Source of the DNA: Ignavibacteria bacterium
Lineage (GTDB): Bacteria > Bacteroidota > Ignavibacteria > Tepidaquicellales > Tepidaquicellaceae
Assembly: GCA_028714695.1 (NCBI GenBank)
Contig: JAQTLX010000006.1
Location: 1 to 64,000, forward strand
DNA length: 64,000 bases
Reading direction: 5' to 3'
In this document: piece by piece, positions 1 through 64,000 of the stretch
Position numbering within the stretch: the stretch's first letter is position 1
Layout of the letters: each line of letters starts with the position of its first letter
Notes under the pieces: generated by a model
What the model was told of the DNA's origin: nothing
Database searches by the model: none
What the model saw: only the letters and a program-made list of their open reading frames with translations
Translations under genes and position numbers: made by a program

Positions 1-335
1 ACGCACAATGCACCAAGCACTGACAAAGCGCCAAGCACCACGCACAATGCTCCAAGCACCAAAAACGCACAAAGCACCACGCACAATGCACAAAGCACTA
101 AATACTCAGCACCACGCACTGACAAAACGCCAAGCACCACGCACAATGCTCCAAGCACTACGCACAATGCTCCAAGCACCACGCACAATGCACCATGCAC
201 TAACAACAATGCACCAAGCACTGACAAAACGCCAAGCACCACGCACAATGCTCCAAGCACTACGCACAATGCTCCAAGCACCACGCACAATGCACCATGC
301 ACTAACAACAATGCACCATGCACTAACAACAATGC
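1..335. repeat. 21/18-bp tandem repeat array with a 102-bp higher-order unit
   Basis: The stretch is built from close variants of GCACCACGCACAATGCTCCAA (21 bp), alternating with an 18-bp variant containing GACAAAACGCC. From about position 119 a 102-bp block of five such units is repeated once almost perfectly, then the array ends in 21-bp units with the core AATGCACCATGCACTAAC. All units are multiples of three, so one frame stays open on each strand. The resulting peptides are low-complexity 7- and 6-residue repeats with no signal peptide or domain. I read this as repeat DNA and not as a gene. The array may continue beyond the left edge. Confidence 0.9.
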
Positions 336-584
336 ACAATGCACCAAAAAGAAACCCAAACAAATAATCGGCATAAACTATCACCCCAAAAACGACCCCC
401 CCGGGGTCACATCCGAAACACAAAATAATCAAGAACTTAACACGCCATCAGACACAAAATGACACCTTTTCCCGAAATATTATTTTCCACCCCATCTAAC
501 TCCTTGAAAAATCAACATCGCCATATCCAAAATGACACCAAAACAGTCTCATTCCAACCCCCTCCGGTCCATTTCACTTCTGCC

Positions 585-1640
585 ACGGCTTCTGCCACGG
601 CTTCTGCTTTTGCTCTTATAACTAAAATAACCTTCGTGTGTCTTTGTGAACCCGCTCTGTTCTTTGCTCTTATAACTAAAATATTCTTCGTGTGTCTTTG
701 TGAACCCGCTCTGTTCGTTGCTCTTATAACTGAAAAAATCTCTGTGTATCTCTGTGCATTCTCGGTGGAACTCTGTGTAACCGCTCTTATATATATCCCC
801 GCTCTTATATGTGTCCCCGCTCTGTTCTTTGCTCTTATAACTAAAATAACCTTTGTGACACTTTGTGAACCCGCTCTGTTCTTTGCTCTTATAACTAATA
901 AATTCTTTACGCCCTTTCCGGTAAAATCTCTTGCTCTGTTCTTTGCTCTTATAACTAAAATAACCTTTGTGAGACTTTGTGAACCCGCTCTGTTCTTTGC
1001 TCTTATAACTAATAAATTCTTTACGTCCTTTCCGGTAAAATCTCTTGCTCTGTTCTTTGCTCTTATAACTGAAATACCCTTTGTGTGTCTTTGTGAACCC
1101 GCTCTGTTCTTTGCTCTTATAACTAAAATACCCTTTGTGACACTTTGTGAACCCGCTCTTTCTCTTGCTCTTCTTCTAACTCCTGACTCCTATATTCTAA
1201 CTCCTCAAAAGTCTCTTTCTTTTGCTCTTATAACTAAAATAAACTTTGTGACACTTTGTGAACCCGCTCTGTTCTTTGCTCTTATAACTGAAATACCCTT
1301 TGTGTGTCTTTGTGAACCCGCTCTTTCTCTTGCTCTTGCTCTTGCTCTTGCTCTTGCTCTTGCTCTTCTTCTAACTCCTAACTCCTATATTCTAACTTCT
1401 CAAAAATCTCTTTCTTTTGCTCTTATAACTAAAATAAACTTTGTGACACTTTGTGAACCCGCTCTGTTCTTTGCTCTTATAACTAAAATAACCTTTGTGA
1501 CACTTTGTGAACCCGCTCTGTTCTTTGCTCTTATAACTAAAATAAACTTTGTGACACTTTGTGAACCCGCTCTTTCTTTTGCTCTTCTTCTAACTCCTAA
1601 CTCCTATATTCTAACTCCTCAAAAATCTCTTTCTCTTATA
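585..1640. repeat. 54-bp tandem repeat array, about 14 copies
   Basis: The core GCTCTTATAACT recurs about 14 times, first at 612, 666 and 720 with an exact 54-bp spacing. A unit reads roughly: GCTCTTATAACT, then AAAATAACCTTTGTG, then acactttgtgaacccgctct and gttcttt. Some units are separated by AC-TCC-rich spacers (ctaactcctaactcctat, near 1173, 1371 and 1591) or by a short cttgct run near 1329-1362. Because 54 is a multiple of three, the + frame is open and repeats an 18-residue unit, FALITKITFVTLCEPALF in one version. It runs in frame into the downstream thioredoxin-domain gene. The translated repeat is hydrophobic and cysteine-rich and matches no family I know. The likeliest reading is noncoding repeat DNA just upstream of the gene. 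Confidence 0.9.
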
Positions 1641-1763
1641 ATTAATAATTTCTTTGTGCTCTTAGCGGAAAATAAATATAACTGCAATATTCCCTTATCC
1701 CGCAAAATTGAATTAATAAATAATTGTTATTGTTATATCTTATGTCCAAACTATATTTATACT

Positions 1764-3860
1764 ATGAACACGAAGAAAACGAATAATCTAATTAACGAGA
1801 AAAGTCCGTATCTGCTGCAGCATGCACATAATCCCGTTGACTGGCATGCATGGAATGACGAAACACTCAAACATGCGAGGGAAATCAATAAACCGATTTT
1901 CCTCTCAATCGGATATTCAACCTGCTACTGGTGCCACGTTATGGAAAGAGAGTGTTTCGAAAATCCCGATATCGCCGCGATGCTCAATAACGCTTTCGTT
2001 AATATCAAGGTTGACCGCGAAGAGCGCCCCGATATCGACAGAGTTTATATGTCAGTCCTCCAGACAATGACAGGCTCGGGCGGCTGGCCCATGAGTTTAT
2101 TCCTCACTCCCGGCCTGAAACCGTTCTACGCCGCCACTTATATTCCGCCGAAAGCGAAATACGGACGCGCGGGTTTCGAAGATATTATAACGCAAATTGA
2201 AAATCTCTGGAATTCGGATAAACAAAAAATTCTCGACAGTTCTGAAAATATTTTCAACGCCATAAACGAAAAAATCGCTCCGGGAAGCCGTGAACTCGAT
2301 AAAGAAGTTTTTGATAGAATTGTTGAACAGGCATATAACATTTACGACGAAGAGAACGGCGGCTTCGGCGCGGGCAATAAATTCCCACGCCCCGCTATGC
2401 TGAATTTCCTCCTCGCGCATTATCACAAAACGGACGATTTGAACGCCCTCGATATGGTGATTTATACCCTTAAGAAAATGTACGACGGCGGCATATACGA
2501 TAACATCGACGGAGGTTTCCACAGATACGCCGTTGACAGCAACTGGCGCGTTCCGCATTTCGAAAAAATGCTGTACGACCAGGCGCAGATTGCAGCCGCA
2601 TATTTCGATACTTATTCAATAACAAAAAAACCTCTATTCCTCGAAGCGGGCAGGAACACTCTGGACTACGTCAAGAATTTCCTTCTCGATTCAGAAGGCG
2701 GTTTCTATTCAGCCGAAGACGCTGAAAGCATCGTCTCCCCCGATGAACCCGGTGTAAAACAGGAGGGATTCTTCTATACATGGGAAAAAGAAGATATAGA
2801 TAAAATTCTCGGCGTTGATAAATCAAAAATATTCTGCTACCGGTACGGAATTCTGCATAAAGGAAATACGCTTTCCGACCCGCATAATATTTTCGGAACA
2901 AAGAATGTGCTGTATAAATCGAGCGATATTTTTAATACGGCAAAAAAGTTTGAACTATCAGAAGAAGAAACGCAGAAGATTCTCGATGAATCTCTTGCAG
3001 CGCTGAAATCCGTAAGGGATAAACGCGTGCGTCCTTTCCTCGATAAGAAAATTATTACTTCATGGAACGCGATGATGATTTCCGCGTTCGTGAAAGGCTA
3101 TATGGTAAGCGGCGAACATGAATACAAGACGCTTGCAGTCCGCGCGGTTTCGTACCTGATTTATAATCTCTACAATGTGAAAGAAGGTAAACTTTATCAC
3201 AGAAGTATCGACGGCGAAGTCAAATTCGACGCCGACCTTGCCGATTATGCTCTGCTTATAAAAGCGCTTCTCGATTTTCATAACGTTTCTTTCAGCGGCA
3301 AACTGCTGAAACTTGCTCAGGCGCTTCTTGGACAGGCTATAGAAAAATTCTACGATGAAACCGAAGGCGGATTTTTCGATTCGGACAAGAACAATAAAGA
3401 CATCATTCTTAAAACAAAAGATATTTACGACGGAGCCGAACCCGCGGGCAATTCGATTATGCTCGATAATCTCGTTCGGGCTTATGTCATTTTTAAAAAC
3501 GACATATACAGAACCATGGCGGAAAAATGCATATTGTATTTTTCGGATAGAGTCATGAGCGGGGCTTTTTCAAGTCCGCAATTCCTCTGCTCGTTTTACA
3601 ATTTTAAATATTTCAACACGAGTATTATTTTAACCGGAAATCTCAGGGATGAGAAGTTCATTGAAATTCACAACGCAATATGCGAAAGATATATGCCCAA
3701 CAGATGCATGATTCATTTCGATAACGTATCGGCGAAAATCCTTCCATACCTTAAGGATATTGTAAGCGAGGCGGATGAGACAAAAGTTTATCTGTGCGAG
3801 AATTTTTCGTGCAAATTGCCTGTTTCAAATATAGATGAACTTGAAAACATTTTAAAATGA
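1764..3860 (+). CDS. YyaL/SSP411-type thioredoxin-domain protein
   Basis: This is a 698-residue member of the bacterial YyaL / eukaryotic spermatogenesis-associated protein 20 family: an N-terminal thioredoxin-fold domain followed by a six-hairpin glycosidase-like domain. The family start is seen in NEKSPYLLQHAHNPVDW, then the CxxC motif in STCYWCHVM and the conserved KVDREERPD. The C-terminal part carries GGFHRYAVD and PHFEKMLYDQAQ. The biochemical role of bacterial members is not well established. I chose ATG at 1764 because it directly precedes the conserved N-terminus and gives the usual family length of about 680-700 residues. The open frame continues upstream for another 435 codons, but only through the 54-bp repeat array. 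There is no clear Shine-Dalgarno sequence. Aconitase follows after 36 bp in the same direction. Confidence 0.88.
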   Translation: MNTKKTNNLINEKSPYLLQHAHNPVDWHAWNDETLKHAREINKPIFLSIGYSTCYWCHVMERECFENPDIAAMLNNAFVNIKVDREERPDIDRVYMSVLQTMTGSGGWPMSLFLTPGLKPFYAATYIPPKAKYGRAGFEDIITQIENLWNSDKQKILDSSENIFNAINEKIAPGSRELDKEVFDRIVEQAYNIYDEENGGFGAGNKFPRPAMLNFLLAHYHKTDDLNALDMVIYTLKKMYDGGIYDNIDGGFHRYAVDSNWRVPHFEKMLYDQAQIAAAYFDTYSITKKPLFLEAGRNTLDYVKNFLLDSEGGFYSAEDAESIVSPDEPGVKQEGFFYTWEKEDIDKILGVDKSKIFCYRYGILHKGNTLSDPHNIFGTKNVLYKSSDIFNTAKKFELSEEETQKILDESLAALKSVRDKRVRPFLDKKIITSWNAMMISAFVKGYMVSGEHEYKTLAVRAVSYLIYNLYNVKEGKLYHRSIDGEVKFDADLADYALLIKALLDFHNVSFSGKLLKLAQALLGQAIEKFYDETEGGFFDSDKNNKDIILKTKDIYDGAEPAGNSIMLDNLVRAYVIFKNDIYRTMAEKCILYFSDRVMSGAFSSPQFLCSFYNFKYFNTSIILTGNLRDEKFIEIHNAICERYMPNRCMIHFDNVSAKILPYLKDIVSEADETKVYLCENFSCKLPVSNIDELENILK

Positions 3861-3883
3861 AATTTAAAGAATTATAAAAATAT

Positions 3884-3889
3884 AAGGAG
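3884..3889 (+). promoter_or_regulatory. Ribosome binding site of aconitase gene
   Basis: AAGGAG lies 7 bases before the ATG at 3897. It is a good Shine-Dalgarno match and supports that start. Most other genes in the window lack such a clear match. Confidence 0.7.
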
Positions 3890-3896
3890 TTAAGTC

Positions 3897-6146
3897 ATGC
3901 CTTTTGACCTGGAATTAATACAGAACGTTTATGCCGGCTTCACTGCAAAAGTGGATTTTGCAAAAAGCATTCTTAAACGCGAACTGACGTACACGGAGAA
4001 AATTCTTTATTCGCATCTGTGGGAAAATAATTATTCATCCCCGCTTCAGAGGGGAAAAGATTTCACCGACTTCAAACCCGACAGGGTCGCTATGCAGGAC
4101 GCTACGGCGCAAATGGCGCTTCTCCAGTTCATGTCGGCGGGTATCGGTAAAGTCGCCGTTCCTTCTACAGTTCACTGCGACCACCTTATACAGGCTGAAG
4201 TTGGTGCAAAGAATGACATCCTGAGAGCGGAAACGGATAACAAAGAAGTTTATGATTTCCTCGAATCGGTTTCTTCTAAATACGGACTCGGTTTCTGGAA
4301 ACCCGGCTCCGGCATTATTCATCAGGTAGTACTCGAAAATTACGCATTCCCCGGCGGCATGATGATCGGAACGGATTCGCACACGCCGAATGCGGGTGGT
4401 CTCGGCATGGTTGCAATAGGCGTAGGCGGAGCGGACGCTGTCGATGTTATGGCGGGGCTTCCGTGGGAATTGAAATTCCCGAACATCATAGGCGTCAGGC
4501 TCACGGGCAAACTAAGCGGCTGGACAGCACCGAAAGATATTATTCTCAAACTCGCGGGAAAACTCACCGTTAAAGGCGGCACGGGCGCAATCATAGAATA
4601 TTTCGGCAGCGGCACGGAAAATATTTCATGCACTGGCAAGGCAACAATATGCAACATGGGCGCGGAAATTGGCGCGACAACTTCCCTCTTCCCTTACGAT
4701 TCTAAAATGTCTGCATATCTAAAAGCAACGGGACGTGAAACAATTGCAGTTCTTGCAGACGGAATTAAAGATTATTTGAAAGCGGACAAAGGCAGCGAAA
4801 ATTATTACGACAAAGTTATTGAAATAAATTTATCGGAACTCGAACCGTATATTAACGGTCCGTTCACTCCCGATCTTGCTAGAACGATTTCGGAATTCAA
4901 ACAGGCTGTTATCGACAACGACTATCCCGTAGAACTTAAGGTCGGATTAATCGGCAGTTGCACAAACTCTTCTTACGAAGATATGGGCAGAGCCGCTTCG
5001 CTTGCAGACCAGGCTTTTAAGCACGGATTGAAAGCGAAATCAGAATTTGTAATCACGCCCGGCTCTGAACAGGTGAAGGCTACAATCGAGCGCGACGGCA
5101 TGCTCGATATATTCAATAAAATCGGCGGAACGGTGCTTGCAAACGCTTGCGGACCCTGCATAGGCCAGTGGAAACGCCATGATACAAAGGACGGTGAAAA
5201 AAATTCAATTATAACTTCATACAACAGAAATTTCACAAAAAGAAACGACGGCAATGCCGCAACGCATTCATTCGTCGCTTCGCCTGAAATAGTAACCGCT
5301 TTGGCGCTTGCAGGAAAACTTACATTCAACCCGCTTACCGATAAACTCATAAACGATAAAGGCGAGGAAATACTACTTACCCCTCCCGCAGGAAACGAAC
5401 TTCCTCCGAAAGGGTTCGAACACGGCAAAGACGGTTACAAGAAACCAGCGGATGACGGCAGCAAGATTACTGTAAAGATAAATCCGGAATCGAACAGACT
5501 TCAAAAACTCGACGCGTTCAAAGCGCCGAATCTCGATACGGAATTCAAAGATATGTTCGTTCTTCTGAAAGCCAAAGGAAAATGCACAACCGACCATATA
5601 TCGATGGCGGGTCCGTGGCTGAAATTCAGGGGACACCTCGACAACATTTCTAACAACATGTTCATAGGCGCGATTAATTTCTTCAACAATAAAATGAATT
5701 CCGTTAAGAATCAATTGTCAGGCAAATATGAAGAGGTGCCCGCGGCAGCGAGGGATTACAAAAAGAATTCGAAAAGTTGGGTGGTTGTAGGCGAGGAAAA
5801 CTACGGCGAAGGCTCTTCGAGGGAACACGCGGCTATGGAGCCGAGATTCCTCGGCGGCAAAGCAATCATTGTTAAATCGTTCGCGAGAATTCACGAAACA
5901 AACCTGAAAAAACAAGGAATGCTTCCTCTTACGTTTGCAAACGCTGAAGACTACAATTTGATAAGAGAAGATGACAGGATAACTCTGGATTTAAATAATT
6001 TCGAACCGGGTAAAAAATTAATAATGGCAGTAAAGCATACGGACGGATGTATAAGTGAAATTTCACTGAACCATACATTTAACGAACAGCAGATTGGATG
6101 GTTCAAATCCGGTTCGGCTTTAAATTTAATAGCAGGTAAAAAATAG
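3897..6146 (+). CDS. acn: Aconitate hydratase
   Basis: Aconitase converts citrate to isocitrate through cis-aconitate in the TCA cycle, using a [4Fe-4S] cluster in the cytoplasm. The 749-residue protein has the mitochondrial-type layout: three N-terminal aconitase domains, then a C-terminal swivel domain. The three cluster ligands are visible as C355 in GSCTNSS and C418 and C421 in [11 protein letters not shown]. Other family signatures are DSHTPNAGG and, in the swivel domain, [12 protein letters not shown]. Length and motifs match the monomeric mitochondrial-type enzyme and not the longer IRP-like AcnA. It follows the thioredoxin-domain gene by 36 bp and has a good ribosome binding site. No other TCA cycle gene lies in the window. 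Confidence 0.97.
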
Positions 6147-6580
6147 AGATAACAATATATAGACCTTGTTAAGTTTTATTACTTACATGGAGAAAATATA
6201 TCCTGTATAACCTTTTTATAAACTTGCTGTATAATTATCTGTGACCGAAGGCCATGATGATAACAAACACAGCCAGAATTATTGCTATGAACAGTAACGG
6301 ATTTGCTTTTTTCATTTTCTCAATAAATATTTTTTTTAACATCCGGGATGCAAATTACATTCCGACTTTATTAGGTTTTGTTATAACCGTAACTTATTGC
6401 TAAAATTTTTTATTATCAAGTTTAATATTCGTGTTTACAATAAATAAACTTTTTCGGAATGATATTCAAAAATAATTTAGTATATTATATGCGTAAAAAG
6501 TATAATTTATAATAAACACGAGTCGAATACATTTTTTATGGATGCGGTATTTTTTAAAAAAATTAAATCTTCCATAGATT
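6147..6580. other. Intergenic region between aconitase and rhodanese genes
   Basis: This 434-bp AT-rich stretch lacks a long gene. It contains one possible tiny membrane ORF on the minus strand (6235-6342, listed separately). TATAAT at 6501-6506 could be a -10 element for the rhodanese gene, but I see no matching -35 box. A weak inverted repeat (taacaa/ttgtta) just after the aconitase stop could be a poor terminator. Confidence 0.5.
6235..6342 (-). CDS. Possible small single-pass membrane protein
   Basis: An ORF too short for standard ORF calling encodes about 35 residues from the ATG at 6342, or 26 from the in-frame ATG at 6315. The shorter form begins MKKANPLLFIAIILAV and ends MAFGHR. It has two lysines, about 18 hydrophobic residues and a short basic end, the pattern of a one-helix membrane miniprotein. 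There is no obvious ribosome binding site and I do not recognise a family. It lies antisense between two plus-strand genes. Support is composition only. Confidence 0.35.
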   Translation of the reverse strand: MLKKIFIEKMKKANPLLFIAIILAVFVIIMAFGHR

Positions 6581-6964
6581 ATGGTACAAAAAATTATTTT
6601 TTTCATTTTATTATCCGTAATGTTTAATCTAAAATTGTTCGGGATGGCTGAGGCAGATTCCGTAGATGTAAATAAATTTGACGAACTGAGAAACAGCGGT
6701 TATACGGTTATCGACGTTAGAACTCAGGAAGAATTTGACGAAAGTCATATCGAAGGCGCCGTTCTGATAAATTTACACGCGGCTGATTTCAAAGATAAAA
6801 TAAACGCGCTCGACAAAGCCGGCAAGTATCTCGTTTACTGCAGAAGCGGCAGACGCAGCAGCAAGGCAGTGCTTGTAATGAATGAACTCGGCATCAACAG
6901 CACGGCACATCTAATCGGCGGAATTATAGCATGGAAGTCGGCAGGCAAGCCTGTAGTCAACTGA
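6581..6964 (+). CDS. Exported rhodanese-like domain protein
   Basis: A 127-residue protein with an N-terminal hydrophobic export signal (about residues 3-22) followed by a single rhodanese domain. The active-site loop is CRSGRR with the catalytic cysteine at C87. DVRTQEEFDESHIEGA is the usual CH2A-like element and GGIIAWKSAGKPV closes the domain. Single-domain rhodaneses carry persulfide sulfur; exported versions in Gram-negative bacteria presumably work in the periplasm on sulfur transfer or thiol detoxification. The exact substrate cannot be read from the sequence. It converges on dinB with only 15 bp between the stops. Confidence 0.88.
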   Translation: MVQKIIFFILLSVMFNLKLFGMAEADSVDVNKFDELRNSGYTVIDVRTQEEFDESHIEGAVLINLHAADFKDKINALDKAGKYLVYCRSGRRSSKAVLVMNELGINSTAHLIGGIIAWKSAGKPVVN

Positions 6965-6979
6965 CAGAGTTTATAAGAT

Positions 6980-8158
6980 CTATATATCAAAAGTTTTTCC
7001 GAACTTGAGTATGTCGTAATCATACTTCTTTCTGATTTTATCGATGTTTTTTACGAGACGCCCGAGTTTGTCCTGCTGCTTAAATAAATCTTCCTGTACA
7101 GTGTCATCGCTCTCTGTAAGGTCGGCAAACTTAACGCCTATCAGGCGTATTGATTTATCTTTCTTTAATAACATGTGCAGCATTTCAACGGAGTCTTCGT
7201 AAAAATCCATCTCGATGTTCGAGAACCTGTCAGTCATTCTCGACTTCTGATTCACGGTAAAATCTTCGTACTTTACTTTTACGGTAAGATTCCTTGATTT
7301 GAAATTTTTCTTTCTCAATCTCGAACATGCTTTCTCAAGCACATAGTATAATTCTTTTTCAAGATAAATAATATCGTCCGTATCGAAGTCGAGCGTGATT
7401 TCCTTCGACAATGATTTCTGCTCGTAGTCTTCGTAAACGGTGACTTCCCTTTCGTCTATGCCGTTTGCAGTATTCAGAAGATAAGCGGAGAACATTCCGA
7501 TTTCTTCCTGATAAAAACTTTTATCGAATTTTCTTATATCCGAGATTTTATAAATGCCGTACTTATTGAGTTTCTTAAGAGTTGCTTTCCCGACGCCGGG
7601 AATTCTTTCGACGGGAAGATTGTCAAGAAACTTTTTTTCTTCTCCCGGTTTAATGTGCGTGATGCCGTCGGGTTTATTCTGCTTCGATGCAATTTTCGAG
7701 CAGACTTTATTTCCCGAAATTCCAACAGAGCATGTGATATTAAGTTTGTTCTTGATTTCCTCTTTAAGCGAGAATGCAAGTTTATAAGCATCGCCGCCGA
7801 AAGGCTTAAGCACTTCTGTAATATCAAGATACGCCTCGTCGATTGAAGCGGGTTCTATAAGCGGTGTGTATTTGTAAAATATTTCCCTGACCTTTTTCGA
7901 ATAGAAACTGTAAATGCCTCTTGTCCCCCGGATGAAATTTCCGTCGGGAGCCAGTTGCATGGCTTTTTTCAGAGGCATGGCTGTTTTAATTCCCCGCTGC
8001 CTTGCAAGGTAGTTCGGGCAGCTCACAATGCTGCGGACATCCTTTTTAGTCCCTCCGACAATCAAAGGTTTTCCTTTAAGTTTTGGATTCGCCGCTTCTT
8101 CGCATGAAGCGAAAAATGCATCCATATCGACGTGCAATATTATCCTTGCTTTTTTCAT
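6980..8158 (-). CDS. dinB: DNA polymerase IV (Y-family)
   Basis: DinB copies damaged DNA at low fidelity. The 392-residue protein shows the Y-family palm signatures HVDMDAFFASCEE near the N-terminus and SIDEAYLDIT with the catalytic acidic pair. These are followed by a helix-hairpin-helix thumb (RIPGVGKATLKKL) and the little-finger domain. The end, DYDILKFGKTFDI, is typical of the short Bacteroidetes-type polymerase. It is a single gene, divergent from the barrel-protein operon across 142 bp. An imperfectly spaced palindrome 26-40 bp upstream of its start might be an operator. Confidence 0.95.
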   Translation of the reverse strand: MKKARIILHVDMDAFFASCEEAANPKLKGKPLIVGGTKKDVRSIVSCPNYLARQRGIKTAMPLKKAMQLAPDGNFIRGTRGIYSFYSKKVREIFYKYTPLIEPASIDEAYLDITEVLKPFGGDAYKLAFSLKEEIKNKLNITCSVGISGNKVCSKIASKQNKPDGITHIKPGEEKKFLDNLPVERIPGVGKATLKKLNKYGIYKISDIRKFDKSFYQEEIGMFSAYLLNTANGIDEREVTVYEDYEQKSLSKEITLDFDTDDIIYLEKELYYVLEKACSRLRKKNFKSRNLTVKVKYEDFTVNQKSRMTDRFSNIEMDFYEDSVEMLHMLLKKDKSIRLIGVKFADLTESDDTVQEDLFKQQDKLGRLVKNIDKIRKKYDYDILKFGKTFDI

Positions 8159-8183
8159 TCACCCAAAAATATTAAAAAAACAT

Positions 8184-8198
8184 TGCAATAACATTGCA
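8184..8198. promoter_or_regulatory. Inverted repeat upstream of dinB, possible operator
   Basis: TGCAATaacATTGCA is a perfect 6-bp inverted repeat with a 3-bp spacer. It also contains a direct repeat (cattgcaataacattgca). It lies 26-40 bp before the dinB start in the divergent dinB / barrel-protein region. Damage-inducible control of dinB would suit such a site, but I cannot assign the regulator. Confidence 0.3.
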
Positions 8199-8300
8199 TT
8201 AATAATTATTAAATAAATCAGTGTATTTTTACATATAAAGAAATGCAATGAAAATTATGTTTTGGAAAGCGGATATTTTCTTTATATTTAATTTAATAGT

Positions 8301-8906
8301 ATGAAAAAAATTATCATTATATTTTTGCTGATGTTATTTGCAGGTGATTTTGTGTATTCACAAAATAAGACCGTATTAACCACAGGCAATCCTGAATTGA
8401 AAGGATATAAAACCAGGAATTTTCTGCAGATTACATTGCAGGGAGGATTTATGGTCCCGGCAGGCAATTATTTTCAGGATAATTATAACACCGGCGCTGC
8501 ATTCGGTTTTGATCTGGCTTACAGAGTAAATACGGAAGTAGCACTGTACACCGAGATTAAGTGCAATTTAATGTCGCTAAAAGATTCTTTAGGACCTTCG
8601 ACAGAATATTTCGAAGGCACGGCAGGAGTAAGATTTTATTTCCGTCCAAAATGTTACAGATCAAGTTTTTTCATTGAAGCGGGAGTAGGACCATACATAT
8701 TTTCACAGGGTTCAGCAACGACTCCAACTACTAATTACGCATCGAAAACAGAATTCCGCATGGGGGCTAATACAGGCATAGGAGGCGAACTGGTATTGAC
8801 AAATTCATTGTTCATCACACTTAAAAGCAAACTTAATACAATCTTCTATCCATTCGGCTCAACTACGTACGTAAGCGGTGCCGGCGGATTCACAATCAGA
8901 TTATAG
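8301..8906 (+). CDS. Predicted outer membrane beta-barrel protein
   Basis: The 201-residue product begins with a signal peptide (MKKIIIIFLLMLFAGDFVYS, cleavage expected before QNK). It continues with alternating hydrophobic strands rich in aromatic and glycine residues, such as LQITLQGGFMVPAGNYF and GVRFYF. It ends in a strand terminating FTIRL, the pattern of small OmpA/OmpW-like barrels of Bacteroidetes. It has no recognisable ligand motif. It starts the plus-strand lipid A operon and stops 4 bp before lpxB. The function is unknown. Confidence 0.7.
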   Translation: MKKIIIIFLLMLFAGDFVYSQNKTVLTTGNPELKGYKTRNFLQITLQGGFMVPAGNYFQDNYNTGAAFGFDLAYRVNTEVALYTEIKCNLMSLKDSLGPSTEYFEGTAGVRFYFRPKCYRSSFFIEAGVGPYIFSQGSATTPTTNYASKTEFRMGANTGIGGELVLTNSLFITLKSKLNTIFYPFGSTTYVSGAGGFTIRL

Positions 8907-8910
8907 AAAA

Positions 8911-10035
8911 ATGAGCAGGACTGATGTTTTTGTAATTGCGGGTGAAGCATCAGGCGATATGCATGCATCATTGCTAATCAACGAACTAAAACAAATCACA
9001 CCGGATGTAACAGCCGAAGGAATCGGCGGAGACAAACTTGCATCCGCGGGTGTCAGGCTGTTTTATAATTACTCGGAAATAAATTTCGCAGGGTTCGGTG
9101 AAATTATAAAAAATTACGCGCACATCAGAAAAAAACTAACGGAAGTAAAAAAACATATTCTAAAGACAAATCCAAAAATACTTTTACTGACGGATTTCCC
9201 GGGGTTTAACCTGAAACTTGCCGGGGAAATACGAAAAGATTTTAAGGGTAAAATTTTCTATTACATAACTCCGCAGATATGGGCATGGCACAAAAGCCGG
9301 ATTAAGAAGATTAAGAAATATATAGATGTCTGTCTTGTAATATTCCCTTTCGAAAAGGAAATATTCAGCAAAGCAGGGGTAAAGTCATATTATGTGGGTC
9401 ATCCGCTTGTAAAAATGATTGATTCATTTTTAGAAGGTAAAGCAAAGAAAACGGGCTCAAATAATGTTGTTACTTTAATGCCGGGAAGCCGATTGCAGGA
9501 GGTAAGAAGAATACTGCCGGTTATGGCTGAATCCGCGGATGAACTGATTGAGAAATACAACTGCAATGTGAATATAATCTGTTCGGGAAATATTGAAGAA
9601 AGCGTTTTTAGTGAATTGATAAAGAACGCAAAAATAAAAAGAATTGATTCGTCGGACAATCTGGAAACAATATATAATTCAAACTTTGTCATGACGAAGT
9701 TCGGCACTGCCACACTGGAATGCGGTCTGCTGGGCACTCCTTTTTGCGCCGTATACAAGGCAAGTTTTTTCAATTATCTGATAGGCAAGACAATGATTCA
9801 GATAGATTTTGTTGCTCTTGTAAATATAATTCTTAAAAAGGGCGCCGTGAAAGAATTCATACAAAAAGATTTCAACAAGACAAATATTATAAACGAGTAT
9901 TTGAAGGTTACTAATGATGAAGAATACATGAACGACATGATAATGGAATTCACAAATCTGAAAAAATATTTCGAAACTGCAAAGATTGACAAGCCGGCAG
10001 CGAACATAATAAGCGAAGAACTAACTGCATTATGA
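8911..10035 (+). CDS. lpxB: Lipid-A-disaccharide synthase
   Basis: LpxB joins UDP-diacylglucosamine and lipid X into the lipid A disaccharide at the inner membrane. The 374-residue protein has the family's N-terminal VIAGEASGDMHAS, the central ITPQIWAWHKSRI and YVGHPLVK, and the UDP-binding region MPGSRLQEVRR. The C-terminal part has KFGTATLECGLLGTPFCAVY. I chose ATG at 8911, right before SRTDVFVIAGEASGD. An upstream in-frame start at 8878 would overlap the previous gene and adds no conserved sequence. It overlaps lpxK by 4 bp, consistent with translational coupling. Confidence 0.96.
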   Translation: MSRTDVFVIAGEASGDMHASLLINELKQITPDVTAEGIGGDKLASAGVRLFYNYSEINFAGFGEIIKNYAHIRKKLTEVKKHILKTNPKILLLTDFPGFNLKLAGEIRKDFKGKIFYYITPQIWAWHKSRIKKIKKYIDVCLVIFPFEKEIFSKAGVKSYYVGHPLVKMIDSFLEGKAKKTGSNNVVTLMPGSRLQEVRRILPVMAESADELIEKYNCNVNIICSGNIEESVFSELIKNAKIKRIDSSDNLETIYNSNFVMTKFGTATLECGLLGTPFCAVYKASFFNYLIGKTMIQIDFVALVNIILKKGAVKEFIQKDFNKTNIINEYLKVTNDEEYMNDMIMEFTNLKKYFETAKIDKPAANIISEELTAL

Positions 10036-11039
10036 CAGGATTTCTCAGATTAATATTATTTCCTTTTTCAATTCTGTACGGCATTTTTATAATTCTAAGG
10101 AATCTTTGTTTTAAGTTTAATATTCTCAAGATATACAAATCATCAATTCCGGTAATATCGGTAGGAAACATAACAACGGGCGGCACGGGCAAATCCCCTT
10201 TTGTAATGTACCTGGCGGAATTATTATTAAACAACGGTAAATCCGTAGGCATTATATCAAGAGGATACAAAAGGAATTCGGAAGGACTTATCATCGGATT
10301 TGACGGAATAAATCCGCCGCAGGAGCCTGAAAAAACGGGCGATGAACTGAGCATGATGATTGAGCGTTTCAAATCGCAGGGAAAGCGATTTTACGCAATT
10401 GCGGACTCGGACAGGGTCAGGGCAGTGAAATACATGGAAAGCAATTTCACCCCTGATATTATTATACTCGACGATGCATATCAGCACAGGTATATACACA
10501 GGGATTTAGACATTGTAATTGAAAATTCCGTTGAATCATTATCGGATAAAGTTTTAATCCCCGCAGGAAATTTGAGGGAGATGAAATCATCGCTGAGAAG
10601 AAGCAGTCTCATAGTAAAGAATTATAAATTTAATAGATTTAGCGAGTCTGACAGAAAAAGCACGGCGATACGATATGAAAGCGATGGATTTTATGATAAT
10701 TTTCGGAACAAACTACCTGAAGGCAGACACGATAAAATAACTGCTATTTCGGGTATAGCGGACAATAAAAGTTTTTATGAGGCTCTGTTAAAATACGGTT
10801 TCGAAGTAAGTCGTCATTTTACTTTTCCTGACCATCACAGATACAGCGATGATGATATGGAGTTAATATTGAAAAATTCCGAAAATAATAATATTTTTCT
10901 GACAACGGAAAAAGATTTCACAAAGATTAAAAATTTTGGTAATTTAATTGATAAACATCATTTGTATTATTTACGAATAAATGTTATTTGCAGCAATGAA
11001 CGAATTTTTGAAATACTGCAGGAGAATAATTTAGTATGA
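10032..11039 (+). CDS. lpxK: Tetraacyldisaccharide 4'-kinase
   Basis: LpxK phosphorylates the 4' position of the lipid A disaccharide, the step after LpxB, at the inner membrane. The 335-residue protein has an N-terminal hydrophobic segment (residues 5-25), then the P-loop GGTGKSP (residues 50-56) in SVGNITTGGTGKSPF. DDAYQHR follows, and later FPDHHRYSDDD and TTEKDFTKI, all typical of the family. It overlaps lpxB upstream and the amidotransferase-like gene downstream by 4 bp each. Confidence 0.96.
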   Translation: MTGFLRLILFPFSILYGIFIILRNLCFKFNILKIYKSSIPVISVGNITTGGTGKSPFVMYLAELLLNNGKSVGIISRGYKRNSEGLIIGFDGINPPQEPEKTGDELSMMIERFKSQGKRFYAIADSDRVRAVKYMESNFTPDIIILDDAYQHRYIHRDLDIVIENSVESLSDKVLIPAGNLREMKSSLRRSSLIVKNYKFNRFSESDRKSTAIRYESDGFYDNFRNKLPEGRHDKITAISGIADNKSFYEALLKYGFEVSRHFTFPDHHRYSDDDMELILKNSENNNIFLTTEKDFTKIKNFGNLIDKHHLYYLRINVICSNERIFEILQENNLV

Positions 11040-11704
11040 TTGGTCTGACCCTCAGCGAAACTGGTTTTGAATATTATATCAAGTGGCTGAAATACCACGG
11101 TACGAATTACACAATTCTCGACTACAAGAGTGATTCAGTATTTGATGATATTATAAAGTGTACGGGTTTTATACTCACCGGAGGTGTGGACATATATCCG
11201 GAATTATACAATGACTGGGAGACTAAGGAAGATGCAGGAAAATTCAATCCGGAAAGGGATGGTTTTGAACTTAAGTTGATGGACCATGCTTACAACACAG
11301 GTAAACCTGTATACGGAATTTGTAGAGGATGTCAATTAGTAAATGTATATTTCAAAGGTTCGCTTATTTATGATTTGCAGTCAATACGGAATGTAAATCA
11401 CACTAAAATAGACAAAGACACATTACGCATTCATCCGGTAAGGCTGGTAAAAAACTCTCAGATTTATGAAATAATCAGGCGTGAGAAGGGGTTCGTCACC
11501 AGTTCGCATCATCAGGCAATTGACAGACCCGGGGAAGGAATAATAGTAACATCAAAGTCACCTGACGGAGTTATTGAAAGCATCGAGCATGAAGATTCTT
11601 CAAAATTTATCATCGGAGTGCAATGGCATCCTGAACGGTTCAGTGATTCCGAGAATTTGTTTTCCAAAAATATACTTTCAAGGTTAATGTATCTGACAAA
11701 ATGA
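11036..11704 (+). CDS. Class I glutamine amidotransferase-like hydrolase (peptidase C26)
   Basis: The 222-residue protein has the peptidase C26 fold of gamma-glutamyl-GABA hydrolase (PuuD). GGVDIYPELYND is the usual family loop, YGICRGCQLVN holds the nucleophile C96, SSHHQAID follows, and GVQWHPE holds the catalytic His and Glu. It is shorter than E. coli PuuD (about 254 residues). The substrate is probably a gamma-glutamyl amide or peptide, but its position between lpxK and an EnvC-like gene gives no polyamine context. A cell-wall or glutathione-related gamma-glutamyl substrate is equally possible. It overlaps both neighbours by 4 bp. Confidence 0.85.
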   Translation: MIGLTLSETGFEYYIKWLKYHGTNYTILDYKSDSVFDDIIKCTGFILTGGVDIYPELYNDWETKEDAGKFNPERDGFELKLMDHAYNTGKPVYGICRGCQLVNVYFKGSLIYDLQSIRNVNHTKIDKDTLRIHPVRLVKNSQIYEIIRREKGFVTSSHHQAIDRPGEGIIVTSKSPDGVIESIEHEDSSKFIIGVQWHPERFSDSENLFSKNILSRLMYLTK

Positions 11705-12864
11705 GAAAACCGATTTTAATAATATTATTCAATTTATTAATTTATGCAAACCTGTTAGCCGATTACAACTGGCTTGAGGATAAGCAAAAGCAAATATATA
11801 ATTATAAAAAAGATATTGAGGAATACGAAAACAGGATTCAGGAAAATACGAAACTGATAGCGGATCTGGGTTACAGAATCAAAGACATAAACGAGAAAAT
11901 CAAAGTACTGTCGCAGTTAATCAGCAATGCCAACACAGGGAATCCAAAGGGCGACCTGATTAAGCAGGAGGCGGATTTCATATACAGGAAAGAAAGAATT
12001 GAAAGACTAAAGGAGGAATTTAAGAAACGTATTATATGGCTTTACAAACACGGTTCGGATTATCAGACACAACTGCTATTCACATCGGAATCTCCTGGAA
12101 TTTTATATGCGCGTCTTGAATATCTAAATTCTCTTACACAGTCAAGAAAGACGGATTTTGACAGGATAAAATATGAAGAAATGACATACACGGAAAAGAA
12201 ATTAATAACTACGCTGAATAAAGACGAGATGAAAAAATATTTCGCACAAAAGCGGGAAGACAAGGAACTGCTGATTAAAGAGAAAATAACACTTGAAGAT
12301 TCCCTGAGTACGGCTAAAACCGATAACGATTCTTATACAAGGCAGATAGAAAAAGTAAAATCGAAGATTACAGACATGGAATATATGATTAATCAGAATC
12401 CAAAAACATTTATTTACAGGATAAACAATATACCGAATTACGGGGCAAGAGAGTTCGAGCAATTAAAAGGTCAGTTAATTTTGCCTGTAAACAGCATTGA
12501 CATAATAAAAGATTTCGGAAGAACCATCAGTCCTTTAACGGGAACGATAAATCAGAACTTCGGAATAGACGTTTCGATTGCAGAAAATTCGGAAGTTATA
12601 TCGGTTGCGGATGGAGTGATAGAGAATGTAATTGACATGCCTTTGTTTCAGAATGTTATAATCATACGTCACGGAAGTGATTACAGAACATTATATGGAA
12701 TTCTGAAAAAGACGACCGTGAAAAAGGGTGATATTGTAAGGACAGGTACAATATTAGGATACACTGGCTCAACGGCAGAAAATCAATCATTTCATTTTGA
12801 AATATGGAAAGGTAATTCACCGCTCGATCCCAAATTCTGGGTCAGGAGAGGATTTTCAATCTGA
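11701..12864 (+). CDS. EnvC-like murein hydrolase activator with degenerate LytM domain
   Basis: A 387-residue exported protein: signal peptide (residues 1-20), long coiled-coil region (about 25-240) and a C-terminal LytM/M23 domain (about 285-385). Active M23 peptidases need a zinc site made from an HxxxxxxD-type motif and HxH. Here the first His is absent (NQNFGIDVS), and the HxH position reads SFHFEIW, so the first His of that pair is also lost. This is how EnvC and NlpD look: they do not cut peptidoglycan but activate amidases during cell separation. EnvC normally works with the FtsEX complex; an ftsX gene lies at 52.5 kb, not adjacent. It sits inside the lpx-rib operon with 4-bp and 1-bp overlaps. 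Confidence 0.85.
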   Translation: MRKPILIILFNLLIYANLLADYNWLEDKQKQIYNYKKDIEEYENRIQENTKLIADLGYRIKDINEKIKVLSQLISNANTGNPKGDLIKQEADFIYRKERIERLKEEFKKRIIWLYKHGSDYQTQLLFTSESPGILYARLEYLNSLTQSRKTDFDRIKYEEMTYTEKKLITTLNKDEMKKYFAQKREDKELLIKEKITLEDSLSTAKTDNDSYTRQIEKVKSKITDMEYMINQNPKTFIYRINNIPNYGAREFEQLKGQLILPVNSIDIIKDFGRTISPLTGTINQNFGIDVSIAENSEVISVADGVIENVIDMPLFQNVIIIRHGSDYRTLYGILKKTTVKKGDIVRTGTILGYTGSTAENQSFHFEIWKGNSPLDPKFWVRRGFSI

Positions 12865-13526
12865 TGCTGCAGTTATCCCGAAATAATAAATTACCCGCAC
12901 TAAGCATAATACTTCCATTTTACAACCGGAAAAAACTAATAAACAGAGCGATAGATTCCGTGCTTAATCAATCCATTACGGATTTTGAACTTATTCTTGC
13001 AGATGACGGAAGCACGGACAAAGCATACGGCAAGATATCGAAATATTTACTATACGATTACAGAATAAAATACATAAGACATTCAAACAGAGAAACGCCG
13101 TTAACTCTGAATACCGGGTTACTGCTGGCGCAGGGCAAATATGTGACATTTCTTGATTCGGATGACGAATACGGAAAGAATCATCTCGAACTCAGGATGG
13201 ATTATTTCAGGAAAAACAAAAATACGGATATTATTTATAGTAATACAACAATAATTGGAAAAGAAGAAGATATGTGGGTTCCGGATGCAAGAGACAGAAA
13301 GAAACTGATTCATTTAAATGATTGCATTATCGGGGCAACATTATTCGGAAAGACAGATGTGTTCATTAAAATGAACGGGTTTAGGAATATATATTCATAC
13401 GATTTCGATTTTGTAAACAGGGTAAAGAGAAAATATACTGTGAGGAAATTCGAATCCCCTACTTACATTTATCACAGGGAATCAAAAGACAGTATTCTTA
13501 CGAAACTTAAAAAAGGGACAAAATGA
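12864..13526 (+). CDS. Family 2 glycosyltransferase
   Basis: The 220-residue protein is a short GT-A fold enzyme of family GT2. It opens with LSIILPFYNRKKLINRAIDS and has the nucleotide-sugar element ADDGSTD. The metal-binding DxD-type motif is FLDSDDEYG. There are no membrane helices. Such enzymes transfer a sugar to lipid-linked or LPS precursors; the neighbouring lpx genes suggest an envelope glycan, but donor and acceptor are unknown. Its ATG overlaps the previous stop (TGATG), and its own end overlaps ribD by 4 bp. Confidence 0.88.
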   Translation: MLQLSRNNKLPALSIILPFYNRKKLINRAIDSVLNQSITDFELILADDGSTDKAYGKISKYLLYDYRIKYIRHSNRETPLTLNTGLLLAQGKYVTFLDSDDEYGKNHLELRMDYFRKNKNTDIIYSNTTIIGKEEDMWVPDARDRKKLIHLNDCIIGATLFGKTDVFIKMNGFRNIYSYDFDFVNRVKRKYTVRKFESPTYIYHRESKDSILTKLKKGTK

Positions 13527-14602
13527 ATTTCGAAGAAAAGATGATGTCCGAGTGTTTGAAACTTGCGCGGAAAGGAAAAGTGCTTCCAAATCCGATGGTA
13601 GGATGCATAATTCTAAAAAATTCCGTAATTATCGGGAAAGGATATCACAAGAAATTCGGTGGTCCGCACGCGGAAGTAAATGCAATAAACGAAGCAAAGA
13701 AGAACGGGTATAACTTAAGGGGCGCGAGATTATTTGTAACGCTAGAGCCATGTTCTCATTACGGTAAAACACCTCCCTGCACAGAATTAATCATTAAGGA
13801 AGGAATAAAAGAAGTTATAATCGGAATGAAGGATCCGCATCCACTTGTAAACGGAAAAGGAATTAGTAGACTAACATCACAAGGAATTAAAGTGACGACC
13901 GGTGTTCTTGAAAAAGAATGCAAAGAACTGAACAAAGTTTTTGTAACAAACGTTGTTTCGAATCGTCCATATATTATTTTAAAGACTGCGCAGAGCATTG
14001 ACGGGAAGATTGCACTTAACAACTTTACATCGAAATGGATAACCAATATAAAATCAAGAAAGTTAACACATAATCTAAGAAAAATAAGTTCAGGTATTTT
14101 AATCGGCAGAACGACGGCAGAAGCAGACAATCCGGAATTAACTGTAAGGCTGGTCAAGTCCGGTAAGAATCCTGCAAGGATAGTGATTGACAAGGACCTG
14201 AAGTTAAAGAAAACTCTGAAAATGTTCACAGACGGCGAAGCGAGAACGATTGTAATTCATTCCAGCAGGCATAAGGAGACTGAGAACACGGACTTTGTAG
14301 AATTTATCGGAGTCAGAGAGAAAAAGGGAGTATTAGATCTTCAAGAAATGCTGAGTTCACTTCTAAGGAAAGGGATATACAGTTTAATTGTTGAAGGAGG
14401 AAGTTACACGCTGTCACAATTTTTAGGCACAAATCTTTTTGACGAAATGTACGTAATGATTGCGCCTAAACTGTTCGGGAGCGGCATATCACCATTTTCG
14501 GATTATAAAATAGATAGAATTGCGGATGCAAAAGAATTAATTTTGAATAAAGTATTTCATTTAGACAGCGATATAATAATAAACTACAAAAACAAATTAT
14601 AG
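13523..14602 (+). CDS. ribD: Bifunctional riboflavin biosynthesis deaminase/reductase
   Basis: RibD deaminates and then reduces the pyrimidine intermediate of riboflavin synthesis. The 359-residue protein has an N-terminal zinc deaminase domain with H49 and E51 in GPHAEV and C77 and C86 in PCSHYGKTPPC. The C-terminal NADPH-dependent reductase domain begins near residue 150 (RPYIILKTAQSIDGKIA) and has the glycine-rich LIVEGGSYTLSQF. The length is normal. It overlaps the GT2 gene by 4 bp and is followed directly by ribE, so both are translated from the lpx operon. No FMN riboswitch is seen upstream. Confidence 0.97.
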   Translation: MNFEEKMMSECLKLARKGKVLPNPMVGCIILKNSVIIGKGYHKKFGGPHAEVNAINEAKKNGYNLRGARLFVTLEPCSHYGKTPPCTELIIKEGIKEVIIGMKDPHPLVNGKGISRLTSQGIKVTTGVLEKECKELNKVFVTNVVSNRPYIILKTAQSIDGKIALNNFTSKWITNIKSRKLTHNLRKISSGILIGRTTAEADNPELTVRLVKSGKNPARIVIDKDLKLKKTLKMFTDGEARTIVIHSSRHKETENTDFVEFIGVREKKGVLDLQEMLSSLLRKGIYSLIVEGGSYTLSQFLGTNLFDEMYVMIAPKLFGSGISPFSDYKIDRIADAKELILNKVFHLDSDIIINYKNKL

Positions 14603-15214
14603 ATGTTCACAGGAATAGTAACAAGCACAGGGAAAGTAATTAAAATAACTCCGCGCGGAGACAGCATAGTATTTTCAGTAAGCCCGGAAGTTAAGAATTT
14701 TTTAAAAGACAGGCGCAAAGGCGACAGCATGGCGATAAACGGCGCCTGCATGACAATCACAGCGATAAAAAACGGAGTATTTGAATTCACGACAGTGAAT
14801 GAATCTTTGAGTAAGACAAATCTTGGAGACCTTATAAGAGGAAGTTACGTAAATCTGGAGAAGCCGATGAAACTGAATGACAGTTTGGACGGGCATATTG
14901 TTCAGGGTCATGTAGATACGACGGGAAAAGTATATAGCGTAAAGAAGTTAAAAGACAGTTGGGAATTTTACTTTGAATTTCCGATAAAATATAAAAAGAA
15001 TCTTATATACGTCGGTTCAATCACAATAAACGGAATAAGTTTGACAGTAGCGGGTATAAAGGATACGAAGAAATCGGTAGTAATTAAGACGGCCATTATT
15101 CCGCACACATACAGTGCGACGAATTTTCAGCATCTTAAAAAAGACGACAGGGTTAATCTGGAATTTGACATGCTGGGTAAATATGTGATGAGAATATTAG
15201 GAAAGATCAAGTAA
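14603..15214 (+). CDS. ribE: Riboflavin synthase alpha subunit
   Basis: RibE dismutates two 6,7-dimethyl-8-ribityllumazine molecules to riboflavin. The 203-residue protein starts MFTGIV, the invariant family start, and has two lumazine-binding repeats. The first has GDSMAINGACMTIT and GHIVQGHVDTTG; the second has VGSITINGISLTVAG. It begins at the base after the ribD stop. Its last 18 bp overlap the 3' end of the converging GT9 gene. Confidence 0.96.
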   Translation: MFTGIVTSTGKVIKITPRGDSIVFSVSPEVKNFLKDRRKGDSMAINGACMTITAIKNGVFEFTTVNESLSKTNLGDLIRGSYVNLEKPMKLNDSLDGHIVQGHVDTTGKVYSVKKLKDSWEFYFEFPIKYKKNLIYVGSITINGISLTVAGIKDTKKSVVIKTAIIPHTYSATNFQHLKKDDRVNLEFDMLGKYVMRILGKIK

Positions 15215-16225
15215 AGATTCTTTTATCTTTTCGTATATTAATTCTTCTTTAATACCATTCATGCAGTCGAACGTTTTGATCTGGCAATATTGTTTACCAT
15301 GGTTCGTGCATGGGCGGCATTTTAGTCCGTTAACTTCTAGTAATACATCTTTTTTACCGAAAGGATAGAATCCGAAATCACTAACAGTAGAACCGAACAA
15401 TGCAATAACCTTAGTGCCGACGGCATCAGCCAGATGAAGGGGTGCGGAATCGTTTGTGATAAGGAGGCAGCTTCTTCGGATAAGTTCAGCGGACTGCAGG
15501 AAAGATAGTTTCCCTGCAAAGTTATAGACTTCATTATTCGTAGTCGATTTGATAATAGATTCACAGAGTTTTCTGTCATCTTCCCCGCCTATCAACGCAA
15601 CTTTAAATTTTTCCTTATCACAGATATTAAGCAGATTGACAAATTTTATTTTAGGATACCGTTTTGTGAACCAAACGGAGCCGGGGGCCAAGGTAATGAG
15701 TTCCGTTTTAGATTTTACGTTCAGACCTTTAACAATATTATCGACTGTTTCCACGTCTTCGAGCGAAGGGAATAATTCCGGTTTAACGATTCGATTATTT
15801 GTGATGCCAAGCGGCTTAAGCAGATCCAGTACTCTTAATATTTCATGTTTCTTTTCATAGACGACTCTGTCAGAATACAGGAATGACATCGCTGATTTAT
15901 CATAAGAAACAGTTCTCCCCGCTCCTGAAAGTCTAGAAATCAAAGTTGTCCTGAGGAATCTTTGCACAGCGAATACAACATCGTATTTTTTCAACCTGAG
16001 TTCTTGTACAATACCGAAGAAGCCCTCAATATGTCTTTCTTTTGAGTGTTTATCGTAAAGAATAACTTCGCTTATATAAGGATTGCCTTTCAAAATGGGG
16101 GCTGTTTTCGGTATACATAGAAATTCAATTTCGGAATCCGGAAATTCGTTTTTCAATACACTTGCAAGAGGCAAGGAAAGAATAACATCGCCGATGAATG
16201 CCGTTTGGATAATCAGAAATTTCAT
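15197..16225 (-). CDS. Family 9 glycosyltransferase (heptosyltransferase-like)
   Basis: The 342-residue protein is an ADP-heptose:LPS heptosyltransferase-type GT9 enzyme with a GT-B fold. It starts MKFLIIQTAFIGDVILSLPL, has VTLAPGS-like and AGKLSFLQSAELI elements, and carries the nucleotide-binding LITNDSAPLHLADAVG followed by VIALFGST. GT9 enzymes add heptose or related sugars to the LPS inner core on the cytoplasmic face. It is the last gene of a minus-strand unit: its ATG overlaps the upstream acyltransferase stop by 4 bp, and its end overlaps ribE by 18 bp. Confidence 0.93.
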   Translation of the reverse strand: MKFLIIQTAFIGDVILSLPLASVLKNEFPDSEIEFLCIPKTAPILKGNPYISEVILYDKHSKERHIEGFFGIVQELRLKKYDVVFAVQRFLRTTLISRLSGAGRTVSYDKSAMSFLYSDRVVYEKKHEILRVLDLLKPLGITNNRIVKPELFPSLEDVETVDNIVKGLNVKSKTELITLAPGSVWFTKRYPKIKFVNLLNICDKEKFKVALIGGEDDRKLCESIIKSTTNNEVYNFAGKLSFLQSAELIRRSCLLITNDSAPLHLADAVGTKVIALFGSTVSDFGFYPFGKKDVLLEVNGLKCRPCTNHGKQYCQIKTFDCMNGIKEELIYEKIKESLLDLS

Positions 16226-17105
16226 TCTTTCACATGTTTAAATCTTCTATGCAGCCAAAGCCACTGGTCAGGGTTTTCTCGTATCGCGTGTTCCAGTTTT
16301 TGATTTATGCGTTCGGTAAGAGTCTGGACGTTTTCATCAGTAGCACCTCCTTTTAAGTCGGAATAATCTATTTTATCGACTTTAACGATGTACTTATAGG
16401 TCTTCGAACGAGCGGCATAAGCGAACACTATTTCAGTATCATTTTTCAATGCAATTTTAGCAGGTCCTGCAAAAGTAGAAACCTTTTTACCGAAAAAATC
16501 CGCATAGACGGAATAGTCCGGATTTGCGGACTGATCCATGAGGAAGCATACAATTTCATTGTGTTTAATTAGAGTGTAAATATTTCTCAGAGAAGTTCCA
16601 ATTTCAATCATTTCATTGCCGCATCTTTCGCGATACATATTAATCTTTTTATTGACGCCTTTATTACTCTGCGGTTTCACGACAATATTTAATTTGCTTC
16701 TGAAAACTTTTGCATAAGCGTATGCTGTCATTTCCCAGTTTGATATGTGTCCGCTAAGGAAAAATACGCCTTTGCCTTTTTTGAGTGCATGAAATATCAA
16801 GCCGTAGTTTTCGAAAGACACAAAGGATTCAATTATTTCTTTTTTGAGTTTAGGGAAGAAGAATATTTCGAAGAGATTGATTCCCAGGTTTACATACATG
16901 CCTTTAATGACATCATACTTCCACTTATCATCTTTTTTAGGATAGCAAAGAGTCAGGTTGTCATAAGCGATTTTCTTGCGGATGGGTAGTAGATAAAAAA
17001 AAACAACCCGAAAAGTTTTCCGAATTTCTGAATAATCTTAATCGGAAACAGCCGAATAACAAATCCAAGTGATATGAGGAAAATATATATAAAGAAATCT
17101 TTCAT
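16222..17105 (-). CDS. LpxL/HtrB-like lipid A acyltransferase, frameshifted at a T9 tract
   Basis: This membrane acyltransferase would add a secondary acyl chain to lipid A. The HX4E catalytic motif is HISNWE, and DQSANPDYSVYADFFG and the final PDQWLWLHRRFK match the family. Read from the ATG at 17105, the frame gives a family-like N-terminus (MKDFFIYIFLISLG to KLFGLFFF, 37 residues) but stops at 16953. The other frame continues smoothly as YLLPIRKKIAYDNLTL into the main body. The two join exactly at a run of nine T on the coding strand (A9 at 16995-17003); a tenth T would restore a 294-residue protein. It could be a sequencing error, a phase-variable tract, or slippage. Without it only a 225-residue form from ATG 16899 is possible. 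The gene lies 6 bp after miaB. Confidence 0.85.
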
Positions 17106-17111
17106 TTTATT

Positions 17112-18479
17112 TTATTCTGCAAACAGAGTTGCGGAATTTGATTTAATAATTTTTACTTTAATTTTATCGCCTATCATATATTTCTTACGCGGAACAATTA
17201 CAGATTTATTACAATCGGTTCTACCCATAAAGAAATCTCCGGATTTCTTACTCAAACTTTCGATAAGAATTTCATTAGTTTTCCCTACTAATTTTTTATT
17301 CATTTTCAGAGATAATTTTCTCTGGAGTTGAATAATTTCATCAAGTCTTCTCATTTTCACATCCTGCGGGACATCATCAATCATTTTATACGATTTTGTA
17401 TTTTCGCGGGGAGAATAAGCAAATGTGTAAGCATAATCATATTCGGCTTTTTCCATAAGTTCAAGAGTCATTTTATGATCATCCTCGGTTTCTCCGGGAA
17501 ATCCGGTAATAATATCCGTTGAAAGTCCCACTCCCGGCATTATTGATTTAGCATAATACAAAACTTCGAGATAATGTTCTATGGAATATAATCTGTTCAT
17601 TAATTTGAGGACACGTTCAGAGCCCGACTGTACGGGTAAATGAATATAATTGCATATATTTTCATATTCCGCCATAGTATCAAGTAGTTTACGGGAACAG
17701 TCATAAGGATGTGAAGTGGCGTATCTTATACGCATATCAGGGACAGCAAGCGCTACTTTTTTCAGCAAATCCGCAAAGTCCTGACCATCATCATTGAAAG
17801 AATTAACATTCTGTCCGAGAAGTGTTATTTCTTTAATTCCGTTGTCAAATAACTTTTTCGATTCAGAAACGATACTGGAGACTTTTCTGCTTCGTTCTCG
17901 ACCTCGAGTGAATGGAACAACACAAAAGGTACAGAACTTATCGCATCCTCTCATAACGGAAATCCAAGCACTGATACCTTCTTTTCGAACGGGAGTTATA
18001 TCGTCATAAGTTTCTTCTTTTGATAATTTTACGGCAATTCCTTTTTCGCCTGTTTCAAATAAATTTTCGATAAGGTGCGGCAATTTTCTATATTCATCCG
18101 GACCGACAATTATATCGACTATCTTTTCTTTTTCTATTAAATCCTTTTTAAGCCTTTCTGCCATGCATCCGAGAATTCCTATAACCTTTGCGGGATTTTT
18201 TCTTTTAAGTCCTTTAAGATGTTTGAGACGATTGAATATTTTAGTTTCAGCATTTTCCCTGACGCTGCATGTATTCAGGAAAATAATATCGGAATCATTC
18301 ACAGATGATGTTTCATTATAGCCGAAATCGCTGAGAACGCTGAGGACGATTTCCGTATCGGAGAGATTCATCTGGCATCCGTAAGTTTCGATATAAACTT
18401 TCTTATTATTCGAAGAACGGTTGAAATTATTCTTTTCAACCGTTTTAGGATTATTTAATATTAGACCTTCAAAGACCAT
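17112..18479 (-). CDS. miaB: tRNA-2-methylthio-N6-dimethylallyladenosine synthase
   Basis: MiaB is a radical-SAM enzyme that adds a methylthio group to i6A37 of tRNAs. The 455-residue protein has an N-terminal MTTase domain with cluster cysteines C35 (ETYGCQMN), C71 (NTCSVREN) and C105 (LGCMAERL). The radical-SAM motif CDKFCTFC follows at C179, C183 and C186, and a C-terminal TRAM domain ends the protein. I use ATG at 18479, which overlaps the dxs stop by one base (TGATG); a TTG codon directly upstream would add one residue. It sits between dxs, whose pathway makes the prenyl group of i6A, and the acyltransferase gene. Confidence 0.96.
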   Translation of the reverse strand: MVFEGLILNNPKTVEKNNFNRSSNNKKVYIETYGCQMNLSDTEIVLSVLSDFGYNETSSVNDSDIIFLNTCSVRENAETKIFNRLKHLKGLKRKNPAKVIGILGCMAERLKKDLIEKEKIVDIIVGPDEYRKLPHLIENLFETGEKGIAVKLSKEETYDDITPVRKEGISAWISVMRGCDKFCTFCVVPFTRGRERSRKVSSIVSESKKLFDNGIKEITLLGQNVNSFNDDGQDFADLLKKVALAVPDMRIRYATSHPYDCSRKLLDTMAEYENICNYIHLPVQSGSERVLKLMNRLYSIEHYLEVLYYAKSIMPGVGLSTDIITGFPGETEDDHKMTLELMEKAEYDYAYTFAYSPRENTKSYKMIDDVPQDVKMRRLDEIIQLQRKLSLKMNKKLVGKTNEILIESLSKKSGDFFMGRTDCNKSVIVPRKKYMIGDKIKVKIIKSNSATLFAE

Positions 18480-20395
18480 CAACTAATAACTTTTTTCCTT
18501 TTCAGGAATTCTTCCGCAACTTCGGCAATTCCGTTTGCATCAAGTTTAAGATCAGCGTGCAGTTCTTCCGGTTTTCCGTGTTCAATGAATTTATCGGGCA
18601 ACCCGTGTATGAGAATATCATTTTTAAATCCGTACTGTTCGGCGAATTCGCATACTGCGCTGCCGAAGCCGCCTAGAATGGAATTATCTTCTATAGTTAG
18701 TATTTTTTTGAATTTACCGAATACGGAACGCAACAGTTCAGCATCAAGGGGTTTCACGAAACGCATATTAACTATTTCGGCATCAATACCTTTCTCTTCG
18801 AGTATCTTTGCCGCAACTGAAGAATTATGCACCATATTACCGATAGCGAGAATGGCAATATCGCTTCCTTCTTTTACAACTTCACCTTTTCCGATTTCAA
18901 GTTTTGTAAACTCCCCGATATCGACACCGAGAGCGTTACCTCTTGGATACCTCATTGCAATCGGACCTTTTTTATACAATGTCGCAGTGTACAGCATATT
19001 CCTTAATTCATTTTCATCTTTAGGCGCCATGATAACCATGTTAGGAATCAGCCTCAAATATGACAAGTCAAAAGAACCATGATGCGTGGGACCGTCCGAG
19101 CCGACTAGTCCACTCCTATCGAGAACAAATACAACGCTTAACTTTTGCGTTGCGACATCATGAATCATCTGGTCGAATGCTCTTTGCAGAAATGTTGAAT
19201 ATATTGCAACGACCGGAGTGAAGCCTTCCGTTGAAAGACCCGCGGCGAAAGTTACGGCATGTTGTTCGGCAATTCCAACATCGAAATATCTTTCGGGAAT
19301 GCTGACCGCCATTGCGTTTAAGCCTGTACCGTCTGGCATTGCGGCAGTAATTGCTATTATTTTTTCATCTCTTTTAGCAAGTTCAACCAATGCTTCGCCA
19401 AATACCTTCGTATATGCAGGTACGGAGGATTTCTTCAGTTCAATACCCGTTGATTTATCGAATGGATTAAGGGCATGAAGTTTCTGGAAATGTTTTGAAG
19501 CATATGAAGGGCCTTTACCTTTTTCAGTAAAAACATGAACTAACAAAGGACCTGTGAAGTTTTTTATTTCTTCGAATGTCTTTACAAGATTGACAACATT
19601 ATGACCGTTGATAGGTCCGAAATATCTGAATCCCAGCGCTTCGAAAAGCATACCGGGAGTAAGAACGCCTTTAAGACCTCCTTCGATTTTCGCTGCAAGC
19701 GAACGAAGTCTGTCACTATTTTTTTTATCAACTTTCCCGGTTAGATTCCATATTTTATTTCTAAGTCTGTTATAAGATTCATTCAGCATCAGGTCGGTAA
19801 AATAATTCTGTATGGACCAGACATTCGGAGCGATAGACATTTTATTATCATTCAGTACAACAATCATATCTTTTTTAAGTAGACCTATATTGTTCATTGC
19901 CTCATACGCCATACCGCCTGTCATAGAGCCGTCGCCGATAATCGATATAACTTTAAATTTCTTTTTCTGAAAATCCCTTGCAGTTGCGATACCGAGAGAA
20001 GAAGAAAGAGAAGTTGTTGCATGTCCTGCGCCGAAGGCATCGTATTCACTTTCGGAGCGTTTAAGGAAACCGCTGATACCGTCTTTCTGGCGTATTGTTT
20101 TCAGGCGGTTTTTTCTTCCTGTGAGAATTTTATGAATATATCCCTGATGACCAACATCCCATATTATTTTATCCTGTGGAGCATTAAAGACATAATGAAT
20201 CGCTAGTGTCAGTTCAACAACTCCAAGTGAGGAACCAAGATGACCTCCGATACGCGATATTGTATCCATAAGGAAATCGCGGATTTCATCCGACAGTTCT
20301 CTTAAATCCGGAAGAGAAAGTTTTTTCAAATCCACGGGATACTCAATGTCCTTGAGAAATTTAGTATTGTTTAAGTCGAATGAATGCTCTTCCAT
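18479..20395 (-). CDS. dxs: 1-deoxy-D-xylulose-5-phosphate synthase
   Basis: DXS condenses pyruvate and glyceraldehyde-3-phosphate, with thiamine diphosphate, as the first step of the MEP isoprenoid pathway. The 638-residue protein has normal length. It shows VGHQGYIHKILTGR, the ThDP-binding GDGSMTGGMAYEAMNN, the central DRSGLVGSDGPTHHG, the catalytic-glutamate region DVGIAEQHAVTFAAG, and a C-terminal transketolase domain. Its ATG overlaps the xseB stop (TAATG) and its stop overlaps miaB by one base, so it lies within a translationally coupled unit. No other MEP gene is in the window. Confidence 0.97.
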   Translation of the reverse strand: MEEHSFDLNNTKFLKDIEYPVDLKKLSLPDLRELSDEIRDFLMDTISRIGGHLGSSLGVVELTLAIHYVFNAPQDKIIWDVGHQGYIHKILTGRKNRLKTIRQKDGISGFLKRSESEYDAFGAGHATTSLSSSLGIATARDFQKKKFKVISIIGDGSMTGGMAYEAMNNIGLLKKDMIVVLNDNKMSIAPNVWSIQNYFTDLMLNESYNRLRNKIWNLTGKVDKKNSDRLRSLAAKIEGGLKGVLTPGMLFEALGFRYFGPINGHNVVNLVKTFEEIKNFTGPLLVHVFTEKGKGPSYASKHFQKLHALNPFDKSTGIELKKSSVPAYTKVFGEALVELAKRDEKIIAITAAMPDGTGLNAMAVSIPERYFDVGIAEQHAVTFAAGLSTEGFTPVVAIYSTFLQRAFDQMIHDVATQKLSVVFVLDRSGLVGSDGPTHHGSFDLSYLRLIPNMVIMAPKDENELRNMLYTATLYKKGPIAMRYPRGNALGVDIGEFTKLEIGKGEVVKEGSDIAILAIGNMVHNSSVAAKILEEKGIDAEIVNMRFVKPLDAELLRSVFGKFKKILTIEDNSILGGFGSAVCEFAEQYGFKNDILIHGLPDKFIEHGKPEELHADLKLDANGIAEVAEEFLKRKKVIS

Positions 20396-20610
20396 TACTT
20401 CTCCATATTAATTTTTTCAATTTTCAATTCAGCCTCTGATAGTTTATCTCTGCAAATCTTAAGCAATTTCAGCCCTTCCTGATAATTAAGTATAATATCA
20501 TCTAGAGATTTATTTTCGATGTTCTGTTCCAGTTCTTCGAGAATTTTCTCCAGTTTCCTGTAATAAAACTCGAATGAGTCCTTATTTGTTTTTTCTTTGC
20601 TCATTATCAT
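20395..20610 (-). CDS. xseB: Exodeoxyribonuclease VII small subunit
   Basis: XseB is the small helical subunit that binds XseA to form exonuclease VII. The 71-residue protein has the family pattern: FEFYYRKLEKILEELEQ, then LDDIILNYQEGLKLLKICR, then LSEAELKIEKI. The ATG at 20610 is followed by another in-frame ATG at 20604; either could be used. It lies 57 bp after xseA and its stop overlaps the dxs start by one base. Confidence 0.93.
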   Translation of the reverse strand: MIMSKEKTNKDSFEFYYRKLEKILEELEQNIENKSLDDIILNYQEGLKLLKICRDKLSEAELKIEKINMEK

Positions 20611-20667
20611 TATTCAACAAAAATAACATATATAAAATTAATTTTAATTGCAATTACGGGTCGCCAT

Positions 20668-21891
20668 TCAGCCGTTATCATTAAGGATTTCCGCCTCAGA
20701 TTTTCCGTCGTTGAAATGAATTTCCACTATATCACCGTTAATCAGTTCTTTTTTCTTTGAGATAACCTTTCCTTTTCTTGAAACATAGGCAAATCCCCGT
20801 TTAAGAGTTTTTTCGGGGCTGATGCCAGAAAGAAGTCTTTCTTTATACTGCAGTTCATTTGCAAAATATTTCAACCTGTCATCGGTAAATTTTACGAGTT
20901 CTTCGCTGAAATCATCGAGACGAATTTTGAAATCATTTAATATATCGCGCGGTTTGTTAAAAGCATAGTTATCTTTAATGCGGTCGAGATCATCTCTGAG
21001 TGATGAAATTCTGTTTTTAACATTTATTTCCATCGAGTAACTGTAATTCTTTAGACGTTCGAGAAGTTCACTTCTGTCGGGAAGGAGCATTTCTGCTGCC
21101 GCGGACGGAGTAGGAGCCCTTAGGTCCGCTACGAAATCGCAGATTGTATAATCAACTTCATGTCCTATAGCGCTGATAACCGGAATTTTAGAAGCGAAGA
21201 CAGCCCTTGCTACAGCCTCTTCGTTAAATGTCCACAAGTCTTCTATTGAGCCGCCGCCGCGCGCTATAACGATGATGTCGAAATCTATTCCGCAATTATT
21301 TGCTTTTATGATTGCCCTTACGACACTTTCAACGGAACCTTTTCCTTGCACGAGAGTAGGAAAGAGGTACAGATGAATAAGCGGATATCTTTTTTTTGCT
21401 ACCTTTTTAAAATCTTCAATCACAGCGCCCGTTTCGGATGTAATTATAGCGACTTTTTCGGGATATTCAGGAATAGTTTGTTTATATTTATCGTCAAAGA
21501 GACCTTCGTCTTTCAGTTTCAGTTTGAGTTTTTCGAATGCCTGCTGAAAATCGCCGATACCGACTTCGATCATAGAAGCGACTTCTATAGAGTATGAGCC
21601 TCTTGGTTCATATACAGTAATTCTGCCTCGAACGAGTACTTTTTTACCGTCTTCCGGATTAAATTTCAGGTAAGGAAATCTGAAACTCCATAGGTTGCAT
21701 GATATTTGAGATTTTTCATCTTTAAGAGTGAAGTAAGAATGACCTGATGGGAAGGCTCTTTTAAATCCTGATATTTCGCCAATTACAAATATATCGTTGA
21801 GAGTTTTCTCAAGAGTTTCTTTGATGAACCCTGTAATTTCGGAAACGGTCAGCGGGTGTTCATCTTCTGTATTTTCGAACAATGTATTCAC
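20668..21891 (-). CDS. xseA: Exodeoxyribonuclease VII large subunit
   Basis: XseA is the catalytic subunit of exonuclease VII, which degrades single-stranded DNA to oligonucleotides. The 407-residue protein has an N-terminal OB-fold (FVIGEISGFKRAFPSGHSYF) and the catalytic region with ITSETGAVIEDF. Next come IVIARGGGSIEDLWTFNEE and SAIGHEVDYTICDFVAD, then a coiled-coil C-terminus and the final RGFAYVSRKGKVI. It is the first gene of the xseA-xseB-dxs-miaB-acyltransferase-GT9 unit, with tRNA-Asn just upstream on the same strand. Confidence 0.96.
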   Translation of the reverse strand: MNTLFENTEDEHPLTVSEITGFIKETLEKTLNDIFVIGEISGFKRAFPSGHSYFTLKDEKSQISCNLWSFRFPYLKFNPEDGKKVLVRGRITVYEPRGSYSIEVASMIEVGIGDFQQAFEKLKLKLKDEGLFDDKYKQTIPEYPEKVAIITSETGAVIEDFKKVAKKRYPLIHLYLFPTLVQGKGSVESVVRAIIKANNCGIDFDIIVIARGGGSIEDLWTFNEEAVARAVFASKIPVISAIGHEVDYTICDFVADLRAPTPSAAAEMLLPDRSELLERLKNYSYSMEINVKNRISSLRDDLDRIKDNYAFNKPRDILNDFKIRLDDFSEELVKFTDDRLKYFANELQYKERLLSGISPEKTLKRGFAYVSRKGKVISKKKELINGDIVEIHFNDGKSEAEILNDNG

Positions 21892-21942
21892 GAAATAAAT
21901 ATACGAAAATTAGAATCAAATAAATCTCAAAATATATAAAAC

Positions 21943-21970
21943 AAAAAACCCTGCAAAAATGCAGGGTTTT
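21943..21970 (-). terminator. Rho-independent terminator after tRNA-Asn
   Basis: The stem AAAACCCTGC / GCAGGGTTTT has a 6-base loop; read on the minus strand, the 3' arm runs into TTTTTTGTTTT. It lies 3 bases downstream of the tRNA-Asn 3' end and about 50 bp before xseA, so it would separate the tRNA transcript from the xseA operon. Confidence 0.8.
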
Positions 21971-21972
21971 CG

Positions 21973-22044
21973 CTCGAAGAGCGGGACTCGAACCCGCAAC
22001 CCTTCGGTTAACAGCCGAATGCTCCACCATTGAGCTATCTTCGA
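21973..22044 (-). tRNA. tRNA-Asn (GTT)
   Basis: Read on the minus strand, a 72-nt cloverleaf folds with a 7-bp acceptor stem (TCGAAGA / TCTTCGA). It has a D arm starting AGCTCAATGG, an anticodon stem-loop CGGCTGTTAACCG with anticodon GTT, and a T arm GCGGGTTCGAGTCCCGC. The discriminator base is G and CCA is not encoded. A terminator follows directly. Confidence 0.96.
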
Positions 22045-22100
22045 ATAGAATACAAAAATATCAGTATTTTAGAAAATAGTCAATGTATAAAAAACATAAG

Positions 22101-22116
22101 TTAGGAGTTAGGAGTT
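22101..22116. repeat. Isolated copy of the CTAACTCCTAACTCC repeat word
   Basis: TTAGGAGTTAGGAGTT is the reverse complement of the AACTCCTAACTCCTAA spacer found three times inside the 54-bp repeat array about 20 kb upstream. It lies in the 154-bp gap between tRNA-Asn and the MlaF-like gene. That gap otherwise holds no ORF. Confidence 0.6.
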
Positions 22117-22198
22117 TGTTCGGTACGGCCCGGGGAGGGATGTTACGTTTCCCGCAGTTTTTCATATTATTTAATAACTGAAAAATGTAAATTTACAA

Positions 22199-22942
22199 AT
22201 GATAGAGTTTAAGAAAGTTGAGAAGAGTTTTGGCGAGAAGAAGGTACTGAAAGGTATAGACCTTGAAATCAGGAAGGGTGAGACTTTGATTATAATCGGG
22301 AAAAGTGGGTGCGGCAAATCAGTTATGCTGAAACACATTGTCGGACTTTTAAAACCTGACAAGGGAGAGGTTATTGTCGAAGGACAAGATATTGTAAAAA
22401 TGAAGCGCAAAGAACTTTATACGATGAGAAAGAAATTCGGTTTTCTCTTTCAAGGGGCAGCGCTGTTTGATTCGATGACTGTTGAAGAAAATGTAGGATT
22501 GGGACTAAGAGAAAACAAGAGATTAAAGGACAGTGAGATATCAGAAATAGTTGCTGAAAAACTTGAACTGGTAGGTCTGCCCGGTATTCAGAACATGAAT
22601 CCCTCAGATTTATCAGGCGGTATGAAGAAGAGGGTTTCACTTGCCCGCGCAATAGCCGATAATCCCGATTACATTTTATATGACGAGCCTACCACAGGAC
22701 TTGACCCTGTTATGAGTGATAATATTGATGAACTTATAAGAGATTTGGCTGCAAAATTAAGGGTGACGTCAATAATCGTCACGCACGATATTTTCAGTGT
22801 AATTGAAGTTGCTCAAAGAGTGGTTATGATGGATAACGGGATAGTTTATTTTTCAGGAACTCCGGATGAATTGTTTATGTCAAAAGACAGTTTAATAATT
22901 GAATTTCTCCACAGAACAAACAAATCACACAAAACTCATTGA
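22199..22942 (+). CDS. mlaF: MlaF/Ttg2A-type ABC transporter ATPase
   Basis: The 247-residue ATPase is of the MlaF class, which powers phospholipid transport between the membranes. Walker A is GKSGCGKS (residues 34-41), the Q-loop is FLFQGAALFDSMTV (the GAALFDS form is typical of MlaF), the signature is LSGGMKKR, and Walker B is YILYDEPTTGLDP. The usual partners, the MlaE permease and MlaD MCE protein, are not adjacent. The gene stands alone between tRNA-Asn and the convergent TerC gene, whose 3' end it overlaps by 7 bp. Confidence 0.88.
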   Translation: MIEFKKVEKSFGEKKVLKGIDLEIRKGETLIIIGKSGCGKSVMLKHIVGLLKPDKGEVIVEGQDIVKMKRKELYTMRKKFGFLFQGAALFDSMTVEENVGLGLRENKRLKDSEISEIVAEKLELVGLPGIQNMNPSDLSGGMKKRVSLARAIADNPDYILYDEPTTGLDPVMSDNIDELIRDLAAKLRVTSIIVTHDIFSVIEVAQRVVMMDNGIVYFSGTPDELFMSKDSLIIEFLHRTNKSHKTH

Positions 22943-23877
22943 GTTTTAGACTTTTTATTTGCCATTGTAATGGTTCTTGCTCGCACTAATGACGTAAGAA
23001 TAGAAACTGTTAGTACAGCAACAATAACAATAAGAGACAATAAAGTTGAAATATGAATCACGCCGGAGAGAAGCATTTTCATACCTATGAAGACAAGAAT
23101 CACAGACAATCCAATTTTCAGATAATAGAATTTATCCATAAAGCCGGAAAGGGCGAAATACATAGCCCTTAGACCCAGTATAGCGAAAGCATTAGACGTA
23201 AACACAATGAAAGTGTTATGAGTAATGGCAAGAATAGCCGGGATAGAATCGAAAGCGAAAATTAAATCGGAAGTTTCTACCACTATCAAAACGATAAAAA
23301 GCGGAGTTGCCAGCAGTCCTTCTTTTCTCACAAAGAATTTATCCTTATGGTATTCCTGAGTAACTGGAAAATGCTTCTTCATGAATTTTACAATCGGATT
23401 TTTTTCAGGATGAATAGTGCCTTCTTTTTGGAAAGCCATTTTCAGTCCTGCTATAACGAGAAAACCTCCGAAGATAAGGATTATCCATGAAAATCTTACA
23501 ATCAATGCAGCGCCTACAATAATCAGTACAGCCCGCATAATGAGCGCTCCAATAATTCCCCAATATAGAACTTTGTGCTGATATTTTTTATGAACGTCGA
23601 AGAATTTAAAGAGGAGTATAAACACAAACAGGTTATCGACGCTTAAAGATTTTTCGAGTAGGTAGCCAGTAAAGAATTCAAGACCTTCTTTATGTCCGAG
23701 AAAGTAAAACACTCCAACATTAAAAACGAGGGAGAGGAAAATCCATATTCCACTCCACATGAGCGCTTCTTTAATATGAACTTCATGTTTTTTCCGGTTA
23801 AAGATTCCAAGATCCAGAGCCAGCATGAGGATTAAGAATCCGATGAAGCCTGCCCATTGCCAGAAGCCGATTTCCAA
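22936..23877 (-). CDS. TerC/Alx-family integral membrane protein
   Basis: The 313-residue protein has about nine hydrophobic segments. It has the TerC family marks: an early LALDLGIF, then EKSLSVDNLFVFILLF, VVETSDLIFAFDSIPAILAIT, and LRAMYFALSGFMDKF with conserved acidic residues in the membrane. TerC and Alx proteins are linked to metal (mainly manganese) export or metalation of exported proteins. No yybP-ykoY riboswitch is expected here, because the gene starts at the base after the upstream SDR stop and is probably cotranscribed with the fab genes. Confidence 0.92.
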   Translation of the reverse strand: MEIGFWQWAGFIGFLILMLALDLGIFNRKKHEVHIKEALMWSGIWIFLSLVFNVGVFYFLGHKEGLEFFTGYLLEKSLSVDNLFVFILLFKFFDVHKKYQHKVLYWGIIGALIMRAVLIIVGAALIVRFSWIILIFGGFLVIAGLKMAFQKEGTIHPEKNPIVKFMKKHFPVTQEYHKDKFFVRKEGLLATPLFIVLIVVETSDLIFAFDSIPAILAITHNTFIVFTSNAFAILGLRAMYFALSGFMDKFYYLKIGLSVILVFIGMKMLLSGVIHISTLLSLIVIVAVLTVSILTSLVRARTITMANKKSKTQ

Positions 23878-24588
23878 TTACAAATCTCCTTTTAAAGGTC
23901 TGACAACGATGTCTTCAATCAGCACTTTTTTAGGTTGTTCAAATGTCTGCAGGGCAATATTAGCAACATCTTCCGGAGACATCATTCTGTTTTTGAATTT
24001 CTGTCTGGTTTTTGCGTCCCACATTGCCGTTTCGACGGCGCCGGGAAGAATATTTGTGATTTTAATATTATATTTTCTTACTTCTTTTCTGACTGAATTA
24101 GAGAGAGCCAGCAAGCCTGCTTTTGAGCATGCATATACGGAACTGTTTTCCAGAACAGTAGTTGCGGCTACGGAAAGTACATTTATGATATGTCCTCTTC
24201 TAAGTTTAATCATTGTTTTAAGAACTGATTTCATGCAAAGGAATGAACCTCTCAGGTTAATATCCATTACATAGTCGTAGTCAAACACTTTCGTATCGAG
24301 AAAGTTCTTGAATATGGAAACGCCGGCATTATTAATCAGGCAGTCAATTCTCCCGTATTTTTCGAAGATGCGTTTCGTAGTTGACTGTACGGACCGTTCG
24401 GATGCAACATTGCACACGAATGCGGACGCTTCCCTGCCGGCAAATTTAATCTCGCTGACAAGATTAACGAGACGAGATTTTCTTCGACCTGTAACCACCA
24501 CAATATATCCCGCCTTAGAAAAAGCGCACGCCATTTCCTTCCCAATTCCGGTTGAAGCACCGGTAATCCAGATGACTTTATTATTCAT
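23878..24588 (-). CDS. Short-chain dehydrogenase/reductase
   Basis: The 236-residue SDR has the cofactor motif TGASTGIG (residues 9-16), NNAG, and the catalytic pair Y152 and K156 in VYACSKAG. A basic pair, GRRKSR, after strand two suggests NADP(H). It is a classical SDR but differs from the two FabG-like neighbours (for instance no FabG-style C-terminal GG-xxxxDGG end). The substrate is unknown. It lies 26 bp after fabG and directly before the TerC gene. Confidence 0.9.
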   Translation of the reverse strand: MNNKVIWITGASTGIGKEMACAFSKAGYIVVVTGRRKSRLVNLVSEIKFAGREASAFVCNVASERSVQSTTKRIFEKYGRIDCLINNAGVSIFKNFLDTKVFDYDYVMDINLRGSFLCMKSVLKTMIKLRRGHIINVLSVAATTVLENSSVYACSKAGLLALSNSVRKEVRKYNIKITNILPGAVETAMWDAKTRQKFKNRMMSPEDVANIALQTFEQPKKVLIEDIVVRPLKGDL

Positions 24589-24614
24589 ATAATATGATTA
24601 AAGTAAGAATAATC

Positions 24615-25361
24615 CTACATTACCATTCCGCCATCAACCATGATGACCTGACCTGTAATATAGTCAGCCTTGGACGATGCAAGGAATGATACAACACCTG
24701 CAACCTCTTCAGGTTTCGAAGCGCGTTTCAGCGGAATCACAGTAAGAAAAGCAGCCTTTTGTTCATCAGTCAATTGATGCGTCATTTCAGTATCAACAAA
24801 TCCCGGGGCAACACAGTTCACAGTAACGTTTCTTCCTCCGAGTTCTTTTGCTATGGATTTCGTTAGTCCGATCAAACCGGCTTTCGAAGCCGAATAGTTT
24901 GCCTGACCTGCATTTCCCATAACGCCTACCACGGAACTTATATTAATAATTTTTCCGCTTCTTTGTTTTGCCATAATTCTCGCAACTGCTTTAATTGTAT
25001 TGAAGGCACCTTTAAGATTTACCTTAAGTACGATATCCCAGTCTTCCTCTGTCATTCTGAGCAAAAGACGGTCGCGAGTAATTCCTGCGTTATTCACTAG
25101 TATATCTACGGTTCCGAATTCTTTAGCAGTTTCATCGATAGATTTCTGTACACCATCGGTATCGGTAACATCAACAACTTTTTTAAAAACTTTTTTTTCC
25201 TCTTTGGCACATCCGGCAGCAAACGAATCAAAATCATCGGGGAAAACTTTATCATACGCAATCACAGTTGCGCCGTCGTTTAGCAATTCAACAACTATGG
25301 CCCGGCCTATACCTCTACCGCCACCGGTAACCACTGCAATTTTATTTTGTATTCCGGTCAT
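24615..25361 (-). CDS. fabG: 3-oxoacyl-ACP reductase
   Basis: FabG reduces beta-ketoacyl-ACP with NADPH in fatty acid elongation. The 248-residue protein has TGGGRGIG (residues 12-19), VNNAGITRD, serines at 142-143, Y156 and K160 in YSASKAG, and the end ADYITGQVIMVDGGMVM. All are diagnostic of FabG. It starts 3 bp after a second FabG-like gene. No acpP follows, unlike the common fabD-fabG-acpP order. Confidence 0.93.
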   Translation of the reverse strand: MTGIQNKIAVVTGGGRGIGRAIVVELLNDGATVIAYDKVFPDDFDSFAAGCAKEEKKVFKKVVDVTDTDGVQKSIDETAKEFGTVDILVNNAGITRDRLLLRMTEEDWDIVLKVNLKGAFNTIKAVARIMAKQRSGKIINISSVVGVMGNAGQANYSASKAGLIGLTKSIAKELGGRNVTVNCVAPGFVDTEMTHQLTDEQKAAFLTVIPLKRASKPEEVAGVVSFLASSKADYITGQVIMVDGGMVM

Positions 25362-25364
25362 TTA

Positions 25365-26120
25365 TTATAATTTATTTTTAAAATATTTTTTCTCTTTACC
25401 TTTAAGTTGTGTTGCTTCAACAATAAATGTCTGTCCGTTTATCAAGTCAGAATCAGGTGACGCCAGAAAAGCGACGAAATCAGCGACCTTATCGGGATTA
25501 GCCGCTTTGGTTTTAGTCTGTTCAAACATTTTTTGTTTAATATCATCACTGAGCACCGATATCATATCTGTTTCAACAAATCCGGGGGCGACAGAATTAA
25601 CCTGAATGTTATAAGCACCGAGTTCTTTTGCGAGTGCTTTTGTCAACCCGATCTGGCCCGCTTTTGAAGCCGCATAATTTGACTGCCCGGCATTTCCCGT
25701 AGTTCCAACTATAGAACTGATATTAATAATTTTTCCGGAATGATTCTTTACCATATTTTTTGATACGAATCTGCAAAACAGGAATGTACCTTTAAGATTA
25801 GTATCAATTACAGAATCCCAGTCTTTTTCCGTCATGCGCATAATGAGCCCATCTTTCGTAATACCTGCATTATTTATGAGTACATCGATTTTTTTAAAGG
25901 TTTTTATTACGTTATCGACAACCTGTTTCACGCGTTTTGAATCTGCAGAATCACACTTGAAATAATGTATATTTCTCGGTTTAAAATGCCTGTGGTCGAT
26001 ACGGCTTTTATATGTTATAATAACCTTAGCGCCCAGGTCCGCAAATTTATCGGCAAGCGCTCTGCCGATACCTCTGGAACCGCCTGTTATGAAAACCACT
26101 TTACCTGTCAGGTCGTACAT
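25365..26120 (-). CDS. FabG-like short-chain reductase
   Basis: The 251-residue SDR resembles FabG: TGGSRGIG (residues 12-19), NNAGITKDGLIMRM, Y149 and K153 in YAASKAG, and VAPGFVETDM. Its C-terminus differs, reading INGQTFIVEATQLKGKEKKYF in place of the VDGG ending, and it lacks the usual basic NADP loop. It may be a second 3-ketoacyl reductase with another chain preference. It shares a start/stop base with the upstream DUF3109-like gene and is 3 bp from fabG. Confidence 0.85.
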   Translation of the reverse strand: MYDLTGKVVFITGGSRGIGRALADKFADLGAKVIITYKSRIDHRHFKPRNIHYFKCDSADSKRVKQVVDNVIKTFKKIDVLINNAGITKDGLIMRMTEKDWDSVIDTNLKGTFLFCRFVSKNMVKNHSGKIINISSIVGTTGNAGQSNYAASKAGQIGLTKALAKELGAYNIQVNSVAPGFVETDMISVLSDDIKQKMFEQTKTKAANPDKVADFVAFLASPDSDLINGQTFIVEATQLKGKEKKYFKNKL

Positions 26121-26737
26121 CAGTCGAATTTTGTAATATTTTTATAATGTTTCTGATAATAATCATTGACATAATTATATCCGTCTTCACCGAGAATGAA
26201 ACGCAGTTCTTCAGTCATCGCTTCAAAAACAGTCTGAGTAAAATTTTTCTTTTTATCTATACCGCAGTAATCGAGTTTCGCGGCATGGTCATCATCATAA
26301 GTGAGTACATTATCAAGAATAGTAAGCGGATACATTATACAGTACTTGGGTTTTATCGCCCATTTATGCATATTATTTTTTACTGCAGCAACCTGAATAG
26401 AGCAATAGCCGCGGCTGTCTTTAAAAACGCATTGTGTAGTGTCTTGTGGTGTTTTATACACTTCGGTTCCGATTGCTTCGCCCGAAGGGAAATCGGTATC
26501 TATCTCAGTATCTTTTTCAAACCACAGAGTTGTATCTTTTATCTGATGTTCATCCATGACGTCTTTAATTTCATTCTCAAACTTCATTATTATGTCCTTA
26601 AAGTTTTTGTCCATATAGACGCCCCAGTTGCAGCATTGCCCGTGGCATATTTTCAAGTTACAAGCAGGTACAAAGCCCTGTGTAAATATTACCGGATCTA
26701 TTTTAATTCCGTTATATTCAATTGGATATTCTTTCAA
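26120..26737 (-). CDS. Cysteine-rich DUF3109-like protein
   Basis: The 205-residue soluble protein has an N-terminal cysteine cluster, C26, C31, C35 and C36 in ACNLKICHGQCCNWG, and further cysteines at C103, C112, C133 and C158. This resembles DUF3109 and the wider YkgJ-type group of predicted metal or Fe-S binding proteins; assignment is from memory of the pattern. The function is unknown. It is embedded between fabD (9 bp away) and the FabG-like gene (1-bp overlap), so it is very likely cotranscribed with fatty acid synthesis. Confidence 0.75.
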   Translation of the reverse strand: MKEYPIEYNGIKIDPVIFTQGFVPACNLKICHGQCCNWGVYMDKNFKDIIMKFENEIKDVMDEHQIKDTTLWFEKDTEIDTDFPSGEAIGTEVYKTPQDTTQCVFKDSRGYCSIQVAAVKNNMHKWAIKPKYCIMYPLTILDNVLTYDDDHAAKLDYCGIDKKKNFTQTVFEAMTEELRFILGEDGYNYVNDYYQKHYKNITKFD

Positions 26738-26746
26738 AATTACTCC

Positions 26747-27667
26747 TTATAGATTTTTAATATCTTCAAAAGTTGAAACGTTAAATGTTTCCACGTTTGA
26801 ATCGATTTTTTTAATTAAACCTGCGAGCACTTTGCCCGAGCCTATTTCATAAAATTTAGTAACACCGTCAGCAATCATATTCCTAATAAGCATTGCCCAT
26901 CTAACAGGAAATACCAGTTGTCTTGACAGAGCATCCCTTATTTCATCTTCACCTGTTATTGGTTTTGCATCAACATTAGTATAAACTGGAATACGCGAAT
27001 CAGTCAATTCAGTATTTTGCAAAGCAATTCGCAATTCCGAATCAGATGTCTTCATAAGTTCGGAATGGAATGCTCCGCTCACTTCTAGTTTTTTTGCGAG
27101 TCTGCATTTATATGGTTCGGCTTTCGCAATTTCAACAGCCTTATCTACGGCCGAAATATCTCCTGAAACCACTATTTGTCCGGGACAGTTAAAATTCGCT
27201 GCCTGAACAATACCTACAGAGGAGGCTTTTTCACAAATCTCAATTACCTGCGCTTCGCTGAGACCGATAAGCGCAGCCATTGTGCCGGGCTGTATTTCTC
27301 CTGACCTTTTCATAAGTTCGCCTCTTGTTTTAACCAGTTTCAGTCCTGTTTCAAAATCAAACGAGCCTGCATACGCATTTGCAGTATATTCTCCGAGAGA
27401 ATGTCCGGCGGTGCAATCCGCTTTGAATTTTCCGCCCATAAGTTCAGTCAATATAAACGAATGAACGAACAAAGCCGGCTGTGTTATATTAGTTTGTTTT
27501 AATTCTTCCTGCGGTCCATCAAATGACAATCCCGAAAGAGATGCCCCCATTATTTTATCCGCTTTATCATATAATTTTTTTGCTGTATCCGAATTTTCAT
27601 ACAAATCTTTTCCCATACCCACGGACTGCGAACCCTGTCCGGGAAATACAAAAGCAATTTTACTCAT
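26747..27667 (-). CDS. fabD: Malonyl-CoA:ACP transacylase
   Basis: FabD loads malonyl groups onto acyl carrier protein to feed fatty acid elongation. The 306-residue protein starts IAFVFPGQGSQSVGMG and has the nucleophile S90 in TAGHSLGEYTA. The substrate-binding arginine region lies in LVKTRGELM, and the catalytic histidine in GAFHSELM. It ends FYEIGSGKVLAGLIKKI. It leads the minus-strand unit fabD-DUF3109-fabG-like-fabG-SDR-terC. Confidence 0.96.
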   Translation of the reverse strand: MSKIAFVFPGQGSQSVGMGKDLYENSDTAKKLYDKADKIMGASLSGLSFDGPQEELKQTNITQPALFVHSFILTELMGGKFKADCTAGHSLGEYTANAYAGSFDFETGLKLVKTRGELMKRSGEIQPGTMAALIGLSEAQVIEICEKASSVGIVQAANFNCPGQIVVSGDISAVDKAVEIAKAEPYKCRLAKKLEVSGAFHSELMKTSDSELRIALQNTELTDSRIPVYTNVDAKPITGEDEIRDALSRQLVFPVRWAMLIRNMIADGVTKFYEIGSGKVLAGLIKKIDSNVETFNVSTFEDIKNL

Positions 27668-27723
27668 ATAAATTAGTTATCCTTTTTAATTAATTTAATA
27701 ATATTATTTCTAAAAAAATTCAA

Positions 27724-28821
27724 TTAATCATCAGTATCTTCGAGTCTTGGAAGTGCGCCGAAATTATCGATTAGATAGTTATCATAATAATCGGCTTTCT
27801 TAATCAAGGATCTGAATTCTTCAAGACCGGTTTCATAAGTAAGATAATGATCATAGATTATCATCGACAGAACGACATTCTGGTTACTAACGCTGAAAAC
27901 AACACTTTCGAGATCATAATTTTCTTTCAACAAATAATCGTAAATCAGTCCAATATTTTGTTTCGGCAGTATGCATATAAAGGCATCTCCGATAATGAAA
28001 CCATTTTCAGAATATGTAAAGAATATCTTAGCACTTCCCTCTTCAACTTCCCATCTATTAGGACCTCTGCGCGCCAGCACCGGGTCCTTGCCGAGAGCCT
28101 CAAGAATTTTTTCCACAGTAAGCGCTGCACCTGCGGGTTTATATTCTTCATCTTTTTTCAGTTTAGGTATTGAAAGAGCAGAACCGCATTCGGGGCAGTA
28201 TTCACCGTCGATTGTATCTTCGGTAATAACATTCGAGCAGGATTTGCATCGAATTGCTGTTTTCCCGTTATAAGGCAGATAATCTTCAAGTGATTCAAGC
28301 AGATAGTTTGCCGGAAGAGCAAAACCGAGATTATCGCCTCCCGAAATAATGAATGTATTCACACCCACGATTTCGCCGTTTGAATCAACAAGCGGACCTC
28401 CGCTGTTACCCGGATTAATAGCCGCATCAATTTGAATATAATTTAATCCATTTTGCACCCGTTTTGCATTTGAGACAATGCCTTCCGTAGCCGTATATTT
28501 CAGACCATACGGGTGACCAATAGCAATTACCCTGTCACCGTCATGTACAGAATTTTTCCCTATTTTTCTGTCCGGAAGTTCTATTCCGTCAGGTACACGT
28601 ATAAAAGCAAGGTCATACTTTGTGTCATAGAACACAACCGGAGAAGTAACTTTCGGAATATGCTTGCCGCTAATTACCGCTTCGGAACTTTCTTTAACAA
28701 CGTGGTCATTCGTTATGAAAAGATTATAATCTTTTACATAAAACCCCGTACCTGTTCCGTAAGCAGTCGCAATCTGTATTATTACCTGTTGAAAACTATC
28801 TATTATTTCCTGAGTGTGCAT
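27724..28821 (-). CDS. Cytosolic trypsin-like serine protease with zinc ribbon
   Basis: The 365-residue protein has an HtrA-like chymotrypsin-fold protease domain at residues 5-180. The triad is complete: H40 in FITNDHVV, D70 in KYDLAFIRV, S140 in NPGNSGGPLV. Unlike HtrA/DegP it has no signal peptide or membrane anchor and no PDZ domain. A four-cysteine zinc ribbon follows (C192, C195, C209, C212; RCKSCSN and YCPECGS). A C-terminal alpha/beta domain (about 225-350) looks YbjN/CesT-like to me. It ends 2 bp before... the partner is just upstream: the 418-residue gene stops 2 bp before this start, so they are probably cotranslated. The target is unknown. Confidence 0.85.
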   Translation of the reverse strand: MHTQEIIDSFQQVIIQIATAYGTGTGFYVKDYNLFITNDHVVKESSEAVISGKHIPKVTSPVVFYDTKYDLAFIRVPDGIELPDRKIGKNSVHDGDRVIAIGHPYGLKYTATEGIVSNAKRVQNGLNYIQIDAAINPGNSGGPLVDSNGEIVGVNTFIISGGDNLGFALPANYLLESLEDYLPYNGKTAIRCKSCSNVITEDTIDGEYCPECGSALSIPKLKKDEEYKPAGAALTVEKILEALGKDPVLARRGPNRWEVEEGSAKIFFTYSENGFIIGDAFICILPKQNIGLIYDYLLKENYDLESVVFSVSNQNVVLSMIIYDHYLTYETGLEEFRSLIKKADYYDNYLIDNFGALPRLEDTDD

Positions 28822-28823
28822 AA

Positions 28824-30080
28824 TTAATTTTTATAACTTAATTTTAATATACAGTCGTATAGTGATTTCAGAAATTCTATTTTATTTTCGAACTTAAGTT
28901 GTGTTATATCCAGAGACAGAGAAGGATAATCGTTTTTATCCAGCGCTATGAATTCATTTATATCGGATATTAAAAGTTCTTTGTTCAATACTCCGTTGTC
29001 GATATATTTCTTATCATATCCCAGTTCATTCAAATAGTCCTGATTTCCTATTTCGATTATCATTCCGAAAAGTCTGGAAAGTGATTTATTCAGACCGTAA
29101 CTGAAAAGGCAATAGCCTGAAATGTACTCCAGAATCGATTCTGCAAAGTCTTCATGCTTATTATCAATATACCATTTTATATTACCGATGTTTTTATTAA
29201 TCACATCAATGGCGGCGTCGCTGTTGGTCGGAGGAGCGATACCGAAAGTCGATTTCACTCTGTAGAAATTCTTTTTAACAGCCTCGTCTGATTTAGCCAG
29301 CATTTTTTTTAACTGTTCTTCGATGGAATCAATCTGCTGAAGCAATGACAGGTCTTCGCGGTTGAAATAATTCCAACTTATTTTTTCTATATCATTCATA
29401 ATGCTGCCCTGAGGCTGCATAAGATAATCCAGCCTGTAAATCAAATTAAGTAACAGGTAAGATATGCCGCCTGAGAACTGTTCTTTATTGAGGTCTTTAA
29501 TTTTATCGAGTGCATCCTGAATCCATTTCCTATAATACTTGACTCTTGTATTTACCTCAGCATCAGTCATCTGTTCAATTTTCATATCAGCAGGTTTAAG
29601 CACCGTAAAATCGTCAAGGAGAGTATCATCCTGCTTGTCGGCTTTAATACCGACTTCTTTAAGCGCGTAATATAATTTTCTAGTAGAGCAATCGTGTACG
29701 TTTGAATCAAATTTCAGGACTATTCTGTTATCTTTAACCGCAAAGCGGGAGTAATAGAAAGAATAATTGAGTTCCATCAGGCGTCTCATAACGGCAACGC
29801 TAAGTTTGTCATAATCCGCAATTACCGCTATCGCCGATATTTTATTTCCGTCCGAGAAGCCTCTGATTTCTTTTGAACCCTGGAGAATCTGAAATTTCAG
29901 AACATTATTATCCAGCGAATAGAAAACATTATTAACTTCATCGTCTTTGAGGTATTCAAAGAAACTTGCGTAAGAACTGAGATAGTTCTTAGCATTGTAA
30001 AATTCTTCGCATTCATTCCATTTCTCTATTTTACTCTTTGGTTTGAATGCGTCTGTGTATCTTCCAAAATAATTTATCAT
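28824..30080 (-). CDS. Uncharacterised protein paired with the cytosolic protease
   Basis: I do not recognise this 418-residue protein. It has no signal peptide or membrane helix. Residues 15-150 alternate strands and helices (KISAIAVIADYDKLSVAVMR, then NRIVLKFDSNVHDCSTRKLY) in a way that resembles a duplicated YbjN/CesT-like chaperone fold. The rest is mostly helical and charged, with a possible coiled coil near 245-270. Its stop lies 2 bp before the protease start, and the protease has a similar-looking C-terminal domain, so I infer that the two act together. It could be a substrate adaptor, regulator or substrate of the protease. Confidence 0.7.
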   Translation of the reverse strand: MINYFGRYTDAFKPKSKIEKWNECEEFYNAKNYLSSYASFFEYLKDDEVNNVFYSLDNNVLKFQILQGSKEIRGFSDGNKISAIAVIADYDKLSVAVMRRLMELNYSFYYSRFAVKDNRIVLKFDSNVHDCSTRKLYYALKEVGIKADKQDDTLLDDFTVLKPADMKIEQMTDAEVNTRVKYYRKWIQDALDKIKDLNKEQFSGGISYLLLNLIYRLDYLMQPQGSIMNDIEKISWNYFNREDLSLLQQIDSIEEQLKKMLAKSDEAVKKNFYRVKSTFGIAPPTNSDAAIDVINKNIGNIKWYIDNKHEDFAESILEYISGYCLFSYGLNKSLSRLFGMIIEIGNQDYLNELGYDKKYIDNGVLNKELLISDINEFIALDKNDYPSLSLDITQLKFENKIEFLKSLYDCILKLSYKN

Positions 30081-30175
30081 TTTATATTATGATTTTCGAT
30101 TATTGAATTGACAGGAAGTACATAAAACAGATCAACCTGTACAAAAATATTACTTAATTTAACGCTTTTTAAAAT

Positions 30176-30919
30176 TTAATAATATACTTTTTCAAGGAAC
30201 AAACCTGAGGGCGGAGCGGTAAAGTGAGCAGGTTCGTTTGAATAACTTTTCAGGAATCCCCGAATGTCTTCCGTTTTTAAATCTCCCCTGCCTGCTTCCA
30301 CTATAACACCTGTGATTCTCCTAACCATTTTCCAGAGGAAATGCGAGGCTTTAATGCGAAGAAATATTTTGCTGTTGTCTTCCGCAATTGCGATATCATG
30401 AACATCCACAAGAGTAGATTTATCCTCGGGTTGTTTTTCAGAAAAAGAAGAAAAATCGTGCATACCTTTAAATATATCTGCAGCATTTTTCATATTACCG
30501 GTGTTAAGTTTATCTCTTACCCACCATACATATTTCTTATCAAAAGCAGTTCTCCTTTTTGAAATAACGTATAAATACTGCCTTGCAACCGCGGAATGTC
30601 TTGCATGGAAATTCTTTCCCGCTTTTTCGATTTCGAGAATATTAATATCGGAGGGTAAAATATCATTCAATTTCATCTTAAGTATTTCCGGACCAAGCAT
30701 TGTAATACATTCGAGATGGGCAACCTGTTCAACGGCATGTACGCCTTTATCCGTTCTGCCCGAGCCCTGAAGATCGGTGAAACGGTTATCGCCTTTGTTT
30801 GTTTTGAAAACTTCTCTGGTGCAATCAATAAGAGTACCCTGAATTGTTTTAGCGTTTTTCTGCTGCTGCCACCCGGCGTAATTAGTACCGTTATATTCGA
30901 GAAAGATTTTAAACTTCAT
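30176..30919 (-). CDS. truA: tRNA pseudouridine(38-40) synthase
   Basis: TruA makes pseudouridine at positions 38-40 of tRNA anticodon stems. The 247-residue protein starts MKFKIFLEYNGTNYAGWQQQ. It has the catalytic aspartate D57 in GSGRTDKGVHA, the domain linker FHARHSAVARQYLYVI, and FLWKMVRRITGVIVEAGRG near the end. I chose ATG at 30919: the frame is open further upstream to 31000, but that stretch overlaps the predicted terminator of the next unit's end and shows no family similarity. Confidence 0.96.
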   Translation of the reverse strand: MKFKIFLEYNGTNYAGWQQQKNAKTIQGTLIDCTREVFKTNKGDNRFTDLQGSGRTDKGVHAVEQVAHLECITMLGPEILKMKLNDILPSDINILEIEKAGKNFHARHSAVARQYLYVISKRRTAFDKKYVWWVRDKLNTGNMKNAADIFKGMHDFSSFSEKQPEDKSTLVDVHDIAIAEDNSKIFLRIKASHFLWKMVRRITGVIVEAGRGDLKTEDIRGFLKSYSNEPAHFTAPPSGLFLEKVYY

Positions 30920-31000
30920 AAAGTAATTTATTTTTTTCAAACCTAAAATAATACATAATAAGTAATACAGTGACGTAATTTTGGAAGATGTATAAAACAA

Positions 31001-31035
31001 AAAAGAAGATTAAAAACTACTCATTAATCTTCTTT
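31001..31035 (-). terminator. Rho-independent terminator of the hybrid kinase gene
   Basis: A 12-bp stem AAAAGAAGATTA / TAATCTTCTTTT with a loop of 11 bases, followed on the minus strand by a T-rich tail (TTGTTTTATA). It lies 20 bp after the hybrid kinase stop and before truA. Confidence 0.75.
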
Positions 31036-31055
31036 TTGTTTTTTTTGAGGATTAG

Positions 31056-33848
31056 TCAAATTTTCTTAAGTTCGTCGTAGGTTAATTTGTAAATATTATC
31101 GAGTCTGTTAATAAGGCTTTCAAGTTCCTCGCGAGTATTATTTCCGTTTAGCGATTCGACCATAATGCACACTTCGGCAAGCCTGTTAGCACCGAGGTTA
31201 TGGCTGATTCTCCTGAGGTTAGAGGATGCTTTTTTGAGACCGGTCAGATTATTATTCCTGTATGTTTTTTTTATTTCAGAAATCAATTCAGGAGCCAGTT
31301 CCATATACAGACCAATAACTTCTTTCAGATTATTGCTTTCATCAAGTTGTTTCAGACCATAGATAATTTCGGAATCAAGCATAAGACTTGATTTAATATT
31401 CCTTGATACTGTTTTTTTCTCTCTGAGATTCTCCGACCATTTTTTTATAATACTCTGGACATCGTCAATAATAACAGGTTTGCTAAGATAATCATCCATA
31501 CCTGCATTCAGGCATTTTTCTTTATCCCCCTGCATTACGTTTGCCGTCATTGCGATAATAAAAGGTCTTTCATCAGCATTCCAGTTTTGAACAATATATT
31601 TTGTCGCTTCAATTCCGTCCATTTCTGGCATTTGCACATCCATAAAAACAAGGTCATACCTGACGCGTTTCAATTCATCAATCGCTTCAATACCGTTACT
31701 TACAACATCTGACTGATAGCCCAATTGGGCAAGTATTTTCACAATGAGTTTTTGATTGATAATATTATCTTCCGCTACAAGAATCTTAAGCGGTATTTCA
31801 ACAGACAGGTGCTTCTTGTCGGATTTCGGCTGTATATCCATTTTTGTAGCAACACTTCCCGTTCTTTTTTCTTCTGCATGGGTAAAAGGAGCGAGTATAC
31901 TAATCAGCATTTTATGAAGTTGTGCCTGCCTTACGGGTTTAGAAACGAGCGCATTCAAATATTCGCTGATTTCCTCTTTAGACATTTCCTGAGCGCCTGC
32001 CGAACTGAGAATAATAATAGGCAGAGAATTTTTATCCTTATATTTTCTAATTTCCTTTGTAAGTTCCATTCCGTCCATATCCGGCATAAGCATATCGAGT
32101 ATTGCTATATCAAACGGTTCATCTTTAATAATCCAGTTTATAGCCTCCTTAGAATTTCTTGTAGACCTCGGAATCATGCCCCAGTTTTTACACTGAATTG
32201 TGAGAATGTGCAGATTGGTTTCATTATCATCAACGATAAGAACACGTTTATTTTTTAGAGCCGGCATTGATGATTTAAGAAATACCTTAGGAGGATTAAC
32301 TTTTGAGATTTTAGTTTTTATTGTAAAATAGAAAGTCGAGCCCTGTTTTTCTTTACTTTCAACACTAATATTGCCGCCCATTAATTCCACGAGGCGTTTG
32401 CAGATAGCGAGACCAAGACCCGTACCGCCGTATTTTCTTGTTGTAGATGAATCGACCTGTGTGAAACTATGGAAAATATAGTTAAGTTTTTCCGCAGGGA
32501 TTCCTATTCCTGAATCCTTGACCATGAACTGCAGTTCGACAATATCATCATCCATTGCAACTTTTTTCACACTGACGAGCACTTCACCGTAGTCTGTAAA
32601 TTTTATTGCATTATTTATAAGATTAACCAGAATCTGTCTTAACCTCGTCACATCACCAACGATAAAATCCGGAACGTCCTGTTCGATGAGATGCAGAAGA
32701 TCGAGTCGCTTCTTTACTGCTTCCGATGCCAGCAATTCAAATGCTTCTTCAATACACTCTTTGATTTCGAAAGGCGCCTCTTCGAGGTCCATCTTGCCCG
32801 ATTCAATCTTAGAGAAATCGAGAATATCATTAATGAGAGTAAGAAGTGTATCGCCGCTGATACGTATAGTTTCAACGTATTCTCTTTGCTCCGGAGTAAG
32901 ACCTGTTTCAAGGAGAAGACCCGTCATGCCAAGAACACCATTCATCGGAGTACGGATTTCGTGGCTCATGACCGCGAGAAATTCAGACTTCGCTCTGGCT
33001 GCTTCCTCGGCAGTTTCTTTTAGTTTTATTAATTCGTCTTCGGCTTTTTTTCTTTCAGTGATATCGGATATAATTCCGTACAGACCGACGATTTTACCTT
33101 TGTCTTCGTAAAGTAATCTCGAAAACACATCCGCCCAGATAGGCTGATTATCTCTTGACCTTAAGCGTATCTGATATCTGCAATAGTCCTTTTCTTTTTT
33201 GGCAAGTTTGCTGTAGCATTCTTCATACATATAAAAATCATTCGGAAAAATAAAACTGCCGAACGGTTTTTCAAGCGATTCCTCAATCGAATAACCCGTA
33301 ATATCGCACCATGCTTTGTTTATATAAATTAATTTTCCTTTTGAATCCGTCTGGAAAATTATATCCTTTATGTTATTTGTAAACGTGTCAAAATTACCTC
33401 TGCTGATAAGGTAATTATCACTGGGGTCCTGAATTTCTTTTACAAGAGAAGAAATAGAATCGAGCATTTGTTCCATGCTCAGACCTTCTACGTTGTCAAC
33501 TTTTTTGCCGAGATATTGTAGCAGTATAATTAAGATTTCCTTTAGAGTCAGATAAATGAATTTCTGCCTTTTTGATTCAGCAAGCAAAAGTTCATTAGAT
33601 TTCTTCAAATCGTCGGCTATCAGTCTTAAACTATTAACCTTGCTTTTATTATCATCTTCGAGTTCAGAGTAATAATTATCGACTAATTCGAATAAATCAT
33701 ATAGTCTGTCGGGAATTGCTGACGCATACCCCGGAATCTTAATAAAATTACTGATTTCCGACAGCCAAATAAGAAAATCTATAAATTCCTTTTCGGTATT
33801 TAAGCCGAAAACTGATTTTATTTGGTCTATTAAAGAAGTATTTTTCAT
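31056..33848 (-). CDS. Hybrid sensor histidine kinase with two receivers and a degenerate Hpt
   Basis: The 930-residue cytoplasmic protein has, in order: an unassigned helical N-terminus (1-145); a PAS domain (about 150-265); HisKA with H296 in [11 protein letters not shown]; HATPase_c with DSGIGIP and GGTGLGLAI; a first receiver (phospho-acceptor D585, in [11 protein letters not shown]); a second receiver (D737, in [11 protein letters not shown]); and a C-terminal Hpt-like helical bundle (about 825-930). In that last domain the phospho-acceptor histidine of AH-x-LKG is replaced: the segment reads [15 protein letters not shown], with S876 at the histidine position. No membrane helix is present. 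An intact Hpt protein is encoded 153 bp upstream on the same strand. Confidence 0.93.
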
Positions 33849-33852
33849 TTGT

Positions 33853-33868
33853 ATAGTGAGTACACTAT
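33853..33868. promoter_or_regulatory. Inverted repeat just upstream of the hybrid kinase start
   Basis: ATAGTG-agta-CACTAT is a perfect 6-bp inverted repeat with a 4-bp spacer, 5 bp before the kinase start codon. It could be an operator or an mRNA hairpin that limits ribosome access. No regulator is known. Confidence 0.25.
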
Positions 33869-34001
33869 TATTAATTTTTAAAAACTACGATAGAAATTGC
33901 TGCAAGATATTAAACCACTGTTTTAACATGTGTTATGCATAAGCAATCAAACTCAATTCTAATCGGTATATATGTTACATCAAATAATGTACCAGAAAAG
34001 A

Positions 34002-34355
34002 TTAAAGAGTACTCATTGCATCCATAGTAAGTTTATAAACAACCTGGATTTTAGAGATTAATTCATCTGAGCCTTCAGAAATGCCGTTTTTTGAATTAAT
34101 TTCAACTGTCTTGCAAATATTTGCAAGTTCTTTAGCACCAATGTTTAGACTTGCTCCTTTGAGTGCGTGGGCAGTTTTTGAGAGATTATCGAGGTCTTTC
34201 GATTGAGCGTTAGCAACTATCTTATGATAGAGTTCGGGATATTGTTCATTATATAAATCGATTATTTCCTTAAAAAAATCGTTATCTTCGTCATTCATTT
34301 CTTTCAGTCCCTGAATAATTGACATATCCAGTAGATCTTCGTTTGAGTATTCCAT
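34002..34355 (-). CDS. Stand-alone histidine phosphotransfer (Hpt) protein
   Basis: The 117-residue helical protein has the intact Hpt signature TAHALKGASLNIGAKELA with the phospho-acceptor H63. Hpt proteins relay phosphoryl groups between receiver domains. It resembles the C-terminal domain of the neighbouring hybrid kinase along its whole length: both begin LD-x-x-IIxGLK and end VYKLT / IYKLT. They are probably duplicates. It starts 9 bp after the HPPD stop and the kinase gene follows after 153 bp. Confidence 0.92.
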   Translation of the reverse strand: MEYSNEDLLDMSIIQGLKEMNDEDNDFFKEIIDLYNEQYPELYHKIVANAQSKDLDNLSKTAHALKGASLNIGAKELANICKTVEINSKNGISEGSDELISKIQVVYKLTMDAMSTL

Positions 34356-34364
34356 ATATTTATT

Positions 34365-35468
34365 TTATAATGTTCCTCTTAATTCTTGCTCTCTTTCTAT
34401 CGATTCAAAGAGCGCTTTAAAATTGCCTTTCCCGAAACTTCTGGCACCTTTTCTCTGAATAATTTCGAAAAACAAAGTTGGTCTGTCTTCAACAGGTTTG
34501 GAGAATATCTGGAGAAGATAACCGTCTTCGTCCCTATCGACGAGTATTCCGATTTTTTCCAATGATAATAAATCCTCATCTATTTTTCCTATCCGATTTT
34601 CAAGTTCCGCATAATATGACCTCGGAACAGAAAGAAATTCGACGCCTCTTTCTTTAAGTTGATTTACCGTACTTAAAATGTCAGGAGTAGTCATTGCAAT
34701 ATGCTGAATGCCCGGTGACTTATAGAAATCCAAATATTCTTCGATTTGTGATTTTTTCTTACCCGGAGCAGGTTCATTGATAGGCATTTTAATTTTCCCG
34801 GTACTGTTTTGCATAACCTTGCTCATGAGTGCAGTATATTCGGTTGAAATATCTTTGTCATCGAATGAAAGCAGTTGGTTAAAGCCCATCGTATTGGCAT
34901 AGAAATCAACCCAGTGCATCATTTTCCCGAGTTCTACATTACCCACCATATGGTCAACCGATTTAAGCCCGGTATCTTTAATACCTTTCAGCGCTCTGTT
35001 TTTAGCATCAATAAAACCCGGCATGAAATTTCCGGAATAATTTTTTCTTTCGATGAATGAATGTATAGTATCACCGAACGTCCGTATTGATGATTTTATA
35101 ATATAGCCGTTTTCATCCTGAATTTTCACGGGTTCAAGATACGGGACGGCTCCTCTTTTAACGGTTTCTTCGAATGACTTTGCCGCATCATCGACTTCAA
35201 ACGCAACATCAAAGACACCATCTCCGTGTTTCATGACATGTTCAGACAAAGGCGAATCGTCTTTATAAGAAGATGTTAAAAGGAATCTGATTTTACCCTG
35301 TTCCAAAAGGTAAGAAGCCCTGTCCTGATTTTTAGTTTCAAGACCCGAATACGCGGTTAATTTAAAACCGAAAGCGTATTGATAATATACTGCGGATTGC
35401 TTTGCATTACCGCAAAAGAATTCAATATAATCTATTCTTTTTAAAGGAAGAAAATCTGTCATATACAC
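34365..35468 (-). CDS. hpd: 4-hydroxyphenylpyruvate dioxygenase
   Basis: HPPD turns 4-hydroxyphenylpyruvate into homogentisate in tyrosine breakdown, using Fe(II). The 367-residue protein has two vicinal-oxygen-chelate domains. The iron ligands are visible as H173 (SVDHMVGN), H256 (GIQHIAM) and E335 (TLFFEIIQRKG), and the end GKGNFKALFESIEREQ is the family signature. A second in-frame ATG at 35462 could be the true start. Homogentisate dioxygenase and later pathway genes are not adjacent. It lies between a sigma-54 response regulator gene (49 bp upstream) and an Hpt gene (9 bp downstream). Confidence 0.96.
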   Translation of the reverse strand: MYMTDFLPLKRIDYIEFFCGNAKQSAVYYQYAFGFKLTAYSGLETKNQDRASYLLEQGKIRFLLTSSYKDDSPLSEHVMKHGDGVFDVAFEVDDAAKSFEETVKRGAVPYLEPVKIQDENGYIIKSSIRTFGDTIHSFIERKNYSGNFMPGFIDAKNRALKGIKDTGLKSVDHMVGNVELGKMMHWVDFYANTMGFNQLLSFDDKDISTEYTALMSKVMQNSTGKIKMPINEPAPGKKKSQIEEYLDFYKSPGIQHIAMTTPDILSTVNQLKERGVEFLSVPRSYYAELENRIGKIDEDLLSLEKIGILVDRDEDGYLLQIFSKPVEDRPTLFFEIIQRKGARSFGKGNFKALFESIEREQELRGTL

Positions 35469-35517
35469 AATTTATTTGTTTTAATGATAAAACAAAAATT
35501 GCAAAATATAATTCCAA

Positions 35518-36903
35518 TCAATACTTATACTCTCTTGGGTCTATACCAAGTTTAGCAATTTTCTGCCTCAGGCTAACGGGATGGAAATTAATTGCTTTTG
35601 CCGTGGCTGCGACATTGCCTTTATACAATTTAAGATATTTTTTTATAAAATCGACCTCAAAATCCCTTATAATGGTCTCTTTATTCTCGTTATAATCAGC
35701 AGAATAGGTTCTCCCGCTTTCTTTACCGAGAATATTTGCAGGAAGCAAATCAGCGGTGATTTTATTATCCTCGCACAAAATCGAGGTTCTTTCGGCAACG
35801 TTTTTTAATTCTCTGATATTTCCCGGCCAGTGATAATTAATAAGAATATCTTTGACACCCTTTTCAATGACCGGAACGGGTTTTTTATTCGTAATGCTGA
35901 ATTCTTTTATGAACTTATCGAAATAGAATTCAATGTCTTCTTTCCTGTCTTTAAGGCTCGGAAGATGGAATTCGAAAACATTAAGCCTGTAATAGAGATC
36001 TTCTCTGAATCTGCCTTCGGCAATAAGTTTTTTTAATTCCTGATTTGTAGCGGCAATAATCCTGACATTGGTAGTTTGAATTCTTGTATCGCCCACTTTC
36101 GAGAATTCTCTTTCCTGAAGTACTCTGAGAAGTTTAACCTGGATGACAGTTTCTATTTCACCGATTTCATCCAGAAATATTGTACCATTATCCGCTATTT
36201 CAAAATACCCTTTATGATCTTTCACAGCGCCGGTAAACGAGCCCTTGACGTGTCCGAACAATTCCGATTCCAGGAGTTGCGGAGGAAGTGCTGCGCAGTT
36301 TATTACAACGAACTGCTGGTCTTTTCTGTTACTGCTTTTGTGAATGTATTTCGATAGTACTTCTTTGCCTGTACCGTTCGAGCCTGTAATCAAGACTGTA
36401 GAATCTGTTCGTGCGACTTTTTTTGCTTCGACAAGCATATCTTTTATTTCTTTGCTTGACGTTTCGTACACAAATTCTGATTCAGCATCGTGTTCAACTC
36501 TTTCGAGTCTCTGTTTTAAAAGAATATTTTCATGCAGCAATTGAATTCGCTCAAGTCCTCTTTGAATAGAAAGGAGCAGTTCTTCTTTATTTACAGGTTT
36601 GGTTAGATAATCGAAAGCACCAAGTCTTATTGCATCAACAGCGGACCTTATAGTAGCGAATGCAGTGATAAGAATAACTATAAAGTCCGGTTCTATTTTC
36701 AATGCTTCTTCCGTCAATTCAATACCGTTCATTCCCGGCATATTGAAATCCGTTAGAAGGATATCGTATTTAAATTCTCTGATTTTTTCTATTGCATTCT
36801 CGCCGCTATTTACAGTAGTTACATTATGCCCTGCATCTTCCAGGACTTTCCTGAGAATCGCAATCGACGTAAGTTCGTCGTCAACGACTAATATTCTTGC
36901 CAT
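35518..36903 (-). CDS. Sigma-54-dependent response regulator (NtrC family)
   Basis: The 461-residue protein has a receiver domain (1-120) with phospho-acceptor D52 in LLTDFNMPG, and a sigma-54 AAA+ domain (about 145-380). Walker A is GSNGTGK (174-180), the sigma-54 contact loop is GSFTGA (221-226) where GAFTGA is usual, and Walker B is TIFLDEIGEI. A Fis-type helix-turn-helix at the C-terminus includes NVAATAKAINFHPVSLRQKI. It would activate a sigma-54 promoter when phosphorylated. Downstream on the same strand lie hpd, an Hpt gene and a hybrid kinase, likely parts of the same relay. Confidence 0.94.
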   Translation of the reverse strand: MARILVVDDELTSIAILRKVLEDAGHNVTTVNSGENAIEKIREFKYDILLTDFNMPGMNGIELTEEALKIEPDFIVILITAFATIRSAVDAIRLGAFDYLTKPVNKEELLLSIQRGLERIQLLHENILLKQRLERVEHDAESEFVYETSSKEIKDMLVEAKKVARTDSTVLITGSNGTGKEVLSKYIHKSSNRKDQQFVVINCAALPPQLLESELFGHVKGSFTGAVKDHKGYFEIADNGTIFLDEIGEIETVIQVKLLRVLQEREFSKVGDTRIQTTNVRIIAATNQELKKLIAEGRFREDLYYRLNVFEFHLPSLKDRKEDIEFYFDKFIKEFSITNKKPVPVIEKGVKDILINYHWPGNIRELKNVAERTSILCEDNKITADLLPANILGKESGRTYSADYNENKETIIRDFEVDFIKKYLKLYKGNVAATAKAINFHPVSLRQKIAKLGIDPREYKY

Positions 36904-36949
36904 GTTCCCCTATTATATTACAAATAATGCTAAAGTTTAACTATTCAAT

Positions 36950-39328
36950 CTATTTTTTCAATACCATTTTCTTTGTATTATAATTGCTGCCGTCAATATT
37001 CAATACGTAGAAATAAACTCCGGATGAGAAATTAGCGGCATCCCATTCCGCTGTATATTCGCCGGCGTTCATTTGCTTATTAACGAGTACGGAGACTTCC
37101 CGTCCGAGTACGTCAAAAACAGATAATTTCACGTTCGACATTTTAGCAACATTGAAATTAATTTTAGTTACGGGATTAAAAGGATTCGGATAATTTTGTT
37201 TCAAATCGAAATTAGCCGGAACGGTTTCGGATATTTTTTTGACGTCAAGTGCACCGCCTGCATCCGACAAACGTTTCGCAAAATCCTGATAGTATTGATT
37301 TGCAATCAATGAATCGTAAATCAGCAACACGTTTTCATCATTGTCATACGACGCTGCATTAGAGAAGTTATAAGAACCTGTTTCAACTATAGGGTTGCTC
37401 GAAGGCATATCGGCATCAATTAATATGTATTTATCATGAAACAGATAGGAGGCGCTGTAATTATCAAGATATACTCTCGCAACAGGATTCCAGACGGTTC
37501 CACCCAAACCTGCCATTTCGTAATAGACGGGTCCGTTTGTAAGATTTCCGTTTGTGCTTCTGTCGAATACGCCTCTGACCATAACAGTCGGAGGATTGTA
37601 CTTTGAATGCATTTTATTTTCAATCGAAAACTTTGTAAAAGCATAGATACAAAAGTTTATCGATTTATTTGTTTCGTTTGAAATCATGTTTTCTATCTTC
37701 GTTGCAATGTCATCGGAAGGCGAGAAATAGCAATCGACTCTTTTTCCGTTTATATTAAACAAATGAGGAGTATTGTCAAGTTTCGCAGAACCGAATTTAG
37801 CATTCGCCGGATTGTTAACATCATTATGCGAGCCCCACATTTCTTCAAATTCCCGTGTATAGGTATGACTTAATGCTTCATCCTGTATGAATATTGTATT
37901 TTCGATATCCTGATAGAACTGCTGATAAGTGATATTCGACGATCCTGTCCATATCCATTTTTTCGAATATGCCGCGGCAGTAGTATCCCTTCCATCGAAT
38001 ATGAAAAATTTATTATGCATCAAGGAAGAAGTTAAATAGTTTCTCTGCTGGACACGAATGCCATAATTGATTAAATCCTGCATCAATGACTGTACGTTTC
38101 TTGAATCATAGACGATTCTGATTTTGACTCCGCGAATAAACGCATTCAACAATGCCTGTCGAATATTCGTTAAATCGTCGAATGAATATATTGCCAGATC
38201 AATAGAGTAACGTGTCGAATCGATTCGTTGTATTAAACGCGTTTGAAAATCCGTGCTTCCGTTTGCTTTATTATTCGGCAGTGCTAAACTTGTATCCACG
38301 GGATAATTAAAATATGCTTCCATCTTCCCTGTTGATGCGGGATGCGAAGCAGTCGAGAAATATTTTGGAGAAAAAGTACTTGTACCATTAGCGTTTGTCG
38401 AAGAAATAAAAGCGTAATATATTTTTCCCGGTTTTAAGTTAATGAGATTGAGACTGTGTGAAGTCGACATTGCTTCATTAAATACAGAGTCTGTATACAC
38501 AACGGGTTGATTTATAGAATCCGAAACGAAATATTTTACTTTCGAATTACCTGCCGCTAATGTTGTCCAGTTTATTGTAACGGATGTAGGTTGAATATTA
38601 GATTCTGTCGGCACTCCTGCTATATTCGGACCGCCTGATGAAATAATAATATCATTCAGATCTCTTGGAATTATCTGATATCCGCCGAAATAAGGCGAAG
38701 AGGATTTATACTGACTGTTTAAACAAACAACTGAAAACGGATATGCCGGAATCAACGTATTGGCAATGTTTGATGAACCATAAATTCTTATATCGCATGA
38801 ATCGTTTCCTACAAACAATCTGTAATTTGTACCTGAACCTGAGACGGTCCACTGCGTTACGGGTTGATATGTTGATGTGCTTCTTATTGAGGTAACACCG
38901 TTTATTCTGATTAATCTTGCTTCATAATTTTCGCCATTTACTCTGATATCTCCCGGAGTCACTACTACTGGTGAAGGTGTCGTAATACCCGATGCCAGTA
39001 TTTGATATGCGGAAACCGGTTGAAGTTCCGTAAGACCGTTATAGTTAGTAACCAGTCCGGTTACCTGAACGCTGTCGCCTTTTGCTACTGCTGCGCCAAA
39101 TGTCGCATCATAAGCAACAAGACCGGCTGTAGGCACCTGAAAATATACAGTGGGTGTACCGAGTTCATGGTTTGTAGTAACGACACCTCTTACTGTTACT
39201 GTCTGTCCCACAAGCAGTGAGACGCCATTGGCGTCCTGACGGCGTACCGAGTCTATCGGTATCCATTGAGCCGAAGCAGCAGACACAAAAATTAATAAAA
39301 GAGCAATAGAATAGATGAGTTTTTTCAT
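36950..39328 (-). CDS. T9SS-exported phospholipase-D-fold protein with OB-fold and Fn3 domains
   Basis: The 792-residue protein has a signal peptide (1-20) and an OB-fold-like region of the kind seen in extracellular nucleases (about 25-125, VGQTVTVRGVVTTN). A fibronectin III domain (about 238-325) follows, then a PLD-like domain with two complete HKD motifs: HNKFFIFD with GSSN, and HDKYILID with GSYN. The C-terminus is a T9SS sorting domain beginning NYPNPFNPVTKINF and ending KKMVLKK. PLD-fold enzymes hydrolyse phosphodiester bonds in lipids or nucleic acids; the OB-fold favours nucleic acid. It is expected to be secreted or cell-surface bound. Confidence 0.88.
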   Translation of the reverse strand: MKKLIYSIALLLIFVSAASAQWIPIDSVRRQDANGVSLLVGQTVTVRGVVTTNHELGTPTVYFQVPTAGLVAYDATFGAAVAKGDSVQVTGLVTNYNGLTELQPVSAYQILASGITTPSPVVVTPGDIRVNGENYEARLIRINGVTSIRSTSTYQPVTQWTVSGSGTNYRLFVGNDSCDIRIYGSSNIANTLIPAYPFSVVCLNSQYKSSSPYFGGYQIIPRDLNDIIISSGGPNIAGVPTESNIQPTSVTINWTTLAAGNSKVKYFVSDSINQPVVYTDSVFNEAMSTSHSLNLINLKPGKIYYAFISSTNANGTSTFSPKYFSTASHPASTGKMEAYFNYPVDTSLALPNNKANGSTDFQTRLIQRIDSTRYSIDLAIYSFDDLTNIRQALLNAFIRGVKIRIVYDSRNVQSLMQDLINYGIRVQQRNYLTSSLMHNKFFIFDGRDTTAAAYSKKWIWTGSSNITYQQFYQDIENTIFIQDEALSHTYTREFEEMWGSHNDVNNPANAKFGSAKLDNTPHLFNINGKRVDCYFSPSDDIATKIENMISNETNKSINFCIYAFTKFSIENKMHSKYNPPTVMVRGVFDRSTNGNLTNGPVYYEMAGLGGTVWNPVARVYLDNYSASYLFHDKYILIDADMPSSNPIVETGSYNFSNAASYDNDENVLLIYDSLIANQYYQDFAKRLSDAGGALDVKKISETVPANFDLKQNYPNPFNPVTKINFNVAKMSNVKLSVFDVLGREVSVLVNKQMNAGEYTAEWDAANFSSGVYFYVLNIDGSNYNTKKMVLKK

Positions 39329-39343
39329 GACAAATATATTTGA

Positions 39344-41137
39344 TTAATAATTTAATTTCTTTCCATAAGAAGCCAAAAAGGAATTTAGAACAATACCCTG
39401 CGGTGTTTCATCTTTTTTCCTGCTTATTTCGGCTTTTAATTTATCCGGATTTTCATTAATACCTTTTTCTATCAATGACTTCTGATAAACAAAAGTATAT
39501 GGCGAGAAGTAACTGTATTCGTATTTATCTATAAGATCTTTAAATTTAGGTATATTTCTTACCCATAAGAAGGATTTATCGTCCCAGAAGAGGAGTTTCC
39601 AGTTTGCGCTTTTACAGAAATATGATATTACTGTATTATCCATTTCTTTCGGATCTCTTACGAGATCAGGAGCAAGATAGATTGCATATTCGATATTATA
39701 TTCATCAAGTTTTTGTTCGAATCCCGGACGTTTAGAGAGTATCTGCTGATATTTATTAAAAATATCATCGTTAAGATTTCTGCTGTCGATGAAATTCTGT
39801 TTACCTTCAAAATTCCAGACGAAGAAACCACCGGTCCCAAAATGGTTGAACACCCTTCCGCCGATATTTGGTATATCATTATTTTTCATAAAATCGAAGA
39901 GTTGAGTCGGTATAAAATCCGAGTTGATACCAACCCCGGTAACACGATAGTATTTCAGATAATTTAGATATAGTTCGTTATCGGGGATTTTAATTATAAT
40001 AAAAATCAGGAACAAACCCATAGCAACTTTGAGTCCCGGTTTCTTTGTAATCATTGTTTTTACGTTTTCGCTTTTTAGAGATTCGAAAAGCAGATTCAAT
40101 GCTACAAATACAAAAGGAAACAAAATAATAACGTAATCGACTGTAAAACGCATTGCCCTTACAGAATACAAAGCGAAACCGATATATAAAATTGCAGGAA
40201 AGACATCCTTCTTTTTGAAAGAATAATAGATTGTCAATACACCTGAGAATAAAAGCAGTTTATAAAGAATATTCACAAAACCATCTCCGGTTCGTGAGCC
40301 GAACGGCGACATCCATTCATTAACGGTTTCCAGCATCTTCATTTTAGTATGTTCGAAAGCATAAACGTATGTCTGAAAGAAATTGGGATTAACGAGCATA
40401 ACCATCGCTGATACAGCCAGTATAATAAACAATCTTAGAAGTTCTTTCTTATCGAGGGGTCTTATTTCAGAATTAGAAAATGATTTATTATAAAATGTAT
40501 TTATAAACTCAGAAATGAAATAAAGGAACATTATAAATCCGCCGGCAATAATGCCCATGTGAATATTTGCCCAGAGCAGAAAAATAAGCGGTATAAAATA
40601 CAAAACTTTGTGGCTGCCTCTGTTGAAATATCTGTATCTGCATATTATATAAAGAAGCAATACAAAGAACAGATAGGAAAGCATATGCGGGCGCGGTGTC
40701 AGCCTGTCGATTATTGCAAAGGAAAGAGTGAACAAAGATATGATTGAAAATATAACACTTACATTGAATTTCCTCAGCAAATGATAAAGGAGACTGAAAA
40801 TAGATAAGAATATTAAAGTTCTAAGAACCGAGAGTCCGGTATAACCTGAGATTTTAAAAGTGAGATAAGAAATTACATCCCATCCCCATTCGAAAGGCAT
40901 CCACGTTTGTCCCTGCGTAAGGAAACCGAAGATATCCGTAGATGGAACATGTCCTGTGCCGAGAATATATCTGCCTGTAGCGAGGTGCCAGAACACGTCA
41001 TCATCGCCCGTTATTTTAAAAGTTGTAAAGAAAACCAGAAAAATAAAAAAAATACCTACCAGAGCATAATTGAAGTAAGGATTTTCAGTATATGCGACAA
41101 AGTTATGTTTAACTTCTTTCTTTTTTTCTTTAGACAT
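39344..41137 (-). CDS. Polytopic membrane protein, GT-C-like
   Basis: The 597-residue protein has about ten to twelve membrane helices in residues 20-400 and a soluble C-terminal domain (about 405-597). The first extracytoplasmic loop has an acidic motif in TGDDDVFWHLATGRYI, which resembles the catalytic loop of GT-C glycosyltransferases using lipid-linked sugars. No specific family is certain. It lies 6 bp after the NHL lipoprotein gene in the surface block, so a role in glycosylating an exported protein or glycan is possible but unproven. Confidence 0.65.
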   Translation of the reverse strand: MSKEKKKEVKHNFVAYTENPYFNYALVGIFFIFLVFFTTFKITGDDDVFWHLATGRYILGTGHVPSTDIFGFLTQGQTWMPFEWGWDVISYLTFKISGYTGLSVLRTLIFLSIFSLLYHLLRKFNVSVIFSIISLFTLSFAIIDRLTPRPHMLSYLFFVLLLYIICRYRYFNRGSHKVLYFIPLIFLLWANIHMGIIAGGFIMFLYFISEFINTFYNKSFSNSEIRPLDKKELLRLFIILAVSAMVMLVNPNFFQTYVYAFEHTKMKMLETVNEWMSPFGSRTGDGFVNILYKLLLFSGVLTIYYSFKKKDVFPAILYIGFALYSVRAMRFTVDYVIILFPFVFVALNLLFESLKSENVKTMITKKPGLKVAMGLFLIFIIIKIPDNELYLNYLKYYRVTGVGINSDFIPTQLFDFMKNNDIPNIGGRVFNHFGTGGFFVWNFEGKQNFIDSRNLNDDIFNKYQQILSKRPGFEQKLDEYNIEYAIYLAPDLVRDPKEMDNTVISYFCKSANWKLLFWDDKSFLWVRNIPKFKDLIDKYEYSYFSPYTFVYQKSLIEKGINENPDKLKAEISRKKDETPQGIVLNSFLASYGKKLNY

Positions 41138-41143
41138 TTAAAC

Positions 41144-42229
41144 CTAGTTTAGATCAGTAGATAGTTTATATCTTACTATTCTGTTATTTTTAGTATCGGC
41201 TATATACAGCACCTTGCTGAAGTGCGCAACTCCCATAGGAGTATCAAACTGACCGTCGCCGCTGCCGTATTTACCGAAAGATTCGACCATGAGTCTTCCC
41301 GAACTGCTGAATTTATACAAATGATTTCTCAGTGCATCGATAACGTAAACGTTCGAGTATGCATCCTGAGTAACGGAACCGGGCGAACCGAATTTCATCA
41401 CGACTATATCCTGCGAAGGCGAAGTGAATTTCGGATCATAGGCACCGCTTGAATAATTGTAATTAAACCAAATCACTTTATTCAGCGACACAGTATCCTG
41501 AGTATTTCTTGCAATAATAAAATCAGTTGAACTGTTTTTTGCAATAGTTATTCCCGATGTATTTTCGATTGAATAGAAACTGTTGCCCGAAATCTGAAAA
41601 CCTGATATTTTTACGAGATGCGTAACTGACTCTATTCCTTTTACATTAAGTATTGCATTGCCCGGATCAATTCCAATCGGGTCACCTGGCCCGATTCTTG
41701 TTATTATATAAGAGTTATCGGGATAAATCGAAACACCCGTAAATTTTCTAAGTTTACTTGAATTCGGTGTAGGATACAAACTTGTCAATAATGTAATCTG
41801 TCTTGCATTTCCGACCAGACCGCCGCCGTTTACGAGTTTAAATCTATGCAAAACAGATATTGTGTCGACAGCCGTTAATGAATCACTGATTACAAGCAGG
41901 TCAAAATTATAATCCTGCGCTATTTTATTCGGGAAAATATTATCACCGAGGTTTCTTGTGCTAACAACGCCTCCTGAAATATCCATCTGAACAATTCGAT
42001 TATTCTTGGTATCACAAACATAAAGCAACTGATCGTTTCCAATTATTATATCTTTCGGATATGAAAATCCCGTCCAGACGGGAGACTGCAGAACATAAGC
42101 AGTATCGCTAACGTTAACAGTACCGTTGTTAGTAATCGGGAACTGGCTCAAGTCCAGTTGATTACCGCAGCCGTACAAACCGGCGAAGACAAGCAGTATT
42201 AAAAAATATTTCACTAAAACTTTTCGCAT
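41144..42229 (-). CDS. NHL-repeat lipoprotein
   Basis: The 361-residue protein has a lipoprotein signal with lipobox LYGC (Cys about residue 21). It is followed by beta-propeller repeats of the NHL type: GNDQLLYVCDTKNNRIVQMD, then NVYVIDALRNHLYKFSSSGR, then VLYIADTKNNRIVRYKLS. NHL propellers usually bind proteins or ligands. It is expected on the outer membrane or periplasmic face. It is 32 bp after the PorV-like gene and 6 bp before the polytopic membrane protein. Confidence 0.88.
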   Translation of the reverse strand: MRKVLVKYFLILLVFAGLYGCGNQLDLSQFPITNNGTVNVSDTAYVLQSPVWTGFSYPKDIIIGNDQLLYVCDTKNNRIVQMDISGGVVSTRNLGDNIFPNKIAQDYNFDLLVISDSLTAVDTISVLHRFKLVNGGGLVGNARQITLLTSLYPTPNSSKLRKFTGVSIYPDNSYIITRIGPGDPIGIDPGNAILNVKGIESVTHLVKISGFQISGNSFYSIENTSGITIAKNSSTDFIIARNTQDTVSLNKVIWFNYNYSSGAYDPKFTSPSQDIVVMKFGSPGSVTQDAYSNVYVIDALRNHLYKFSSSGRLMVESFGKYGSGDGQFDTPMGVAHFSKVLYIADTKNNRIVRYKLSTDLN

Positions 42230-42261
42230 AAATATTAATATTTAATATTAATAAACTTTAA

Positions 42262-43281
42262 TTATCTTTTTGTAGGGAATAAAACACTTAATGAGAATCT
42301 GTGTGCAAAACCCAATTCTTTGAAATTAGCAACGGAATAATCAAGGCTGCCTCTGGCAAACGACAATGGGAATTTTAATCCTATACCGCCTGAATAAGAT
42401 TCCGCATCCACATTAAATTTATATCCGCCTCTTATGAACAAGAAATCTTTATAAGCGTATTCACCGCCTATACTGAAATTTTCGGCATTATCATTCGGAC
42501 TGTTTAATTGAATGCTCGTAGTAATCCGGTTTCTTTCATTCATCCATGGTTCAAATGCAAAACCTACTCTGAACACGGTCGGAGGAGGAAAACTCTGGAA
42601 GTTATTGGCTGTCCTGCCGCCTACTAATTCAACCGAACCAGAAGGCGAAACCTGTCCGCCGAAATTTGTAATCATAACCGCAAAACGCGAAGTGCCAAGT
42701 CCTGTTTTATAATAAGTAGCAAGGTCGCCGACAACAGTTCTCATTTTTAATGCACCTAGATTTTCTTCGATATATCTTACAGTTGCACCGAATGAAAACT
42801 GGTCTGTCATTTTCCTTGCAAATGTGAGACCAACGGCAAGGTCGGAAAATCTGAAATAATCTCCTGTACCCTGCGGCTGATATTCCGTAGTAACGCTCAT
42901 ATCTTCCGTTCTTAAAGAAGTTATGCTTAAACCGACTGCATTGCTCCCAAAATGATAAACACCGCCTACATTTTCAAGCCTTGTATCAACAAACCATTGA
43001 GTATGTGTTGCGGTAAATCCATTTTCATTAAAAAGAACTATACCGGCAGGATTGTAATTCAATCCTGAAATATCGTCAGATACAGCAACAAAAGATTCAC
43101 CCATTCCGGTACCTCTGGCAGTTGTTCCTATTTTTAAGAATTGGAATGACGACGTACCTGTCCGCTGACCTCCAAGATTAGGAATAAGCTGCGCAAAAAG
43201 TCCATTTGCGATAAACAGTAAACTTAATAAAGTTACTATTCTAATTTTTGTCAGGTTATGTTTTTTCAATTTGAATATCAT
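42262..43281 (-). CDS. PorV/PorQ-family outer membrane protein
   Basis: The 339-residue protein has an N-terminal signal peptide followed by the PorV/PorQ (FadL-like) barrel pattern: FLKIGTTARGTGMGESFVA, NYNPAGIVLF, then paired amphipathic strands ending FAHRFSLSVLFPTKR. In T9SS organisms PorV shuttles cargo to the outer membrane attachment complex, and paralogues occur beside exported substrates. It lies 21 bp after the TonB receptor gene and before the NHL lipoprotein. Confidence 0.85.
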   Translation of the reverse strand: MIFKLKKHNLTKIRIVTLLSLLFIANGLFAQLIPNLGGQRTGTSSFQFLKIGTTARGTGMGESFVAVSDDISGLNYNPAGIVLFNENGFTATHTQWFVDTRLENVGGVYHFGSNAVGLSITSLRTEDMSVTTEYQPQGTGDYFRFSDLAVGLTFARKMTDQFSFGATVRYIEENLGALKMRTVVGDLATYYKTGLGTSRFAVMITNFGGQVSPSGSVELVGGRTANNFQSFPPPTVFRVGFAFEPWMNERNRITTSIQLNSPNDNAENFSIGGEYAYKDFLFIRGGYKFNVDAESYSGGIGLKFPLSFARGSLDYSVANFKELGFAHRFSLSVLFPTKR

Positions 43282-43302
43282 TATAAACTTTTCGTTTTAA
43301 TT

Positions 43303-46140
43303 TTAGAATTTAACCGTTATGCCCAATTTAATCTGCCTTGGAGTCAGATACCTGGCAGGATTTGTCGGAAATGGTGAAATTGGATACTGTAAATCGGGAT
43401 AACGCGGATCATTCCAACTGTTAGGCGTCGGATCGCCGTATTCATATGCTTTTCCGGTAATAGGATTAATAATAGCCGCATTTTTATTATTCAGCAAATT
43501 CTTCACGGATATGTTGAGCACAAAATCAACATTATAGAATGTGAAATATTTATCCAGATCCATGTCAATGTAGAACCAGTTTGCGCCGACATTTCCATAT
43601 GCATTATCATAATTCGGAGTATATTCAGGGCGTCCGTTTTCAAGATATCCGGTTAAAACTTGAGGTGTATATCTTTTGCCAGATTCGAAAAAAATTCTTG
43701 TTTTCAGATTAATATCATCGAGTATGTTTCTGCCGAAACCGAATAGTCCTTTACCTTTTTCGAGTTTGAAGAATAAATTAGCAGAAGCGACAAAAGGTCT
43801 GTCCCATGCAAGATAATTTTCCGAAATTGTTTCTGTCGCACCTGTAGTGGCAATAAGATATCCCTGATCTGTCGATGAACTCTTGCCTGTTGCAACAGAG
43901 TAAGTGAAATTTAATGTTCCGTTGAACCAGCCGCCGATTCTCTTTTTGTATTCAAGTTCGATACCTCTGGTTCTGGCATAGTCCTGATTAAAATAACTTA
44001 TGAATGATTTGCCGATATATCTACCGCTGTTTATAATTATGTTTCTTGTTGCTACATAGTCATATATATTTTTATAGTATGCCGTAATCGTCAAGACGTC
44101 ATCATTTGTAAACTGATTTCTGATACCCAGTTCATAAGAAACGGTAGTTTCCGGATTCAAATCGGGATTACCGAATTTCTGGAAAGTCGATTGCGCAGAC
44201 TGCGGATTTAACTTTGCATATACGAACTGTGGGTTCGGTCGTTTTGAAAACTGACCATATGAGAAAAATAATGTCTGGTTGTTTGTTATAGGATGCGATA
44301 TACCAATTCTGGGTGAAAGTCTTCCTTTCCATTTTCTGCCGAACAAATTATAAGTATCTGCTTCATATTTCGCCCTTAACTCATCCGGGATAGTAACAAC
44401 GGCAGGATTTTTTACCGCGTCATCTACGAATTTTCCCGGGAACCAATAATCGAATCTCAATCCGTAATTCAGAATCATTCCTTTATATTGCAGAGAGTGC
44501 TGTAAGTATGCAGCGCCGAATGCGGGATATACTTTATACACATCGTTATTCAATCCCATTGGTTTTATCCATGGCTGGTAAATATCGATTAACTGCATTT
44601 CCTGAAAACTTGTTTCAATACCGGCTTTTAATTTACTCTTGGGAGTAAAATCATTTGTATAACTTGCCTTCGCTGAATATTCAAGAACGTAATGGTCATG
44701 CCATGTATATGGATTGCCGACGTCATAGAAACCATTACCCGGAATAATTCCCTGATGAGTGGAATCAATATAATAATACTGGAACGGGGGTTTGACAATG
44801 TCAAGAGGTTCTTTGTATTTGTCCCAGTTAGTTCCGTTAGCATCCACTCTTAGTGTTGTATAAAACCTGCTGAGTTTTATATCATAATAAGATTTCGGAG
44901 TCACGGTATGAGTCCACGTAAGAGTATGAATCATTGACTGCGAAGTATATGTACTGGCATTATCAAGAATATCCTGGAAATTATACTGATAGCCCGGAGA
45001 AGGTTCGACATATTCAAGATTATTCTGCAAAGAAGTAGAACTCTGATTTATCGAGACCGACTGGTTATAGGTATATGACAATTTCATCTGAGGAGTAAAC
45101 TTCCATGTAATTTTTCCAAGCCAGTACCAGTTGTTATCCTGGCGCGGGGCAAAACGTGTTCCACCGAAAGTTGACGAATAAAGTTGATTTGCTTTGCCTG
45201 CATTATTAGTATATGTTCCGTCCGATTTAAGTCTGTTAACATAGAAACCATCCGTCAATCCCATAAAGAAATTGCCAAAAAAAGTAATCTCGCCGGGAGA
45301 TTTAATTTTCAGTAATTTGAATAAATATTTCGATATAGGTTCGGGACCGCCGAGGTTGAATTCAAGTAAATCGGAATTGAAACTTGTTCCGTCATTTTTA
45401 TTCAAACCAATGTTATCGCGCGAATAATTCAGGTAAAAATTATACATGCTCCATTTACCTTCTTTAGTTCGTGCATTGATAACACCGCTTGTTGCCTGAC
45501 CGAATTCGGCATTGTAGCCCCCTGTTATTACTTCAACTTCTTCGAGAGAATTTGCGGATAATTGAATGCCGAAACCTGTTCCCGACAACGGGTCCTGAAC
45601 AGAAACGCCGTCAAGCAATAATGAGTTTTCATAACTTCTGCCGCCCCTAATATAAATTTCATTATTCTCCTGCACGATACCCGCCTGCTGCGTAACAATG
45701 TCCTTTATATCATTAACAATTGTCTTTGACAAATCTTCGCTTGATAATATATGCGAACTCGATGTCTGCTCTATATCGAGAAGAGGTCTGTCTCCTATTA
45801 CAACGATTTCCTGATCAACGGTAAAGGAAGTAAACATTAAACGAATATTCATTTCCTTCTTTTCGCCTTCATTAACCTTTACATTTGTATACTCGACAGT
45901 TTTGAAACCGATATAATCAACCTGTACTGTATAGGAGCCTCCGGGAATATTATCAATGCTGAATTTACCATCGGGATCAGTGACAGCGCCTAAATAGGAG
46001 CCTTTGATTTTGATTGTAGCGCCTTCAAGAACTGCACCCGCAGAATCTCTTACCGTTCCAAACAAAGTACCTGTTGGAGTTTGCGCAAATATTACGCTCG
46101 CTGAAATTAGCATCAGCAAGATTAGTAAAATTTTTCTCAT
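43303..46140 (-). CDS. TonB-dependent receptor with CarboxypepD_reg-like domain
   Basis: The 945-residue protein has a signal peptide (1-19), a carboxypeptidase-regulatory-like beta domain (about 22-105, GTVRDSAGAVLEGATIKI), a plug domain (about 130-225, YIRGGRSYENSLLLDGV) and a 22-strand-type barrel ending in KLGITVKF. There is no SusD gene next to it, so it is not a classical Sus pair. The ligand is unknown. It is the only TonB receptor in the window and is central to the surface block. Confidence 0.93.
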   Translation of the reverse strand: MRKILLILLMLISASVIFAQTPTGTLFGTVRDSAGAVLEGATIKIKGSYLGAVTDPDGKFSIDNIPGGSYTVQVDYIGFKTVEYTNVKVNEGEKKEMNIRLMFTSFTVDQEIVVIGDRPLLDIEQTSSSHILSSEDLSKTIVNDIKDIVTQQAGIVQENNEIYIRGGRSYENSLLLDGVSVQDPLSGTGFGIQLSANSLEEVEVITGGYNAEFGQATSGVINARTKEGKWSMYNFYLNYSRDNIGLNKNDGTSFNSDLLEFNLGGPEPISKYLFKLLKIKSPGEITFFGNFFMGLTDGFYVNRLKSDGTYTNNAGKANQLYSSTFGGTRFAPRQDNNWYWLGKITWKFTPQMKLSYTYNQSVSINQSSTSLQNNLEYVEPSPGYQYNFQDILDNASTYTSQSMIHTLTWTHTVTPKSYYDIKLSRFYTTLRVDANGTNWDKYKEPLDIVKPPFQYYYIDSTHQGIIPGNGFYDVGNPYTWHDHYVLEYSAKASYTNDFTPKSKLKAGIETSFQEMQLIDIYQPWIKPMGLNNDVYKVYPAFGAAYLQHSLQYKGMILNYGLRFDYWFPGKFVDDAVKNPAVVTIPDELRAKYEADTYNLFGRKWKGRLSPRIGISHPITNNQTLFFSYGQFSKRPNPQFVYAKLNPQSAQSTFQKFGNPDLNPETTVSYELGIRNQFTNDDVLTITAYYKNIYDYVATRNIIINSGRYIGKSFISYFNQDYARTRGIELEYKKRIGGWFNGTLNFTYSVATGKSSSTDQGYLIATTGATETISENYLAWDRPFVASANLFFKLEKGKGLFGFGRNILDDINLKTRIFFESGKRYTPQVLTGYLENGRPEYTPNYDNAYGNVGANWFYIDMDLDKYFTFYNVDFVLNISVKNLLNNKNAAIINPITGKAYEYGDPTPNSWNDPRYPDLQYPISPFPTNPARYLTPRQIKLGITVKF

Positions 46141-46177
46141 ATTACTATAATATTATAAACTTTTAATTTTCTTATTA

Positions 46178-47602
46178 TCAGAACAATCTTCTGTTTCTTC
46201 TTGCTTTGTCACCCGTTGTACCGTAACCGAAATCTGTTATAAGTGCCTGCCGCATAAATAACTTCGATGCATTCATGTCTCTATTCATAATGTATAAAGG
46301 AAACAGTAAAAATATAATATTTGGGTTATTAGTAGAATTTTTCACACCAATGGAGATTGTATCATTGGTACAACTTCCTCTTGGCAGTATTCTATAAATT
46401 GTTTTTGCTGACGGGAAAGAATAAAACCCTTTAGTTCCGGCAATGATAGCACTATTATCAATTAATAATCGTGGATAAGAATTATCCGGTACTAAGAATG
46501 TAGTATCGCTCCCCAGAATTAACGGAACGAAGCAAGTTGTTTTGATGCTATCAATTGGCGCAAAATTAAACAATGCCCCTTGAACGATAGAAATATTTGG
46601 GAATCCGGATGACCATAAAACCTTTCCGCCTGAGTTAATATAATACGGTAAAGAATTTTGTGCTAAGTTTAAGTTAGGATCATTAGAAGAATTACCACCG
46701 CCATTTCGGTTTCCCACCCACATCACAATACTATATAATTTCAGAGTTTCAACGAACATCGGATTAATAATTTTTGGTATCAAATTTCCATTATTCGATT
46801 TTATATCAAGAACATCGTAGTGTATCGTATCCATGACCTGACCGAAATAAGATTCTGCCGTTCCAAATTCACCCGCCGGCATATCCTTTATCAGAAGAAT
46901 TTTAGAAGTAACATTTCTAACGCGGAAAAATTTCGAACTGTCCTGAGGCATTCTAACAATATTGCTGAAAGCGTGGGCATTATCTTGCGCCTTCATATAG
47001 ACACAGGTGTTTCCCGCTACCAAGCCGCTATCCTTTGTAAGCGTCATAATATTCAAATTGCCCGGTAATGATTTGAAATGTAAGGTATCATTTATGGAAT
47101 ACCAATAGTTGGCAATTGTAGCATCACCATCAGGATCTGTTCCAATCCATTTCAAAGTGGCTACCGGGAAAATTGTATCAGGTAAAACTACTGAGGGATC
47201 AAAGACCATTGAAGGAGCGCTGTTGATAACAGGATACAAATTTGATGCAGGTGTAGGATCTATATTTCCTTTATCATCAACCGCTGCAACCCAAATTCTG
47301 AACAGACTGTCCTGTCCTGCTATTGAAAATGCAAACGTACTGTCATTTTGCGTAGTGTAAGACCAGTTTATCGAATCGAATGATATTTTGAAACCTACAA
47401 CGATACCTGCCGGACTGTCTCCCCACCAGGATATCTTTTTAACGGTCTTTCCCGGCGCTACTGTATCTCCCGGCATAGAGAAGACGGACAGATACGTATT
47501 TGGCGGTAAATTACTTTTAGGCGCTATAATCGGGTCGCTGCACGATGATATATAAATAAACCCTACTATAAATAAAAATAATGCAGTAAAATATTTAATC
47601 AT
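46178..47602 (-). CDS. Predicted surface lipoprotein, function unknown
   Basis: The 474-residue protein has a lipoprotein signal with lipobox SSC (Cys about residue 21, SSCSDPIIAPKS). A fibronectin III-like domain spans about 35-115 (ISFDSINWSYTTQNDS), with a related repeat at about 130-215 (KWIGTDPDGDATIANYWYSI). The C-terminal part (about 230-470) has alternating helices and strands (VLWSSGFPNISIVQGALF) and might be an amidotransferase-like fold, but I cannot assign it. It lies 37 bp upstream of the TonB receptor gene on the same strand. Confidence 0.7.
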   Translation of the reverse strand: MIKYFTALFLFIVGFIYISSCSDPIIAPKSNLPPNTYLSVFSMPGDTVAPGKTVKKISWWGDSPAGIVVGFKISFDSINWSYTTQNDSTFAFSIAGQDSLFRIWVAAVDDKGNIDPTPASNLYPVINSAPSMVFDPSVVLPDTIFPVATLKWIGTDPDGDATIANYWYSINDTLHFKSLPGNLNIMTLTKDSGLVAGNTCVYMKAQDNAHAFSNIVRMPQDSSKFFRVRNVTSKILLIKDMPAGEFGTAESYFGQVMDTIHYDVLDIKSNNGNLIPKIINPMFVETLKLYSIVMWVGNRNGGGNSSNDPNLNLAQNSLPYYINSGGKVLWSSGFPNISIVQGALFNFAPIDSIKTTCFVPLILGSDTTFLVPDNSYPRLLIDNSAIIAGTKGFYSFPSAKTIYRILPRGSCTNDTISIGVKNSTNNPNIIFLLFPLYIMNRDMNASKLFMRQALITDFGYGTTGDKARRNRRLF

Positions 47603-47672
47603 TTTTTATATGATGTAATTTCTTCTAAAATCAATACTTTTTGTTATTCCGGATAAATATAAACAGAAACTA

Positions 47673-47707
47673 AATCCCGTAACAAGGAAATACCTTGTTA
47701 CGGGATT
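47673..47707 (-). terminator. Strong inverted repeat, likely terminator
   Basis: A perfect 15-bp stem, AATCCCGTAACAAGG / CCTTGTTACGGGATT, with a 5-base loop. On the minus strand it is followed by TTAGTTTCTGTTTATAT, moderately T-rich. It starts 6 bp after the stop of the T9SS gene at 47714 and would end that transcript before the next lipoprotein gene. Confidence 0.65.
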
Positions 47708-47713
47708 ATAAAA

Positions 47714-49999
47714 TTATTTTACCAACAACATTTTCTTAGTATCTGTGAATCTGGTTCCTGTTCTGCTGTCGGCTGTCATTCTTACGAAATAGACACCGCT
47801 GGCTAAATCTGCTCCGTTAAAATCAATCATAAACACACCTTCGTTCATATTATCATTCACCAATTGTCTGACTTCTCTTCCCAATAAATCATATACTTTT
47901 ATTGTTACTAGAGAATTTACCGGAATCGAGAAATTAATTCTTGTAACCGGGTTAAACGGATTTGGATAGTTCTGGCTAAGTTTAAATGAAGTACTTACTT
48001 CACCTGCAATATTCCTGATACCGACAGGAATAACTGTCCCGAAATCGCTGTTGCTTCTCGGGCAGATTTTATAATTCGAATATGCATAATATAAGACTCC
48101 TTGTACAAATGAAATCGAGTCGCCTGTATGAAGCAGTGTTTTTCCTGATGTGACACCGTCCCATTTATTGGTAAATGTATGACTGGCTCCCGGAAGCATT
48201 ACTCTTGATTCAACATTAGAATTATCAAGGAATAAAAATTCACCGAAATTCCTTCTGAATGTTGTATCTATCAACGGCTGGATTGTTGTACAAGCAGTAC
48301 CTCTGCTTGCATTAATACACGATATTCTTAATGGAGTATTTATTCTAACAAGAACACTTTCCCATTTTTTAATTGATAAATCACCGCCTGCTTTATTATT
48401 TGCAAGTACTGAAGCCGTTAGATTTTCAGGTGCGGGCAGCGGATTATTTTGAGAAAGTATCTGTACATCCGAAGGTGACGAAGTTAGAATCTGGTTATAA
48501 CCGAAACTGTAAGTAACTGTACCTCTAATTCTTACTTTCTGACCTTTACGTAACTGGTCTGTAGGAGGTCCTGCAACCCAAATACCGCTGAATGGACCGG
48601 TTCCGTTTTGTATTACAACTCTTGCCGGAGCAGTTACCGCACCGCCCGGACATGAACCGCACGTATAACTTCTGAAATCCAAAGTATCAGCAGTAACAAT
48701 TCCTTCTATACCTCTTACTATTGCATTTTCATAACCTGAATGACCGCCGTTGTTCACACAATACTGGACATCCTGAACAGTCAAAGAATCGCTGGATTTT
48801 ACAACGTAGAACAATTTTGATATTGAAGTATCCGCGGGCAATAATCTTGTAAGACCTGCCTGATTGGATGCTGCATAATAATATTCAACTAAATCGTTTA
48901 ATTGTCTTTGCGGAAGTTTTGTAGAAAAAATATTTCCTGCAACGAGCGGCATTGTTTTGCTTGCAAAAGCACCGCCGTTAATCCTATAAAATACATTAAC
49001 GCCTGTTATAGATGTTGTGCTCTGAACAGTTACGGTTACCTGCACACTGTCAGAAGGTGTCGGAACACCCGGAGATTTACTGGGACTTGATAGTTGAGGA
49101 GGTACTCCGCCTAAACTTAAATCGTTTGGATAAATCGGCACAAGCACATAAGGCAATTGATTTCCTAACACTCCTTCATTATTGCTATTTATTATAACAC
49201 CTCTGACATAATTTACAATTGTTCCTTGAGCCGGCACTGTCCACGGTCTTAAAGTATCTGCAGGAGGAGATGGTGCTGTTGAAAAGAAATTGGAGTAATC
49301 TCTGATATATAATCTGTTTCCGTTTGCGTCCACTACGCTGAACGGCTGTCTGTTAACCAACCCGGTACCTACAGTTACGTTTCTAATTTCTACATACATT
49401 CCTTCGTATTTTTCACCGCCTACATAATTAATCTGACCGCCGGCATTAGGATAATCACCGATTGCGAAATCCGTAATATTTACCAATTTCGGTGTTGGTC
49501 TGGCTGCGAGTCCTGAATTGATTGTGATATACGATGTAGTATCAAGAGCAATTTGAGTTACATATCCCGATTTACTTCTGTCAAGACCGTTAACTGATGT
49601 TGACCAGAATTCCTGAACAATACCTTTAACGGTAATAATACTACCTGTATCGACATATTGAATATGTGTATCAGTGAACCTTGTAGCCTGTCTGATTACA
49701 ATACCACCATAGACACTATTTGAAGTATCCTGAGCATAACAGGTCCAACTGTTGGTTCCTCTTAAAAGTGTATGAGTTACACCACCGATAGTAACCTGAG
49801 GCGGCGCTACTACTCTGCACGTAAACTGAACGGAATCACCTACCATAGGCGACCAATCTTTTCCAACTGTAAGAGAATCGTTGGATACAGTTTCGATCTG
49901 CATAAGGCTGACATTCATCCATGTCATGATATTTGCAACAACCGTATAAGATAACAATGCAAACACCGCTACAAATGCTAAATATTTAAATTTCTTCAT
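47714..49999 (-). CDS. T9SS-exported multi-OB-fold protein
   Basis: The 761-residue protein has a signal-anchor-like N-terminus (about 5-25) and at least two OB-fold-like regions of the kind seen with extracellular nucleases: near 105-300 (GSIITVKGIVQEFWST) and near 430-530 (IVRGIEGIVTADTL, KGQKVRIRGTVTYSFG). A loop-rich domain near 310-400 with an Fn-like FYRINGG element follows the first. It ends in a T9SS sorting domain (NYPNPFNPVTRINFS, KKMLLVK). There is no catalytic motif I can recognise. It would be secreted or surface-bound through the T9SS and may bind DNA or polysaccharide. Confidence 0.75.
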   Translation of the reverse strand: MKKFKYLAFVAVFALLSYTVVANIMTWMNVSLMQIETVSNDSLTVGKDWSPMVGDSVQFTCRVVAPPQVTIGGVTHTLLRGTNSWTCYAQDTSNSVYGGIVIRQATRFTDTHIQYVDTGSIITVKGIVQEFWSTSVNGLDRSKSGYVTQIALDTTSYITINSGLAARPTPKLVNITDFAIGDYPNAGGQINYVGGEKYEGMYVEIRNVTVGTGLVNRQPFSVVDANGNRLYIRDYSNFFSTAPSPPADTLRPWTVPAQGTIVNYVRGVIINSNNEGVLGNQLPYVLVPIYPNDLSLGGVPPQLSSPSKSPGVPTPSDSVQVTVTVQSTTSITGVNVFYRINGGAFASKTMPLVAGNIFSTKLPQRQLNDLVEYYYAASNQAGLTRLLPADTSISKLFYVVKSSDSLTVQDVQYCVNNGGHSGYENAIVRGIEGIVTADTLDFRSYTCGSCPGGAVTAPARVVIQNGTGPFSGIWVAGPPTDQLRKGQKVRIRGTVTYSFGYNQILTSSPSDVQILSQNNPLPAPENLTASVLANNKAGGDLSIKKWESVLVRINTPLRISCINASRGTACTTIQPLIDTTFRRNFGEFLFLDNSNVESRVMLPGASHTFTNKWDGVTSGKTLLHTGDSISFVQGVLYYAYSNYKICPRSNSDFGTVIPVGIRNIAGEVSTSFKLSQNYPNPFNPVTRINFSIPVNSLVTIKVYDLLGREVRQLVNDNMNEGVFMIDFNGADLASGVYFVRMTADSRTGTRFTDTKKMLLVK

Positions 50000-50037
50000 A
50001 AAATAAAAATTTTATTTTTTGATTATAGTTTATTGAA

Positions 50038-52089
50038 TTATTTTACAATTAAGAATTTTCCTTTTTTAATATCGCCTGAAGCAGCGTCTTTCACAGTAAA
50101 GTAATACAGTCCTGTAGCAACAGCCTGATTATCTTTTGTTATTAAGTCCCATGCATGCTCACCGCCTGCAAATTTCTGTGTCCCGTCAGAGTAAGTACCG
50201 AACCATTTAATATCATTACCATTATATGTTGCCGCGTCGTGATGCATTTTGATGACAAGGTCACCCGATAATGTCCATATCGAAATATCGCATACAGACG
50301 GAAGATTAAAGAAGTAAATTTTTCTTAAGACTTCTTTCTGAACACCCGTTCCGTCCCATACGGCGCTGCCATAATAAGGATTGGGGTAGACACCTACATC
50401 AACGTTTGAATTATCCTTTGCAGTTGTTCCGACAATTACTCTTTTGATATTCGCGAGTTCGCTGCTTTCAAGAGATTCAAGACCCTGTGACGGATCACCT
50501 TTATCATAAGCAGTCAGCGAATAAATATACTGGAATCCGTTTAATTGATTCGGAAATTCAAACCTGTACCAGTATTTATTTGTATCGCCCGGAAACATTT
50601 TGGGTTCGGTGTCGCTGTATTTAATAAACCTGAAGCCTGTATTGTTTGAATAAGCATTACAGCATGAATCAAAGTCGCCCACTAATTTCAATGCGGTCAT
50701 TAAATCGAGGTTAGAGGTCAAATCTGCACCTGCATTTGTTCTGTAAATTCTGTAACCTTCAAAATCCTTTTTCCCTGAAATAGGGTCAACGGAATTTTCG
50801 GCATTATTTGACCACCACAATGTAACTTTATGTTCTTCAATCTGTGTTTTTGTAATAGGTATATCCGGAGGCGAAGGAAGTTTATATCCGTTATCATAAG
50901 AGCGCTGAGCCCAGCCTGCATTTTTATATAAATTTTGTCTCTGAAATTCGGTATCGTTTTTCGCCGGGTCCGTTCCGTTTTTCTTTGCGCAGACAACTGT
51001 AAACACAGCATTCAGTGTGTCCTGCTGATATCTTAACGAATAGAAAGAGCCGTTTGTATTCTTATATGGTCCGTAAGAAATTAAAGATACTCTGTTGGAA
51101 GGCGTCAGTCTCAGATAATTAATTCTGTTTGTATCAATTACAGTTCCCGGAGCAAGATACCCCTGCAACTTGCTGTATTTTTGTCCGTCATCAACCGGCA
51201 TAAAATAAATAGGATCAGTTCCCTTATAATTCCAGATAGTAAAATGAGATTTCAGAGGATCGACATTAGATCTGGGTGAAGCACCAAGAAGTTTTACGCC
51301 GACATAATTATCTGTAAAGCCGGGATCGCCGTTATTGTCATATGTATATTCCATTCTTAAAGAGTCAACATAACCTGTACAGCCTTTGGAGAAAAATGAA
51401 GTACCCGGATTACAGCCGTTTGTTATATTAAGATTTCTTACAACACAGTCTTTCCACAATCCGACATAAATACTATCTATGGGAGAAGTATCGCCATTGT
51501 ATCCGATATTCACAATCTTATAATTAAGAATCACAAAAGAATTCGCGAAATTCAGATTGTATGTATAAGATTCCAGAAGCACTTTTATACCCATCGGAAA
51601 GTGGTTTGTCATTCCCGCAGTATTTGTATCCAGGAACTCGCATATAAAATCCTGATGGGAAACAGCTTTCGGGTCATAATAAGGAGATGTAATCAGGGAT
51701 GATCTTTCCGTAATAACAGAACCCGGATTGTTTGTAAATTCAAATCCTTCGACTTTGTTAGGATTCGAAACATCGACAGCCCCTGTCGTCACTTTAATCT
51801 GACCGTCTTTTACACCGCCGACCCAGAGACCTCCAAGCCAGAGATTTTCAATTCCCGAACCTGCAGGATACATACAAGAAGGTTGAGTACCGCAATACCC
51901 TTTACCGATCGTACCATAGTTCGTAACTGTTAACTGAATGTTACCAACGGTTGTATACTTATTATTGATATCATCCTGTATATCATTAGGCTTTGTTTGA
52001 AGATTATTAAGACTCAAAAAGGTCAAAAGACCCATGGTAAAGAAAAATAAAAAGGCGATAACTATCCTTCTTATGCTTGAAATAGGCAT
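50038..52089 (-). CDS. Large exported protein with T9SS-like C-terminus
   Basis: The 683-residue protein begins with a hydrophobic segment (about 8-27) that can act as a signal peptide. The long beta-rich body contains conserved-looking aromatic and cysteine clusters (GKGYCGTQPSCMYPAGSG, IENLWLGGLWVGGVKDG). The C-terminal 100 residues resemble a T9SS sorting domain (NPYYGSAVWDG, then ATGLYYFTVKD, ending KKGKFLIVK). The NYPNPFNP form is absent, so the export route is less certain. I do not recognise a function. It is the first gene of the surface block, 38 bp before the multi-OB-fold gene. Confidence 0.65.
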   Translation of the reverse strand: MPISSIRRIVIAFLFFFTMGLLTFLSLNNLQTKPNDIQDDINNKYTTVGNIQLTVTNYGTIGKGYCGTQPSCMYPAGSGIENLWLGGLWVGGVKDGQIKVTTGAVDVSNPNKVEGFEFTNNPGSVITERSSLITSPYYDPKAVSHQDFICEFLDTNTAGMTNHFPMGIKVLLESYTYNLNFANSFVILNYKIVNIGYNGDTSPIDSIYVGLWKDCVVRNLNITNGCNPGTSFFSKGCTGYVDSLRMEYTYDNNGDPGFTDNYVGVKLLGASPRSNVDPLKSHFTIWNYKGTDPIYFMPVDDGQKYSKLQGYLAPGTVIDTNRINYLRLTPSNRVSLISYGPYKNTNGSFYSLRYQQDTLNAVFTVVCAKKNGTDPAKNDTEFQRQNLYKNAGWAQRSYDNGYKLPSPPDIPITKTQIEEHKVTLWWSNNAENSVDPISGKKDFEGYRIYRTNAGADLTSNLDLMTALKLVGDFDSCCNAYSNNTGFRFIKYSDTEPKMFPGDTNKYWYRFEFPNQLNGFQYIYSLTAYDKGDPSQGLESLESSELANIKRVIVGTTAKDNSNVDVGVYPNPYYGSAVWDGTGVQKEVLRKIYFFNLPSVCDISIWTLSGDLVIKMHHDAATYNGNDIKWFGTYSDGTQKFAGGEHAWDLITKDNQAVATGLYYFTVKDAASGDIKKGKFLIVK

Positions 52090-52531
52090 AATTAATGTTG
52101 TATTAAATTTTCTATTTTGTGTTTTGGTTTAAGGAAATTACGTGAAAAAATCATAAAAATCTATTTAGTTTTTCGTATTTAGTGTAAAGAAACGGTTAAT
52201 TCTCTAAATCCTAATAATTCAATTATATTGGTAAGCAATTTAAGAATGGTATTCTTCAGGGCACTTTGACGTAACTGTTCTACCGGTGTACTTTGATTTA
52301 TTGAATACATGTCTAAATTATTCAAAAACACTGAAACAACGAAATACGGCATCATACATTTTACATTAAATGTCACATATAAAGAAATATCCGGGATAAA
52401 AAATCTAAGTATTGACCTAAAACAAATATATTTCAAATAACATCTTGAAATATTTTCTGTATAATTTATTTTGGTACAATTCTTAAATTTTTTATTGTTT
52501 ATATTTGCATAATAAATAAGATAATATCAAT
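52090..52531. other. Divergent intergenic region, no supported gene
   Basis: This 442-bp AT-rich stretch separates the surface block (-) from ftsX (+). One 85-codon minus-strand ORF (52179-52436) begins with TTG and lacks any ribosome binding site or family feature; I do not accept it. It presumably holds the promoters for both directions, but I cannot place convincing -35/-10 boxes. Confidence 0.5.
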
Positions 52532-53404
52532 TTGAAAATTATTTATCTTTTCAGGGAAGCATTAAGAGGATTTTCTTCGGCAAAATTATCTACTGCCGCA
52601 TCTATTATTACAATCATGCTGTCGCTTGTATTAATGGCTGTATATTTTCTGTTCACATTAAATTCAGGCAAACTGATAAAGAACCTGAAGGATAAAGTTG
52701 AAATAGAAGCATTTCTGAGCGAGGGTATAAAGACAGAAGAACTGAACACATTAAAAGACAAGATACGTTCAATAGGCGGTGTAAAAAGCATAATGTATGT
52801 TTCCAAAGAGGAGGCGGCAAAAATATTCGAATCCGAATTCGGCAAGGGCATGCTTGAAATATACGATTACAACCCACTTCCTGCATCATTAAAGATAAAC
52901 CTTTACGATGAATACAAGACACTCGATAGGGTCAGTAAAATAAAATCCCAGATTGCAGCAAGTCCCTTTGTATCGGATGTACAATTTCCTGCGAAGAATC
53001 TCGAACTAATAGAAAACAAAGCATCAGGATTTCTTGTTATAAACCTTGTGATAATGATTATTATTACAATATCATCGATTTTTCTTGTATCCAATACGAT
53101 AAGACTAATAATAAATTCGAGGAGCAGAATCATAGGTACGTTTAAATTGCTTGGTGCGACGCGGAGTTTTATTATGATTCCATTTTTAATTGAAGGGTTC
53201 ATTCAGGGTCTTATCGGTAGCGTGACTGCCGTTGCAGTTCTTTATATGTTCTTCAGATTTTTCACTTCTAAATTTGAGAACAGTGACTTTAAAATTGAAT
53301 TACTGGGAACAGACATTGTACTTTATATAATTACAATAGGTGTGTTTCTCGGAATTGCAGGTAGTTATTTTTCGGTAAAAAAGTATTTAAAATTTCAATC
53401 ATAA
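52532..53404 (+). CDS. ftsX: FtsX-like cell division permease
   Basis: FtsX is the membrane part of the FtsEX complex that controls peptidoglycan hydrolases at division. The 290-residue protein has one N-terminal helix (about 20-42), an extracytoplasmic domain (about 45-165, VEIEAFLSEGIKTEELNTL), and three C-terminal helices with the LLGATRSFIMIPFLIEG element. The start appears to be TTG at 52532 since REALRGFSSAKLSTAA needs it. FtsE is not adjacent. An EnvC-like target is encoded at 11.7 kb. Confidence 0.9.
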   Translation: MKIIYLFREALRGFSSAKLSTAASIITIMLSLVLMAVYFLFTLNSGKLIKNLKDKVEIEAFLSEGIKTEELNTLKDKIRSIGGVKSIMYVSKEEAAKIFESEFGKGMLEIYDYNPLPASLKINLYDEYKTLDRVSKIKSQIAASPFVSDVQFPAKNLELIENKASGFLVINLVIMIIITISSIFLVSNTIRLIINSRSRIIGTFKLLGATRSFIMIPFLIEGFIQGLIGSVTAVAVLYMFFRFFTSKFENSDFKIELLGTDIVLYIITIGVFLGIAGSYFSVKKYLKFQS

Positions 53405-53411
53405 AATTTTT

Positions 53412-53864
53412 ATGTTAAAAGCAGGAGACAAAGCGCCTGAGTTCAAGGTGGAATCCGATAACGGCGAGACCTTATCTTTGAAGGAATTAAAAGGAATGAA
53501 AGTACTTTTGTATTTTTATCCCAAGGACAATACATCAGGCTGTACAAAGGAAGCATGTGATTTCAGGGACAGTATAAAGTCGTTTCAGAAAAAGAATACG
53601 CTGGTTATTGGAGTAAGCAAGGACAGCGTAGCATCGCATCTGAAATTCAGAGAAAAATACGAAATACCTTTCATACTCCTGTCGGATGAAAACGCCAAGA
53701 TGCTTGAGGCATACGGCGTATGGAAAGAAAAAAGCATGTACGGCAGAAAGTATATGGGAATTGAACGGACTACGTTCCTTATAAATGAAAAAGGAAAAAT
53801 TGAAAAGGTCTGGAACAAAGTAAAGGTTCCAGGCCATGTTGAAGAAATATTGAAAAACTTATAA
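53412..53864 (+). CDS. bcp: Thiol peroxidase of the BCP/PrxQ family
   Basis: The 150-residue peroxiredoxin reduces hydroperoxides with thioredoxin. It has C44 (peroxidatic) and C49 (resolving) in DNTSGCTKEACDFRD, the PrxQ spacing of four residues between the cysteines, and the family pattern KAGDKAPEFKVESDNGE at the start. The C-terminal half has YGRKYMGIERTTFLI. It starts 7 bp after ftsX. Confidence 0.96.
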   Translation: MLKAGDKAPEFKVESDNGETLSLKELKGMKVLLYFYPKDNTSGCTKEACDFRDSIKSFQKKNTLVIGVSKDSVASHLKFREKYEIPFILLSDENAKMLEAYGVWKEKSMYGRKYMGIERTTFLINEKGKIEKVWNKVKVPGHVEEILKNL

Positions 53865-53876
53865 TAGTCAATTGTT

Positions 53877-55010
53877 ATGAATGAAATCAGAGTTATCACA
53901 GTGGAAAACGAAGTCGATAAAATGCGTTTTATAAAATTTCCGTGGGAAATTTATAGAGGTAATCCGAACTGGGTGCCGCCGTTAATATACGATGTAAGAA
54001 AAAATCTTGACGAGAAGAAAAATCCGTTCTACAATCATGCAAAGATTAAAATGTTTCTTGCTCTGGACGGAAAGACACCGGTTGGAAGGATTGCCGCTAT
54101 AGTAAACGATCATCATAACAAAAAGTATAACGACAAAGTCGGTTTCTTCGGTTATTTTGAATGCATTAATTCAAAGATTGTTTCAACCGCACTGTTCGAT
54201 GCCGCATCCGTCTGGCTGAAAGAACAGGGCATGGACACCGTCAGGGGTCCGGTAAATTTATCAATTAATGATGAAATCGGATTATTAATGAATGCTTATG
54301 ATAAACCGCCAATATTATTGATGATATATAATCCGGAATATTACATCAAACTAATAACCGATTACGGATTCGAAAAGGCAAAAGATCTTTACGCATATTA
54401 TCTCGATCAGGATATGTGCGCTGCAAATCAGAAAGCCATGGATAAACTTGATCGAGTAAGCGAACTGGTTCAGAAAAGGGAAAATATTAAGATAAGAAAA
54501 ATTTCTCTTAAGGACATCGAAGGAGAATTGCAAAAAGTAATGGAAGTGTACAACAATGCATGGGTTGATAACTGGGGTTCGGTGCAGATGACATCGGATG
54601 AATTTAAATATGTCGCGGCTTCTCTAAAACCATTAGTTGATGAGGATATAGTTTATTTTGCCGAAGTGGAAGGCAGACCTGTAGGATTTTCATTGTCAAT
54701 GCCCGATTATAATCAGATATTTAAAACGATGAACGGTAAACTTTTCCCCTTCGGGATATTTAAGATTCTTACAGGGAGGAAAAAAATCACAGGCATTAGA
54801 GTAATTATGATGGGTGTAATTCCCGAATATCAGAGAAAAGGTATCGAAGCCGTATTCATACGCAACACGATAAAGATAGGAATGTCAAAAGGTTATCACG
54901 CGGCTGATATATCATGGGTTTTGGAAGATAATGCACCTATGGTACAAACGGCGGTTAATCTGGGAGCGGACCTGTACAAGACGTTCAGAATATTCGACAA
55001 GAAAATATAA
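53877..55010 (+). CDS. GNAT-superfamily-like protein
   Basis: The 377-residue protein looks like a double N-acetyltransferase fold of an uncharacterised GNAT group. The N-terminal half has VGRIAAIVNDHHNKKY and GFFGYFEC. The C-terminal half has IVYFAEVEGRPVGFSLSMPD and the acetyl-CoA loop-like VIPEYQRKGIEAVFI, followed by ISWVLEDNAPMVQTA. The substrate is unknown. It lies 12 bp after the peroxiredoxin gene and before a strong terminator. Confidence 0.75.
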   Translation: MNEIRVITVENEVDKMRFIKFPWEIYRGNPNWVPPLIYDVRKNLDEKKNPFYNHAKIKMFLALDGKTPVGRIAAIVNDHHNKKYNDKVGFFGYFECINSKIVSTALFDAASVWLKEQGMDTVRGPVNLSINDEIGLLMNAYDKPPILLMIYNPEYYIKLITDYGFEKAKDLYAYYLDQDMCAANQKAMDKLDRVSELVQKRENIKIRKISLKDIEGELQKVMEVYNNAWVDNWGSVQMTSDEFKYVAASLKPLVDEDIVYFAEVEGRPVGFSLSMPDYNQIFKTMNGKLFPFGIFKILTGRKKITGIRVIMMGVIPEYQRKGIEAVFIRNTIKIGMSKGYHAADISWVLEDNAPMVQTAVNLGADLYKTFRIFDKKI

Positions 55011-55026
55011 ATCAAATAACACTGTT

Positions 55027-55055
55027 AAAAAAACCGGATTATATCCGGTTTTTTT
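55027..55055 (+). terminator. Rho-independent terminator
   Basis: AAAAAAACCGGAT / ATCCGGTTTTTTT with a 3-base loop; the run of T continues into TTTTTGTATTTG. It lies 17 bp after the GNAT-like gene and ends the ftsX-bcp-GNAT unit. Confidence 0.85.
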
Positions 55056-55155
55056 GTATTTGTTTCAAGTGCAAAAAATAATACATATTTAACATGTTCG
55101 CAAATTAATATCTTATAGTGCAAGACATTATTAACTAAATGCTGACGGGGGTTTA

Positions 55156-56811
55156 ATGTTTTACACTCATTTCCACAACAAACGCAGAGCGTCCTTTATA
55201 TCATTTATTACATATCTTCTGTTTTTTGGTTTCATACTTTCATTATCCGGTTGTGAAAACACAAAAGTAATCAGGGAATCACCCGGATATCTTGAGTTAT
55301 TCAACAACGGAAGGATTCAGGCATCACAGATAATTCTCAAAGACGGGAATTTTATAGATGTAAACGACAGGGCTGTTTATTTTTACAAGAAATACAAAGA
55401 TACCTCAGACGTCCTTGTATATGTAAATTTCGATACTGTTAAAACCGTGGAGAACGGTAAAGATGTATTGCGCCTTGTATCTGTAGACAAATTAATACCT
55501 CTTTCAAACGTCAGGGAAGTTTATGTTACCAAGACCGAACTTGATGCCGGCAAGACAATTCTTCTATGCATAGGCGTAATTGCAGTAGCTGCGCTGGGAT
55601 TTTTAATTATAGCATTTGCAAGTTTCGCTTCACAGGACCATCACTCGTGCCCGTATATCTATTCTTTTGACGGGAAAAACTACATATACGACGCTGAGCC
55701 GTTAGGCGGAGCCATTTGTGAAGGTCTTGCGCGAACCGATTATTCAAGGCTTGATTATCTTGTCCCGTCCGGCGGAGAATTTAAACTGCTGATAAAAAAC
55801 GAGAACGATGAAATACAAAATCTTGATGAAATGAAACTGCTTACAGTCAAGCACGACATTAATACTTTCATTACACTCGGACAGAACAACGATTTTTACA
55901 AATATAAGGATATAGCGGCGCCGATTTCGGTAACAGATGAAAATAAAAAAGATGTAACTAAATTTTTCACTCAGAAGGATAATGTTAAATGGCAGACTGA
56001 TTTCCCGGCTGATTTATCGTCAAAATCAATGACCGAAAAACATAAACTGCATTTTAAATTTGATAAACCCGCCGGAGCAAAATCCGCAATGCTATACGTA
56101 AACGGAGGTACTGCTCAGTGGGGTTCGGCTATGGTAAAAGAATTTCTTTTGCTGCGGGGAAACAAACTCGACGAATGGTACAAATCCGTTTATCCGGGCA
56201 GCGATGCACAGAAAGAACTTTATAATTTCATGCTGAATGAAGAACTTTATTATCTTAAGATAAATCTTAAGGAAAACGAAACATATGTTCACAGAGCGAC
56301 ACTGAAAGGCGGCGGACCGAAGGCGGACGAAGATATACTGATTAATATACCCCTTGAAAACATTACCGGCGATACAATTGAATTGGAACTAAATCCCCCT
56401 CCCGGATTCTGGAAATTCGACAAAATAGGCATGGTTTACGATTATCAAAAAATTGACAACGCTGACATTCAGGTCCTGAAACCGGAATATGCAATGGACA
56501 ACAACAATGTAAATATTACGGATAAACTGAATTCAACCGATAAAATCTATTATGTAATGGAAAATACCGGAAGCAGTTTCGATTTGAAATTTAACGTACC
56601 TTCGGGATACAACCAGAAAGAGTATGCTTTGTTTTTGAAAACATCGGGCTGGTATGAACTGATACTTGATAAAACAAAAGCCCCTGATATTGATTTGCTG
56701 TCTTCATTCCTCAAGACGCCGCAGAGCGTGTTGAAATATTCGCAGAAACTTCTAATCAGAGAATGCGAAAAGATTACGGAACAGTACAATAAATTACAAT
56801 ACAAGTTTTGA
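55156..56811 (+). CDS. Predicted lipoprotein, function unknown
   Basis: The 551-residue protein has a lipoprotein-like signal with lipobox LSGC (Cys about residue 33, after HNKRRASF and hydrophobic residues). A small beta-rich region (about 45-125) precedes a hydrophobic stretch (about 136-156, which could be a second membrane segment). The HHSCPYIYSFDGKNYIYDAE element then leads into a large beta-rich C-terminal domain. I recognise no family with certainty. The next gene starts with TTG overlapping its stop, so it is coupled to the three small-barrel outer membrane proteins downstream. Confidence 0.7.
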   Translation: MFYTHFHNKRRASFISFITYLLFFGFILSLSGCENTKVIRESPGYLELFNNGRIQASQIILKDGNFIDVNDRAVYFYKKYKDTSDVLVYVNFDTVKTVENGKDVLRLVSVDKLIPLSNVREVYVTKTELDAGKTILLCIGVIAVAALGFLIIAFASFASQDHHSCPYIYSFDGKNYIYDAEPLGGAICEGLARTDYSRLDYLVPSGGEFKLLIKNENDEIQNLDEMKLLTVKHDINTFITLGQNNDFYKYKDIAAPISVTDENKKDVTKFFTQKDNVKWQTDFPADLSSKSMTEKHKLHFKFDKPAGAKSAMLYVNGGTAQWGSAMVKEFLLLRGNKLDEWYKSVYPGSDAQKELYNFMLNEELYYLKINLKENETYVHRATLKGGGPKADEDILINIPLENITGDTIELELNPPPGFWKFDKIGMVYDYQKIDNADIQVLKPEYAMDNNNVNITDKLNSTDKIYYVMENTGSSFDLKFNVPSGYNQKEYALFLKTSGWYELILDKTKAPDIDLLSSFLKTPQSVLKYSQKLLIRECEKITEQYNKLQYKF

Positions 56812-57638
56812 AAAAATACATTTTATCGGCGTTTCTTCTTGTTGTTACTGTACTGACATCAGGACTAAATGCACAGCAGGATTCATCTTCAAGACGCATA
56901 ATAAATTCCGATACGGTTATTATCGGCAAATATTACTATATGCGTACAATAGACGGAAGCGAAATAGTCGGGAAACTAATTGGTGTAAACGCCGGCGTCG
57001 TAAAGATTTCAGTTGAAGACGAAATGGTGGATATTCAGCAAAGCGAGGTAAAATCGATAAGAAATAATGTTTACAAAGAATGGTCGGTCGATAAACCGCT
57101 GTTTAATATGAACAAGCCAAACGACATATATTTCAGCGTCGGCATTGCTTATCCAATGGATGATGGTCATCAATACTCTTCATATTATTCAAAAAGTTTA
57201 ACTATTTCTGCGGGTACTATGTTCGCAACGTCTAAATATGTCGGATTCAGGGGAGATGCCGTTTTTTCACGGCTTTCGAAAGATGATTATAACTCGCCGG
57301 ATAACATAGGGACGGGCGGATCGGTAAATAGTCTTTCGGCAAGAGTAAACTTTCTCGTTGGAGATTTTATACCCAAAGACATTAACTATTATTTTATTTT
57401 TGGTGCCGGAATGGGAATGTATTATAGAACGGAAAGAAAACTATATTACGGGAATCCGTTAAAATATCTTTATACCGAACAAGCGACTACACGTCCGCTC
57501 CTCTCCGGTACATTGGGTCTGAATGTAAATATAAACTTTGTACCTAAGTTGAGGATTTTTATAGAACCTTCAATAAATTACGTTATATCAAGCGACTTCC
57601 CGAATTATTATGCTTTAAAAGCGGGGGTCATATTATAA
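56808..57638 (+). CDS. Sm-like-domain plus barrel outer membrane protein, copy 1
   Basis: The 276-residue protein has a signal peptide (1-23) and a short region (about 45-90) with the pattern GSEIVGKLIGVNAGVVKIS, followed by VDIQQSEVKSI. This looks like a five-strand small beta-barrel (Sm/SH3-like). An amphipathic C-terminal barrel domain with YFSVGIAYPMDDG and LFIEPSINYVISS-like strands follows. The start is TTG at 56808, overlapping the previous stop (TTGA). It is the more distant relative of the next two genes. Confidence 0.7.
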   Translation: MKKYILSAFLLVVTVLTSGLNAQQDSSSRRIINSDTVIIGKYYYMRTIDGSEIVGKLIGVNAGVVKISVEDEMVDIQQSEVKSIRNNVYKEWSVDKPLFNMNKPNDIYFSVGIAYPMDDGHQYSSYYSKSLTISAGTMFATSKYVGFRGDAVFSRLSKDDYNSPDNIGTGGSVNSLSARVNFLVGDFIPKDINYYFIFGAGMGMYYRTERKLYYGNPLKYLYTEQATTRPLLSGTLGLNVNINFVPKLRIFIEPSINYVISSDFPNYYALKAGVIL

Positions 57639-58544
57639 ATGAATAACATTATTTTAAAAATCTCATTTTTTGTCTTTATCATTTCGCTGACCTTTCTAAT
57701 CGGAAAAGATACTTTTGCTCAGAATGATACAGCCGGGTCATTTCAATTCAGAGCATATATATTAACGCTTAATAAAGATTATTATATTTATACTCTTGAT
57801 GACGAAATAATATATGGTAAAATAGTAGGATTTAATCGAAACGAAATACATACGAACACAGAAGACGGGTTAATCGCTGTCAAAAAAGATAATATCCGAA
57901 CAATCACAACGGATTATCCGAATGTAAAAATTATACCCCGCAATTTTTCAATAACAAAGTATAAAACGGTCTGGAGTTTCGGCGGCGGTATTGTGTATCC
58001 ACAAGGTAATAGTCGCTTTAGCGGCAGTCATAATACTAAATCCGCAGGGGATTATAAGAAAGGATTTTCAATATGCGCAAGTGGCATAACTCCGTTTAGC
58101 AGGTATGCGGCGATAAAAACCGAACTTGATTTCAGCCACTTTCCAAACGGAGACAATTATTACATTGATACCTGGGGAAACAACAGTTATTCAACTTACC
58201 AGAGCGGCGGTACCATAAACGATGTCTCATTTAAAGGAGGAATAGGATTTGGTAATTTCGCAACGGAAGGAAGAATTATTTTCAATATATTTTTTTCACT
58301 CGGCGCGGGTATGGAGTATAAAGCGGCGACTACATTTTACGAAACAATGACAGGAACTTATCCATATAATAATGTTTTTCATAATGATTCCTTTTCACAG
58401 TTTATCCTGTGTGGATGTTTATCGTCATCAATAAACATAATCTTAAAAAAGAATTTCGGGATTTTCATTGAACCTCAGATCAATATGTATTCTTCGGCAA
58501 ATGCATCAGGTCAGATATCTCTTAAATCCGGTATTTTCTTTTAA
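57639..58544 (+). CDS. Sm-like-domain plus barrel outer membrane protein, copy 2
   Basis: The 301-residue protein has a signal peptide, the small-domain motif YYIYTLDDEIIYGKIVGF (about 45-65) and DGLIAVKKDNIRTI. A predicted outer membrane barrel follows, with FGGGIVYPQG, GGIGFGNF and the ending SLKSGIFF. It shares roughly half of its residues with the next gene, so they are tandem duplicates. It starts at the base after the previous stop. The function is unknown. Confidence 0.72.
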   Translation: MNNIILKISFFVFIISLTFLIGKDTFAQNDTAGSFQFRAYILTLNKDYYIYTLDDEIIYGKIVGFNRNEIHTNTEDGLIAVKKDNIRTITTDYPNVKIIPRNFSITKYKTVWSFGGGIVYPQGNSRFSGSHNTKSAGDYKKGFSICASGITPFSRYAAIKTELDFSHFPNGDNYYIDTWGNNSYSTYQSGGTINDVSFKGGIGFGNFATEGRIIFNIFFSLGAGMEYKAATTFYETMTGTYPYNNVFHNDSFSQFILCGCLSSSINIILKKNFGIFIEPQINMYSSANASGQISLKSGIFF

Positions 58545-58619
58545 ATTATTGTATTGAATGATTAATTGCGGTTCTCATAAATTTTAATTCGTATTTCAAA
58601 AAATTTATAAATTTCTTAT

Positions 58620-59513
58620 ATGAAAAGTTTTGCTGCTTTAGTATTTCTTCTGACATTATCATTTCAGAATAATATCTTTGCCCAGAGTGATTCCGCAAAA
58701 ACATTTACATTAAGACAGTATACGATAACTCTCGGAAAAGAATACTATATATACACACTATACGATGAAGTTATATTTGGAAAAATAATCGGGTCCAATA
58801 GCGAAGAGATACTTGCAAACACAGAAGACGGCATCATATCAATTAAGAAAGACAAAATAAGGTCGGTAACTTCGGATTATCCGATGGCTGTTGAATTCTC
58901 GAATGAGCCGACACTGTCGAAATACAAAACAATCTGGAGTTTCGGGGGAGGTTTACTTTTCCCAAGCGGAGGTCAGCATTCGTTTGACGCAAGTCACAAT
59001 TTTCAAACGGCAGGCGATTACAAAATGGGATTCACTATTTCAGCAAACGCTGTTTTCCCGTTAAGCCCTTACACTGCATACAAAATTGAATTCGATTTCA
59101 GCCATATTCCAAACGGCGAGAATAACAGCACAGGCACTCATTATCACGAGTATGTATCAAATTCATATCAAACCGGCGGTTCAATAAATGAATATTCGTT
59201 AAGAGGAGGAATAGGCAAAGGCAATTTCGGATCAACCGGCAGAACTCATTTCGATATTTTCCTGTCGCTTGGGTTCGGACTTCTTTTCAAAGAAGCCTCT
59301 TCTTTCTATATAACCGTGTTACCGCCATATCCTTCTTACGATGTAATTGGGAAGGGTTCCGATTCTCAACTTTTAATTTCAATCGGACTTTCGTCATCAT
59401 TAAAAATCAACTTAAAAAACAACTTCGGAATTTTTATTGAACCCCAGGCTTTTATTTATGCAATATCAAACACGCCGGGTCAAATATCGCTTAAAACCGG
59501 CGTGTTCTTTTAA
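58620..59513 (+). CDS. Sm-like-domain plus barrel outer membrane protein, copy 3
   Basis: The 297-residue protein matches the previous one from end to end: signal peptide, YYIYTLYDEVIFGKIIGS with DGIISIKKDKIRSV, then barrel strands FGGGLLFPSGGQ, GGIGKGNF and the ending SLKTGVFF. A 75-bp gap separates it from copy 2. A terminator-like hairpin lies within its last 45 bases. Confidence 0.72.
   Translation: MKSFAALVFLLTLSFQNNIFAQSDSAKTFTLRQYTITLGKEYYIYTLYDEVIFGKIIGSNSEEILANTEDGIISIKKDKIRSVTSDYPMAVEFSNEPTLSKYKTIWSFGGGLLFPSGGQHSFDASHNFQTAGDYKMGFTISANAVFPLSPYTAYKIEFDFSHIPNGENNSTGTHYHEYVSNSYQTGGSINEYSLRGGIGKGNFGSTGRTHFDIFLSLGFGLLFKEASSFYITVLPPYPSYDVIGKGSDSQLLISIGLSSSLKINLKNNFGIFIEPQAFIYAISNTPGQISLKTGVFF
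59470..59510 (+). terminator. Terminator hairpin embedded in the end of a coding region
   Basis: ACACGCCGG (59470-59478) pairs with CCGGCGTGT (59497-59505), loop of 18 bases, followed by TCTTTTAATTTTTATT. The whole stem lies inside the last codons of copy 3, whose stop is at 59511-59513. The facing HtrA gene begins its 3' end 20 bp later. Confidence 0.5.
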
Positions 59514-59533
59514 TTTTTATTATGAAATATCGA

Positions 59534-60727
59534 TTAATTCGAGGTGAGTTTTATATCGATGTCTTTTTCATCTCCGCCCCGTATTATTTTTAATTTCAGC
59601 GTGTCCCCTACCCTCATATCATTCACTTCAAGTATCAGGTCCTGTTCGGCTCTGACTTTTAATCCGTTGACGGTAACAATTACGTCTTCCGGTTTTAATC
59701 CCGCTTTATCTGCGATTCCGTTTTTCTGCACCTGAGTTACAACGACACCGTCCTTGTTCTTCAATCCAAGATACTTTGCAATCTGGTCGTCAATACCCTG
59801 AATACGGAAACCGACATTATAATTTCGTTCTATCTTGCCGCCGGATTTAAGTTCTTCAAATATTTTTTTTACTCTGTTAATTGATATTGAGAAACCTACA
59901 CCGATACTCCCCTGGCTGTACTGGCTGCCTGTGTAAATAATAGTATTCATCCCGATAACTTCGCCGTCTGCATTAATCAGAGGACCGCCTGAATTTCCTG
60001 CGTTAATGGAGGCATCAGTCTGTATCATATCTTTATAAGCACGATTTCCGTCCGCCTGAACCTTCATATTAAGTGCGCTGATAACGCCAACTGTGACGGT
60101 AGGCTTATCGTTTATTTCAAACAGACCGAATGGATTTCCAAGCGCTATTACCCATTCGCCGATAATTGCATTATCCGAATTGCCGAAATTTACAAACGGC
60201 AATCCGCTTTTGTTAATTTTTAAAACAGCGACGTCAGTAACAGGGTCGGTGCCTATTAATTTTGCATCAATTGTTTCTCCCGTTGTAAGCGTCACCGAAA
60301 TTTTTGTTGCATTACCTGCAACGTGGTCGTTTGTAAGAATGTACCCGTCTTCCGAAACGATATATCCCGAGCCGAGCCCTCTTACAGTCTGTCTTTGAGG
60401 TCCGACATCGCCGAAAAACTGTCTGAAGAATGGGTCGTTCATGAAAGGATCTCTTACCTCTCTCACTTCCTCTACATTAATTCCGACTATCGTGTTTGAG
60501 ACCTTTGTAATTGCTTTTGTAATTGCAGTCTGTCTATCCTGACTGACCTGTTCATTCTTTTCAGTCTTTTCGAATGATGCCGTATTTATATTCGGTCTAT
60601 TCTTAAAAAAGAATTTCGAGAATACTACGCCGCCGATAACAATACCCGAAAGCAGCAGCAGACCTGCTATTGCTACGACGGTAATTTTTGCTTTTGTCGA
60701 TGATGTATTCAAGCTTAATGTTGTCAT
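59534..60727 (-). CDS. HtrA/DegP-type serine protease
   Basis: The 397-residue protein has one N-terminal membrane anchor (about 15-36) and a periplasmic trypsin-like domain with the full triad: H135 in LTNDHVAG, D165 in TDVAVLKI, S246 in NAGNSGGPL. One PDZ domain follows (about 300-395, GVVVTQVQKNGIADKAGLKP). A single PDZ and a retained anchor make it DegS-like in layout; substrates are misfolded envelope proteins or an anti-sigma factor. It follows the transketolase subunit gene by 7 bp. Confidence 0.95.
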   Translation of the reverse strand: MTTLSLNTSSTKAKITVVAIAGLLLLSGIVIGGVVFSKFFFKNRPNINTASFEKTEKNEQVSQDRQTAITKAITKVSNTIVGINVEEVREVRDPFMNDPFFRQFFGDVGPQRQTVRGLGSGYIVSEDGYILTNDHVAGNATKISVTLTTGETIDAKLIGTDPVTDVAVLKINKSGLPFVNFGNSDNAIIGEWVIALGNPFGLFEINDKPTVTVGVISALNMKVQADGNRAYKDMIQTDASINAGNSGGPLINADGEVIGMNTIIYTGSQYSQGSIGVGFSISINRVKKIFEELKSGGKIERNYNVGFRIQGIDDQIAKYLGLKNKDGVVVTQVQKNGIADKAGLKPEDVIVTVNGLKVRAEQDLILEVNDMRVGDTLKLKIIRGGDEKDIDIKLTSN

Positions 60728-60734
60728 AATAATT

Positions 60735-61697
60735 TTATTTCTTTAAATATTTTTTTACTTTCCGAATAATTTCTTCGTCGTTTATTTTATATTTACGCAT
60801 TAATTGTTCCATTGTTCCGCTTTCACCGAAAGTATCTTCAACCGCTACGTAATCCATCTGAGTGGGACGGAATTTTGAAAGTACTTCGGCTACAGCGCCG
60901 TAAAGACCGCCGTGTTTCTGGTGATCTTCGCAAGTGATAACAAGATTTGTTTCATCTGCCGCTTTAACGATTGCATCTACATCAATTGGTTTTATCGTAT
61001 GCATATTAATTACTTTCGCGTTTATGCCTTCTTCTTTCAGAACTTTCGCGGCTTTCAGCGCTTCCCATACGAGCAGTCCGTTTGCAATAAGCGTTACATC
61101 TTTTCCTTCGAGCAGAATATCAGCCTTGCCGAATTCAAAATCCGCATTCATATCCGTAAAGTTCGGTGTTTTATCACGATAGAATCGTATATAGAACGGA
61201 GCGTTTACCTCCACGCATTTTTTTACGGCTTTATATGTCTGATTGTAATCGCATGGAGTAACAACATTCATATGAGGGAGAATTCTCATAAGTGCAACGT
61301 CTTCAAGGGATTGGTGTGTGGCGCCGTCCGGTCCTACGGATATTCCGCAATGCGACGCGCAAATCTTAACGTTCATTTGACTGTATGCTATGGATTGTCT
61401 AATCTGGTCGAAAGGTCTTCCTGTTGCAAACTCTCCGTAAGTGGACGCAAAAGGAATTTTCCCGGCGGCCGCCAGTCCTGCCGCAGTACCCATCATATCC
61501 TGTTCGGCGATACCGACAGAAAAGAATCTGTCAGGATAAGCGTCTCTGAAAATATTAGTTTTTACCGAACCGGAAACATCTCCCCCAAGCACAACAACAT
61601 TCGGATTCGTCTTACCGAGTTCAAGAAGCGCATCAGCAAAACCCTGTCTGGATTCCTTCAATTCGGGATTTTCGAAATTAAAATTCATTTTTATCAT
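60735..61697 (-). CDS. Transketolase C-terminal subunit
   Basis: This 320-residue protein is the second half of a split transketolase: pyrimidine-binding domain with VGIAEQDMMGTAAGLA, the ICASHCGISVGPDGATHQSLED region, and a transketolase C-terminal domain. It must work with a separate thiamine-diphosphate-binding subunit, which would normally be encoded directly upstream. Here the upstream position is occupied by a divergent kinase gene, so the partner must be elsewhere. ATG at 61688 is an alternative start. Confidence 0.92.
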   Translation of the reverse strand: MIKMNFNFENPELKESRQGFADALLELGKTNPNVVVLGGDVSGSVKTNIFRDAYPDRFFSVGIAEQDMMGTAAGLAAAGKIPFASTYGEFATGRPFDQIRQSIAYSQMNVKICASHCGISVGPDGATHQSLEDVALMRILPHMNVVTPCDYNQTYKAVKKCVEVNAPFYIRFYRDKTPNFTDMNADFEFGKADILLEGKDVTLIANGLLVWEALKAAKVLKEEGINAKVINMHTIKPIDVDAIVKAADETNLVITCEDHQKHGGLYGAVAEVLSKFRPTQMDYVAVEDTFGESGTMEQLMRKYKINDEEIIRKVKKYLKK

Positions 61698-61881
61698 TTT
61701 GATTATGCAAATATATTTTATAATTTTTTTAAAAAAAACCGATTAAGTATATAATAATTCACTTATTTCGATTGTTATTTGTAACTCTAATATAACGTTT
61801 AAAAATATATAATAAATCCGTATATTTTAATAAAGTGTGCATTTATCCGTACTTTTCAGTTCTTCCCATTATAATAATTTT

Positions 61882-63390
61882 ATGAAGACCAAAAAAAAGA
61901 TATCGAAGACAGGGTTACTGGATTTTGAAACCATTTTTAATAACGTAACGGATTTAATATTTCTGTTTCGTATAGAGTCTGAAAACAAATATATTTATGA
62001 AGCCGTCAACAAGTCCTATCTTAAAGTATCCAAAATCAAAGAAAATCAGGTCATAGGCAAAACTCTTAAAGAATTACTTCCTGCAAGCACGTATAAGAAC
62101 GTCAATAAGATATACAAAAATATTATTAGATCGAAGAAACCTGTCAAGGTAGAAGAAGTTTGGAGTGAATTCCCAAAAGACACTATCGTTGTGGAAACTC
62201 ATTATCTCCCTATACTGAACGACGATAATATTGTAACTCATATTCTGGGTTCTTCAAGGGATATTACGGATAGAAAAAACAGGGAAAAAGAACTTTTTGA
62301 CGTACAAACTACATACAAAGATTTGTTCGATACGGTAACCGAGGCTATATACATTCTTGACGGAAACGGAAATTTTATAGATGTCAACGATGGCGCGTTA
62401 AAAATGTACGGTTTCACGAAAAAAGAATTTATAGGAAAAACGCCGGAATTTTTATCCGCTCCCGATATGAATGATCTTAACGAAACCATGAGTGCATTGA
62501 AAAGAGCGTTCGACGGAAAGATGCAGATTTTTAAATGGTGGGGCAGAAGGAAGAACAAAGAAATTTTCCCGAAAGAGGTCATTTTGAACAAGGCAATGTA
62601 CATGGGAAAAGAAGTAGTTATAGCGACTGCAAGGGACATAACAGACAGAGTATTTAAGGAAGATACGTTGAGAAAATATGCGCTCGAACTTCAATCTCTC
62701 AACACTTCGAAAGATAAGTTCTTTTCCATTATTGCACATGATTTGAGAAGTCCATTTAACGGTCTGCTCGGGTTTTCAAAAGTGCTTTTTGAAGAATTCG
62801 ACGAACTGACGAAAGATGAATTGAAAGAGTATATCGGCTATGTTTACAGTTCATCGAAGAATGTCTATAAACTTATAGAAAATCTACTGCAGTGGTCAAG
62901 GATTCAGGCAGGCAGGCTTGAATTCCAACCGATTAAACTTGATCTCTACGAAGAAGTGTATAAAGTTGTTAACCTTTTCACAAGCATGGCAATTGAGAAA
63001 AAAATTGTTATCGAAAATACAGTTGCGCCGAATACTATCATCTGGGCGGACCAAAACATGACAACGTCAATACTTCAGAATCTTATTTCCAATTCCCTTA
63101 AGTTTACGAATTCAGGAGGAACAATAGTTGTGCAGATGCAAAAGACAAATACAGGATATTATGAAATATCCGTCTTAGATAACGGAATAGGTATTTCTCC
63201 TGAAAACATAAAGAAATTATGCAAAATAGACGAGCATTTTTCAACGGTTGGCACTGCAAACGAAGAAGGTTCGGGACTCGGGCTTGTTTTATGCAAGGAA
63301 ATGGTTGACAAAAATAAAGGATATTTTAATATCGAGAGTAAAAAAGGCGAAGGCACTAAAATAACATTTGCAATTCCGATTCAAAAATAA
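61882..63390 (+). CDS. PAS-domain sensor histidine kinase
   Basis: The 502-residue cytoplasmic protein has two PAS domains (about 12-130, ending SSRDITDRK, and 140-255, ending TARDITDR). HisKA follows with H286 in FFSIIAHDLRSPFNG, then HATPase_c with DNGIGIS and GSGLGLVLCKEMV. There is no membrane segment, so it senses a cytoplasmic signal. I chose ATG at 61882; a GTG 45 bp upstream is in frame but adds no family sequence. No response regulator gene is next to it. Confidence 0.93.
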   Translation: MKTKKKISKTGLLDFETIFNNVTDLIFLFRIESENKYIYEAVNKSYLKVSKIKENQVIGKTLKELLPASTYKNVNKIYKNIIRSKKPVKVEEVWSEFPKDTIVVETHYLPILNDDNIVTHILGSSRDITDRKNREKELFDVQTTYKDLFDTVTEAIYILDGNGNFIDVNDGALKMYGFTKKEFIGKTPEFLSAPDMNDLNETMSALKRAFDGKMQIFKWWGRRKNKEIFPKEVILNKAMYMGKEVVIATARDITDRVFKEDTLRKYALELQSLNTSKDKFFSIIAHDLRSPFNGLLGFSKVLFEEFDELTKDELKEYIGYVYSSSKNVYKLIENLLQWSRIQAGRLEFQPIKLDLYEEVYKVVNLFTSMAIEKKIVIENTVAPNTIIWADQNMTTSILQNLISNSLKFTNSGGTIVVQMQKTNTGYYEISVLDNGIGISPENIKKLCKIDEHFSTVGTANEEGSGLGLVLCKEMVDKNKGYFNIESKKGEGTKITFAIPIQK

Positions 63391-63398
63391 TTTATAAT

Positions 63399-64000
63399 AT
63401 GGCAAGCAAGGAAGTAAAACTCACACAGATGGTTTCATCAGCAGGCTGTGCTGCAAAAATTTTTCCTTTTATTTTATCCGATGCACTGAAAGATATTAAA
63501 TGGTATCAGGATAAAAATGTTATGGTCGGCTTTTCAGGTTCCGATGACGCCGGTGTTTACAAAATAAACGATGATTTGGCGCTCATTCATACTACGGATT
63601 TTTTCACGCCTGTGGTTGATGACCCGTTCACATTCGGACAGATAGCCGCTGCAAATTCACTGAGCGACGTATATGCGATGGGCGGCTCGCCTATTAATGC
63701 GCTTAATATTACCGCATTCCCGCAGAAAGAAGATATTGAAATATTAAGAGAAATACTTGCAGGCGGCGCATCCAAAGCAGAAGAGGCAAAATGCTCGATT
63801 ATAGGCGGACATTCGGTTGATATTCCAAGCATTCTTTACGGTATGGCGGTTACAGGAACAATTCATCCTAAAAATATAAAAGGAAATGATACGGCGAAGC
63901 CGGGAGATATTTTGATTTTAACAAAAGGTCTTGGAACTGGCGTTTTAAATAATTCTGTGAAATACGGGAAACCCGAACCCGTTTATATTTCGGGACTGAT
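63399..64000 (+). CDS. selD: Selenide, water dikinase (partial)
   Basis: SelD makes selenophosphate from selenide and ATP, needed for selenocysteine or selenouridine. The first 200 residues lie in the window and run off the right edge. The N-terminus reads ASKEVKLTQMVSSAGCAAKI with the active-site cysteine (a normal TGT codon, not selenocysteine). DDAGVYKINDD, THTTDFFTPVVDDPF-like ATP/metal residues and GGHSVDIPSILYGMA follow. It starts 8 bp after the PAS kinase gene. I see no candidate selenoprotein gene in the window. Confidence 0.93.
   Translation, partial: MASKEVKLTQMVSSAGCAAKIFPFILSDALKDIKWYQDKNVMVGFSGSDDAGVYKINDDLALIHTTDFFTPVVDDPFTFGQIAAANSLSDVYAMGGSPINALNITAFPQKEDIEILREILAGGASKAEEAKCSIIGGHSVDIPSILYGMAVTGTIHPKNIKGNDTAKPGDILILTKGLGTGVLNNSVKYGKPEPVYISGL

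Follow-up and report, generated by a model that had tools for sequence, protein, structure and literature searches.

The window, as we call the whole stretch of 64,000 nucleotides of Ignavibacteria bacterium DNA that was analysed, encodes on its minus strand a two-HKD protein of the PLD superfamily, which is probably a T9SS-exported phosphodiesterase, most likely an extracellular one with nucleic acid as its substrate. Positions 36950-39328 (minus strand) hold exactly one intact open reading frame, from ATG through stop, with the following features:

36950..39328, minus strand: predicted secreted two-HKD PLD-fold protein, 792 aa (Pfam, NCBIfam, AlphaFold model)
39269..39328, minus strand: signal peptide, residues 1-20 (by inspection; helix 2-19 in the model)
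38633..39268, minus strand: OB module, ExeM/NucH-like, residues 21-232 (NCBIfam and model; second barrel from the model only)
38360..38602, minus strand: fibronectin type III domain, residues 243-323 (Pfam fn3)
37835..38236, minus strand: PLDc_2 half 1, residues 365-498 (Pfam, profile, fold)
37934..38017, minus strand: HKD motif 1, H438 to N465 (alignment and pattern search)
37259..37741, minus strand: PLDc_2 half 2, residues ~530-690 (Pfam, profile, fold)
37367..37438, minus strand: HKD motif 2, H631 to N654 (alignment and pattern; with E665 it pairs with the Nuc motif)
36959..37192, minus strand: T9SS type A C-terminal sorting domain, residues 713-790 (Pfam and NCBIfam)

Pfam finds PLDc_2 (PF13091) in two stretches of the 792-aa protein (E-value 1.8e-37), and the AlphaFold model of the protein has a mean pLDDT of 90.1 and a pTM of 0.66. 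The fn3 match (residues 243-323, E-value 7e-5) scores 23.3 bits, slightly below the cut-off of 25. The T9SS sorting domain proposed in the initial annotation is confirmed by NCBIfam (TIGR04183, type A, 38 bits against a cut-off of 23) and by Pfam (Por_Secre_tail, residues 713-789, E-value 1.7e-10). The same genome encodes the SprA translocon and two PorU copies, these PorU-type sortases lying side by side (G000, contig C4:103961-111787); the GldL profile TIGR03513 has no match in this genome or in any control genome. Two complete HKD motifs had likewise been claimed, and both are intact, each followed by GSxN: motif 1 is H438-K440-D445...G462-S463-x-N465, and motif 2 is H631-K633-D638...G651-S652-x-N654. 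Searched over all six reading frames, the window has just two matches to HxK(x)4D(x)4-18G[SGT]xN, both in the PLD protein, and two HKD patterns occur in 0 of 20,000 shuffled versions of the protein; the gap in the pattern was at first limited to 14, which retrieved only the second motif, and was widened afterwards, the gap in the first motif being 16. The earlier suggestion of a surface or secreted phosphodiesterase is borne out as a prediction by the sorting domain, SprA, the two PorU copies and the intact HKD pair, and we consider T9SS export and an intact phosphodiesterase active site to be well supported. On a separate point, when 150 of 251 candidates from a search of the same genome were scored, the non-PLD matches fell at the T9SS sorting-domain end of other proteins, so that G000 likely encodes well over 100 T9SS cargo proteins.

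By fold, the PLD core is best matched by the exonucleases PLD3/PLD4 (Z 35, 331 residues), which fill the first 11 rows of the fold search (Z 33.7-35.5, 317-340 residues, rmsd 2.6-3.5 A). They are followed by the phospholipase 7e0m (Z 32.5), then by poxvirus F13 (Z about 30.6) and, lower, by phosphatidylserine synthases (28.0-29.4), PLD2 (27.6), polyphosphate kinase (about 26) and Streptomyces PLD (about 24.5); Foldseek alone ranks PLD3 first and 7e0m fourth. Since the fit to PLD3/PLD4 spans both halves of a single chain, the two motifs come together as one active site in the model. The active pair of HKD motifs, for which the initial annotation had looked to a fold search, is thereby upheld in the model, where the halves superpose on single-chain two-HKD enzymes. 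Like PLD3/PLD4, the window protein would be a single chain with two HKD-type halves and one active site, working outside the cytosol; unlike them, it carries the extra OB, Fn3 and sorting domains, and the identity is 15-18%. The second motif of PLD3 is HKE, according to the accessible text of PMC10783504, whereas that of the window protein is HKD. PLD3/PLD4 are 5' exonucleases, and the predicted structure likens the window protein to them by fold only. The shared fold leaves the substrate unfixed, as phospholipases have the same fold.

At the sequence level, the PLD halves are closest to MitoPLD, Nuc and NucT (profile E-values 4e-28, 5e-27 and 4e-15, respectively), with PLD3 at 1e-8 and a phospholipase at 3e-8. 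The region of the second HKD shows the Nuc motif ETGSxNFxxAAxxxNxEN, so that the signature of Nuc (1byr) around HKD2 is kept in the window protein. The nearest PDB entries by sequence carry the name mitochondrial cardiolipin hydrolase; two entries of that name, 4h4a and 4gel, are Zucchini. Nuc and PLD6/Zucchini are single-HKD homodimers (for PLD6, as stated in the part of PMC10783504 that was available), whereas the window protein has both halves in one chain and accessory domains besides. Two more specialized readings were tried and rejected: a role in DISARM defence as DrmC (NF038319, 25 bits against a cut-off of 133; best PADLOC score 34.1 bits) and a phage origin, for which PHROGs gave only a family of unknown function (E-value 1e-19) and a weak tail match.

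The main competing explanation is a surface enzyme directed at lipids (phospholipase D, cardiolipin hydrolase or transphosphatidylase), with other cells or lysed debris as the source of its substrate, and we judge it rather unlikely. It draws on the fold neighbours, which include 7e0m at Z 32.5, the phosphatidylserine synthases and PLD1/PLD2, on the name of the nearest PDB entries, and on the occurrence of two HKDs per chain, described as typical of lipid enzymes in the available portion of PMC10783504. Within NCBIfam, however, the bacterial cardiolipin synthase model TIGR04265 gives 13.8 bits (cut-off 290), less than the 42.8 bits of the NucT equivalog NF010492 (cut-off 297), both scores being far below the cut-offs; Pfam at E 0.1 reveals no lipid-binding domain in the window protein; and the lamin-tail, SNase and HHH partners of its relatives point toward nucleic acid.

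These partners come from a search of genome contigs, which found 210 relatives, with 78 loci kept, many of them in Ignavibacteria MAGs. Relatives from Lewinella and Fluviicola also match the OB part, and relatives without OB are found in Balneolaceae, Anaerolineae, Spirochaetes, Collierbacteria and Gastranaerophilales. The relatives examined for fusions were picked for being longer or more distant. In four of the eight scanned (L068, L072, L078 and L083) the PLD core is joined to a lamin tail and a DUF5689 OB domain, with Big_5 above the cut-off in L072 and L078. SNase and HHH_3 are fused to the core in L092, L094 and L101, from Balneolaceae and Crocinitomicaceae (one of eight in the first set, two of seven in the second); these three have the same two-HKD core as the window protein and differ from it in their C-terminal SNase and HHH_3 and in having no OB, Fn3 or T9SS domain by Pfam. 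An SNase-like N-terminal domain considered in L108, L109, L112 (Gastranaerophilales) and L114 was dropped, as none of the four had a Pfam SNase match. The likeness to Nuc, NucT and MitoPLD and the nuclease-type fusions together make nucleic acid the best-supported substrate, and on these sequence grounds it is quite probably the right one. Of the earlier proposal that the enzyme possibly acts on extracellular DNA, the nucleic-acid part is thus favoured by likeness and fusions, and the sharing of the fold with phospholipases stands against taking it as settled.

The OB module probably consists of two barrels, the second one seen in the model alone. Modelled on their own, residues 21-232 reach a pLDDT of 94.7, which supports an OB fold, and the first barrel matches the OB domains of RPA, AspRS (anticodon-binding) and MCM (Z 10.6-11.3 over 80-93 residues, a comparison that barely covered the second half of the OB model). 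A likeness of the whole module to the HIN-200 DNA sensors was rejected as too weak (query TM 0.33-0.41, rmsd 7-9.5 A). The NCBIfam ExeM/NucH family NF033681 matches residues 68-162 in part (26.7 bits against a cut-off of 300); the match is confined to the OB part, and the window protein has no EEP domain, which places it outside that family. DUF5689 (PF18942, cut-off 28.6 bits) is above the cut-off in five of the eight relatives scanned and has no match in the window protein at E 0.1. The DNase activity of ExeM and Xds depends on their OB region but can do without the lamin tail, as far as the available text of PMC6085458 and PMC6746945 goes. The window protein resembles ExeM, Xds and NucH in that an OB module precedes the catalytic domain, and some of its relatives share the lamin tail, but the catalytic domain is EEP in ExeM, Xds and NucH and PLD in the window protein.

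The partners of the same OB domain were checked in ten of the 13 other proteins that match it (G047, G057 and one of the G053 matches were left out): one has an EEP nuclease domain, two are amidohydrolases, one is a histidine kinase, and the remaining six have no catalytic Pfam domain. With one nuclease in ten, the OB domain alone says little about the substrate. The pairing with extracellular nucleases suggested in the initial annotation therefore holds as to the OB fold and its ExeM/NucH-like character, and fails as a nuclease-specific mark. Occurrence alongside amidohydrolases, or with no catalytic domain at all, means that the OB domain may bind saccharide or protein, and on this basis the protein could be a broad extracellular phosphodiesterase that scavenges phosphate from phospho-glycan polymers or small phosphodiesters; nothing specific favours such substrates, however, and the sequence signature is Nuc-like, so that we hold this to be improbable.

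Two further OB proteins deserve mention. A T9SS-tagged protein encoded just upstream of the gene cluster described below (47714-49999, minus strand) contains an OB region resembling that of ExeM/NucH (residues 471-660), and no catalytic domain is recognised in it; this neighbour, at 48014-48589, is the only other ExeM/NucH match in the genome, and both matches are below the cut-off. Another protein, from a genome of the same bacterial class (L131, G048:C45, 1230-3026), combines a DUF5689 OB domain, an EEP nuclease domain and a T9SS tail, and is likely a T9SS nuclease of the ExeM plan.

Phylogeny points to exchange of the N-terminal OB part between lineages, since its tree differs from that of the PLD core. 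In the OB tree a second family of the order adjoins the clade of the window protein, and the window protein's family as a single clade is rejected (p-AU 1e-8); in the PLD tree this family holds together with a support of 99.4, and the OB grouping is rejected (p-AU 0.029). Both trees comprise 32 of 49 full-length rows, and the p-AU values are only a guide, because the groups were named after the first tree and families were assigned by matching lengths and scores. Contrasting identities to the window protein are seen in individual loci, L056 having 84% in OB and 66% in PLD, and L039 64% in OB and 84% in PLD.

Full-length matches to residues 22-695 are present in 44 of 59 genomes, the source genome included: 38 of 44 in the same order and 6 of 15 in the rest of the class, counting one match with an internal TAG (G025). 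Six genomes of the order lack a full-length match: G001 and G040 contain a portion of the gene; the contig of G018 ends at the gene start; genome completeness is 67% for G027 and 64% for G043; and G033, at 98% completeness, has only a distant match of 27%. The arrangement with Fn3, unfamiliar in the initial annotation, is therefore not peculiar to one genome, being conserved in the class and found in some other Bacteroidota.

Conservation of the active site was followed in an alignment of 79 sequences, that is, the query and the 78 loci from the contig search. H438, K440, D445, G462 and N465 are kept in 78 of the 79, the remaining row being truncated, with a gap at this place; S463 is replaced by T in two rows; and H631, K633, D638, G651, S652, N654 and E665 are kept in all 79. 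Conservation of HKD1 in the 78 loci is biased, because HKD1 was itself one of the six search patterns. In a set found without patterns (the query and the 29 best other loci of the full-length search, from genomes that partly overlap the 78-locus set) all 30 rows have the catalytic letters, save for a single row that differs at S652.

The same genome holds a built-in contrast, a paralog that lost the letters which the window gene keeps:

G000:C1:276066-277622 (L147:4531-6213), minus strand: paralog without OB module, T9SS-tagged (L002)

In this copy N, E, S, T, D and S replace K440, D445, G462, S463, N465 and H631, and the copies in G001 and G002, of the same genus, are also degenerate in both HKD motifs, so that in all three copies read from the genus the frame and the sorting domain are kept and catalytic letters are lost in both motifs; elsewhere, the copy in G018 is minus four letters and that in G009 keeps all. 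The degenerate paralog is likely a secreted pseudoenzyme. That the window protein is itself a non-catalytic surface adhesin retaining the PLD fold, in the manner of this paralog with its frame and sorting domain kept and its catalytic letters lost in three of three genus copies, is very unlikely, as the window gene and its orthologs keep the catalytic letters.

Catalysis in the PLD superfamily is not known to need a metal. If the window protein is a phosphodiesterase acting on nucleic acid, its two HKD halves would build one active site between them, in the manner of PLD3/PLD4 and the Nuc homodimer. In the mechanism described for the PLD3 family, one His attacks the phosphate to give a phosphohistidine and the other protonates the leaving group, with lysines and asparagines holding the phosphate; PLD3 itself has E229, located eleven residues beyond N218, which serves H416, the nucleophile in the opposite half (both points from the part of PMC10783504 that could be consulted). 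By spacing, the counterparts of E229 in the window protein are E476 and E665. Position 476 is E in 9, Q in 22 and N in 47 of the 79 sequences, with one gap, and E665 is E in all 79. With E665 invariant and position 476 free, E665 may be taken to serve H438, and we infer by analogy that H438 acts as nucleophile and H631 as general acid. Holding the polymer would fall to the N-terminal OB module, with Fn3 as a putative spacer, and the C-terminal domain would direct export and anchoring.

The PLD gene is the last of six minus-strand genes that follow a terminator-like hairpin with gaps of 6-37 bases, in the order lipoprotein, TonB receptor, PorV-family protein, propeller, membrane protein, PLD:

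47673..47707, minus strand: terminator-like hairpin, 15 pairs, between the cluster and the upstream gene
46178..47602, minus strand: 474-aa protein, lipoprotein by inspection, first gene of the presumed operon (no Pfam match)
43303..46140, minus strand: TonB-dependent receptor (Pfam, synteny)
42262..43281, minus strand: PorV/PorQ-family outer-membrane protein (NF033709, 197.8 bits, cut-off 90)
41144..42229, minus strand: NHL / 6-bladed propeller protein, lipoprotein by inspection (Pfam, synteny)
39344..41137, minus strand: 597-aa multi-pass membrane protein (by inspection; no Pfam match)

Terminator-like sites number 21 in the window against 12.6 in shuffles, and only the 15-pair hairpin was used; promoter-like sites (64 against 70.5) are not above the shuffles and were left unused. 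Downstream of the PLD gene (31056-36903, minus strand) lie genes for an NtrC-type regulator and a 4-hydroxyphenylpyruvate dioxygenase (451 bits against a cut-off of 277), then an HPt-like ORF (by inspection) and the gene of a hybrid histidine kinase that carries PAS and two receiver domains.

The cluster is conserved, usually with the PLD gene at its end and often with the membrane-protein member. Among 45 genomes with a PLD locus (44 full-length matches and the partial one of G040, one row per genome), the propeller gene lies on the same strand, no more than 9 kb upstream, in 40, and the TonB receptor does so in 34; left out of the count were the additional TonB-receptor rows for G034 and G027, the partial row for G047, which has no PLD locus among the 45, and, where the propeller frame is split (G008, G009 and G023), its second half. 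In the other 11 genomes the receptor is on another contig (seven), farther along the same contig (two) or has no match at E 1e-150 (two). Of the six PLD-bearing genomes in the rest of the class, five showed no propeller gene within 9 kb. Homologs of the 597-aa membrane protein occupy the same place in most loci of the same family. In 14 genomes 64-100 bases separate the propeller gene from the matched PLD segment, too few to accommodate the membrane gene, and the loci of Ignavibacterium and Ignavibacteriales show the same cluster order minus this gene. The long lamin-tail-type, Lewinella and Fluviicola loci gave no match to cluster neighbours in the flank examined, which is short in some.

Uptake of the products is suggested by the conserved neighbours of the PLD gene, namely the TonB receptor, the PorV-family protein and the propeller lipoprotein: fragments released by the enzyme may be taken up with the help of these three proteins, and passage of nucleic-acid fragments through the TonB receptor of the cluster is offered here as a hypothesis. 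More speculatively, and with considerable doubt on our part, the whole may be an Ignavibacteria nucleic-acid utilisation locus, made up of a surface-anchored PLD3/PLD4-like nuclease with an exchangeable polymer-binding OB module, its own PorV-family shuttle, which would assist its export, and a dedicated TonB receptor and propeller lipoprotein, which would receive the nucleotides or oligonucleotides released.

Each part of this system is known, but their combination, a T9SS PLD-type nuclease with an ExeM-like OB module and a conserved TonB/PorV cluster, was not met in the literature searched, nor was a T9SS PLD-type nuclease as such (titles and the starts of abstracts among the matches listed, subscription papers lying outside). 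Secreted nucleases are reported in 61% of activated-sludge MAGs (PMC11495043), and extracellular DNA is described as supplying phosphorus, nitrogen and carbon in the seafloor (PMC8289736), in the accessible parts of these two papers. A PLD-type surface nuclease conserved in Ignavibacteria could escape surveys that target other nuclease domains. The window protein would provide a bacterial structural counterpart to PLD3/PLD4, and its cluster with a TonB receptor makes uptake of nucleic acid across the outer membrane directly testable.
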